Made by a program: the position numbers and the translations under genes. The notes below the pieces were generated by a model. It was not told where the DNA came from. It worked only from the letters and a program-made list of their open reading frames with translations, and did no database searches. A DNA stretch of 38,616 nt from Kiloniellaceae bacterium (GTDB lineage: Bacteria > Pseudomonadota > Alphaproteobacteria > Kiloniellales > Kiloniellaceae): the NCBI GenBank assembly GCA_009377535.1, contig WHTV01000032.1, positions 1 to 38,616 on the forward strand, read 5' to 3'. Shown here in pieces: positions 1 through 38,616 of the stretch (position 1 is its first letter; each line of letters starts with the position of its first letter).

Positions 1-249
1 CGGACAATCAACGTGCGCATAGTGACGCTTCGGCGTCTCGTATTCCACGTGCGCCGTCGAAATCGTGATCCCGCGAGCCCGCTCCTCCGGCGCCTTGTCG
101 ATCATGTCGTAGGCCGAAAACGTGGCTCCCCCCGTCTCCGCCAAGACCTTCGTGATCGCCGCCGTCAGCGTCGTCTTGCCATGGTCAACGTGACCAATCG
201 TGCCCACGTTGCAGTGCGGCTTCGTCCGCGCAAACTTCTCTTTCGCCAT
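1..249 (-). CDS. tuf: Elongation factor Tu, N-terminal part (cut by window edge)
   Basis: The minus strand reads 83 codons beginning [20 protein letters not shown], the start of bacterial EF-Tu, the GTPase that delivers aminoacyl-tRNA to the ribosome. The P-loop GHVDHGKT and the switch I region with RGITI are visible; the rest of the gene lies beyond the left edge. It follows tRNA-Tyr and tRNA-Gly on the same strand, the classic tRNA-tuf transcription unit, so it is probably co-transcribed from the promoter at 634-661. The start is fixed by the conserved N-terminus. Confidence 0.97.
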
Positions 250-384
250 TACCTTATCGTTCCTGTCGTCGTCGCCTCAGGCGCGCTCTAAAAAACCCTG
301 CGGTTCGGCCCCAACGGCCCCGGATCGCCGCCGGTACGGTCCATTTCGCCTTGTCCCGCCCCGCTGCCGGCCCCCGTCCAGCGT

Positions 385-458
<74 letters not shown>

Positions 459-514
459 ACCGCACACCACCCCCGCGAGATCGCGATGACCGCGCCCCCG
501 GCAGAGGGAGACGA

Positions 515-599
515 TGGTGGAGGGGGTTGGATTCGAACCAACGTAGGCTTAGCCAACGGGTTTACAGCCCGTCCCCTTTAGCCACTCGGGCACCCCTCC
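515..599 (-). tRNA. tRNA-Tyr (anticodon GTA)
   Basis: The minus strand gives an 85-nt class II tRNA. The acceptor GGAGGGG pairs with CCCCTCC, the anticodon loop CTGTAAA contains GTA, there is a long variable arm, a TTCGAAT T-loop and an encoded CCA. It is the first gene after the promoter at 634-661 and leads the tRNA-Tyr/tRNA-Gly/tuf unit. Confidence 0.97.
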
Positions 600-633
600 A
601 GCTGACGCAACCGGCGGTGCGATGGAGTTGCGA

Positions 634-661
634 AATATGTTGATTTAATTCAGCCTGTCAA
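634..661 (-). promoter_or_regulatory. Sigma-70 type promoter of the tRNA-Tyr/tRNA-Gly/tuf unit
   Basis: On the minus strand a perfect -35 TTGACA (656-661) is followed after 16 bp by CATATT (634-639) as -10, about 35 bp upstream of mature tRNA-Tyr. The stretch is AT-rich against a GC-rich background. Confidence 0.7.
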
Positions 662-767
662 CTTCTAAACATGCCGACAGCGTCCCCTATCCGACCGATT
701 CGCCGCAGCGGCCGGGGGGGAACGCAGATGGAACCCGATGTTCAATGGCCGCATACTAGGTCCCACC

Positions 768-1634
768 ATGTCGAAACGCAAGGGTAAGCTGGGCTTCCGT
801 GGCCCCGGAGACGCTCCCGCCCGACCGGGGGCGCGGCCTGGCGCACGCCCGCGGCCGGCCGGGCGCGGCGGCCCCCGCTCGGGTCTGCAGCCCCTCTGGC
901 TGTTCGGCGTGCACGCCGTGATGGCGGCCCTGGCCAACCCGAATCGCCGGCCCGAGCGCCTGCTGGCCACGCCGGAAGCGGGGCAGACCTGGGGCCAGCG
1001 CCTGCGCGAGGAGCGCCACCCCCAGCACGCCGGCCTGTCCGTCCAGACGGTCCAGCGGCGCGACATCGACGCGGTGCTGCCGGAAGGCAGCGTCCATCAG
1101 GGTCTCGCCCTCTTCACCGCCCCCCTCGCGCAGCCGGCCCTGAAGGCGGTTTTCAGCGCAGCACCGCCCGAGCCGGCCCCGCGGCGCCGGGTCGTACTGC
1201 TGCTCGACCAGGTGACCGACCCCCACAACGTGGGCGCCGTGCTGCGCTCGGCGGCGGCTTTCGGCGCCCTGGCGGTGGTCGCCCTCGACAAGGGCGCCCC
1301 GGAGGAGAGCGGCACCCTGGCCAAGTCGGCCTCCGGCGCCCTGGAAGCCGTTCCTTACATAAGCGTGGTGAACCTGGCGCGCAGCCTGGACAGCCTGAAG
1401 GAGGCCGGCTTCTGGTGCCTGGGCCTGGCCGGAGAGGCTGGGCAGAGCCTGGCCGAGAGCAGCCCCGGCGCGGCAGTCGCCCTCGTGCTCGGCGCCGAGG
1501 GCAGCGGCCTCAGGCGCCTGACGCGCGAGCGCTGCGACCTGCTGGTCAAGCTGCCGACCCGCCCGCCGATCGACTCCCTGAACGTCTCGAACGCCGCCGC
1601 GATCGCCCTCTACGAGCTGCTCGGTCGCGGCTGA
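768..1634 (+). CDS. rlmB: 23S rRNA (guanosine-2'-O-)-methyltransferase RlmB, TrmH/SpoU family
   Basis: The 288-residue protein has a basic, Gly/Pro/Arg-rich N-terminus, a substrate-binding domain beginning around PLWLFGVHAV, and a C-terminal SpoU methyltransferase domain. The domain's motifs are visible: LDQVTDPHNVGAVLRSA, LVLGAEGSGL and SLNVSNAAAIALYEL, the last two forming the trefoil-knot SAM site. The family 2'-O-methylates a conserved guanosine of 23S rRNA. I chose ATG 768 (MSKRKGK) over an upstream in-frame ATG because family members start with such a basic segment. It is divergent from the tRNA-Tyr/tuf unit, a frequent alphaproteobacterial neighbourhood. Confidence 0.9.
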   Translation: MSKRKGKLGFRGPGDAPARPGARPGARPRPAGRGGPRSGLQPLWLFGVHAVMAALANPNRRPERLLATPEAGQTWGQRLREERHPQHAGLSVQTVQRRDIDAVLPEGSVHQGLALFTAPLAQPALKAVFSAAPPEPAPRRRVVLLLDQVTDPHNVGAVLRSAAAFGALAVVALDKGAPEESGTLAKSASGALEAVPYISVVNLARSLDSLKEAGFWCLGLAGEAGQSLAESSPGAAVALVLGAEGSGLRRLTRERCDLLVKLPTRPPIDSLNVSNAAAIALYELLGRG

Positions 1635-1779
1635 AAGGCCCTGCGGCCCCCGCGGCGGCGCCTCTCGCCAGCTTGCCAGCCGCGCAAGGGCCGTGCTAGC
1701 GGTTCACTACCGTCAGCGCGGCGGGTGCTCCCAGCCCTCCATTGCGATTTCCGCTGCGCCCTCAACGCGCAGGGAATTC

Positions 1780-3129
1780 ATGAAGGACATCGAGACTTTT
1801 CTTAAGGAAAACCGGATCGACGAGGTCGAGTGCCTCGTCCCCGACATGGCCGGGATTGCCCGCGGCAAGATCCTGCCGGCCCAGAAGTTCCTCCAGGGCA
1901 TGCGCAAGAACGGCCTGCGCATCCCCGAAGACATCTTCATCCAGACCGTCAACGGCGACTATCCGGAAGACAGCGACGACGTGACCAGCGCCTCGACGCG
2001 CGACGTCTACCTGATTCCCGATGAGTCGACCATCCGCCTGGTGCCCTGGTACGACGAACCGACCGCCCAGGTGATCTGCGACGCCTACCACTTCGACGAC
2101 GAAGGCGAGGTGCAGATCGCGGCGCGCCACATCCTGAAGCGCATCCTGGCGCTCTATGCGGCGCAAGGCTGGACGCCCGTCGTGGCGCCGGAGCTGGAGT
2201 TCTTCCTGGTCGACGTGAACACCGATCCCGATTACCCGCTGGTGCCGCCGATCGGCCGCTCCGGCCGGCGCGAGACCAGCCGCCAGGCTTACGGCGTCGA
2301 CGCGGTGAACGAGTTCGATCCGATCTTCGAGGACGTCTACGACTTCTGCGAGATCCAGGGCATCGACATCGACACCCTGACCCACGAAGGCGGCGCCGCC
2401 CAGATGGAGATGAATTTCAATCACGGCGATCCGCTGCTGCTCGCCGACCAGGCGTTCCTGTTCAAGCGGACGGTGCGCGAGGCCGCCATGCGCCACCGGG
2501 TCTATGCCACCTTCATGGCCAAGCCCATGCAGGGCCAGCCCGGCAGTTCCATGCACGTCCACCAGAGCCTGCTGGATGCCAAGTCCGGACGGAACCTCTT
2601 CGCCACGCGCGCCGGCAAGGACACCGCCCTCTTCCGCAGCCACATCGCCGGCCTGCAGCGCTACCTGCCGACCGTCATGCCGCTGCTGGCGCCCAACGTG
2701 AACAGCTATCGCCGGCTGATGCCCGACTACGACGCGCCGATCAACACCCACTGGGGCTACGACAACCGCACCGTGGGCCTGCGCGTGCCGCACTCCGACG
2801 GGGCGTCCCGGCGCGTGGAGAACCGCCTGGCCGGCGCCGACGCCAACCCCTACCTAGCGATCGCCGCCTCGCTGGCCTGCGGCTATCTCGGCATGATGGA
2901 GAAGCTGAAGCCGCGCCAGCCGATCGAAGGCAGCGCCTACCGCATGGCCCGGACCCTGCCGCGCACCCTCTACGATGCGCTGGAGCGCTTCAACGGCACG
3001 CGGGCACTGAAGCCGATCTTCGGCGCCATCTTCATCAACGCGGTGACCTTGGTGAAAGGTGCCGAGCTGGACGCCTATCAGCTGGTCATCTCGTCTTGGG
3101 AGCGCGAGCATCTTCTGCTAAACGTATAG
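1780..3129 (+). CDS. Glutamine synthetase family protein, probable gamma-glutamylpolyamine synthetase (PuuA/SpuI-like)
   Basis: This 449-residue protein has the glutamine synthetase fold: an N-terminal beta-grasp region (EVECLVPDMAGIARGK) and a C-terminal catalytic domain. Visible catalytic-domain elements are APELEFFL, the ATP-binding segment with KPMQGQPGSSMHVHQSL, and NRTVGLRVP. The AGGGA Shine-Dalgarno just before ATG 1780 decides the start. True GlnA is about 470 residues with an adenylylation tyrosine; the GARG-type N-terminus and the context (aminotransferase, carbamoylputrescine amidase, aldehyde dehydrogenase) point to the group that ligates glutamate to putrescine or another amine. 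Substrate assignment is inference; ligases for other amines such as ethanolamine share these features. Confidence 0.85.
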   Translation: MKDIETFLKENRIDEVECLVPDMAGIARGKILPAQKFLQGMRKNGLRIPEDIFIQTVNGDYPEDSDDVTSASTRDVYLIPDESTIRLVPWYDEPTAQVICDAYHFDDEGEVQIAARHILKRILALYAAQGWTPVVAPELEFFLVDVNTDPDYPLVPPIGRSGRRETSRQAYGVDAVNEFDPIFEDVYDFCEIQGIDIDTLTHEGGAAQMEMNFNHGDPLLLADQAFLFKRTVREAAMRHRVYATFMAKPMQGQPGSSMHVHQSLLDAKSGRNLFATRAGKDTALFRSHIAGLQRYLPTVMPLLAPNVNSYRRLMPDYDAPINTHWGYDNRTVGLRVPHSDGASRRVENRLAGADANPYLAIAASLACGYLGMMEKLKPRQPIEGSAYRMARTLPRTLYDALERFNGTRALKPIFGAIFINAVTLVKGAELDAYQLVISSWEREHLLLNV

Positions 3130-3261
3130 TCATCATGCCCCAAGCCGCTGCAGAGCTACCCTTCGACCGCACCGTCCAAGGCGGCGCATCGCGACGTTCG
3201 CGGCAGGTGGAACTGCTGCTGAACTGCGCGCGGATCGGCTTCAACCCTTAGTCCCGGAAGG

Positions 3262-3293
3262 CCTGGCCCCGCTCCCCAGGCGGCCCGGCCAGG
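3262..3293 (+). terminator. Possible hairpin terminator after the ligase gene
   Basis: CCTGGCC (3262-3268) and GGCCAGG (3287-3293) can form a 7-bp GC stem followed by AAAGTTTT. The T-run is short and the loop long, so this is a weak call. A 38-codon ORF at 3135-3251 lies just upstream; nothing supports it as a gene. Confidence 0.25.
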
Positions 3294-3341
3294 AAAGTTT
3301 TCCGCAAGCTTCCGGTACATCAAGACTAAGGACGGTCGTCA

Positions 3342-4751
3342 ATGAACAGCGCTCCGCAACAGGGCTCCGCTTCCGCCGAGAGGGCCCGCAACTCCACCGC
3401 CGTCTGGCGCGCCGCCGACACGGCCCATCACCTGCATCCTTTCACCGACTTTCGCGGCCTGGCCGAAGAAGGCGGCAGCCGCATCATCACCAAGGGCGAG
3501 GGCGTCTGGCTGGAAGATTCAGAGGGCCAGCGCATCCTCGACGGCATGGCCGGCCTGTGGTGCGTGAACGTCGGCTACGGCCGCGAACGCCTGGCCCGGG
3601 CGGCTTACGATCAGATGGTCGAACTGCCCTACTACAACACCTTCTTCAAGACCGCCACGCCGGCTTCCATCGAGCTGGCCGAGAAGCTCGCCGCGATCAC
3701 GCCGGCAGGCCTCGACAAGGTGTTCTTCGCCTCCTCCGGCTCGGAGGCCAACGACACCATCGCCCGCATGGTGCGCCGCTTCTGGAAGCTCGCCGGCCAG
3801 CCCGAGCGGGTGAACATCATCGGCCGCACAAACGGCTACCACGGCAGCACCATGGCGTCCGCCAGCCTCGGCGGCATGAAGCCGATGCACGAAGTGGACG
3901 GCCTGCCGCTGCCCGGCTTCCACCACGTGCGCCAGCCCTACTGGTACGGCGAGGGCGGCGGCCTGTCGCCGGCGGACTTCGGCAAGGCCGCGGCCCACGC
4001 CATCGAGGAGAAGATCCTGGCGCTCGGGCCCGAGACCGTGGCCGCCTTCATCGGCGAGCCGGTGCAGGGTGCCGGCGGCGTCATCGTCCCGCCGGCGAGC
4101 TACTGGCCGGAAGTCCAGCGCATCTGCCGGCAGTACGACATCCTGCTGATCGCCGACGAGGTGATCTGCGGCTTCGGGCGCACCGGCCGGTGGTTCGGCA
4201 GCGATACTTTCGACATCAGGCCGGACATCATGCCCCTGGCCAAGGGCCTGACCTCCGGCTACCTGCCGCTCTCCGCCGTGATGATCGGCGCGCGCATGGT
4301 CGAGGTGCTGTGGGAAAAGGGCGGCGAGTTCGCCCACGGCTTCACCTACTCCGGCCATCCGGTGCCCTGCGCGGTGGCGCTGGAGAACATCGCCATCATC
4401 GAGGAGGAGAACCTCGTCGAAAGGGTGCGCGAGGACGTCGGCCCCTACCTGCAGCAGCAGCTCGCCACGCTGGCCGAGCACCCCCTGGTCGGCGAGGTGC
4501 GCGGCATCGGCCTGCTCGGCGCGGTGGAGCTGGTCACCGACAAGGCGAGCCACGCCCGCTTCAAGCCGGAGGGCCGTGCCGGCCTGCTCTGTCGCGACCA
4601 CTGCGTGAAGCAGAACGTCGTCAGCCGCGCCGTGCGCGACACCATGGTCCTGTCGCCGCCGCTGATCATCAGCCGGCCGGAGATCGACGAGCTGATTGCC
4701 CGCCTGCGCCGGGCGATCGATCTGACCGCAAAAGACCTTGGCATCTCCTAG
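3342..4751 (+). CDS. Class III PLP-dependent aminotransferase, probably putrescine/polyamine--pyruvate transaminase (SpuC-like)
   Basis: The 469-residue protein matches omega-aminotransferases. It has the N-terminal HHLHPFTDF segment, DGMAGLWCVNVGYG, SSGSEANDT (phosphate contact), NGYHGST, the DEVICGFGRTG block whose Asp binds the PLP ring nitrogen, and the Schiff-base lysine K301 in PLAKGLTSGY. Homologues move the amino group of putrescine, beta-alanine or similar amines to pyruvate. It follows a gamma-glutamyl-amine ligase and precedes the carbamoylputrescine amidase by 35 bp, so it likely yields 4-aminobutanal or its gamma-glutamyl form for the aldehyde dehydrogenase at 6437-7936. Exact amine specificity cannot be read from sequence. 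Confidence 0.92.
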   Translation: MNSAPQQGSASAERARNSTAVWRAADTAHHLHPFTDFRGLAEEGGSRIITKGEGVWLEDSEGQRILDGMAGLWCVNVGYGRERLARAAYDQMVELPYYNTFFKTATPASIELAEKLAAITPAGLDKVFFASSGSEANDTIARMVRRFWKLAGQPERVNIIGRTNGYHGSTMASASLGGMKPMHEVDGLPLPGFHHVRQPYWYGEGGGLSPADFGKAAAHAIEEKILALGPETVAAFIGEPVQGAGGVIVPPASYWPEVQRICRQYDILLIADEVICGFGRTGRWFGSDTFDIRPDIMPLAKGLTSGYLPLSAVMIGARMVEVLWEKGGEFAHGFTYSGHPVPCAVALENIAIIEEENLVERVREDVGPYLQQQLATLAEHPLVGEVRGIGLLGAVELVTDKASHARFKPEGRAGLLCRDHCVKQNVVSRAVRDTMVLSPPLIISRPEIDELIARLRRAIDLTAKDLGIS

Positions 4752-4786
4752 GACGAGGTCGCACCGCAGATAGAGAGGGCGTTTCG

Positions 4787-5665
4787 ATGCGTGAGATCAC
4801 CGTCGCCGCCACCCAGATGGCCTGCAGTTGGGACCGCGAGGCCAACGTTGCCGGGGCCGAGGCCCTGGTGCGCGAGGCCGCCGGCCAGGGCGCCCAGGTG
4901 GTGCTGATCCAGGAGCTCTTCGAGACGCCCTACTTCTGCTGCGACCAGAAGCAGGAACACTTCGCGCTCGCCGCACCGGCCGAGAACAATCCGCTGCTCG
5001 CCCGCATGGCGGCGTTGGCGGCGGAGCTCGAGGTCGTGCTGCCGGTCAGCTTCTTCGAGCGCGCCAACAACGCGCACTACAATTCACTGGCGATGATCGA
5101 TGCCGACGGCCGTATCCTCGGGGTCTACCGCAAGTCCCACATCCCCGACGGGCCGGGCTATCAGGAAAAATACTACTTCAATCCCGGCGACACCGGCTTC
5201 CGCGTCTGGCCGACGCGCTACGGCACCCTCGGCAGCGGCATCTGCTGGGACCAGTGGTTTCCCGAGAGTGCGCGCGTCATGGCGCTGATGGGCGCCGAGA
5301 TCCTGTTCTACCCGACCGCCATCGCCAACGAGCCGCAGGACCCGACGCTGATCTCCAAGGACCACTGGCAGCGCACCATGCAGGGCCACGCCGCCGCCAA
5401 CATGGTGCCGCTGGTCAGCTCCAACCGCATCGGCCGGGAGGACGGCGAGGCCGCGCAGCTCACCTTCTACGGTGCCTCCTTCATCGCCGACGAGCTGGGC
5501 GCCAAGGTCGCCGAAGCCGACGGCGAGAGCCGCGCGGTGATCACCGCCACCTTCGACCTCGACGCCCTGCGCGTGAAGCGCGCCTCCTGGGGCCTGTTCC
5601 GCGACCGCCGCCCGGATCTCTATGGCCCGCTGCTCACCGCCGACGGCGGCAAGCAGCGCTTCTAG
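4787..5665 (+). CDS. aguB: N-carbamoylputrescine amidase
   Basis: This 292-residue nitrilase-superfamily enzyme shows the catalytic triad: E43 (IQELFETPYF), K116 (YRKSHIPDG) and C153 (SGICWDQWFPE). The length and the ETPYFC, DGPGYQEKYYF and SRRIGRE-like blocks fit N-carbamoylputrescine amidase, which hydrolyses N-carbamoylputrescine to putrescine, CO2 and ammonia. An AGAGAGGG ribosome-binding site precedes ATG 4787; an open frame continues upstream but overlaps the aminotransferase and is a shadow. Its usual partner, agmatine deiminase (aguA), is not in the window. The position just after the aminotransferase suggests one operon. Confidence 0.93.
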   Translation: MREITVAATQMACSWDREANVAGAEALVREAAGQGAQVVLIQELFETPYFCCDQKQEHFALAAPAENNPLLARMAALAAELEVVLPVSFFERANNAHYNSLAMIDADGRILGVYRKSHIPDGPGYQEKYYFNPGDTGFRVWPTRYGTLGSGICWDQWFPESARVMALMGAEILFYPTAIANEPQDPTLISKDHWQRTMQGHAAANMVPLVSSNRIGREDGEAAQLTFYGASFIADELGAKVAEADGESRAVITATFDLDALRVKRASWGLFRDRRPDLYGPLLTADGGKQRF

Positions 5666-5667
5666 CG

Positions 5668-6117
5668 ATGACCGCGACGATCCGTCCCGCCCTGCTCGCC
5701 GACCAGGCGCGCATCGAGGCGATCGTCGAGGCCGCCTACCGGCCCTATCTGGAACGCATGGACCGCCCGCCGGCGCCGCTGCTCGACGACTACGCCCGGC
5801 GCATCGCGGACGGGCAGACCCATGTGCTGGAGGAGAGCGGCGAGATCCTTGGCCTTGTGGTGCTGGAGCCCTGCGAGGATTTTCTGCTGCTCGACAACAT
5901 CGCCGTCGACCCGGCCTGCCACGGCCGCGGCCTCGGCAAGCGGCTCATGACGTTCACCGAAACGGAAGCCCGCCGCCAGGGCTACGCCGCGGTCGAGCTC
6001 TACACCAACGAGCTGATGGTGGAGAACATCGCGCGCTACCGGCACCTCGGCTATGTCGAGACGAAGCGCGTGCAGGTCGCCGGCTATGACCGCGTCTACC
6101 TGCGAAAGGCGCTGTAG
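5668..6117 (+). CDS. GNAT family N-acetyltransferase
   Basis: A 149-residue single-domain GNAT protein. It has the N-terminal IRPALLADQARIEAIV segment, a beta4 strand LLLDNIAVDP and the acetyl-CoA loop CHGRGLGKRLM (motif A), followed by the C-terminal ARYRHLGYVETKR. It begins two bases after the aguB stop, so it is translationally linked to the polyamine operon. Substrate is unknown; acetylation of an amine or intermediate of the pathway is plausible but only inferred from position. Confidence 0.88.
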   Translation: MTATIRPALLADQARIEAIVEAAYRPYLERMDRPPAPLLDDYARRIADGQTHVLEESGEILGLVVLEPCEDFLLLDNIAVDPACHGRGLGKRLMTFTETEARRQGYAAVELYTNELMVENIARYRHLGYVETKRVQVAGYDRVYLRKAL

Positions 6118-6121
6118 CGCC

Positions 6122-6295
6122 CTACTCGAATTCGCCCTCTTCAATCAGCGTCAGATAGCCGGCGGAGTCCTCCTCCAATCCCAGTTCGCTGCCGCTGGAG
6201 AGCACTTCGTCGAATTCCAGGTAATCGCCGCCAAGCTCACGCAGCGCCTGGTCCGTGCAAAACCCGTTCGGAGCGCGAAAGTTGAAAAGCGTCAT
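6122..6295 (-). CDS. Small acidic hypothetical protein (57 aa)
   Basis: The minus strand encodes MTLFNFRAPNGFCTDQALRE and continues into a strongly acidic tail ending LIEEGEFE. It converges on the GNAT gene, ending four bases beyond that gene's stop, and lies downstream of the minus-strand aldehyde dehydrogenase. The residue composition (14 Glu/Asp, few Arg/Pro) is unlike the Arg/Ala/Pro-rich translations that antisense frames give in this GC-rich DNA, so it is probably coding. No family recognised. Confidence 0.45.
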   Translation of the reverse strand: MTLFNFRAPNGFCTDQALRELGGDYLEFDEVLSSGSELGLEEDSAGYLTLIEEGEFE

Positions 6296-6436
6296 TCAGT
6301 CCTATCCAGTTCTCCCATCTCGATTGCAAGGATAGGCTGTCACGACACCTCCGGATGAGGCATCGCTGGGGCATCGGCGGGACAGAGGACAGGCAAGTTC
6401 TTGAACGGCAGGGATTTGGCGGCGCGGCCTGCCGGC

Positions 6437-7936
6437 TCAGCTGAGGTCGATCCAGATGGTCTTCAGCTGGGTGTACTTCTCCAGCGCGTGCAGCGACTTG
6501 TCGCGGCCGAAGCCGGACTGCTTGTAGCCGCCGAAGGGCGTCGTCATGTCGCCGGCATCGAAGCAGTTCACCCAGACGCTGCCGGCGCGCAGCGCCTTGG
6601 CGGCGCGATGCGCCTTCTTGATGTCGCTGGTCCACACCGCGGCGGCCAGGCCGTAGAGCGTGTCGTTGCCGATCCGGATGGCCTCGTCGGCGTCGCCGAA
6701 GGAGATGGTCGAGAGCACCGGCCCGAAAATCTCCTCCTGGGCGATGGTCATGTCGTTCTTCACGCCGTCGAAGACCGTCGGCTCGATGTAGTAGCCGCCG
6801 CTCTCGGCGAGGATGCGCTGGCCGCCCAGCGCGACCGCGGCGCCCTCCGACCTGCCCTTCTCGATGTAGCCGAGCACGCGATCCATCTGCGTCTGGTCGA
6901 CCATGGCGCCCATCTGGGTCGCCGGGTCGAGGGGGTCGCCGACGCGCAGGGACTTGGCGACCTGCAGGATGCGCTCGACGACCTGGTCCTTCACCTTGTC
7001 CTCGACCAGCAGGCGCGAGCCGGCGTTGCAGACCTCGCCCTGATTGAAGAAGATGCCCCAGGCGGCGGCGGTGGCCGCGGCGTCGAGGTCCGGCGCGTCG
7101 GCCATGATGATGTTCGGCGTTTTGCCGCCGCACTCCAGCGACACCCGCTTCATGTTGGACTCGCCGGCGTACCTGAGGAACAGCTTGCCGACCTCGCCGG
7201 AGCCGGTGAAGGCGATGGCGTCGACGTCCATGTGGCGGCCGAGCGCCTGGCCGGCGGTCTCGCCGAAGCCCGGCACCACGTTCAGCACGCCGTCGGGCAG
7301 GCCCGCCTCGGCGGCCAGCTCGGCGCAGCGGATCATGGTCAGCGGCGACTGCTCGGCCGGCTTGATGATCATCGAGTTGCCGCTGGCCAGGGCCGGGCCC
7401 ATCTTCCAGGCCGCCATCAGCAGCGGGAAGTTCCACGGCACCACGGCACCGACGACGCCCAGCGGCTCGCGCACCAGCATGGCCACGGCATCGTCGCCGG
7501 TCGGCGCGATCTCGTCGTAGACCTTGTCGACGGCCTCGGCGTACCAGCGGATGCAGTTCACCACGGCGGGAATGTCGATGCGGCTGGCATCGCCGATCGG
7601 CTTGCCCATGTCGAGGGTCTCGAGCAGCGCCAGCTCGGTGGTGTGCTGCTCCAGCAGCTCGGCCCAGCGCAGCATGATCTTCTTGCGCTCGACCGGCGCC
7701 CGGCGCGCCCAGCGGCCGTCCTCGAAGGCGGCGCGCGCGGCCTGCACGGCGCGCTCGACGTCCTCCTTGTCGCCGGCGGCGACCTGGGTCAGCACCCTGC
7801 CGTCGATGGGGGAGACGCAGTCGAAGGTCTTGCCGGAGGCGGCCGGCGCGAACTTGCCGTCGATGAAGGCCTGGTTGCGGAAGGAAAGGCCGCCGGCCTG
7901 GGATTTCACGGATTCGATGGAAAGAGCGGCAGACAT
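6437..7936 (-). CDS. NAD(P)-dependent aldehyde dehydrogenase, probably (gamma-glutamyl-)4-aminobutanal dehydrogenase (PuuC-like)
   Basis: The 499-residue ALDH has the PWNFPLLMA motif, the nucleotide loop FTGSGEVGK, the general base E268 (LECGGKTPN) and the nucleophile C303 (NQGEVCNAGSRL). Both length and sequence fit the PuuC/gamma-glutamyl-gamma-aminobutyraldehyde dehydrogenase group. It would oxidise the aldehyde produced by the neighbouring aminotransferase to GABA or its gamma-glutamyl derivative. I chose the start MSAALSIESV at 7936 because the in-frame extension to 8071 is Pro/Arg-rich and not ALDH-like. It converges on the polyamine operon, separated from it by the small ORF at 6122-6295. 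Confidence 0.93.
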   Translation of the reverse strand: MSAALSIESVKSQAGGLSFRNQAFIDGKFAPAASGKTFDCVSPIDGRVLTQVAAGDKEDVERAVQAARAAFEDGRWARRAPVERKKIMLRWAELLEQHTTELALLETLDMGKPIGDASRIDIPAVVNCIRWYAEAVDKVYDEIAPTGDDAVAMLVREPLGVVGAVVPWNFPLLMAAWKMGPALASGNSMIIKPAEQSPLTMIRCAELAAEAGLPDGVLNVVPGFGETAGQALGRHMDVDAIAFTGSGEVGKLFLRYAGESNMKRVSLECGGKTPNIIMADAPDLDAAATAAAWGIFFNQGEVCNAGSRLLVEDKVKDQVVERILQVAKSLRVGDPLDPATQMGAMVDQTQMDRVLGYIEKGRSEGAAVALGGQRILAESGGYYIEPTVFDGVKNDMTIAQEEIFGPVLSTISFGDADEAIRIGNDTLYGLAAAVWTSDIKKAHRAAKALRAGSVWVNCFDAGDMTTPFGGYKQSGFGRDKSLHALEKYTQLKTIWIDLS

Positions 7937-8143
7937 GGGCGGGGTGCTCCCTGGACGCTGAGAGAGGGCCGGCGGGCCTTGGCGCCCGTCCGTTTCCCGG
8001 ACCTTAAGCCCGCCCGCCGCAGCGAGGCAAGCGCCGGCGGCGCGGCGCAGATCCGCCCACCCCCTGCCCAAGCTTGCGGGCCGCGGCAGCCCGCCCTATC
8101 TTGCCTCCGCGCCCTGGACAACCCCCCGGCGCGCGCCCTTTGG

Positions 8144-8181
8144 GCCGGCTTAGCTCAGCTGGTAGAGCACCTGATTTGTAA
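8144..8181 (+). pseudogene. 5' half of a tRNA-Thr(TGT) gene
   Basis: Bases 8144-8181 read as acceptor 5' strand, D-arm and anticodon stem/loop up to TTTGTAA of a tRNA-Thr. The 3' half (anticodon 3' stem, T-arm, acceptor 3' strand) is absent. It is replaced by about 95 bp of AT-rich DNA leading to an intact tRNA-Thr at 8279. The first 26 bases differ from the intact copy at a single position, but the anticodon stems differ (CCTGA versus ACGGT), so it is not a fresh duplication. Confidence 0.85.
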
Positions 8182-8278
8182 GAAGGAAGCGAACTTCTCG
8201 TAATACATTGGTAAAATAAAGATATTTTCCGAAATTGGAAAGTCCAAAATCGGCCCAGGCTAACTTTTGGGCTAACGG

Positions 8279-8354
8279 GCCGGCTTAGCTCAGTTGGTAG
8301 AGCAACGGTTTTGTAAACCGTGGGTCGCGGGTTCGAATCCTGCAGCCGGCACCA
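8279..8354 (+). tRNA. tRNA-Thr (anticodon TGT)
   Basis: A complete 76-nt cloverleaf. The acceptor GCCGGCT pairs with AGCCGGC, the anticodon stem ACGGT/ACCGT has loop TTTGTAA, the T-arm GCGGG/CCTGC encloses TTCGAAT, and CCA is encoded. Confidence 0.97.
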
Positions 8355-9027
8355 CTCTCCTCTGGATGCAGACCGACGGAAACGGTATCGCCCGCCACCG
8401 TCAGGCCGTTTCGATGAATCCGAGGCGCGAAGGCCTCGGATATTGATCGTGCTGGCTGGAACATCTCAGCCCCCTCTGGCCGCTGGCGGAGATATTCGAT
8501 GGGTTGAGGGGGTCTCGGGAGCGTGGAGGAGATCGACGAATCGAACGCCCCGTCAAGCCATCACCCGCTCCAGGCGGTCCTTGCGGCGGCGCCAGTCCGG
8601 CATGACCTTGCCGAGGAGGTCGAAAACGGCGGTGCCGTGGTGGGGTGTAAGCGGCGGTGAGAAAGTGTGCCACTGAGGCAGCGGGATTTTCCTGCTGCGG
8701 CGGTTCAAAATTGGACCGGAATTCATAGCCTTTCGATTTGAATGGCGTGGTTTCATTCTGCAGCTTCGTCTCCCTTAACGGGTCCTCTCAAGTATTGACG
8801 CAAGCCTGGCCGGACGCACCGTCCGGTCAACGGCCCGCCCGCACCACCCCGCATCCGCTACGCGGCTGACCGGATCGGCCGAGGCCGGCGGAAAGCCCGC
8901 GCATCACCGACAGCGGACCGCGTCATAGCCAACATCGGCGGCTCCGTCGGAGAAGGCGCCGAGACCAACTGGTCCCGGCGCTTTCCGATCGGCACTGTCG
9001 AACCTTTCCACCCGACAGCGCCCACAC
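8355..9027. other. Non-coding stretch after tRNA-Thr, with possible IS remnant
   Basis: No convincing gene. A perfect 9-bp stem (8418-8426 with 8433-8441) could end the tRNA transcript, although no T-run follows. Around 8640-8715, strings such as GTGGCACTTT-like and GGCGGTTCAAAATTGGACC (read in their respective orientations) resemble, from memory, the multi-repeat ends of IS21-family elements. An open frame on the minus strand (8553-8756) overlaps them. This identification is tentative. Confidence 0.4.
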
Positions 9028-9762
9028 TTAGCCAAGGCCGAGGATCGACTCGGCTGCTGCCCTCACCTCGGCCTCTTGGTGCGGCGAGAGCGTCGCCGAG
9101 GCCAGCTCGACCCGGCCCCCGCAGGGATGCCAGTACGTGCTAATACGTTCACGCACCTGCAGGAGAAGGAGGTCCTGGAGGCACTGGCGCGCTGCGGCCC
9201 ATTCGGCGGGTGTGGCAGGAATTGCGGGATACGCGCCGTGACGGATGACCATGCCCAGCTGTGTCAGCCAGGCGGGGTCTGTCGAGCGCTCGAGGGCTGC
9301 CAGCTCTTCCAGTTTCCTGGCGTCTCTGTTGCGGCCGGCTTCGAGAAGCATCTCGAAAAGTCCCGAGCTTTCGGCGTGCTCCCGCTCGCGCAGAATCCAC
9401 GCCACCGCTCGCTGGATTGCCTCGCCGAGGCTGGGCATGGCCGCTGCCCGCAGCTCGGCCAGGCGGTCGGCTCCGGCTTGCATGGACTGCAGGACCAGCC
9501 CCTCGACATCTGCGGACGGGCCGTCCGCCTCTTCTGGTAGAGCGATGCCGGCTTGGGCAGCTGCCGCCCGAAGAAGGTCGCGGAGCGGCTGGCCGTGGAG
9601 TCGCCTGGAACTCCAGTCTATCAACGCCAGGAGGCTGTCGCAGTCGTCGACATTGTCGAGATCCGCCGGATCGCAGCGTTCGTGGGCGCTGTTGACCAGG
9701 CTGACGGAGAGCCTGCGCGCGGCAGCCGCCGCGTCGTCGGCTTGGCAAAGAGTATGGGTCAT
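9028..9762 (-). CDS. Hypothetical protein (244 aa), unknown family
   Basis: An alpha-helical, Ala/Leu/Glu-rich cytosolic protein without membrane segments or recognisable motif. Its amino-acid use (balanced charges, few Pro) and a GAGGA ribosome-binding site about ten bases before ATG 9762 support coding. It lies between the tRNA-Thr locus and a metallophosphoesterase on the same strand, inside the mosaic region, so it may be accessory DNA. I do not recognise it. Confidence 0.6.
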   Translation of the reverse strand: MTHTLCQADDAAAAARRLSVSLVNSAHERCDPADLDNVDDCDSLLALIDWSSRRLHGQPLRDLLRAAAAQAGIALPEEADGPSADVEGLVLQSMQAGADRLAELRAAAMPSLGEAIQRAVAWILREREHAESSGLFEMLLEAGRNRDARKLEELAALERSTDPAWLTQLGMVIRHGAYPAIPATPAEWAAARQCLQDLLLLQVRERISTYWHPCGGRVELASATLSPHQEAEVRAAAESILGLG

Positions 9763-10039
9763 CTTGAATGGTCCTCATTGGGGTTTCCGAAATGCGACCT
9801 GCGTCGCGTGGCTATTTTTGATTTGGGTCCGCTCGTCTCGTGGTGGCCCAATGAATCGTCACCGCGCTTAGCGGATGGCGGCGGCCGTTCCTCATCGTTG
9901 AAGAGATGGGTCCAGAGGCGTCGGAGTGGCCAGGGCAGCAGGGTTGCCCGACCACCTGCCATCCAACATCGCCATCGGGGCTCCACCGGCGCGGCGGCGG
10001 GCCTGCCCTCACCATCGCGAACCCCCCGCTACCCCACCA

Positions 10040-10807
10040 CTAGACCTCCAGGACCAGCGCCGGATCGAAATCCGGATTGAGTTCGTATCCCTGATATCCC
10101 CTCGGATTGCAGAGGACTCTAGTGCGGCCGATGGTGTAATCGCATGAATCGTGAGTGTGGCCGTGGACCCAGACCGCCGGCTGGTGCCGCTCGATCATGG
10201 TACGCAGATCGGAGCAGAAATAGGCGTTCAGCGGACTGCCCGCAAAGCGTCGTGAGATCGACTTGGCCGACGGGAGGAAATGAGTAACGACGACGGTCTT
10301 GCCGGCGAACCGCGTTGCCAGCTCAGTTTCGAGGAACATTCGCGATTCCTCGTGCAGCGCCAGGGCATCGGCAGGTTGGAATCGTCTCAAGCGGCGATCA
10401 CTGTCATTCCATGAAATCACTCTAAAATCGTTGATCATCGAGCCGGCCACGGTCATCGCCAGGGCCTGGCTGCTGCCGGCGGCGTCAAGACAGAAGTCGG
10501 ACCACAACGTCGTGCCGATAAAGCGGACGCCATCGATGACGACAGTGCTGTTCTCCAAGAATTTGAGGCCGTGTTCGGCAGCGCTGAGCCTGCAAGCCTC
10601 GATCGTCCTGTGGTATTCCGAGCCATAGAGCTCGTGATTCCCGAGCACATAGATCGTCCGCTCTGGCAGAAAGCACTCCGCCGCCCATACGATACCGAGA
10701 TCGTGCTTGTAGATGTCTCCGGCCAATACGGTCACATCCGCCGCCACCGGCGGAGGCGCGAAGTCACCAAACTCTAGGTGTAAGTCACTTAGTATTCTGA
10801 TTTTCAT
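10040..10807 (-). CDS. Calcineurin-like metallophosphoesterase
   Basis: The 255-residue protein carries the full metal-ligand set of the family: D8 and H10 (SDLHLE), D31 (AGDI), N57 and H58 (LGNHELYG), a VTHFLPS histidine, and the C-terminal GHTH. This makes it a probable two-metal phosphatase or nuclease with unknown substrate. A strong AAGGAGG ribosome-binding site precedes ATG 10807. Such standalone phosphoesterases are common on genomic islands; the neighbouring broken traG supports that setting. Confidence 0.9.
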   Translation of the reverse strand: MKIRILSDLHLEFGDFAPPPVAADVTVLAGDIYKHDLGIVWAAECFLPERTIYVLGNHELYGSEYHRTIEACRLSAAEHGLKFLENSTVVIDGVRFIGTTLWSDFCLDAAGSSQALAMTVAGSMINDFRVISWNDSDRRLRRFQPADALALHEESRMFLETELATRFAGKTVVVTHFLPSAKSISRRFAGSPLNAYFCSDLRTMIERHQPAVWVHGHTHDSCDYTIGRTRVLCNPRGYQGYELNPDFDPALVLEV

Positions 10808-10973
10808 GCTGCCCTCCTTGTGTGTGGACCCAGTCCTGCTGTCGAGCCAGACAGCAATGGAAGCAGTCTCGAGCCTGACCTACTGCGGATGTGGGTTCGA
10901 AATTGCGAGATGGCCGTCTAGAAAGCGGTTTAGCGCCGGGCTCTATAGAGCCGCTGATTAAGAGTCAGCTGTT

Positions 10974-12338
10974 TTGCGCAGTTTTCCGCCAGTATTTGGG
11001 TACAAACGTCCGATTCTAGCCACGGATTTCCGTGGGTTTCCGAGCGGGATTCCAAATGGAGAATGGGCGGTTGCGACGGCATGGCAGGTCTTGGGCGTCA
11101 AATTCCACCACCAATCCAGCCGGTGGTGGCGCGGACGAGAGCACCCATGGGGCTGCGCCTCAGATCTCAACGCTTCGAGTTGGTTCGCGCGCCTTCCGGC
11201 GGTCGCCCCTATCCTCCTCACCGCCGTTGCCCTGCTGGTGATGGTCATCCGCGAAGCCCGCCGCCTATGGCCCTATCGCGACCAATACCAGCTGACCGAA
11301 CTGCTGGCCGATGCCGTCGTTGTCGTCTCGCTCATGGTGGGCACGGTCTTGTGCACTGTCGCGGCCTTCTCCCCGGCAGGCCTGGGGCGTCGTCGCCTCC
11401 CCTTCTGGCGCCAGGGCCACGTCGAGCGGGCAAGGAGCGGCAATTTCGGCACGGCCGATTGGATGCCGATCTCCGAGGCCAAGAAGCGCCTGCCGCATAC
11501 GCCCGGGATCGTCGTCGGCGAGGCCTACAGGGTAGATCAGGACAAAGTGGCCAACAGGCCCTTTAATCCCAAAGATCGGCGGTCCTGGGGCAAGGGCGGC
11601 TCCGCTCCCCTGCTCGAATACCAGTGCGACACCTCGTCCACCCATGGCCTGGTTTTCGCCGGCGCCGGCGGCTTCAAATCGACCTCGATTGCAGTCCCGA
11701 CCCTGGTTCGCTGGCCCCATTCGATCATCACCCTCGATCCCTCAAACGAACTGGCGCCAATGACGATCGCCGCGCGCAAGAAGATGCGCCGAGACGTTAT
11801 CGTGGTTTCGCCGAATGACCCGCAATCGAGCGGTTTCAATGTTTTGAGCTGGATCGACCCGGAAACCCCGGAAGCCGACGACAACGTTGCCTCCGTGGTC
11901 CAGTGGATCGCCGGCGACGACCAGATACGCGCCGGCAGCGGCGACAACCATTTCTTCATTTCGCAGGGCCGCGCCCTGGTGACCTGCCTCCTGTCCGACC
12001 TGGTTTTCGACCCGGATCTCCCACAATCGGAACGGACCCTCCGGACCTTCCGAGAGCGGCTGACCGAAAGCGAAACTGCCGAGAAAGAGCGCCTGGCGGA
12101 GATCCATGAGAACTCAGCGAGCTATCAGGCCCGCGACCTGGCCGGGTCTTTGATGGACATGAAGGCCGACGAGACCTTCTCTGGCATCTATGCCAACGCG
12201 GCCGACCTCACCAAGTGGCTTTCGACCCGCAATTACGCCGATTTGGTTTCCGGATCGGCCTTCACCACGCAGCAGCTCGTTGAGGGCAACCTGGATCTCT
12301 TCATCAACATCCCGCTCAAGACACTGGACTCCAATCGC
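10974..12338 (+). pseudogene. traG: Conjugative coupling protein TraG/VirD4, 3'-truncated
   Basis: The frame encodes two N-terminal membrane segments (around AVAPILLTAVALLVM and VVVSLMVGTVLCTVA), then the TraG core with P-loop GAGGFKST, ITLDPSNEL, and the INIPLKTLDS strand that in intact proteins leads into the Walker B half. All sequence after LDSN is missing: at 12339 it runs into IS-derived DNA and the frame ends at an unrelated stop (12653). Intact relatives recruit DNA to a type IV secretion channel. The start is uncertain (TTG 10974 is the frame limit); an alternative ATG at 11147 one frame off, reading MGLRLRSQRFELVR, would fit the family start if a one-base indel lies near 11180. No other transfer gene is present. 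Confidence 0.82.
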
Positions 12339-12852
12339 CTAGGCGTCTTCGTCGTAAGCGAGCTCGACCTGGCGCGATCCGAGGGGCGGGATCACCGCCT
12401 CGACCTCGGCCTCGGCGAGATGGCTGCGAAAGGCATCATTGTCGTAGCCCTTGTCGGCGATCAGACTGATCAGCGGGAAGCCTTCGATCAAGGCGAGGGC
12501 CTGGGTTGCTTCATGCACCTGGCCGGCGGTGAGGGTAAGGCGAAGCGGGTTGCCGAGGGCGTCGACAGCGATGTGGATCTTGCTGCTCAGGCCGCCCCGC
12601 GAGCGGCCGATGGCCTCCTTCTGAGTCCCCCTTTTGCGCCGGCGGCATGTTGATGCGCCCGCACGATGGTCGCGTCGACCATCACCTGCTCGAAGTCGGG
12701 GTTCTCGCTCAAAGCCTTGAAAAGACTCTCCCAAACCCCTTTGCGCGCCCATCGTCGAAAGCGCACGTAGACGCTGTTCCAGGGGCCGGACTCGTCGGGC
12801 AGGTCGCGCCAGGGCGCCCCCGTGCGCAACACCCACAGCACACCGTCCACCT
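12339..12852 (-). pseudogene. IS5-family (IS427-type) transposase, internal fragment
   Basis: The minus strand encodes the middle of a two-frame IS5/IS427 transposase. Frame A is VDGVLWVLRTGAPWRDLPDE through VMVDATIVRAHQHAAGAKGG. Frame B continues as GLSSKIHIAVDALGNPLRLT through LIADKGYDNDAF to SRQVELAYDEDA. The shift occurs at an AAAAGGGGG run (about 12628-12640) typical of programmed frameshifting in this group. Both the N-terminus (before VDGVLW) and the C-terminus (with the last catalytic Glu) are lacking and no terminal repeats are visible, so it is dead. It joins truncated traG on one side and the macB 3' end on the other. Confidence 0.85.
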
Positions 12853-12873
12853 AGTCCCGCGACCCTAGTCCCG
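12851..12873. repeat. 9-bp direct repeat at the IS-fragment/macB junction
   Basis: CTAGTCCCG occurs at 12851-12859 and again at 12865-12873, the second copy covering the last codons and stop of macB. It marks the junction between IS-derived DNA and macB. Confidence 0.7.
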
Positions 12874-14862
12874 TGAGAGGGCGACCACCGGGTCGAGGTG
12901 GGCGGCGTTGCGCGCCGGCAGGTAGCCGAAGACGATGCCGATCAGCGTCGCGCAGACGACGGCGGCGACGATCGAGGCCGGCGAGTAGACGAGGCTGAAG
13001 CTGGTCTCGAGGGCGCCGAAGCCGATGCCGAAGGCGAGCGCAGCGGCGATGCCGAGCACGCCGCCGATCAGGCAGACCAGCACCGCCTCGATGAGGAACT
13101 GCTGCAGGATGTCGCTCCGCCGCGCGCCCACCGCCATGCGCACGCCGATCTCGCTGATGCGCTCCGACACCGACACCAGCATGATGTTCATGACGCCGAT
13201 GCCGCCGACGATGAGGGAGATGACCGCGATGGCCGCGATCAGCAGCGTCATGGTGTCGGTCGTGCTGGTGATGGCCTGGCGGATGTCGTCGGTGTTGAGG
13301 ACGAAGAAATCCTTGGTGCCGTGGCGCTGGGTGAGCAGCTGGGTGACCGCCTGCTCGGCGCTGGCAGTCGGGGTGTCGTCGCTCACCCTGAGGGTGATGC
13401 TGCGCAGGGCGCTGTCGCCCAGGATGCGCGCCTGCACCGTGGTGTAGGGCAGGTAGACCGAGAGCGAGCTGCTGGAGCCGAAGCCGCCCTGGCGGTTCTC
13501 CACCACGCCGACGATGCGGCTGGGCACCCGGCCGATGAGGACGATCTCGCCCACCGGGCTGCCGCCGAAGCCGGCAAAGAGCGTGTCGCGGGTGTTCCTG
13601 TCGATGACGGCGTGCTGCGCGCGGCTGCGCAGGCTGTCGGCGTCGAACAGGCGGCCTTCCAGCAATGCGACGCCCTTCGCGTCGAAGTACTGGTCGCCCA
13701 CGCCGTTGATCTGGGCGCTCGCCTCCCTGGCGCCGAAGCGCAGGGTGCCGCTGGTGGTGACGGTCGGCGTCACCGCCGCCGCATAGGCCTCGCGGGCGAG
13801 CGCCTCGGCGTCGGCGACCCCCAGCGTCGTGACCTTGCCGGAGCGCACGTCGCCGAAGTCCTTGCCGGGGAAGATCTCCAGCGTGTTGGTGCCGAGGCGG
13901 CTGATACTCGCCAGCACCGACTGGCGCGAGCCCTCTCCCAGGGCCACCACGCAGACCACCGAGGCGATGCCGATGATGATGCCGAGCATGGTGAGGAAGG
14001 TGCGCAGGCGGTGCGCCTTCATCGACCGCAGTGCCATGAGGAAGGCTTCGCCAAAGCGGTCGGCGAGCGCCCGCAGCGAGTCCGCCCGCGGCGCCGGATC
14101 TGTTGCCGTCCGCGCCGCGCCGCCGGGCACTGCGATACGGCCGGCCGGGCCCGCGGCCTCGCTGCGGCGGTCGGCGACGATGTTGCCGTCGCTGATCTCG
14201 ATGACCCGCTCGGCGCGCGCCGCCACCGAGAGGTCGTGAGTGACGATGATAACGGTCTTGCCGGCGGCGTGCAGCTCGCCCAGCAGGCGCAGGACCTCCT
14301 CACCGGTCTGCTGGTCGAGCGCCCCCGTCGGCTCGTCGGCCAGGATGACGCTGGCGCCGTTCATCAGCGCCCGCGCGATCGAGACGCGCTGCTGCTGGCC
14401 GCCCGACAGCTTGCCGGGCGGATGCTCCAGGCGCTCGGCCATGCCGAGGCGGGTCAGCAGCTCGACCGCGCGGGCGCGCCGCTCGCGCGGCGGCAGGCCG
14501 GCATAGATCGCCGGGATCTCCACATTGCCGAGCGCCGTCAGCTCCGCCAGCAGGTGGTAGTGCTGGAAGATGAAGCCGAAGTGCTCGCGGCGCAGCGCCG
14601 CCAGGGCATCGGCGTCGAGCGCGGCGGTTTCCCGGCCGGAGACGCGGTAGCTGCCGGCGGTCGGCCGGTCGAGGCAGCCGAGAATGTTCATCAGCGTCGA
14701 CTTGCCGGAGCCCGACGGCCCGACGATAGCCACCATCTCGCCGGCGTTGATCGTCAGGTCGATGTCCTTCAGCACCGTGATGGTACCCTCGCCCGAAGGG
14801 AACTCCCGCCGCACCCTGCTGAGCGCGATGAGCGGGCGCAGCCCGCTGATGAGAGTGGTCAT
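12865..14862 (-). CDS. macB: MacB-type ABC transporter (ATPase fused to permease)
   Basis: The full-length 665-residue protein has an N-terminal ABC ATPase with Walker [10 protein letters not shown] (48-56), signature LSGGQQQR (from 152), Walker [12 protein letters not shown] and the H-loop THD. A first membrane helix follows near [20 protein letters not shown], then a large periplasmic domain, then three C-terminal helices including [21 protein letters not shown]. MacB uses ATP to drive MacA/TolC-type export of peptides, siderophores or macrolides by mechanotransmission. Its adaptor MacA survives only as a 3' fragment just upstream. The operon promoter has presumably been lost with it, and the next intact genes upstream on this strand are the fds operon. 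Confidence 0.93.
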
Positions 14863-14865
14863 CGC

Positions 14866-15066
14866 CTAGAATCCGAGCGGGCCGCGGCGGCTGCCGCGGG
14901 TGGGCTGCGCCGGCGCGCCGCTGTCTGCCTGACCAATGACCACGCTCTCGCCCTCGCTGAGACCGCCGCGCACTTCCACCGCCACCTTGTTGTTGAGGCC
15001 GACCTCGACGGGTCGCAGATCGATCTGCCCTGCGGCATCGACCACCTGCACGCGGTACGCGTCACA
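14866..15066 (-). pseudogene. macA: C-terminal fragment of MacA periplasmic adaptor
   Basis: About 67 codons read YRVQVVDAAGQIDLRPVEVG, LNNKVAVEVRGGLSEGESVV and a basic tail ending GPLGF, the membrane-proximal domain of MacA/HlyD-family adaptors. The lipoyl, hairpin and membrane-anchor parts are missing. The open frame runs to 15126 but upstream of about 15066 the translation is no longer adaptor-like. The stop is three bases before macB, as in normal macAB operons, which shows the fragment is the original partner. Confidence 0.8.
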
Positions 15067-15209
15067 AAGCGGACCAGGACTGGTCGTTCGCTCACTTCGG
15101 CCTAGTGCCATAAGGTGACCATGCATCCGGCCGGTTCATGCTCAGCCACATGGACCTCAACGTCGTCGAGGAAGGGACGCGCTTTCCGTGACGGAGTGCG
15201 TCCGGCGCG

Positions 15210-15428
15210 TTACTCCGCCGGGGCGAAGAGGCTGCGCGCGGCGGCGAGCGCCAGCGCGTTGAGGCCCTTGCCGCCGGCGGCGATATGCGCCGCGAGATTG
15301 GCGCGCATGCGCGGGTCCCAGAAGCTGCGGATGTGGGCGGCGACGCCGCTGACCGCCTCGTCCTCGGGGTAGGCCTTGTAGTAGTCGGCGATCTGGTTGG
15401 CCATGCGGACGAGATCCTGGGTGTTCAT
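15210..15428 (-). CDS. fdsD: Formate dehydrogenase delta subunit FdsD
   Basis: A 72-residue protein with the FdsD pattern: MANQIADYYKAYPEDEAVSG, VAAHIRSFWDPRMRANLAAH. FdsD is the small protein of soluble NAD+-dependent formate dehydrogenase operons, thought to assist assembly of FdsA. Its ATG overlaps the fdhD stop (ATGA). It is the last gene of the operon; about 140 bp separates it from recognisable macA sequence. Confidence 0.92.
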   Translation of the reverse strand: MNTQDLVRMANQIADYYKAYPEDEAVSGVAAHIRSFWDPRMRANLAAHIAAGGKGLNALALAAARSLFAPAE

Positions 15429-16255
15429 GCCGCGGTCTCCCTGATCGAAGCGGTTTCGAAGATCATGATGTCGCCGCCGGCAAGGCCGGCGAGGCCCATG
15501 CCGGCGTTGCGCGCCATGCGCAGGGCGAGCGCGCTGGGCGCCGAGACGGCAGCAAGGAAGGGCGCGCCCAGCACCGCCGCCTTCTGCACCATTTCGACAC
15601 TGATGCGGCTGGACAGCAGGATGAAGCCGCCGGCGGCATTGCGCCCCTCGCGCGCCAGCGCGCCGCCCAGCTTGTCGAGGGCGTTGTGCCGGCCGATGTC
15701 CTCGCGCAGCTGTTCGATGTGGCCCGCGAGGCTGCAGAAGGCGGCGGCGTGGGTCGAGCGGTTTTCCGCGTTCATCGCCTGCAGGCCCGGCAGCGCCGCG
15801 TAGGCGGCATGCAGCGCGCCGATCGACGGCAGCGGCCCGGCGACCTTGGGCGGCCGCGGCAGGGCGGCGGCGATGGTCTGCGCCCCGCAGACGCCGCAGC
15901 CGGCGCGGCCGGCCAGCGCGCGCCGGCGGTCTTCGACCGCGGCCACGCGGGCCGGGTCGACGCGCAGGTTCAGCACCAGGCCGTCGCGCGCCTCGGCGAT
16001 GCGCAGGCTGGCGATCTCCTCCACCCTGTCGACGATGCCCTCGGTGAGCGCGAAGCCGACGGCGAAGTCCTCCAGGTCGGCGGGCGTGCCCATCATCACG
16101 GCAAAGGCCTCCCCATTCAGCAGGACCGCCAGCGGCGTTTCCTCCGGCACCCGCCAGACGGCGGCGCGGCTACCGTCGCGCGACACGACGCTGCCCTCGA
16201 CGACCGGAGAGTGAGGCGGCGGGGCGCCCGTCAGGCGGCGGATCTCCATGCTCAT
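15425..16255 (-). CDS. fdhD: Sulfurtransferase FdhD (FdsC) for formate dehydrogenase maturation
   Basis: A 276-residue FdhD-family protein with the functional CxxC pair C120/C123 in GRAGCGVCGAQ, the EDFAVGFALTEGI segment, and RSTHAAAFC and EDIGRHNALDKLGG blocks. FdhD transfers sulfur to the bis-MGD molybdenum cofactor, which formate dehydrogenases need for activity. In Rhodobacter and Cupriavidus the gene at this place is called fdsC. ATG 16255 overlaps the fdsA stop by ATGA, giving translational coupling; the neighbouring M3 is an alternative start. Confidence 0.94.
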   Translation of the reverse strand: MSMEIRRLTGAPPPHSPVVEGSVVSRDGSRAAVWRVPEETPLAVLLNGEAFAVMMGTPADLEDFAVGFALTEGIVDRVEEIASLRIAEARDGLVLNLRVDPARVAAVEDRRRALAGRAGCGVCGAQTIAAALPRPPKVAGPLPSIGALHAAYAALPGLQAMNAENRSTHAAAFCSLAGHIEQLREDIGRHNALDKLGGALAREGRNAAGGFILLSSRISVEMVQKAAVLGAPFLAAVSAPSALALRMARNAGMGLAGLAGGDIMIFETASIRETAA

Positions 16256-19101
16256 TCCGCCGCCGGCGCTACCCGGTAGTTCTCCACCGCCAGCCTGTGG
16301 TAGCGCTCCTGCCAGTCGGACGGCTGGTTGGACCTGGTCGCCTGCACCGCCGTCACCTTGTACTCGGGGCAGTTGGTCGCCCAGTCGGAATTCTCCGTGG
16401 TGATGACGTTGGCGCCGCTCAAGGGGTGGTGGAAGGTGGTGTAGACGACGCCCTGCGGCATGCGCTCGGAGACCGCCGCCATCAGGGTGGTAGCGCCGAC
16501 GCGGCTGGCGATGGTCACCCTGTCGCCGTCGGCGATGCCGCGCTCCTGGGCGTCGAAGGGATGGATCTCCAGGATGTCCTTGTCGTGCCAGCGCGAATTC
16601 TCCGTGCGGCGGGTCTGGGCGCCGACGTTGTACTGGCTGAGGATGCGGCCCGTGGTCAGGATCAGCGGGTAGTAGCGCGAGGCGCGCTCTTCCGTCGGCA
16701 CGTACTCGGTCAGCATGAAGCGGCCCTTGCCGCGCACGAAGCCGCCGACGTGCATGATCGGCGCGCCGTTGGGGAACTGGTTGTTCACCGGCCACTGCAG
16801 CGATCCGGCTTCGTCGAGGCGCTTGTGGCTCACGCCGCTGAAGGACGGTGTCAGGCGGGCGATCTCATCCATGATCTCGCCGGCCGTCTCGTAGTGCATG
16901 GGGTAGCCCATGGCGGCGGCGAGGCGGCAGACCGCCTTCCACTCGGACATCCCGTTCTTCTCCTCCATGACCGGACGGACGCGGTTGATGCGGCGCTCGG
17001 CGTTGGTGAAGGTGCCGTCCTTCTCCAGGAAGGAGGTACCGGGCAGGAAGACATGGGCGAAGGCCGCCGTCTCGTTCAGGAAGAGGTCCTGGACGACGAC
17101 GCATTCCATCGCCTCCAGGCCGGCCTGGACGTGCTGGGTGTTCGGGTCCGACTGGGCGATGTCCTCGCCCTGGATGAAGATGCCCTTGAAGGTCTCGTCG
17201 ACCGCGGCGGCGAGCATGTTGGTGATGCGCAGCCCCGGCTCGTCCAGCAGCGGCACGCCCCAGGCGTCCTCAAAGAGCTTGCGCGTCTCCACCTCGCTGA
17301 CGTGGCGGTAGCCTGGGAACTCGTGCGGGAAGCTGCCCATGTCGCAGGAGCCCTGCACGTTGTTCTGGCCGCGCAGCGGATTCACGCCGACGCCCTCGCG
17401 GCCGATGTTGCCGGTCGCCATGGCGAGGTTGGCCATGGCCATGACCATGGTCGATCCCTGGGAATGCTCGGTGACGCCGAGGCCATAGTAGATCGCCGCG
17501 TTGCCGCCGGTGGCATAGAGCCGCGCCGCCTGGCGCAGCAGGCCCGCCGGCACACCGATGTTCTCGGCCAGGGCCTCGGGCGAATTGCGCTCCTCGGCGA
17601 CGAAGGCGCGCCAGCGCTCGAACTCGGCGGTCTCGCAGCGCTCGGCGACGAAGTCCTCGTTCACCAGGCCCTCGGTCACGATGACATGGGCCAGGGCGTT
17701 CATCACCGCGACGTTGGTGCCGGGCCTGAGCTGGATGTGCTGGGCTGCCTTGATGTGCGGCGTGCGCACCAGGTCGATGCGGCGCGGGTCGACGACGATG
17801 ATTTCGGCGCCCTGGCGCAGCCGCTTTTTCATGCGCGAGGCGAAGACCGGATGCGCGTCCGTCGGGTTGGCGCCGACCAGCAGGACGACGTCCGCCTTCT
17901 CCACCGACTTGAAGTTCTGGGTGCCCGCCGAGGTGCCGAAGGTCTGCTTCAGGCCGTAGCCGGTCGGCGAATGGCAGACCCGCGCGCAGGTATCGACGTT
18001 GTTGTTGCCGAAGGCGGCGCGAATCATCTTCTGCACGACGTAGACCTCTTCGTTCGTGCAGCGCGAGGAGGTGATGCCGCCGATCGAATCCTTGCCGTAT
18101 TTGGCCTGAATCGCCTTGAAGCGCTCGGCGGCGAAATCGATCGCCTCGTCCCAGGAGGCCTCGCGCCAGGGGTCGGTGATCCTGTCGCGCACCATGGGCC
18201 TCAGCATGCGGTCCTTGTGGGTGGCATAGCCCCAGGCGAAGCGGCCCTTCACGCAGGAATGCCCCTCGTTGGCGCCGCCGCCCTTGGCCGGCACCATGCG
18301 CACCACGGTGTCGCCCTGCAGCTCGGCCTTGAAGGAGCAGCCGACACCGCAGTAGGCGCAGGTGGTCAGCACGGAGCGGGTCGGCGTGCCGTGCTCGACC
18401 ACCGACTTCTCGACCAGGGTCGCCGTCGGGCAGGCCTGCACGCAGGCGCCGCAGGAAACGCAGTCGGAGGAGAAGAAGTGGTCCATGCCGGCGCCCGGCG
18501 AGACGCGGCTCTCGAAGCCCCTGCCCTCGATGGTCAGGGCGAAGGTCCCTTGCGTCTCCTCGCAGGCGCGCACGCAGCGCGAGCAGACGATGCACTTTGA
18601 GGGATCGTACTGGAAGTAGGGGTTGGAGACGTCGGCGGCGACCTTGTGGCCCTCGTCGAAGTGGTTCTCGCCCTTCATGCCGTAGCGCACCTCGCGCAGG
18701 CCAACCGCACCGGCAGTGTCCTGCAGCTCGCAGTCGCCGTTGGCCGCACAGGTCAGGCAGTCCAGCGGGTGGTCGGAGATGTAGAGCTCCATGATGCCGC
18801 GGCGCAGCTTCTCGATGCGCGGCGAGTTGGTGGTCACCTTCATGCCCGCGCGCACCGGCGTGGTGCAGGACGACGGCGTGCCGCGCACGCCCTCGATCTC
18901 CACCAGACACATGCGGCAGGAACCCCAGGATTCCAGGCTGTCGGTGGCACAGAGCTTGGGCACCTCGCGCTCAACCAGGGCGGCGGCGCGCATGACGGAG
19001 GTGCCCTCCGGCACCGTCACCGCGACGCCATCGATGGTGAGGGTGACCTCGGCGCCTTCGCGCGCCGGGGTGCCGTAGTCGGTCTCGGGATGCAGGGTCA
19101 T
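16252..19101 (-). CDS. fdsA: NAD+-dependent formate dehydrogenase alpha subunit FdsA (Mo/W-bis-MGD)
   Basis: The 949-residue catalytic subunit oxidises formate to CO2. An N-terminal ferredoxin-like [2Fe-2S] region (C51, C62, C65, C79) is followed by a NuoG-type His-ligand cluster segment (HPLDCLTCAANGDCEL), two [4Fe-4S] motifs (CIVCSRCVRAC and CVSCGACVQAC), and the molybdopterin oxidoreductase part with a further cluster CAYCGVGCSF. The metal-ligand Cys is C376 in RVCHSPT, with Cys rather than selenocysteine. It sits ten bases after fdsB. Domain order and length are those of the cytosolic FdsABG enzyme. Confidence 0.97.
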   Translation of the reverse strand: MTLHPETDYGTPAREGAEVTLTIDGVAVTVPEGTSVMRAAALVEREVPKLCATDSLESWGSCRMCLVEIEGVRGTPSSCTTPVRAGMKVTTNSPRIEKLRRGIMELYISDHPLDCLTCAANGDCELQDTAGAVGLREVRYGMKGENHFDEGHKVAADVSNPYFQYDPSKCIVCSRCVRACEETQGTFALTIEGRGFESRVSPGAGMDHFFSSDCVSCGACVQACPTATLVEKSVVEHGTPTRSVLTTCAYCGVGCSFKAELQGDTVVRMVPAKGGGANEGHSCVKGRFAWGYATHKDRMLRPMVRDRITDPWREASWDEAIDFAAERFKAIQAKYGKDSIGGITSSRCTNEEVYVVQKMIRAAFGNNNVDTCARVCHSPTGYGLKQTFGTSAGTQNFKSVEKADVVLLVGANPTDAHPVFASRMKKRLRQGAEIIVVDPRRIDLVRTPHIKAAQHIQLRPGTNVAVMNALAHVIVTEGLVNEDFVAERCETAEFERWRAFVAEERNSPEALAENIGVPAGLLRQAARLYATGGNAAIYYGLGVTEHSQGSTMVMAMANLAMATGNIGREGVGVNPLRGQNNVQGSCDMGSFPHEFPGYRHVSEVETRKLFEDAWGVPLLDEPGLRITNMLAAAVDETFKGIFIQGEDIAQSDPNTQHVQAGLEAMECVVVQDLFLNETAAFAHVFLPGTSFLEKDGTFTNAERRINRVRPVMEEKNGMSEWKAVCRLAAAMGYPMHYETAGEIMDEIARLTPSFSGVSHKRLDEAGSLQWPVNNQFPNGAPIMHVGGFVRGKGRFMLTEYVPTEERASRYYPLILTTGRILSQYNVGAQTRRTENSRWHDKDILEIHPFDAQERGIADGDRVTIASRVGATTLMAAVSERMPQGVVYTTFHHPLSGANVITTENSDWATNCPEYKVTAVQATRSNQPSDWQERYHRLAVENYRVAPAAE

Positions 19102-19111
19102 GGGCTTGTCC

Positions 19112-20662
19112 TCACTCGGCCGCGAGCCGCGGCGCGCGGTCGAAATCTTCCGGGAAGAGACGGAGGGCGGAAAGCACGGGCATCGGCGTCAGGCCGCCCA
19201 TGGCGCAGAGCGAACCGTCGCGCATCAGCTCGCAGAGGTCGTCGATCAGCGCGATGTTCCGGGCGACGTCCTCGCCGCGCAGCACCTTCCCCACGGTCTC
19301 CTTGCCGCGAATGGCGCCGATGCGGCAGGGCGTGCACTTGCCGCAGCTCTCGATCTCGCAGAACTCAAAGGCGAAGCGCGCCATCTCCGCCATGTCGACG
19401 GTCTCGTCAAAGATCACGAGGCCGCCGTGGCCGAGCATGGCACCGCCCTCGGCCAGGGCCTCGTAGTCGGCCGGCAGGTCGAGCATGTCTTCGGAAATAT
19501 AGGCGCCCAGGGGGCCGCCAAGCTGCGCCGTGCGGAACGGCCGGCCCGAGGCGGTGCCGCCGCCGAAGTCCTCGATCAGTTCGCGCAGGGTGACGCCGAA
19601 GGCCTTCTCCACCAGGCCGCCGCGCTTGATGTTGCCGGCCAACTGGAACGGCTGGGTGCCGCGCGAGCGGCCCATGCCGAAGTCGCGGTAGAAGGCGGCG
19701 CCCTTGGCGAGGATGATCGGCACCGAGGCCAGCGTCAGCACGTTGTTGATGACGGTCGGCTTGCCGAACAGGCCGGCAATCGCCGGGATCGGCGGCTTGG
19801 CGCGCACCGTGCCGCGCTTGCCCTCCAGGCTCTCCAGCATGGAAGACTCCTCGCCGCAGATGTAGGCGCCGGCGCCCTTCCGGACGTGCAGGCGGAAGGC
19901 GCGGCCCGAACCGCCGACGCTGGCGCCCAGCCAGCCGGCCCGCTCCAGCACCTTCACCGCCGCCTCCATCTGGCTGACGGCGCGCGGGTATTCGGAGCGG
20001 ATGTAGACGTAGCCCTCGGTGGCGCCGCTGGCGAGACCGGCGATGATCATGCCCTCGATGAGCATGAAGGGATCGCTCTCCATCACCATGCGGTCGGCGA
20101 AGGTGCCGCTGTCGCCCTCGTCGGCGTTGCAGCAGACGTACTTCTGCGGGCCTGGCTGGTCGTGCACGGTCTTCCACTTGATGCCGGCCGGGAAGCCGGC
20201 GCCGCCGCGCCCGCGCAAGCCGGACTCGGTGACCTCCTCGCAGACCGCCGCCGGCTCCATGATGAGCGCCTTGCGCAGCCCGGCGAGGCCGCCGTGGGCC
20301 TCGTAGTCGGCGAGGTCGAGTGGATCGGTGATGCCGATGCGCGCGAAGGTCAGGCGCTCCTGGTTCTTCAGGTAGGCAATGTCCTCAGTCGGCCCCAGGC
20401 ACAGCGGATGCGCACCGGCGACGACAAGGGCATCCATCAGCCCCGGCACGTCAGCGGCGGCTACCGGGCCGTAAGCGACACGGCTGGCCGTGGTCATCAC
20501 CTCGACCAGCGGCTCCAGCCAGAAGAGGCCGCGCGAGCCGTTGCGGATCAGCTTGAGATCGAGGCCGCGCGCCCCCGCTTCCTTCAGAATCGCCGCGGCG
20601 GTCTCCTCGGCGCCGACGGACTGGGCGGCGGAATCGGCGGGAACGTAGACGACGATACTCAT
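19112..20662 (-). CDS. fdsB: NAD+-dependent formate dehydrogenase beta subunit FdsB (NuoF-like, NADH/FMN site)
   Basis: The 516-residue protein has a short thioredoxin-fold N-terminal part (fused NuoE-like remnant, residues 1-90), the FMN/NADH region with GRGGAGFPAG (151-160) and CCNADEGDSGTFADR, and the C-terminal [4Fe-4S] ligands C440, C443, C446 and C486 (ESCGKCTPCRIG). It passes electrons from FdsA clusters through FMN to NAD+. ATG 20662 overlaps the fdsG stop. A longer open frame upstream is a shadow of fdsG. Confidence 0.96.
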   Translation of the reverse strand: MSIVVYVPADSAAQSVGAEETAAAILKEAGARGLDLKLIRNGSRGLFWLEPLVEVMTTASRVAYGPVAAADVPGLMDALVVAGAHPLCLGPTEDIAYLKNQERLTFARIGITDPLDLADYEAHGGLAGLRKALIMEPAAVCEEVTESGLRGRGGAGFPAGIKWKTVHDQPGPQKYVCCNADEGDSGTFADRMVMESDPFMLIEGMIIAGLASGATEGYVYIRSEYPRAVSQMEAAVKVLERAGWLGASVGGSGRAFRLHVRKGAGAYICGEESSMLESLEGKRGTVRAKPPIPAIAGLFGKPTVINNVLTLASVPIILAKGAAFYRDFGMGRSRGTQPFQLAGNIKRGGLVEKAFGVTLRELIEDFGGGTASGRPFRTAQLGGPLGAYISEDMLDLPADYEALAEGGAMLGHGGLVIFDETVDMAEMARFAFEFCEIESCGKCTPCRIGAIRGKETVGKVLRGEDVARNIALIDDLCELMRDGSLCAMGGLTPMPVLSALRLFPEDFDRAPRLAAE

Positions 20663-21162
20663 TCCTGAGCCTCCCCGACGATGCGGTCGAGCTTCCCGGC
20701 GTCGAGACGCCCGTGCAGGCGTCCGTTCACCATGGCCGCCGGCGCGCAGGCGCAGTTGCCCAGGCAGTAGACCGGCTCGATGGTGACGCCGGCTGTGGAG
20801 GTATCGCCCAGCGCGATGCCGTGGCGCCCGCAGATTCGCTCGATGAGAGCCATGGCGCCCACCGACTGGCAGGCCTCGGCGCGACAGACCTTCACCGTGA
20901 CGCGGCCGGCCGGCGCGCGGCGGAAGTCGTGATAGAAGGAGAGAACACCGTGCACCTCGGCGCGCGACAGGTTCAGCACCTCGGCGATGACCGGCACCGC
21001 TTGGTCGTCGACGTAGCCGAAGCGTTCGTTGAGGGCATGCAGGATGGGCAGCAGCGCCCCCTCCTGCCCCTTCAGCCCTTCGGCAATCGCGCGCACGAGT
21101 CCGGCATCCCCAGCCCTGGCATCCCGGATTATCGATCTCTCGTCTGATGGTTGTGTTTTCAT
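20659..21162 (-). CDS. fdsG: NAD+-dependent formate dehydrogenase gamma subunit FdsG (NuoE-like)
   Basis: A 167-residue thioredoxin-like [2Fe-2S] protein with ligands C93, C98 (VCRAEACQS) and C133, C137 (YCLGNCAC), plus the helical LLPILHALNERFGYV domain. It is the small electron-transfer subunit paired with FdsB. Starts at 21162 (MKTQPSDE), 21171 and 21198 are all in frame; none has a clear ribosome-binding site and I prefer 21162 for length relative to the family. It is the first structural gene of the operon, 78 bp after the LysR gene. Confidence 0.93.
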   Translation of the reverse strand: MKTQPSDERSIIRDARAGDAGLVRAIAEGLKGQEGALLPILHALNERFGYVDDQAVPVIAEVLNLSRAEVHGVLSFYHDFRRAPAGRVTVKVCRAEACQSVGAMALIERICGRHGIALGDTSTAGVTIEPVYCLGNCACAPAAMVNGRLHGRLDAGKLDRIVGEAQE

Positions 21163-21217
21163 GGACCGCATGATGGGCGCCCATGAAATCGCCTTCAAAC
21201 GAGTTTTTTCTCTATCT

Positions 21218-21236
21218 TAATCGAGATAATCGATTA
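21218..21236. promoter_or_regulatory. Putative LysR-type operator before the fds operon
   Basis: In the 78-bp gap between lysR and fdsG, TAATCGA is repeated at 21218-21224 and 21227-21233. The second copy lies in the perfect palindrome TAATCGATTA (21227-21236). The stretch is AT-rich and suits a LysR-family binding site; binding is inferred. Confidence 0.4.
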
Positions 21237-21240
21237 CTGA

Positions 21241-22152
21241 TCAACTCTTGCGAGGCTTGATCTCGGTCTCCAGGTCGCGCGCCTGGACCGATTTCACGAA
21301 GGCCTCGACCAGCGGCGGGACCGGGTTCTGGCGGCGCACCGCCATGCCCATGGCGAAGTGCCGCTCCGGCTCGACCAGCGGCAGCGCAAGCATGCCCGAC
21401 GGCGTGCCGAACAGCCACAGCAGGTTGTAGGGCAGCACGCTGGACCAGCCGGCGGTGCGGATGTGTGAGCAGAGCGTCAGCACCGAGTTGGTCTGGGCAT
21501 GGACGTGCGGCGCGCAGCCGACCGAGGCGAAGACGCTGTTGAGGATGCGCCGGTTCTGCATGTCCGGCGTCAAGAGGCAGAGCGGCGTCTCGGCGACCTC
21601 GCGCCAGGTCACGGTCTTGCGCCCGCGGAAAGGCCCGCGCGCCGGCGTCAGCAGAATGTAGCGCTCGGCATAGAGCGGGTACGTGCTGACGCCGTGCAGC
21701 GGCTCGCTGTCCAGGTAGGTGATGCCGACGTCGATGACGAAGTCGTCCAGCATGCGCTGGATCTCGTCCGAGGTGCGCGACAGGATCTGGAAGGTGACGT
21801 TGGCATGGGCTTGGCTGAAGGGCGTGGTCAAGAGGCCGATGGTCGGCAGTGCCGAAGGCACCACGCCGAGGCCCAGCTCGCCGGAGAGCTCGCCGCGCAG
21901 CAGACCGATCTGCTGGTCGAGCACCGCGCGCTCGGCGACCACGCGTGTCGCCCAGCCGAGCAGCACCTTGCCCTCGGCGGTGAAGCCCTTGAAGCGCTTG
22001 TCGCGCTCGATCAAGGGCGCGCCGATCTCCGACTCCAGCTGGCGGACTGCCGCGGAGAGCGTCGACTGGGTCACGTGGCAAAGCTCAGCCGCCCTGCCGA
22101 AGTGCTTCTCGTGGCCGAGCGTAACCAGATAGCGAAGGTGGCGCAGTTGCAT
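21241..22152 (-). CDS. LysR-family regulator, probable activator of the fds operon
   Basis: The 303-residue protein has a LysR winged HTH at the N-terminus (HFGRAAELCHVTQSTLSAAV, RQLESEIGAPLIER) and a periplasmic-binding-like effector domain (GELGLGVVPSALPTIGLL and DDFVIDVGITYLDSEPL). It is encoded immediately upstream of fdsG in the same direction, the arrangement seen with FdsR-type formate regulators. Control of fds by formate or nitrate is inferred from position. The intervening AT-rich palindrome is a likely target. Confidence 0.92.
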   Translation of the reverse strand: MQLRHLRYLVTLGHEKHFGRAAELCHVTQSTLSAAVRQLESEIGAPLIERDKRFKGFTAEGKVLLGWATRVVAERAVLDQQIGLLRGELSGELGLGVVPSALPTIGLLTTPFSQAHANVTFQILSRTSDEIQRMLDDFVIDVGITYLDSEPLHGVSTYPLYAERYILLTPARGPFRGRKTVTWREVAETPLCLLTPDMQNRRILNSVFASVGCAPHVHAQTNSVLTLCSHIRTAGWSSVLPYNLLWLFGTPSGMLALPLVEPERHFAMGMAVRRQNPVPPLVEAFVKSVQARDLETEIKPRKS

Positions 22153-22300
22153 GGGTGCCCGCTACCTACGCGCCTGACCGCGGTCATACTGGCGAGGCGG
22201 CGCGCCTCGGCCTATGCATTCTTCTGCAAAGTTTGTCATTTTTTCCCGACGCATCATCGGCATCGCGAGCCTCGGGTGCAAGCGGCATGCATCTCAAGAT

Positions 22301-23413
22301 GGCATTGGTGCATAGATGGTCAATAATTTGGCGATAGGCGGTCAGGCCCGATTTCAGCTTGACCCGTGTGCCATGCCCCACAAATACAACACCGCTCGCC
22401 GTCATCACATCGCGAAGATGAAATTCAGAGTGACGAACTGGCCGGATTATGAGGCCGGCCTGCGGCGCCGCGGTAGCCTGACCCTGTGGGTCACGCCGGA
22501 AGCATTGGCAGGGTGGCGCGCGCCCCGGCGAAGAACACGCGGTGGCCAGCCCCGGTATTCCGATCTTGCCATCGAAACCGCCCTGACGCTGGGTTGCGTC
22601 TTCGGCCTGCGGTTGCGCCAGACCGAGGGATTGATGGGCTCAATATTTGATCTCATGGGAGTGGAGATACCCGTCCCTGATCACACGACGCTGAGCCGAA
22701 GGGCGCAGAAGGGGGCGCCATCAGCCCAAAGACAGCCTCAGTCTATCCCGGATGGTCCGCTGCATGTGCTGGTCGACAGCACGGGATTGAAAATCTACGG
22801 CGCCGGGCGATGGCTGGAGGGCAAGCATGGCGCCAGATCGCGGCGGAACTGGCGCAAGCTGCACCTGGCAGTGGATGCCGACAGCGGCGAGATCATTGCC
22901 CATGGGCTGACCGATCAGGACACGGACGATCTTTCCCAGGTGGAGCCATTGCTCAACCAGATCGACGGCGAGATTGGTCAGTTCACAGCGGACGGCGCCT
23001 ATGACGGCAAGCCGACCTACGGAAAAGTCCTACAGCACAGTGGCCTGGCAAGGGTTGTCATCCCGCCTCGTGCAACAGCGGTGGAAAGCGGTGACACCGG
23101 ACCGCCGGGTCAAAGGGACAGCCACGTCGCGGCGATCGCGAAAGACGGGCGGCTGACATGGCAGGCGGCCACCGGCTATGGCAAGCGTGCTCTGATCGAA
23201 ACCGCCATCGGGCGCTACAAGGCGCTGATCGGACGACGCTTGCGGGCACGTTCCTTCATGGCTCAGCAGACCGAGGTCGCCATCGGCTGCATCGTTCTCA
23301 ACCGCATGCTGGCATGTGGACGCCCGGAATCTGTCCGCTGCCGAGCCATGAAGGCATAAGGGCTGATATCAAAGACCGAGATGCGTCGATCTTTCGATCG
23401 CTGCACCAAAGCC
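22301..23413 (+). mobile_element. Complete IS5-family insertion sequence (IS903-like group), about 1.1 kb
   Basis: Imperfect terminal inverted repeats bound one intact transposase: left GGCATTGGTGCATAGAT (from 22301) and right, read inward, GGCTTTGGTGCAGCGAT (ending at 23413), with 14 of 17 positions identical. The GGCTTTG-type end and the transposase sequence fit the IS903 group. The nine bases flanking each end do not match, so no target duplication is visible. It separates the fds region from the heavy-metal region. Confidence 0.8.
22373..23359 (+). CDS. IS5-family transposase
   Basis: A 328-residue DDE transposase. It begins MPHKYNTARRHHIAKMKFRV (IS903-type start) and carries LHVLVDSTGLKIYG (first Asp), TADGAYDGKPTY (second Asp) and a C-terminal RYKALIGRRLRARSF block near the last acidic residue. 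The frame is intact from start to stop, so the element may be active. I chose ATG 22373 over in-frame starts near the terminal repeat because family members start with this MP(H/Y)K segment. Confidence 0.92.
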   Translation: MPHKYNTARRHHIAKMKFRVTNWPDYEAGLRRRGSLTLWVTPEALAGWRAPRRRTRGGQPRYSDLAIETALTLGCVFGLRLRQTEGLMGSIFDLMGVEIPVPDHTTLSRRAQKGAPSAQRQPQSIPDGPLHVLVDSTGLKIYGAGRWLEGKHGARSRRNWRKLHLAVDADSGEIIAHGLTDQDTDDLSQVEPLLNQIDGEIGQFTADGAYDGKPTYGKVLQHSGLARVVIPPRATAVESGDTGPPGQRDSHVAAIAKDGRLTWQAATGYGKRALIETAIGRYKALIGRRLRARSFMAQQTEVAIGCIVLNRMLACGRPESVRCRAMKA

Positions 23414-23518
23414 GCACTGGCCCCTCCTGCGGTTCGACCCGGAGGCCGACACTTGCAAGGCCCGATACATCAATCCAGGCGATCGGACTGAGCTTGAATC
23501 TTTGGGGAAGGTGGGTGG
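23414..23518. other. Short spacer between the IS and the GST gene
   Basis: I see no gene or clear signal here. A minus-strand open frame crosses it from the GST side but has no recognisable content. Confidence 0.4.
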
Positions 23519-24154
23519 TCAGCCGAGATCCGGCTCGGTTGCCTTGAAGCTCTCGATGCCGTTCATGGCTTGCCACCAATCCGACACACCGGGTATGCCC
23601 AGCAAGTGATCGGCATCAGGCGTCAACGAGATGTAGAATAGGATCGGTGCGAGAAGGTAGTCTGCAAGGCTCGGCTTGGAGCCAGCCAGCCACGCACTTC
23701 CGCCCTTGATCTCCATCAAAAGCCTCAGCAGTTTCTCGCTGTCCTCGAGGCAGGCGGCTCGCGCGTCCTCGTTCTGGCCGCCGATGAAATCGGGGAACAA
23801 ATGGTAGCCGGCGACCCCGATCAGTGCAGCATAGCCATAGCTATTGATGAGACTGATCGCCTCCGACATGCGGGCACGATCCTTTGCACTGTCTGGGATC
23901 AGCGAAGGGCCAGGCAGCGTCTCATCCAGATACCTGCAGATCGCGTCGGTCTCGCGGATCCGCATCCCGTTGATGTCAAGAACCGGAACCTTGCCGAAGG
24001 GATGTCGGGCCAGGTGCTCCGGCTGCCTCGGCTCACCCGCCAGAACGTTGACCGGCACTTGGTCATACTCGGCACCTTTGTCGGCAAGGACCATGCGGAC
24101 GGTCCGGACGTAGGTGGAGCCATCGAAGCCGTAGAGAACGGGTTTGTCAGACAC
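23519..24154 (-). CDS. Glutathione S-transferase family protein
   Basis: The 211-residue cytosolic GST fold has an N-terminal thioredoxin-like domain (LYGFDGSTYVRTVRMVLADK, PFGKVPVLDINGMRIRETDAICRYLDE) with the cis-Pro VPVL and the glutathione-contacting ETDAI motif, and an all-helical C-terminal domain with the SLADYLLAP N-capping box. It probably conjugates or reduces electrophiles with glutathione. The gene is convergent with the IS transposase and lies next to merR on the same strand. A role in metal or xenobiotic stress is only suggested by that location. Confidence 0.9.
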   Translation of the reverse strand: MSDKPVLYGFDGSTYVRTVRMVLADKGAEYDQVPVNVLAGEPRQPEHLARHPFGKVPVLDINGMRIRETDAICRYLDETLPGPSLIPDSAKDRARMSEAISLINSYGYAALIGVAGYHLFPDFIGGQNEDARAACLEDSEKLLRLLMEIKGGSAWLAGSKPSLADYLLAPILFYISLTPDADHLLGIPGVSDWWQAMNGIESFKATEPDLG

Positions 24155-24583
24155 GAAATTCTCCCCTTGATCGTTTGCTCTTCGCTTTCGCCAAAATCAG
24201 TCGGCCGGACTTGCCGACTTATGGTCGGGCAAATCGCGGGCCGTCCCGATCATCTCTGCAGACCCGCGCAAAGTCCACTTTGCACTCGCTGTACCACGCC
24301 CGTCGAGCAATTGAGACAGAAAAGGACAGCGCGCGTGGAGAGTGCAGTTGAATTTGCCGGCGAAGAATCACGCCTCGCCGCTTCTCGCGTGTGCCTACGG
24401 ACCAGCAGGTTGGGATTTCGAATCCTCCCGGGCGCCACATCGAGCCGAGTGACAATCTCGAGAAAGGTCAGCATGTGCGCCTCGTTAGACGGGGTATAGT
24501 TCCCGTCCCTTCTCCACCCGATACGGACTCTCCGCACGGGATATTGACGGAGCGCTGAGAGCACCGACAAGCGAAATGGTCCA
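24155..24583. other. Gap between GST and merR, no gene seen
   Basis: About 430 bp. Two overlapping minus-strand frames (24219-24455 and 24250-24570) have shadow-like composition and no ribosome-binding site. A short tRNA-T-arm-like string (24412-24437) is the only notable content, and its stem does not pair. Confidence 0.4.
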
Positions 24584-25042
24584 TCAAGAGCCTTGGATCG
24601 GTGAACGTGGACGGCTGCGGCTCAGAGCGCGGTCGTCATTCCGAAACAATGCATCGATCACCGGACAATCGGGAACCTCGTCGCCGACGCATTTCGAGAC
24701 CATTTCCTTCAATGTCTTCTCGAGCACCTTGAGGTCCACGATCTTCGAGCGGACGCTGCGGAGATGCGCTACGGTCCTGTCTTTGACCTCGCCGCGGGTG
24801 TAGGTCCCGCCATCGACGAGGGTCAGGAGCCCGCGGACTTCTTCCAGGGAGAATCCCAGCTCGCGGCAACGGCGGATGAAGTTCAGCCGTCGCAGCAAGT
24901 TGTCGTCATAAAGCCGGTGACCGCCCTCGCTCCGCGGCGGTGGCGGCATGAGCCCGATCTGCTCGTAATACCGGATGGTCTCGAGGTTGCAACCTGTCAG
25001 CTTCGAGACGACACCCCTCGTCAGGCGTGGGGCCTTCGACAT
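24584..25042 (-). CDS. merR: MerR-family metalloregulator of the mer operon, with an altered metal site
   Basis: A 152-residue MerR protein with a winged HTH (LTRGVVSKLTGCNLETIRYY, EQIGLMPPPPRSEGGHRLYD), a long dimerisation helix and the C-terminal KCVGDEVPDCPVID loop. Counting from ATG 25042, C118 and C126 correspond to MerR Cys117 and Cys126, but the position of Cys82 is R83 (GGTYTRGEV, codon CGC at 24794-24796). A single T-to-C change from TGC would explain it. ATG 25042 has GAGGA at good spacing; the upstream in-frame ATG 25063 does not. It is divergent from merTPBFA. It may be a constitutive repressor, respond to another ligand, or sense Hg with two thiols. Confidence 0.92.
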   Translation of the reverse strand: MSKAPRLTRGVVSKLTGCNLETIRYYEQIGLMPPPPRSEGGHRLYDDNLLRRLNFIRRCRELGFSLEEVRGLLTLVDGGTYTRGEVKDRTVAHLRSVRSKIVDLKVLEKTLKEMVSKCVGDEVPDCPVIDALFRNDDRALSRSRPRSPIQGS

Positions 25043-25072
25043 GCTCGTTTCCTCATAGTTCATCCTGTGACT

Positions 25073-25087
25073 CTGTAGAGACTACAG
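25073..25087 (-). promoter_or_regulatory. MerR-type operator in front of merR
   Basis: Perfect dyad CTGTAG-AGA-CTACAG, 30 bp upstream of the preferred merR start. Half-sites are identical to those in the merT promoter operator, which suggests autoregulation. Confidence 0.7.
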
Positions 25088-25234
25088 GATTGCGCGACCT
25101 GGCCCAAGAACCGGATCAGTCAGAGCCCGGCTCCGGACTGCCCGGGCTTCTGGGGCATGGAGGCTGTGACAGTGCGCCTGTGCGGCCGAGAAATCTCCCG
25201 ATTCCTCACGACTTCGCAGCCACGAAGAAGGGGC

Positions 25235-25265
25235 TTGAACCTGTAGGTACTACAGAGCGTAGGTT
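25235..25265 (+). promoter_or_regulatory. mer operon promoter with MerR-type operator in a 19-bp spacer
   Basis: The -35 TTGAAC (25235-25240) and -10 TAGGTT (25260-25265) are separated by 19 bp. The spacer contains the perfect dyad CTGTAG-GTA-CTACAG (25241-25255). An overlong 19-bp spacer with a central dyad is the hallmark of MerR-activated promoters. The half-site resembles CadR/PbrR/ZntR operators more than the Tn21/Tn501 mer operator. merT starts 30 bp downstream. Confidence 0.8.
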
Positions 25266-25294
25266 CGCAATAGCTGGAGCGCCGCGGAGAACGA

Positions 25295-25723
25295 ATGATG
25301 GTCTACAGAAGCGCACAAGCGACGGAAGGCGCCGCCGCGCGGGAGCGGGCTCCGCACCGACTGGTCGAACGGACCCAACGGACGATCTTCGCCGGCGGCA
25401 GCGTGCTCGGTGCGCTGGCCATGTCGTCGTGCTGCATCGTGCCGCTGGTCCTCTTCAGCCTCGGCATCACCGGTGCGTGGATCGGAAATTTGGCATCGCT
25501 GTACCCCTATAAGCCATATTTCCTTGTGGCGACGGCGGTATTTCTCGGGCTTGGCTTCTACAGGACCTACCGGAAACCCCGTGCTGCGGCGTGTGACGCG
25601 GATGGGCAGTGCGGCACGCCGCTGTCGATGCGGATCACCAAGTCGGCTCTCTGGCTATCAACGGTTCTCGTGCTGGCCGCCCTCGCCTTCCCCTATTACG
25701 CGCCGCTGCTCCTCGAAACTTAA
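25295..25723 (+). CDS. merT: Mercuric ion transport protein MerT
   Basis: A 142-residue inner-membrane protein with three hydrophobic segments. The first carries the vicinal pair C46-C47 (MSSCCIVPL) that takes Hg(II) from MerP. The cytoplasmic loop contains a second pair, C100 and C106, which hands Hg(II) on. The third helix is near the C-terminus (LVLAALAFPYYAP). It is the first gene after the operon promoter; GGAG precedes ATG 25295 and the next codon is also ATG. Confidence 0.94.
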   Translation: MMVYRSAQATEGAAARERAPHRLVERTQRTIFAGGSVLGALAMSSCCIVPLVLFSLGITGAWIGNLASLYPYKPYFLVATAVFLGLGFYRTYRKPRAAACDADGQCGTPLSMRITKSALWLSTVLVLAALAFPYYAPLLLET

Positions 25724-25780
25724 GGCGCCGTCCAAAGGAACGATGATCGTGAACGAAAGGCAGAGCAAGGAGAGAGGGCC

Positions 25781-26083
25781 ATGAAGCGCCTATTCATTGC
25801 CACAGCTGTGGGCGCGAGCTTGCTGGGCGCGTTCGCCGGGGCGGTCCCCGCCGCCTATGGCGCCCAACGCAGCGTCACTCTCGGGGTGCCCATGTGGTGC
25901 GCCTCCTGCCCCTACATCGTCAAGCGCAGCCTGGAGAAAGTCGCGGGCGTCCTGGACGTGGTTGTGTCCTACGAGGCCCAGACGGCCACTGTCCGCTACG
26001 ACGACGAGAAGGCCACGATCGCAGCACTCACGCAGGCGACTGCCGACGTCGGCTTTCCGTCGAAAGTTGCATCTTCCGAATAG
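25781..26083 (+). CDS. merP: Periplasmic mercury-binding protein MerP
   Basis: The 100-residue precursor has a signal peptide (residues 1 to about 28, ending PAAYGA) and an HMA domain whose metal loop is MWCASCP (C40, C43) in place of the usual GMTCAACP. The ferredoxin-like beta-alpha-beta pattern (LDVVVSYEAQTATVRYDDEK) follows. MerP captures Hg(II) in the periplasm for MerT. A GGAGAGAGGG ribosome-binding region precedes ATG 25781. The Trp before the first Cys, instead of Thr, is uncommon. Confidence 0.93.
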   Translation: MKRLFIATAVGASLLGAFAGAVPAAYGAQRSVTLGVPMWCASCPYIVKRSLEKVAGVLDVVVSYEAQTATVRYDDEKATIAALTQATADVGFPSKVASSE

Positions 26084-26102
26084 AGCGAAGGGGTGTCACG
26101 CC

Positions 26103-26882
26103 ATGGCGACCGTCGATCGATCCAACGAAATCCGGACCCGGGCGGCAGACCGGCCGACCTGGGCGATTCGGCCAGGAGTGCGCTTCCCCGACTGGTCGGT
26201 GATTCATTCGCCGAAGGCGGAAGGAGCCTTGGGGGACATTTTCGCCGTGCTCAAAATCGAGCGATGGTGGGACAACGTCAGCGACATCGAGGATCGCCTG
26301 CGTTGCATTCTCTTGCAAGACTACGTGAGGCATGGCCGGGCCCCAACCCTCCCTGCACTTGCCGCCATGGCCGGCATTTCTGAAGAGCGGGCTAGAGAGG
26401 TGCTCGCCCAATTGCGAGAGCGCGACCTCGTGGTTTTCGACGCGGAGCAAGATCGCTTAAGCGGGGCCTATCCGTTCACGGACTGCGATACCGAGCATCG
26501 CGTTCTCTTTGACGGTCTGTCCGTCAATGCCATGTGCGCCATCGACGCCCTTGGGGCTGGAGCCATGTACGAGCGCGACATCGTCGTGCACTCGCGGTGC
26601 AGAGCCTGCGACCGGTCGATCAGCGTGGAAATCCAGGCCCATGGCACCGCGCTCGCATCGTATTCGCCGCAGCGTGCGGTCGTCTGGACGGGCCTGCGCT
26701 ATGCAGACAATTGTGCAGCCTCCTCTCTCTGCACAGTGATGGCGTTTTTCTGTTCGGACGAGCATCTCGAAGAATGGCGGACCGCCAACCATCCCGATAT
26801 CCAAGGTCACCGCCTTTCGATGGAGGAAGCGCATGAGTTAGGCATGGCGATCTTCGGGCCAATGCTTCGAGCAGCCTCATGA
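26103..26882 (+). CDS. merB: Organomercurial lyase MerB, long N-terminal form
   Basis: The 259-residue enzyme has the catalytic set of MerB: C145 and D148 (VNAMCAIDALG, equal to Cys96 and Asp99 of the plasmid R831b enzyme) and C210 (SSLCTVMAFF, equal to Cys159). It breaks C-Hg bonds, giving Hg(II) for MerA, so the operon is broad-spectrum. Plasmid MerB is 212 residues; the extra length here is mostly a Trp/Arg-rich N-terminal extension (residues 1 to about 55). A winged-helix-like segment (LAAMAGISEERAREVLAQLR) follows. The neighbour of the catalytic Cys that is Cys160 in the plasmid enzyme is Thr here. AAGGGG precedes ATG 26103. Confidence 0.93.
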   Translation: MATVDRSNEIRTRAADRPTWAIRPGVRFPDWSVIHSPKAEGALGDIFAVLKIERWWDNVSDIEDRLRCILLQDYVRHGRAPTLPALAAMAGISEERAREVLAQLRERDLVVFDAEQDRLSGAYPFTDCDTEHRVLFDGLSVNAMCAIDALGAGAMYERDIVVHSRCRACDRSISVEIQAHGTALASYSPQRAVVWTGLRYADNCAASSLCTVMAFFCSDEHLEEWRTANHPDIQGHRLSMEEAHELGMAIFGPMLRAAS

Positions 26883-26901
26883 CAGCGCAACGGAGAACGT
26901 G

Positions 26902-27156
26902 ATGACGAAGAACAAGAAGATGCTCTGCACTGGTGCCGGCGGCACGATCGTGGTTGCGCTCTGCTGCTTCACGCCGCTCCTCGTCGTGCTGCTCGGCGCC
27001 GTCGGCCTCTCCGCGTGGTTGGGCTGGCTCGACTACGTTCTGTTCCCGGCGCTCGCGGCTTTCATCCTGCTGACACTCTATGCACTCTATCGGCAGCGTA
27101 GATACCCCGATTCTGCCGGTGCAACGACTTCTGGAGAAAGCGGTGGCAAATCATGA
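26902..27156 (+). CDS. merF: Mercury transport protein MerF
   Basis: An 84-residue protein with two transmembrane helices. The N-terminal helix holds the vicinal pair C21-C22 in VALCCFTPLLVVLLG, the MerF signature, followed by LDYVLFPALAAFILLTLYAL. The second Cys pair that MerF usually carries after helix 2 is absent here; the tail is Ser/Gly-rich. The start could be GTG 26899 or the adjacent ATG 26902. The stop overlaps the merA start (ATGA). Confidence 0.9.
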   Translation: MTKNKKMLCTGAGGTIVVALCCFTPLLVVLLGAVGLSAWLGWLDYVLFPALAAFILLTLYALYRQRRYPDSAGATTSGESGGKS

Positions 27157-28598
27157 GTGAAGTCATGTACACGTGCTGCGATACCCCTTCGAAGCGTGGC
27201 AACGAACACGCGGACCTAATCGTGGTGGGCGCCGGTTCCGCCGGCTTCTCCGCGGCGATCACGGCGGCCGAGCTGGGCGCCAAGGTCGCCCTGGTGGGCC
27301 ATGGCACCATCGGGGGCACCTGCGTCAATATCGGCTGCGTCCCCTCGAAGACGCTGATCCGCGCCGCAGAGACCTTGCACCAGGCACACGCGGCATCACG
27401 CTTCTCGGGCATCGAAGCCAAAGGCCGGCTCCGTGACTGGTCGACGCTGGTGGCTCAGAAGGACGAACTGGTCGCCTCGCTGCGCCAGACCAAGTACGCG
27501 GATCTGCTGCCGCATTACGAAGGCGTGACATATCTGGACGGGCCGGCTCGGCTGACGAACGGGGGCGTCCAGGTCAACGGAGGCTTGCTGTCGTCCGATA
27601 AGGTCGTCATCACCACCGGCGCACGGCCAGCCGTGCCCGCGATCCCCGGCATCGAAGGCGTCCGATATCTTACGAGCACGACAGCGCTCGAGCTCACGCG
27701 GTTACCACGCTCGCTCCTCGTCATCGGCGGCGGCTACGTCGGCTGCGAGCTGGCCCAGATGTTCTCCCGAGCGGGAGTCGAGGTCACCCTGGTTTTCCGC
27801 AGCCGCCTGCTCCCCGAGGCCGAGCCCGAAATCGGCGAGGCGCTCACGCGGTATCTTCAGGACGAAGGCCTCCGGATCCGAGGCGGGCTGTCCTATCGCG
27901 GGATTCGCAACAGCGAGCGGGGGATCGCCCTCGACGTGGTCGAAGGAGATATCCCCAAGACAATCGAGGCCGACCAAGTGCTGGTCGCCACGGGCCGACG
28001 GCCCAACGCGGACGATCTCGGGCTCGAAGAGATTGGCGTCGAGCTGTTGGTCAATGGCGGCATTAAAGTGGACGACCGTCTGCGCACGACCAGGGCAGGC
28101 GTTTATGCGGCGGGCGACGTCACCGGCGGCGACATGTTCGTCTACGTGGCTGCCTACGGCGCCCGGGTCGCGGCTAACAATGCGCTCAACGGCGACAACC
28201 GGCGCTATGATACGACCGCGATGCCGTCGGTGGTCTTCACAGACCCGCAGGTCGCGGGCTGCGGCCTTACCGAGGCCGAGGCAAAATCGCAGGGCCTGGA
28301 CGTCCGCACGTCGGTCTTGCCTCTCGAGTACGTCCCCCGCGCGCTCGCGGCCCGTGACACCCGCGGCCTCATCAAGCTCGTTGCCGAGGCGCACAGCGGG
28401 CGCCTGCTCGGTGCGCATATCCTGGCACCGGAAGGGGCCGACAGCATCCAGACGGCCGTGCTCGCCATCAAGCATGGCCTGACAGTCACGGACTTGGCCG
28501 AAACGATTTTTCCCTACCTCACGACGGTGGAGGGACTGAAGCTTGCCGCACAGACCTTCGACAAGGATGTGGCGAAGCTGTCCTGCTGCGCGGGATAG
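27153..28598 (+). CDS. merA: Mercuric reductase MerA without an N-terminal HMA domain
   Basis: The 481-residue flavoprotein disulfide reductase has the FAD site VVGAGSAGFSAA, the redox pair C57/C62 (GGTCVNIGCVPSK), an NAD(P)H-binding GGGYVGCELAQ, a second FAD motif VYAAGDVTGG, and the C-terminal vicinal pair C478-C479 (KLSCCAG) that delivers Hg(II) to the active site of the partner subunit. It reduces Hg(II) to Hg(0) with NADPH. There is no NmerA domain, only a short leader with its own vicinal Cys pair (MYTCCDTP, C8-C9). Length is that of the catalytic core. Confidence 0.96.
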   Translation: MSEVMYTCCDTPSKRGNEHADLIVVGAGSAGFSAAITAAELGAKVALVGHGTIGGTCVNIGCVPSKTLIRAAETLHQAHAASRFSGIEAKGRLRDWSTLVAQKDELVASLRQTKYADLLPHYEGVTYLDGPARLTNGGVQVNGGLLSSDKVVITTGARPAVPAIPGIEGVRYLTSTTALELTRLPRSLLVIGGGYVGCELAQMFSRAGVEVTLVFRSRLLPEAEPEIGEALTRYLQDEGLRIRGGLSYRGIRNSERGIALDVVEGDIPKTIEADQVLVATGRRPNADDLGLEEIGVELLVNGGIKVDDRLRTTRAGVYAAGDVTGGDMFVYVAAYGARVAANNALNGDNRRYDTTAMPSVVFTDPQVAGCGLTEAEAKSQGLDVRTSVLPLEYVPRALAARDTRGLIKLVAEAHSGRLLGAHILAPEGADSIQTAVLAIKHGLTVTDLAETIFPYLTTVEGLKLAAQTFDKDVAKLSCCAG

Positions 28599-28606
28599 GA
28601 GGCGCA

Positions 28607-28858
28607 ATGCCGGAGGAGCCGAACAGTCGCGGACTCGTCTGGTTGCTGGCCGCGAAGGTGGTGTGCTGCGGCGGGTTTCTCCTCGCAGCCACCGGCGCGC
28701 TGAGCCTGAGCAGTCTGGCGGGCTGACTTCTCGACGGCGGATACGTCTGGTTCGGCCTCACCGCCCTCGCAGGCGCGTTGCTCTACCTGTGGCGGCATCA
28801 CCCTGTCGAGCGGCGGCGTCCCGGGCTGCAAGAGCAGGAAGCCGACTCACGAGGGTAG
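28607..28858 (+). pseudogene. Small vicinal-Cys membrane protein interrupted by in-frame TGA
   Basis: A perfect AGGAGG lies before ATG 28607, eight bases after merA. The first 39 codons encode a hydrophobic helix with a vicinal pair (AAKVVCCGGFLL, C20-C21), then TGA at 28724-28726. The same frame continues for 43 codons with a second clear helix (GGYVWFGLTALAGALLYLW) and a charged tail ending at TAG 28856. A TGG-to-TGA change would restore a two-helix protein of about 83 residues, shaped like MerF/MerE-type transporters. I do not recognise the family. Alternatives are a functional one-helix 39-residue peptide, or readthrough. Confidence 0.65.
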
Positions 28859-29086
28859 CATGATCGGCCAACCTGCCTTCGCCTGTACGGTCGGCGAGGC
28901 GCGAGAATGAAGGGCCGCGAAACACGCCACGAACCTTGGAAAAGGAATCTTGTCGGCGGCTTTTGAGCGCTCGCGCCCATTGCGCGGCCGGTGCCACTGA
29001 CGGCCGTTTGCCCGCTGTCGCCCAGGCTGAATCGCTGGAGGGGTGGGGCCGTGAGCGGGCTTCCCCGTGACAGGCGCTTTCTGGCC

Positions 29087-29118
29087 TTGACTCTGTACTA
29101 TGGTACGGAGGGCAACCT
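29087..29118 (+). promoter_or_regulatory. Canonical mer-type promoter/operator of the second metal unit
   Basis: The -35 TTGACT (29087-29092) is followed by the near-perfect dyad CTGTAC-TATG-GTACGG (29093-29108). This closely matches the Tn21/Tn501 mer operator (TTGACTCCGTAC...GTACGG). A weak -10 (GCAACC or CAACCT, about 29112-29118) lies 19-20 bp downstream of the -35. It is upstream of the MerR-HMA gene it probably controls. Confidence 0.7.
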
Positions 29119-29137
29119 TCAGCATGAGGTGAGTGAG

Positions 29138-29821
29138 ATGCATGACATGACCATCAGTCGCGCCGCGCGGGAGGCTGGCGTCGGGGTCGAGACGATCCGC
29201 TTCTACGAGCGCTGGGGCCTGATTGCCCAGCCTTGCAAACCCGCCGGCGGCGGTGCCCGTGAGTACGACGAGGAGACCGTTGCCCGTGTCCGCTTCGTAC
29301 GTCAGGCGCAAGACATCGGGTTTTCGCTGCGCGAGATCGCAGAACTCCTGTCCTTGCGCGCCGACCTGGGAGCCGATTGCTCGGCCGTGCGGGCCAGGGC
29401 TATGGAGAAGCGCGACGCGGTCCAAGCCAAGCTCGAGCAACTTGCCCGTGTGCGCGATGCCCTGGACACGCTCATCGCCTTCTGCCCAGGAAGCGGGGCT
29501 GTCAGGGCCTGCACGATCCTTGAGGCGATTGAGAAAGGGGCGGCCGCCGACCAATCGGAAGCACCCTCCCGTTCAAGCAATACAGCAAGTGGGAAAATCG
29601 CGATGAAGACAACCCTGTTGGCCATCGACGGCATGCATTGCGACGGTTGCGCCCGTACGGTCGAGGCGCTCCTCTCACGCCTGCCGGGCGTCCGCAAGGC
29701 CGAGGCCTCTTTCGATGAACGTCAGGCCCGCGTGCTCCACGATCAGGAGAGCGTGTCCGAAGTCGACTTGGCGGAGGCCATCGCCAAGGGCGGATTTACG
29801 GCAAAGGTAGAGAGCCAATGA
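29138..29821 (+). CDS. MerR-family regulator fused to a C-terminal HMA (MerP-like) domain
   Basis: The 227-residue protein has a MerR HTH (ISRAAREAGVGVETIRFYER), a dimer helix, and a metal site with C81 (GADCSAVR), C116 (AFCPGSG) and C125 (RACTILEA). The spacings (35 and 9) are exactly those of MerR Cys82/117/126. After a polar linker (135-155) comes an HMA domain with IDGMHCDGCARTVEALL (C168, C171). The frame is uninterrupted. An internal ATG (29603) before the HMA part has no convincing ribosome-binding site, so a fusion is more likely than two genes, though internal initiation is possible. ATG 29138 or 29147 may be used. Its stop overlaps the next start (ATGA). Confidence 0.88.
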   Translation: MHDMTISRAAREAGVGVETIRFYERWGLIAQPCKPAGGGAREYDEETVARVRFVRQAQDIGFSLREIAELLSLRADLGADCSAVRARAMEKRDAVQAKLEQLARVRDALDTLIAFCPGSGAVRACTILEAIEKGAAADQSEAPSRSSNTASGKIAMKTTLLAIDGMHCDGCARTVEALLSRLPGVRKAEASFDERQARVLHDQESVSEVDLAEAIAKGGFTAKVESQ

Positions 29822-30504
29822 TCGAGGCCGGCTTCCTGGGCCTGGTCGCGATCCCCGCCGGACTGGGGCTCATCGGCTTCGTCGAACCTTGCTCGATCGG
29901 ATCGAGTCTCCTGTTCGTGAAATATCTCGAAGGCAAGAGCGCCGCTGCCAAGCTTGTCGAAACGACGCTGTTCGCCTTGACCCGCACAGTCTTCATCGGC
30001 CTGCTCGGCGTTCTCGCGGCGCTGCTGGGCACCCTCTTCCTCGATCTGCAGCGCAGCGCCTGGCTCGTGCTCGGCACCCTCTATGCCGCGCTCGGCCTCC
30101 TGCTCGCGACCGGGCGCGCCCGCGCCCTGATGATTTCGATCGGCCCGAGCCTGAAGCGGCTCGGCGGCCTGCGTGGCTCAGTCGGGCTCGGCCTCCTGTT
30201 CGGGCTGAACATTCCCGCCTGCGCCGCACCCCTCCTGTTGGCCCTGCTCGCCGGCGCGGCGGCAACCAATGGCGCGCGCCTCCTGAGCGGCTTCGTTGCG
30301 CTCGCGGTCTTCGGCCTTGCCCTGTCGCTGCCGCTGCTCGCGATCGTGCTTGTCCCCTCCGCAGGCAGGCTGCTCGACCGCCTTGCCGGGCTGTCGGGGC
30401 GCTTTCCCGTCCTTGCCGGCCTGGTGCTCGTCGCGCTCGGCGCCTGGTCGGTCTGGTTCGGCCTGTTCGCAACCATCGATCCGGGAGCAAAGCCCACAAC
30501 CTGA
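29818..30504 (+). CDS. CcdA/DsbD-like integral membrane protein
   Basis: A 228-residue, about six-helix membrane protein with two helix-embedded cysteines in Pro contexts: C25 (GFVEPCSIGSS) and C135 (LNIPACAAPLL). These are the two positions that CcdA and the DsbD membrane domain use to carry reducing equivalents across the membrane. It is coupled to the MerR-HMA gene by ATGA and followed by the P-type ATPase 13 bp later. Likely roles are keeping periplasmic or membrane metal thiols reduced, or a transport function; neither is shown by sequence. Sequence similarity to experimentally studied CcdA looks limited. Confidence 0.8.
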   Translation: MIEAGFLGLVAIPAGLGLIGFVEPCSIGSSLLFVKYLEGKSAAAKLVETTLFALTRTVFIGLLGVLAALLGTLFLDLQRSAWLVLGTLYAALGLLLATGRARALMISIGPSLKRLGGLRGSVGLGLLFGLNIPACAAPLLLALLAGAAATNGARLLSGFVALAVFGLALSLPLLAIVLVPSAGRLLDRLAGLSGRFPVLAGLVLVALGAWSVWFGLFATIDPGAKPTT

Positions 30505-30517
30505 AGGGAGCCCAACA

Positions 30518-32962
30518 ATGACGACGGCGACAACCGCTCAGGAGGCGTTGTGGAGCGAGGAATCCTCCGACCGGCCGGGGCGCGCCCGGATCCGTGCCCG
30601 CATCGGCGGGCTCCACTGCTCCCTCTGCACCGGCACGATCGAGAAGGCGCTCGGCCGCCAGAAAGGCGTCGACAAGGTCGCGGTCAGCCTTACCCACGAG
30701 CAGGCACTCGTCGAATTCGATCCGCAGGTCGTGAAGCCGGAGGCCCTTCGCCAGATCCTGCGCGACATCGGCTACACCATTCACGATCCCAACAAGCTGC
30801 GCCCCTTCGAGGAAGAGGAGCGGGAACTTGTCAGGGAAGGTCGCCGCTTCCTGGTGGCGACGACCTTCAGTCTTCTCGCCATCGCGCTGATCACCGAACC
30901 GGCTGGCCTGCTGTCTTCCATCTTGCCGGCGGTCGCGACCGGCAGTCTGGTTGCCTTCGCATTTCTCGTCCTGAGGGCGCGCGGACTGTGGCCAGCGATC
31001 GTCGGCGCCGGCGGCCTCGGCGCGCTCACCGTGGCGCTCCTCGTACTGAAGAGCGAGGGGCTGCTCGCCGCCATCGCCCCCTGGCTGGTCGGCGGGATCG
31101 CCATAACGCTGATTTTCGGCGTCGCCCGGCACATCCTGGTGATGGCGGTGCAGGCCGTGCGCCGCGGCATCCTCAACCAGCACGTCCTCCTCGAGGCAGG
31201 CGCCTTCGCCGGGCTCGCCGGCGGCCTCATCGGTCTGGTTCTCGATCCGCCCGGCTACCCGACCGCCCCCTTCTTCGCGGTGGCAGTCATGGTTGCGACC
31301 TATCATCTCTTCTCTGAATGGCTATCGCTCATCGTCAAGACCCGCTCGTCCCAGGCGGTCAAGCGCCTACTCGATCTGCAGCCGGAGACGGCTCGCGTGC
31401 TGCGCAACGGCCGAGAGACCGAGGTCGCGGTCGCCGAGGTTGCCGAGGGAGACTTGGTGCGCATCCGGCCCGGCGAACGCCTGCCGGTCGACGGCGAGGT
31501 CGTGGGAGGCCGCTCCACGGTGGATCAGTCGCTGGTTACCGGCGAGCCCATGCCGGTCGACCGCCAAGCCGGCGACAAGGTCATCGGTGGCACCGTCAAC
31601 GGCACCGGCACCCTGCTGGTGCGGGTCACGACCGTCGGCGCCGGCAGCTTCCTCCAGCGCGTCGCGCGCGAGGTTGAGGATGCCCGCGCCCTGAAACCTG
31701 GACTTTTGCATCTGGTCGACCGTGTCCTGCGGATCTACACGCCGACCATCCTGACGATCGCGCTTCTTGCCTTCGTTGGCTGGGCACTGTTGCCGCAGCT
31801 GTTCGGATTCACAGCGGACCTGCAGCGCGCCGTCTTCGCCGGACTGAGCGTGCTTATCATGGGCTATCCCTGCGCCGTCGGCATCTCGGCACCGCTGTCG
31901 ATCGTGCGCGGCGCCGGCGAAGCCGCGGAGAAAGGCATCTTGATGCGTACCGGCGAGGCCTTTCAGGGCTACCAGCTCGTGAAGCAGGTCGCCTTCGACA
32001 AAACGGGTACGCTGACCGAGGGACGCCCTCGCATACTGGAGATCGAAGCAGTCTCGGGCACGACCGAGGAACTTCTCGCAGTTGCCGCTGCTGTGGAGGC
32101 TTCCTCAGAACATCCCCTTGCCCAGGCCGTGATCGAAAAGGCCTTTGAAGCGCACCTGACGCCACCGCAAGCCGAAACCTTTGAGGCGACCCCGGGACGG
32201 GGTGTCAGGGCCAGCATCGACGGCAGCGAGATCCTGGTCGGCAGCCCGCGCTTTCTGGTCGAGCGCGGCGTGGCCCTGAAGGTGCTGGATGAGCGCATTC
32301 ACACCCTCGAGCGCCAAGGGCGCACTGTGATCGCCGTGGCGCGCGACAGTGAACCCCTGGGCTTGCTCGCCCTTGGAGACGCGCCGCGCGTCGACGCCGC
32401 TGAGACGGTCCGCAGATTGCGCGAGGGCGGCGTGCGGACTGTGCTCATCACAGGCGACAACCGGCGCGCGGCCAATCGGGTCACCAAGGAGTTGGGTCTC
32501 GACGCGGTCTATGCCGAGGTCATGCCGCGCGAGAAGGCCGAATTGATCCGCGAGTTACAAAAGCAGGGCCGCACCGCCATGGTCGGTGACGGGATCAACG
32601 ACGCCCCTGCCCTGATGCAGGCCGATGTCGGCATCGCCATGGGATCAGGCACCGACATCGCCATCGACGCAGCCGATATCATCATCCTGAACAACCGCGT
32701 TTCGAATGTCGTGGAGGCGCGGGAGATCAGCCGCTACGGCTATCGCAAGATGGTACAGAACGTCTCGCTAGCCTTCCTGTTCAATGGCATCGGCGTGCCG
32801 CTTGCTGCGACCGGTCTGGTCTATCCCGTATGGGCCATGGTCGCCATGGCCGCCAGCGTGACGGCGATTTTCGTCAACTCGCTCTGGGGCCGACCGCGCC
32901 TGTTCTTCGATGCGATTCTCAGCGTCGGCCGCCCGCTCGCGGAGACGCGCGAAGTCGGCTAA
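30518..32962 (+). CDS. P1B-type heavy-metal-translocating ATPase with HMA domain and YPC membrane motif
   Basis: The 814-residue pump has an N-terminal HMA domain (IGGLHCSLCTGTIEKAL, C34 and C37), a membrane domain, the actuator loop SLVTGEPMPV, the phosphorylation site D494 (FDKTGTLTEG), the HP motif SSEHPLAQ, and GDGINDAPAL. The TM6 metal motif is Y450-P-C452 (MGYPCAVGISAPL), not CPC, SPC or TPC. The C-terminal helix has MVAMAASVTAIFVNSLWGRP, close to the MxxSS region of Cu/Zn pumps but with MAASVT. AAGGGAG precedes ATG 30518. Context (Hg-type operator, MerR triad) suggests Hg(II) or a soft metal, exported or imported; specificity is unknown. Confidence 0.93.
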   Translation: MTTATTAQEALWSEESSDRPGRARIRARIGGLHCSLCTGTIEKALGRQKGVDKVAVSLTHEQALVEFDPQVVKPEALRQILRDIGYTIHDPNKLRPFEEEERELVREGRRFLVATTFSLLAIALITEPAGLLSSILPAVATGSLVAFAFLVLRARGLWPAIVGAGGLGALTVALLVLKSEGLLAAIAPWLVGGIAITLIFGVARHILVMAVQAVRRGILNQHVLLEAGAFAGLAGGLIGLVLDPPGYPTAPFFAVAVMVATYHLFSEWLSLIVKTRSSQAVKRLLDLQPETARVLRNGRETEVAVAEVAEGDLVRIRPGERLPVDGEVVGGRSTVDQSLVTGEPMPVDRQAGDKVIGGTVNGTGTLLVRVTTVGAGSFLQRVAREVEDARALKPGLLHLVDRVLRIYTPTILTIALLAFVGWALLPQLFGFTADLQRAVFAGLSVLIMGYPCAVGISAPLSIVRGAGEAAEKGILMRTGEAFQGYQLVKQVAFDKTGTLTEGRPRILEIEAVSGTTEELLAVAAAVEASSEHPLAQAVIEKAFEAHLTPPQAETFEATPGRGVRASIDGSEILVGSPRFLVERGVALKVLDERIHTLERQGRTVIAVARDSEPLGLLALGDAPRVDAAETVRRLREGGVRTVLITGDNRRAANRVTKELGLDAVYAEVMPREKAELIRELQKQGRTAMVGDGINDAPALMQADVGIAMGSGTDIAIDAADIIILNNRVSNVVEAREISRYGYRKMVQNVSLAFLFNGIGVPLAATGLVYPVWAMVAMAASVTAIFVNSLWGRPRLFFDAILSVGRPLAETREVG

Positions 32963-33264
32963 GGTTTTCTTCGGCGCGTTGTTGATGATAGGGCACTACC
33001 TTGCCGGTCGGGCTTTTCTGACACAGATTGGCGGCTGAACGCGTTTGAATGCGCTGATCACTTCCGCTTCAGTCTGCTCAGGGCGGGTTCGGTGGAGTTG
33101 GAAAAATGACTGTCGGGCGACTCCTCTCTGAAATCCTTTGGTGCCGCCTCTGCCGAAGACGATCATGGCCGTCGTTAAGCAGGCCGATGCCGGCCGCGAA
33201 GGCCAGATGCACCTGCCGGATGCTCGACGCGCCTTAACGGCTACGATAGATACCCAGGAGCCCC
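32963..33264. other. Intergenic region after the ATPase, no gene seen
   Basis: About 300 bp with no supported gene. A minus-strand frame (32996-33268) has low-complexity Arg/Ser composition and no ribosome-binding site. No clear terminator for the ATPase operon is visible. A 6-bp hairpin (33258-33277) overlaps the end of the thermonuclease gene. Confidence 0.4.
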
Positions 33265-33816
33265 TCAATCAGGGCTCGGCAGTCGCTTACCGTTGCGCCA
33301 ATCCCAGGGCATGACGAATTCGCCTCGCCACAAACCCCGGCCTGCATTCTTCGCTCCCTCCTCGAGCTCACTGTAGCGGGTGGGCCCGTTCGGAAGCGTC
33401 AGGGCCCAGCCCGTGTAGGTCATGCCCTCGGACAGGTCGTAGCCATCGGCATAACAAATCCCGATAAGCACATCGTCGTCCGCCTGTCGCTTCGGAATGC
33501 AGCGAACCACTGTACCCGCTGTAAGGTCCATAAGTGCCGCCGCAGCAACGCGACCGCAGTCGTAGACTTTATGCGGCAAGCGGCAGCTCTGCTCCGGTTC
33601 CGGCGCATCGATCCCAAAGAGCCGGACACGATAGCCCTGCACTTCCAAGGTATCGCCCATCATCACCGCTGGGACGCCGATGATCTCCAGAGGCGCGGCC
33701 TCCAGGAGACGAGCGGCGCCGGTCAGAAGCCAGATGGCCGCGAGGCTCAGGGCGGCAAGATACCGAATCTTGCCAGTCTGCAAAGTTGCCACCGTCGTCT
33801 GGTGCCCGTTTGACAT
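33265..33816 (-). CDS. Membrane-anchored or secreted thermonuclease (SNase-like) protein, catalytic Arg apparently replaced
   Basis: The 183-residue protein has an N-terminal hydrophobic segment (18-40) and an SNase/OB-fold domain. D55 (MMGDTLEV), R65, D70 and E73 (VRLFGIDAPEPE) match D21, R35, D40 and E43 of staphylococcal nuclease. The usual GR motif that supplies Arg87 reads DDDVLIGICYADG, with V116 aligned to the Arg. C-terminal EEGAKNAGRGLWRGEFVMPWDWR is typical of the family. It may therefore be an inactive or altered nuclease. A putative ECF-type promoter (34017-34043) points toward it from 200 bp upstream. Confidence 0.85.
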   Translation of the reverse strand: MSNGHQTTVATLQTGKIRYLAALSLAAIWLLTGAARLLEAAPLEIIGVPAVMMGDTLEVQGYRVRLFGIDAPEPEQSCRLPHKVYDCGRVAAAALMDLTAGTVVRCIPKRQADDDVLIGICYADGYDLSEGMTYTGWALTLPNGPTRYSELEEGAKNAGRGLWRGEFVMPWDWRNGKRLPSPD

Positions 33817-34016
33817 GCCATACCAAGCCTTCGAAGCAACATCGAAACTGAGGCTGCCGCATGGCAGCGCTCACGGCACGTCAAGTTCGCGTGATGCAAG
33901 GACCCTCGATGCACCAAAAAGCAACAGGTGGGCGATCACCGATTCCTCACGACATCATTCCGGCTTTCTTTATCGCCATCGGCGCCTTACCGATTGAATA
34001 CATCCCTCACTCCCTT

Positions 34017-34043
34017 GATCGCTGTAGCGGTCAAGCGGTTACA
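34017..34043 (-). promoter_or_regulatory. Putative ECF-sigma promoter reading toward the thermonuclease gene
   Basis: On the minus strand TGTAACC (34037-34043) and CGATC (34017-34021) are separated by 15 bp, an ECF-type -35/-10 layout. A similar element precedes the Asn-Pro-Cys cytochrome gene. It ends six bases before the sigma gene start on the other strand. Confidence 0.4.
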
Positions 34044-34048
34044 GCCAT

Positions 34049-34699
34049 ATGATAAGCACTGGTGGGCCCGTCGACGGCCAGCCCCTAGTTGAACTCAGGA
34101 GCAAGACGATCGACACACAACGTTGGTCAGTCAGTCGAAGCAGAGAGTACGACCGATGTCTCGCCGATCTCATGCGAGCAGCGCAGGACGGAGACAGGGC
34201 TGCATATGCGCGGCTTCTTGGCGAGGTATTCCCTCTGCTGCGGCAGATTGTGCGGCGGCGATACTGCTTTCTTCCGCCGCCGGACATCGAAGACATTGTC
34301 CAGGAGATACTTCTTTCCCTTCACGTTGCCCGCGCGACCTACGATCCGCAGCGCCCCTTCCTTCCCTGGCTGATGGCCATCGCCCGCAATCGCATGGCCG
34401 ATGGCGCCCGATGCCATGCGCGGCGCTCAATGCGCGAAATCGCTGTCGAGCGCCTGCCTGAAACCTTTTCGGGCCCTGATCCGAATATTCATGAGAACGT
34501 CTATGGTGATCCCGAGGCGCTGCGGCAGGCCATGCACCAGCTGCCGCGTGGTCAACGCGAAGCCGTGAAACTGCTGAAGCTTCGCGAGATGTCGCTGAAG
34601 GAGGCGGCCGCCATCACCGGAATGAGTATTGGTGCGCTCAAGGTTGCCGTACACAGGGCGGTTAGAACGCTGCGCACGTTATTGAACCACGAGGCTTGA
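34049..34699 (+). CDS. ECF-type RNA polymerase sigma factor
   Basis: The 216-residue protein has sigma region 2 (ADLMRAAQDGDRAAYARLL, PPDIEDIVQEILLSLHVA, FLPWLMAIARNRMADGAR) and region 4 (LPRGQREAVKLLKLREMSLK, EAAAITGMSIGALKVAVHRA), with no regions 1 or 3, as in ECF sigma factors. ATG 34049 lacks a good ribosome-binding site; M42 (34172) would begin at region 2, so the true start may be internal. The stop overlaps the region of the anti-sigma start (TTGA). The partner type (NrsF/DUF1109) and the neighbouring secreted cytochromes suggest a response to an envelope or redox/metal signal. Confidence 0.92.
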   Translation: MISTGGPVDGQPLVELRSKTIDTQRWSVSRSREYDRCLADLMRAAQDGDRAAYARLLGEVFPLLRQIVRRRYCFLPPPDIEDIVQEILLSLHVARATYDPQRPFLPWLMAIARNRMADGARCHARRSMREIAVERLPETFSGPDPNIHENVYGDPEALRQAMHQLPRGQREAVKLLKLREMSLKEAAAITGMSIGALKVAVHRAVRTLRTLLNHEA

Positions 34700-34701
34700 G
34701 C

Positions 34702-35361
34702 ATGGAAACAGTCGATCTGATCCAGCGCCTGGCAATGAGCGTTCGCCCAGTCCGGCTGCTTCCACCGCCATGGCTGCGCACTGCGCACTGGCTTGCCATC
34801 GCGCTGTCGTCAATGGCTATCGTGGTCATGCTGATGTCTCCACGAGACGATCTACTAGAAAAGCTCTCGGAGGCACGTTTCCTGATCGAGCAGGCTGCAG
34901 CGGTTGCAACGGCGGTGACAGCGGCCATCGCCGCCTTCTGCCTGGTCGTTCCCGGTCACAGCCGAAAGCGTGCCCTTCTGCCCATCTTTCCGCTCGTGAT
35001 CTGGCTGGGTAGCCTGGGGTACGGCTGTCTGCAGAGTTGGCTCCAGTTCGATACCGAGGCCTGGCAAGTCTATCCCGACTGGATCTGCTTTCCCTCTATC
35101 GTCATGGTCGGTGCCGTGCCTGCATTGACGATGGTCATCATGCTCCGCCGGGGCGCACCGATGGCGCCACGGTTGACCGTCTCGCTCGGCGCGCTGGCGG
35201 CGGCTGCGGTCGGCAATTTCGGGCTGCGGCTGTTCCATTACCAGGATGCCAGCCTCATGGTCCTGATCTGGCAGTTCGGCAGCGTCGCGCTCTTGTCGGC
35301 GCTTGCCGGCTGGAGCGGTGGGTCGATTCTCCACTGGCCGCATGCCAAAATAACCAGCTGA
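34702..35361 (+). CDS. NrsF/DUF1109-type anti-sigma factor, six membrane helices
   Basis: The 219-residue membrane protein has a short cytoplasmic N-terminus (METVDLIQRLAMSVRPVRLL) and about six hydrophobic helices (from WLAIALSSMAIVVMLMS to FGSVALLSALAGWSGGSI). This is the architecture of the DUF1109/NrsF family encoded with ECF sigma factors, which sequesters the sigma factor at the membrane. GAGG lies before ATG 34702; TTG 34696 is an alternative that overlaps the sigma stop. Two cysteines in or near helices (for example DWICFP and LVVPG-adjacent FCL) could sense redox or metals; this is speculation. Confidence 0.85.
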   Translation: METVDLIQRLAMSVRPVRLLPPPWLRTAHWLAIALSSMAIVVMLMSPRDDLLEKLSEARFLIEQAAAVATAVTAAIAAFCLVVPGHSRKRALLPIFPLVIWLGSLGYGCLQSWLQFDTEAWQVYPDWICFPSIVMVGAVPALTMVIMLRRGAPMAPRLTVSLGALAAAAVGNFGLRLFHYQDASLMVLIWQFGSVALLSALAGWSGGSILHWPHAKITS

Positions 35362-35603
35362 CATAAGTTGCGTTCACGGCAGCCGCGCCCTGGACTCCTA
35401 CGGTTACAAGCAGGGTGGTCGCAACAAATGTCCTGATCATTGATCGCGCTCCCGCCGGTAAGGGAGGGCAAACCCGATACCCTGCCCCGCGCATTTGATC
35501 GGACCGCGATTCGGCAGGCGGCAGCGTTGTGCAGCCGCCATTTTGAGAAGAAGAACCGGGTGGCGAACGAATTCGTCGCTATCCTGATGCGGTCGGACAG
35601 TGC
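35362..35603. other. Intergenic region between anti-sigma and P460 genes
   Basis: No supported gene. A minus-strand frame from 35440 starts with a signal-peptide-like stretch (MIRTFVATTLLVTVGVQGAA) but runs into antisense of the anti-sigma gene and loses plausibility. A further TGTAACC (minus strand, about 35404-35410) is present without a convincing -10. Confidence 0.35.
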
Positions 35604-36689
35604 CTACTTCACCCGTGTCTCCTCAGGAATGAAGAACAGGCTATCCTGCGCGTCGGCGACCGTTGCATGACAACCGACACAAAACTCTACAGCCTCAGCA
35701 TTTGGTCCATGCGTTCGACCGGCAACCGTGCCGTCCGGCATGACCATGGTGTAGCGCCAGTCTTTGCTCGCCGGATGCCAGCCTATGTCCATCTTCTCCA
35801 TCAGGAAGAGCGGCCCGAGCTGCGCATTGCCGTTCGGCAAGATCGTAAAACTCGGTTTGGCGATGATCCCGCCCTGCGGCATCATCCCGATGTTCTCATA
35901 CTTTCCGTATGGCTCCTCGGCGATATCGTTGGCATGGTTGACCACGAAGCGGTTTCCATGCGTTTGGGACGTATAGGGCGCCGACGCAAAGTTCTTCCAG
36001 TCGAGGAATGACTTCGCCTCCGCCAAGCCGCTGGCGCTATAGGCGACATGCTGCAGCCGCGCTGTGCCGTAGTTCGCGAAGTTTATTCCGTTCTGCCAGC
36101 CATCGCCATATGCGGTGCGCATGTAGCCTTGCAGGCAGTCGTAGACGGCATGCAGCTCTTCCGGCGTGACGTCCGGTACGGCCGCCGCCCCGCAAGGATT
36201 GCAGGGGTTGCAGGGGTTTTTGGCTGCGCAAGGATTTTTCGCCGCACAGGGATTGGCCGCTGCACAGGGCTTGGCTGTCGCGCTGCTGGGAATCTTTTTC
36301 TTCGCCGCGCAGGGATTGGCGCCACATGGTGCCTTTGCCGCACACGGATTGGCAGCGCAAGGCTTTTGCACGGCACACGGGTTGGCTGCGGCGGCACAGG
36401 GCTTCTGCTTCACTGCGCAGGGGTTGCATGGCTTGGCCGCAGCCGCACAAGGACTGGTGGCGGCGCACGGATTAGCCTGCGCCTGCTGCAGCCGCGGCAC
36501 GCCGCAGCCGGTCGCGCCGGCCGGCGCCGCACCACAAGGGGCGCAGGGGTTTGGCGAGCACGGATTGGCGGATTGGGCATGGGCCACCGGAGTGAAGCCC
36601 ATGCCGGGACCTGTAACAGCGGCAAAGCCGACGCCAAGAGCAATCGGAATCGCCGCGCTACACAGGCATTTTTTTTGCAATGGTGACAT
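35604..36689 (-). CDS. Secreted cytochrome P460-family c-type heme protein with Asn-Pro-Cys repeat domain
   Basis: The 361-residue protein has a signal peptide (to about A38, PVAHA), then residues 44-166 with 20 cysteines, almost all preceded by Pro (NPC, KPC, APC) and spaced mostly by 3 or 6. A cytochrome P460-like domain follows (about 175-361), with DWRYTMVMPDG and a single c-type heme site C337-V-G-C340-H341. The P460 domain resembles the protein at 37333-38025. GAGGAGAAG before ATG 36689 decides the start. The repeat domain looks like a metal- or disulfide-rich spacer; function unknown. Located beside an ECF sigma/anti-sigma pair. Confidence 0.88.
   Translation of the reverse strand: MSPLQKKCLCSAAIPIALGVGFAAVTGPGMGFTPVAHAQSANPCSPNPCAPCGAAPAGATGCGVPRLQQAQANPCAATSPCAAAAKPCNPCAVKQKPCAAAANPCAVQKPCAANPCAAKAPCGANPCAAKKKIPSSATAKPCAAANPCAAKNPCAAKNPCNPCNPCGAAAVPDVTPEELHAVYDCLQGYMRTAYGDGWQNGINFANYGTARLQHVAYSASGLAEAKSFLDWKNFASAPYTSQTHGNRFVVNHANDIAEEPYGKYENIGMMPQGGIIAKPSFTILPNGNAQLGPLFLMEKMDIGWHPASKDWRYTMVMPDGTVAGRTHGPNAEAVEFCVGCHATVADAQDSLFFIPEETRVK
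36192..36560 (-). repeat. Degenerate tandem repeat coding for (x)NPCAAK-type units
   Basis: Within the P460 gene the DNA repeats with periods of 18 and 9 bases, coding for NPCAAK, KPCAAA and NPC units. The longest regular run is residues 142-166 (Cys at 142, 148, 154, 160, 163, 166). Units vary at the base level, so the repeat is old or under selection at protein level. Confidence 0.85.
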
Positions 36690-36765
36690 GCTCTTCTCCT
36701 CAAGCGAGCCGAAACACTGAGCCCGCCTTTTTTTTGCTGAAGACCGTTGGATCGTACACAACCCT

Positions 36766-36798
36766 GCCCGTGTCAGTCCCTCTCGGGCTGACACGGGC
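36766..36798 (-). promoter_or_regulatory. Strong hairpin in the 5' leader of the Asn-Pro-Cys cytochrome gene
   Basis: Perfect 11-bp arms GCCCGTGTCAG (36766-36776) and CTGACACGGGC (36788-36798), with inner CCC/GGG pairing, lie about 77 bp upstream of ATG 36689 and downstream of the putative promoter at 36812-36839. No T-run follows in the minus direction (AGGGTTGTG), so it is not a standard terminator. It may stabilise or regulate the leader RNA, or be a dyad for a DNA-binding protein. Confidence 0.6.
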
Positions 36799-36811
36799 CT
36801 TCCCATACTTC

Positions 36812-36839
36812 ATTCGTAACGATAGGCAGAAAGGTTACA
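36812..36839 (-). promoter_or_regulatory. Putative ECF-sigma promoter of the Asn-Pro-Cys cytochrome gene
   Basis: On the minus strand TGTAACC (36833-36839) and CGAAT (36812-36816) are separated by 16 bp. The element resembles that at 34017-34043 and could be read by the adjacent ECF sigma factor. Confidence 0.45.
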
Positions 36840-37332
36840 GACCGGCGGAGTCGAGCGATGCCAGCACATCGAGAAGGGCGCAGGGGCGTAGCGCGTCTTT
36901 CCAATCGGTGAGCCGAGGCCAGCGTCGTCAACACCGCGCGTGCCTTTACCGCTCTATCGGCACGACGGGGGCCAACCTGGACTGTTGCGGCCCGTCAATA
37001 CTTCCCAGGACGCCAACGCGTCGATTGAACAGCGTCGCATTGCAACAATCATCGCGCGCCGCGCGAAGCGGCTCACCGCAGCCCAGGCAGCGTCGAGGAG
37101 GAGCACGATCTCGAGATCGCCGGGAAGGTCTCGGCCGTGCAGCCGGAAGTGGAAGCACGCGAAAGAGCAAAAGAACGGACGAGCCTTTCCAGGTTGGTTT
37201 CGCGGCCTTTGTGCTGTGCAAGCTTCACCCCCTTGTGACGTTGAATTGATCCCCGACAAACGCGCTGCCGCTGCAAGATAAATTGCGATCCAACGCAGGC
37301 CAGGCTGTGCCGTCGGCACCAGGGAGGGACAG
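36840..37332. other. Intergenic region between the divergent P460 genes
   Basis: About 490 bp without a supported gene. The open frames on both strands (36680-37281 and 36946-37541) have Arg/Ser/Pro-rich shadow composition and no ribosome-binding sites. No promoter for the plus-strand cytochrome stands out. Confidence 0.4.
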
Positions 37333-38025
37333 ATGCGGGTTGGTCGCGACAAGGGCGTGGGGGCGACTGCGCCGAAGGCGTATCGCCCGAGCACGCTTTC
37401 ATCCCTGCTCTCGTTCGCGCTGTTGCTTTCAGCGCTACAAGGCCCGCCCAGCCACGCGCAAGACGTCGACCTCATGCGACCGAAGCAGCACTTCTCAATC
37501 GAGAAACCGCGCGTGCTGGAGCCGGCGGAGACAATGGCCATTTACCAGAGTGTGCGAAAACGCATGCTTGCCGGTTACGACCGATCGCAAAATCCCGCAA
37601 TCGCAGATCTCGGCGAGTGGCTGCACTATAACAGTGCGCCATATCTCTCGGCGGCACATGGCAAGCGATACGTCAACAACTACGCCAATCCCTTGGCGCG
37701 GGCGTACAGCCGCTACGAGGCGGCGGGGCCGATGCCGGTGGGCGCCGTTCTGGCCAAAGATTCCTTTACGGTCACCCGCACCGGCGAGGTCTTCGCCGGG
37801 GCGCTGTTCGTCATGGAGAAGATGCCTTCCGGCTTCAATGCCGCGAGCCACGACTGGCGCTACACCATGATCATGCCCGACGGCAGCCTCTTTGGCATGA
37901 CCAAGGGAGAAGGCAGCGAACGCGTCGAATTCTGCATCACCTGCCACGAAGCCGCCGACGACTCGCACCATCAGATGTTCTTCGTACCGCAGCAATACCG
38001 CATCGAGATCCTCAATCCTCAATAA
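37333..38025 (+). CDS. Secreted cytochrome P460-family c-type heme protein
   Basis: The 230-residue precursor has an N-terminal signal sequence (SLLSFALLLSALQGPPSHAQ). Its P460-like domain contains YNSAPYLSAAHGKRYVNNYA, LFVMEKMPSGF and DWRYTMIMPDG, with one c-type heme motif C201-I-T-C204-H205 near the C-terminus. It is a paralogue of the P460 domain at 35604-36689 but lacks the Cys-rich region. AGGGAGGG precedes ATG 37333. Family members include hydroxylamine-oxidising P460 and NO-binding cytochromes c'-beta; the cross-linking Lys and catalytic role cannot be settled by eye. Confidence 0.88.
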   Translation: MRVGRDKGVGATAPKAYRPSTLSSLLSFALLLSALQGPPSHAQDVDLMRPKQHFSIEKPRVLEPAETMAIYQSVRKRMLAGYDRSQNPAIADLGEWLHYNSAPYLSAAHGKRYVNNYANPLARAYSRYEAAGPMPVGAVLAKDSFTVTRTGEVFAGALFVMEKMPSGFNAASHDWRYTMIMPDGSLFGMTKGEGSERVEFCITCHEAADDSHHQMFFVPQQYRIEILNPQ

Positions 38026-38522
38026 GCTTGGTGACGAGCACCTTTGCCAAGCGGCGTCAGGCCCAAGGTCGGAGAAGAGGGCTCGCGATGGGCTGGCGCC
38101 ACGTCACCTTCCGAATGCTCGGTGGGTAGGGGTTGATCAGGTCGTTATGGCGCCGGCGCCGGTCACCAGGTCGCCATTGCTGCCGCCAAGAGATTCTGGT
38201 GTCTTGCTCGTCTCCCGTCTCGTCTGTCCGGTGGCTCCCGGTGTGTCGTTGGGTGCATCCGCGCTTCGACTTCTGGCAACGCATCACCTGTCCCCTAGCG
38301 TAGGGCTGCTGGTTTAGCCAGCCAGCTGACTTCTACTTTCGGTTGACTTGCGAAGAGTCGCGACAGCCGATGCCGTTCACATTTCCCCGCGCGGCGTTCA
38401 CACCCGCTTGATCCATGACCGCCGTCACAGGCTGGTCGGCTGATGCTGCCTAGATTCAAGACAGATAGGGCGACGTAATGTCCCCAACTGGGATCCATCC
38501 TAAAGCACTCTAGGAGGACGCC
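38026..38522. other. Intergenic region, possible mobile-element debris
   Basis: About 500 bp without a supported gene. Strings near 38380-38490 (read on the minus strand: TTGGGGACATTACG, GGGAAATGTGAACGG) resemble ends of transposable elements by general impression, but no transposase or inverted repeat pair is visible. TTGACT at 38343-38348 could be part of a promoter. Confidence 0.3.
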
Positions 38523-38616
38523 ATGTACAAGATGACACGTAAAGTCTCCGCCCTCGCCATCGGTGAAGTCCTAGGATTGCTGGGAATTGGGGAGGAGGTG
38601 CATCCTTTGAGGTGCT
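38523..38616 (+). CDS. Unidentified gene, 5' end only
   Basis: A strong AGGAGG lies seven bases before ATG 38523, which opens 31 codons starting MYKMTRKVSALAIGEVLGLL before the window ends. A basic start followed by a short hydrophobic stretch could be a signal or membrane segment. No family can be assigned. Confidence 0.5.
   Translation, partial: MYKMTRKVSALAIGEVLGLLGIGEEVHPLRC

Follow-up and report, generated by a model that had tools for sequence, protein, structure and literature searches.

A merO-like promoter, a MerR-HMA regulator, a CcdA-like protein and a YPC-type P1B-ATPase form a recurrent unit that may serve soft-metal export

Mercury resistance is usually described as import of the metal followed by its reduction to Hg(0). 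The DNA analysed here (38,616 nucleotides of a Kiloniellaceae contig, hereafter the window) carries genes of that kind and, beside them, a second unit of three genes coding in this order for a MerR regulator with an HMA domain, a CcdA-like membrane protein and a P1B-type ATPase, with a merO-like promoter 5' of them. Which metal would such a unit answer to, and what would an ATP-driven pump do beside a mer operon? The compact arrangement reported in the first-pass annotation, with an ATGA overlap and a 13-bp spacing, was confirmed from the sequence coordinates, and Pfam and NCBIfam profiles confirmed the full mer operon adjoining the unit (merR, merT, merP, merB, merF and merA). A transposase and a conjugation gene are also present in the window, and a PADLOC scan gave no match.

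Promoter and regulator of the unit

The promoter of the unit (29087..29118, + strand), whose arrangement is conserved in relatives, consists of a -35 element TTGACT at 29087-29092 and a -10-like element CAACCT at 29113-29118, separated by a 20-bp spacer. Its 7-4-7 dyad, TCTGTAC-TATG-GTACGGA at 29092-29109, agrees with the MerR consensus TCCGTAC-4-GTACGGA of PMC1526738 at 13 of 14 bases, and the closeness to classical merO that had been claimed is therefore borne out. A promoter whose long spacer contains a 7-4-7 merO dyad, as found here, is a mark of Hg(II)-sensing MerR proteins, and mixed sites such as this one with its 20-bp spacer are described at three mer loci in PMC1526738. When up to three mismatches were allowed, the operator 23-mer matched once in its own genome (4.43 Mb), and a backwards control did not match.

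The neighbouring mer operon is organised differently. Its merR-family regulator (24584..25063, - strand) lacks a Cys where MerR has its first one and carries a C-x7-C loop, and its promoter (25235..25265, + strand) bears the dyad CTGTAG-GTA-CTACAG. Since this dyad differs, only the MerR-HMA unit, of the two, has a classical merO. The genes that follow, all on the + strand, are merT (25295..25723; Pfam MerT above the gathering score), merP (25781..26083; Pfam HMA, with TIGR02052 MerP as best NCBIfam match, below its cut-off), merB (26103..26882; Pfam MerB), merF (26899..27156; NCBIfam NF033565 above cut-off) and merA (27153..28598; TIGR02053 at 559.9 bits, cut-off 454.45). In related loci, a merO-like promoter stands before 34 of 40 regulators of the MerR-HMA class versus 1 of 40 classical merR genes from the same loci, and the CTGTAG-GTA-CTACAG-type dyad precedes 25 of 40 merR genes of the neighbouring operon's class. 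The ZntR palindrome was found before none of the 40 regulators of the MerR-HMA class. For hmr-type regulators each dyad was found in 0 of 25, a figure not to be taken for absence, as their starts are poorly estimated.

The regulator (227 aa; 29138..29821, + strand) matches Pfam MerR_1, MerR-DNA-bind and HMA above their gathering scores. It starts at an ATG at 29138 with GAGGTGAG upstream, 29147 being an alternative start. Cys81, Cys116 and Cys125 form the triad with C-x8-C spacing that characterises Hg(II)-sensing MerR proteins, and Cys168 and Cys171 belong to the HMA domain. Of 24 fused MerR-HMA genes, that of the window among them, 21 retain the first Cys and all 24 the other two, so that the full triad is present in 21. 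Among solved proteins, the closest to the regulator part is 5crl, which regulates a mercuric resistance operon. NCBIfam TIGR02051 (MerR) is still the best model listed, although its cut-off was missed (112.7 versus 150.85 bits). According to the alignment, the C-x8-C loop is common to this regulator, ZntR and PbrR. In the regulator tree, 16 of the 23 rows labelled MerR-HMA, among them that of the window, cluster with 19 'hmr' rows (97/88) and fall outside Tn501-type MerR; orthology to Tn501 MerR is thus unsupported.

The gene had been read as a MerR-HMA fusion. It is indeed a single gene with all these domains, but a start codon before the HMA part is kept in 24 of 24 fused genes when M, V or L is sought before a K/R/Q-T/N pair, at most 14 residues from the HMA motif. 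In the window, this start would yield a free HMA metallochaperone of 72 aa (29603..29821, + strand). Shine-Dalgarno (SD) energy favours the internal HMA start over the remaining in-frame starts (p=3.6e-6); the window's own internal SD is weak by motif and reaches -3.9 kcal/mol by pairing. Where merR and HMA are separate genes, the HMA gene overlaps merR by ATGA or GTGA in 19 of 21 pairs. From the conserved start codon in the fusions and these overlaps, a free HMA protein is probably made from the MerR-HMA gene as well. E. coli copA similarly has two products, a long one and a short HMA chaperone (a second copA product is annotated). That short product arises by frameshift, while the short form of the unit would come from an internal start codon.

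The YPC pump and its CcdA-like partner

The ATPase (814 aa; 30518..32962, + strand) begins 13 bp after the preceding gene with an SD-like GAAGGGAG. It has an N-terminal HMA domain (GLHCSLC), YPC at 450-452, E1-E2 ATPase and hydrolase domains and DKTGT from position 494, and scores 561.2 bits with TIGR01525 (cut-off 346.25); it is the YPC-bearing P1B-ATPase that the first-pass annotation took it for. YPC replaces the TM4 CPC in the window and in 91 of 91 loci examined, and the YPC ATPases form one clade (SH-aLRT 100). Members are found in Pseudomonadota, Acidobacteriota, Actinomycetota, Deinococcota, a cyanobacterial MAG and haloarchaea. One distant YPC pump stands beside merTPA with its frame in two pieces.

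The nearest solved relatives are P1B-1 pumps of the CopA/ATP7B kind: the best profile matches are Copper-transporting ATPase 2 and CopA (598-615 bits), versus 424 bits for a zinc-transporting ATPase. The P1B architecture and the N-terminal HMA are shared with them, and Asn756 in TM5 and Met777 and Ser780 in TM6 are kept as in copper pumps. However, comparison of 25 YPC with 44 CPC rows revealed that other site residues are replaced in YPC pumps. The first Cys of CPC is Tyr, TM5 has FN instead of Tyr-Asn, TM6 has MxxSV instead of MxxSS, two Glu of TM2 are gone and Gln stands for the Met of NMx. An extra predicted helix pair is present in the window's protein and in the nearer bacterial members. 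Nor does the pump have the P1B-2 zinc/cadmium signature of ZntA and PbrA, namely CPC, TM5 Lys and TM6 Asp.

The CcdA-like protein (228 aa; 29818..30504, + strand), whose gene shares the ATGA overlap with the regulator gene, resembles the CcdA/DsbD transmembrane domain by its two membrane Cys, Cys25 in an EPC and Cys135 in a PxC context, both invariant in a 28-row alignment. It differs from that domain in that none of the 28 members matches Pfam DsbD_TM and in its linkage to metal genes. The window's protein has no Pfam or NCBIfam match, and hhalign against DsbD_TM-type CcdAs of related loci gave a weak match (probability 88.5 and 78.3). Its structure model has a pLDDT of 77, and Foldseek against the PDB gave no match at E<=0.001. 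At other YPC loci, an ArsE-like thioredoxin and an ArsG/CcdA-like protein were seen as weak NCBIfam matches below cut-off.

Recurrence of the unit and of its operator

Relatives of the locus were searched for with the ATPase itself, and of 308 loci in GTDB genomes the best 80 were kept (62 clusters at 90% identity), with stretches reaching up to about 10 kb on either side; contigs are often short, and 45 of the 80 stretches reach at least 20 kb. The controls were 36 loci of non-YPC P1B-ATPases (35 CPC, 1 CPD). These come from a number of genomes smaller than 36, two of which themselves carry YPC pumps. The window-like triple is present in 24 of the best 80 of 308 loci, which disposes of the earlier reservation that the three genes might rarely co-occur. 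CcdA-like genes occur in 57 of 80 YPC stretches versus 0 of 36 controls, and adjacent to the pump on the same strand in 43 of 80 versus 0 of 36, although the CcdA, MFS and thioredoxin queries were themselves drawn from YPC loci, and this biases the counts towards such loci. A MerR gene adjoins 56 of the 80 YPC pumps and is common in the controls too (19/36). Copper genes show no excess (6/80 versus 4/36); some YPC loci (L003, L007) lie beside such genes. Since arsenic genes are commoner near YPC pumps (6/80 versus 0/36), these islands carry other resistances as well. Relatives of the unit were found on plasmids. In the class sample, three of the four YPC loci outside the window (L123, L125 and L126) appear to repeat L003, L065 and L058.

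The unit had also been proposed as a second line of defence beside merTPA. In favour of this, mer genes are enriched at the ATPase (29/80 YPC loci versus 0/36 controls; 23.2/62 when weighted by 90%-identity clusters). Against it, mer genes lie within the fetched stretch in only 7 of the 24 window-like units and are missing from it in 17, some of the contigs being short; thus the unit is not merely an add-on to merTPA. In a survey of 385 alphaproteobacterial genomes, a close YPC pump was present in 5 and merA in 30, and all five carry merA, own genome included (p=2.7e-5 for co-occurrence with the own genome left out). As two candidates only were scored per genome, this survey misses distant YPC pumps, such as the one beside merTPA noted above.

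The merO pattern occurs 67 times in the 80 YPC loci (best 80 of 308) and never in the 36 control loci; the reversed pattern gave 0. Of the 76 merO-type sites counted across 90 loci, 36 stand before a regulator whose best match is MerR-HMA, and downstream of the site lie the ATPase itself in 16 cases, merT in 6 and a ccdA in 3. By sequence, the Marinobacter plasmid pSMR5 has merO-type sites before merT, MerR-HMA, ccdA and the ATPase. A merO-type operator matched in 35 of the 385 alphaproteobacterial genomes. We inspected 15 further loci, picked from these matches for good dyads: mer genes are present in 5, and in at least 4 the site faces a glutaredoxin-like gene, the one tested being a glutaredoxin-MauE. 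These glutaredoxin-like genes adjoin regulators with other Cys patterns. Because merO-type sites also face such genes, the operator leaves the metal unfixed, and we dropped it as proof of mercury on its own. What stands of the mer-type operator first described is its likeness to merO, not a specificity for mercury genes.

An export arm and its alternatives

We consider a metal-induced export arm the most likely role of the unit, and mercury is probably the metal. To the fuller statement, that the unit is a soft-metal-inducible export arm and often part of mercury regulons, we would give an even chance. A MerR-type activator with the mercury-sensor Cys triad sits on a merO-type promoter, and the operon would be switched on when this activator binds a thiophilic divalent metal, of which Hg(II) is the likeliest. 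From the same mRNA would come the HMA metallochaperone, which forms the tail of the regulator and is probably also made as the free protein. This chaperone may pass the metal to the CxxC in the HMA domain that the ATPase itself carries; the YPC pump, judging by its family, would then export it to the periplasm. The residues changed in the pump turn the two Cys of the membrane site into one Cys with Asn and Met(s). It is tempting to speculate that a site with a single thiol would fit a species already bearing one ligand, either a thiolate or a carbon, as RHg+ and RS-Hg+ do. On account of its two invariant Cys, the CcdA-like protein is proposed to move reducing equivalents across the membrane, and so to keep the thiols of the chaperone or of a periplasmic acceptor reduced. 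The unit would thus form a second line beside MerT/MerA and act alone where no mer operon is near. An exporter beside the importers MerT and MerF seems pointless unless there is more metal than MerA can handle or the pump carries a different cargo.

The pump might instead be a P1B-1 exporter of Cu(I)/Ag(I) whose site has drifted, brought together with an Hg-type regulator and mer neighbours in shared metal islands. The copper pumps as best solved matches, the retained Asn756, Met777 and Ser780 and the copper genes beside L003 and L007 agree with this, but the copper-site residues listed above are replaced, the regulator has C-x8-C and not the C-x7-C of CueR, and copper genes are not enriched near YPC pumps. 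We consider such an exporter unlikely, and the copper-island explanation was rejected as copper genes show no excess. A broad exporter of divalent soft metals (Cd, Pb, Zn) under a multi-metal-sensing MerR would account for the loop shared with ZntR and PbrR and for the 17 units in whose fetched stretch no mer gene lies. We give it a slim chance, given an operator that is a MerR dyad and not the ZntR palindrome (0 of 40) and a membrane site without the TM5 Lys and TM6 Asp.

Alternatively, the unit could answer thiol stress from thiol-reactive metals or electrophiles. Redox repair, carried out by the CcdA-like protein, would then be its purpose, or this protein would itself be an ArsG-like permease, and the pump would export a thiol conjugate. 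The merO-type sites facing glutaredoxin-like genes and the ArsE- and ArsG/CcdA-like proteins of other YPC loci fit such a role. It is nevertheless improbable, as the HMA domains on regulator and pump and the metal-type Cys triad of the sensor point to a metal ion. That the three genes are chance neighbours on a mobile metal-resistance island is close to refuted. The transposase and conjugation gene in the window, the relatives on plasmids and the arsenic genes with some YPC pumps would agree with it, but the gene order recurs in distant hosts, the genes overlap, merO sites are repeated before individual members and the 36 control loci, by which we rejected it, have no such neighbourhood.

The export arm proposed here differs from the systems already known. 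Like a mer operon, the unit has a MerR-type activator with three Cys, a merO-type promoter and an HMA protein; unlike it, the unit has no reductase or importer, its regulator is the first gene of the operon, and a pump and a CcdA-like protein are present. In the cueR/copA and zntR/zntA systems, a MerR-family sensor likewise controls a P1B exporter. Both sensor systems are described in PMC1526738, and the unit departs from them in its operator, Cys pattern and pump site, and in having CcdA-like and HMA partners in one operon. Among the matches listed in literature searches on YPC (Tyr-Pro-Cys), CcdA or P1B pumps with mer operons, no title or abstract opening of an open-licence paper described the unit. 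More tentatively, and at somewhat less than even chance, the YPC ATPases could be a separate, old P1B branch for mercury or organomercury thiolates, combining a one-Cys membrane site, an HMA chaperone from an internal start, coupled thiol reduction at the membrane, a merO regulon and ATP-driven export parallel to MerA.

In summary, if the export reading is true, export of mercury or organomercury would also occur in some mercury-resistant bacteria and in some that have no mer operon close by. P1B pumps would gain a branch defined by sequence, with Tyr in place of Cys and a testable selectivity, and one gene is predicted to provide both a sensor and a chaperone. This would change how genomes are read for mercury cycling.

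Organisation and recurrence of the operon

The operon is preceded on the plus strand by a -35-like box, TTGACT (from 29087), followed by the dyad TCTGTAC-TATG-GTACGGA (29092-29109) and, downstream of the dyad, a -10-like CAACCT at 20-bp spacing. The MerR-HMA gene (29138-29821, +; sequence and Pfam), the CcdA-like gene (29818-30504, +) and the P1B-ATPase gene (30518-32962, +) are linked by the ATGA overlap at 29818 and the 13-bp gap before 30518 that the first-pass annotation had described, at the right coordinates. Its comparison of the dyad with merO also held: 13 of 14 bases agree with the MerR consensus operator, TCCGTAC-4-GTACGGA, as given by Permina et al. 2006 (PMC1526738). The operator 23-mer occurs once in its own genome, even when 3 mismatches are allowed. 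The adjoining mer operon reported in the same annotation was found upstream, as merR(-), merT, merP, merB, merF and merA. The merR of this operon (24584-25063, -) encodes a C-x7-C motif without the first MerR Cys. This Cys pattern is CueR-like, the best NCBIfam match is CueR, under its cut-off, and the dyad differs from that of the unit. The window also contains a coupling-protein-like conjugation gene (10974-12653) and a DDE transposase (22316-23359), which suggest a mobile island. Elsewhere in the window, two cytochrome P460-like proteins with weak Pfam matches (35604-36806, -, with a Cys-Pro rich stretch, NPCAAK..; 37333-38025, +) are encoded beside genes for an ECF-like sigma factor (34049-34699) and an NrsF-type anti-sigma protein (34696-35361).

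The gene-neighbourhood search proposed by the first-pass annotation revealed that the unit recurs. GTDB genomes contained 308 ATPase relatives, and the loci of the best 80 of these 308 were analysed; 24 of the 80 contain a window-like triple (MerR-HMA-class regulator, family-A CcdA and YPC ATPase). A plasmid search with the ATPase as query yielded 89 records at E<=1e-100, 17 of them covering at least 80% of the ATPase. Among 385 alphaproteobacterial genomes, 5 contain a close ATPase copy (1178-1739 bits), own genome counted, after which the next-best scores fall to 456 bits. As controls we used 36 non-YPC P1B-ATPase loci (35 CPC, 1 CPD) from the same sample. CcdA-like genes are present around the ATPase in 57/80 YPC loci and are adjacent and on the same strand in 43/80, against 0/36 controls in both cases. 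An adjacent MerR gene (56/80 YPC loci versus 19/36 controls) is less telling than CcdA-like adjacency. In a second arrangement, the ATPase is accompanied by an MFS protein, another MerR regulator, an ArsE-like thioredoxin and a CcdA/ArsG-like protein. In two haloarchaeal plasmids (L010, L011), YPC ATPases are found beside winged-helix regulators, with an annotated merA nearby in L011.

A mercury-type operator and the genes behind it

Within the 130 bases upstream of the regulator gene, the dyad CCGTAC-N4-GTACGG (up to 2 mismatches) is present for 34 of the 40 MerR-HMA-class regulators of the 80 loci, for 5 of 11 that match this class more weakly and for 1 of 40 classical merR genes there. CTGTAG-N3-CTACAG precedes 25 of these 40 classical genes, and the mer operon in the window has a dyad of this type. 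Across the 80 YPC loci the promoter pattern is seen 67 times, and 10 plasmid loci add another 9; the 36 control loci contain none, and the reversed pattern also gave 0. These 76 sites lie before a gene whose best match is the MerR-HMA regulator (36), the ATPase (16, in 16 loci), merT (6), ccdA (3) or another regulator (1), and 14 have no nearby panel gene. In the window the pattern appears only once, before MerR-HMA. In the Marinobacter plasmid pSMR5 (L008), sites precede merT (of merTPA), MerR-HMA, ccdA and the ATPase, a distribution that, judged from the sites, reads as one putative regulon.

Other genes are found behind such sites. Near 6.2 kb in four loci (L028, L033, L034, L038), a merO-type site lies 5' of a stretch leading into the MerR-HMA unit; in L034 this stretch encodes a MacB/FtsX-like permease and a LolD-like ABC ATPase, whose clusters comprise 12 and 14 loci, respectively. 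A gene with CcdA on one side and a distant YPC ATPase on the other (L012:5095-6618 and L211 near 5513) is likewise preceded by a merO-type site; it encodes related, probably secreted proteins sharing PAVYFAALSNLANAVMFSGLGEALVI, and Pfam gives no match for the L012 copy.

The dyad scan (up to 2 mismatches) matched 35/385 alphaproteobacterial genomes, and 15 further loci, picked for good dyads, were fetched for inspection. Mer genes are present in 5 of the 15 (L200, L209, L210, L211, L213). In at least 4 (L201, L202, L205, L212), the merO-type promoter faces a gene that is glutaredoxin-like by its N-terminus, divergent from a small MerR regulator with C-x7-C; the first Cys is lacking in L201, L202 and L205, and L212 has three Cys. 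The L201 gene, the only one of this set so examined, is a glutaredoxin-MauE fusion. Thus, the merO-type dyad accompanies both mercury genes and thiol-redox membrane genes, and the identity of the metal cannot be read from the operator by itself.

The sensor, its HMA part and the CcdA-like protein

The window regulator contains Cys81, Cys116 and Cys125 (C-x8-C), and its HMA part Cys168/171. The solved structure nearest to the regulator part is a mercuric resistance regulator (5crl, 86.6 bits), followed by 4ua1 (68.5), CueR (63), CadR (58 bits) and others. Of 24 fused genes (the window's, 20 from the 80 GTDB loci and 3 from plasmid loci), 21 retain the first Cys, and all retain the other two and both HMA Cys. 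In a 72-regulator tree, 16 of 23 MerR-HMA rows, including the window, group with the 'hmr' regulator set, apart from Tn501-type MerR; the recognition helix is nearly identical despite this split.

The "fusion" of the first-pass annotation needs correction: the HMA part keeps its own start codon, nine residues ahead of the metal motif, in 24/24 fused genes (ATG 19, GTG 5). GTG is used there in 5/5 cases, against 119/393 valine codons (p=0.0025). A Shine-Dalgarno-like word lies 5' of this start in 14/24 genes, the window not among them, and its pairing exceeds that at a comparison set of 176 in-frame ATG/GTG codons elsewhere (p=3.6e-6, an optimistic value as the rows are related). When merR and HMA are separate, 19/21 loci overlap with HMA in another frame (ATGA 16, GTGA 3), and in the remaining 2 the genes are 49 and 247 bases apart. 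Because of these start codons and overlaps, HMA is best seen as a small chaperone gene, brought in frame with the regulator in some lineages with its own start retained.

Two Cys (EPC and PxC contexts) are invariant across 28 CcdA-like rows, and none of the 28 has a Pfam match. Their profile matches those of two CcdA families from these loci with probabilities of 88.5 and 78.3, against 99.6 between those two families, whose tested representatives match DsbD_TM. A structural model of the CcdA-like protein (pLDDT 77) had no Foldseek hit in PDB at E<=0.001.

The YPC pump and its association with mercury genes

ATPases above 550 bits carry GYPC in TM4 in 91/91 loci (90 relatives and the window); the lower-scoring ATPases encoded there carry CPC (7), CPH (1) or an undetermined motif (1). 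The 25 YPC rows of a 77-row quick tree, among them haloarchaeal, Deinococcus, actinobacterial and cyanobacterial members, together make up one side of a branch (SH-aLRT 100, length 0.92). We compared these 25 rows, one of them gapped from 748 on, with 44 CPC rows. The first Cys of CPC is replaced by Tyr450 in 25/25 and Cys452 is kept. In TM5 the Tyr becomes Phe755 with Asn756 kept; in TM6 the second Ser becomes Val781, Met777 and Ser780 are kept and Met774 is added. Two Glu of TM2 (of the model) become Ala/Ser/Gly254 and Ser/Ala270, and the Met of NMx becomes Gln221 next to an invariant His222. His263 and Arg464 are new invariants. The roles of these positions in copper pumps are described in the CopA literature. 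Nearer YPC members contain ~45 extra residues, modelled as a helix pair (131-153, 157-179; pLDDT 79.9) and absent from haloarchaeal, Deinococcus and Leisingera forms.

The statistics link the operon to mer genes, with no such link to copper genes. Under strict thresholds, mer genes are present in the fetched stretch of 29/80 YPC loci versus 0/36 controls (p=2.9e-6), or 23.2 of 62 after weighting by 90%-identity clusters; copper genes are not in excess (6/80 versus 4/36). Moreover, merA is found in 30/385 alphaproteobacterial genomes and in 5/5 of those with a close YPC pump (p=2.7e-5 omitting own genome). RND pumps occur in 10/80 YPC loci versus 2/36 controls and arsenic genes (arsH, aioA) in 6/80 versus 0/36, so these islands bear other resistances too. 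Mer genes are absent from the fetched stretch of 17/24 window-like triples, so the unit is not bound to a mer operon.

We found no description of the unit or the YPC clade in the titles and abstract openings of the open-licence matches listed. In the available part of PMC10654040, P1B pumps are all exporters, the subgroups are P1B-1, P1B-2, P1B-3 (now P1B-1) and P1B-4, and the word "mercury" is absent. ATPase, CcdA, HMA and efflux do not occur in the available main text of a paper on mer gene diversity (PMC8261052), and another paper reports uncharacterised hypothetical genes induced by mercury in rhizobial mer operons (PMC11227200).

In summary, this conserved operon combines a mercury-type promoter with a three-Cys sensor, an HMA part that has its own start codon, a membrane protein with two Cys and a pump from a distinct clade. 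We infer that it would serve metal-induced export supported by thiol redox, with mercury as the most probable metal. It is tempting to speculate, from the one-Cys site, that the cargo may be a one-thiolate or organic mercury species.
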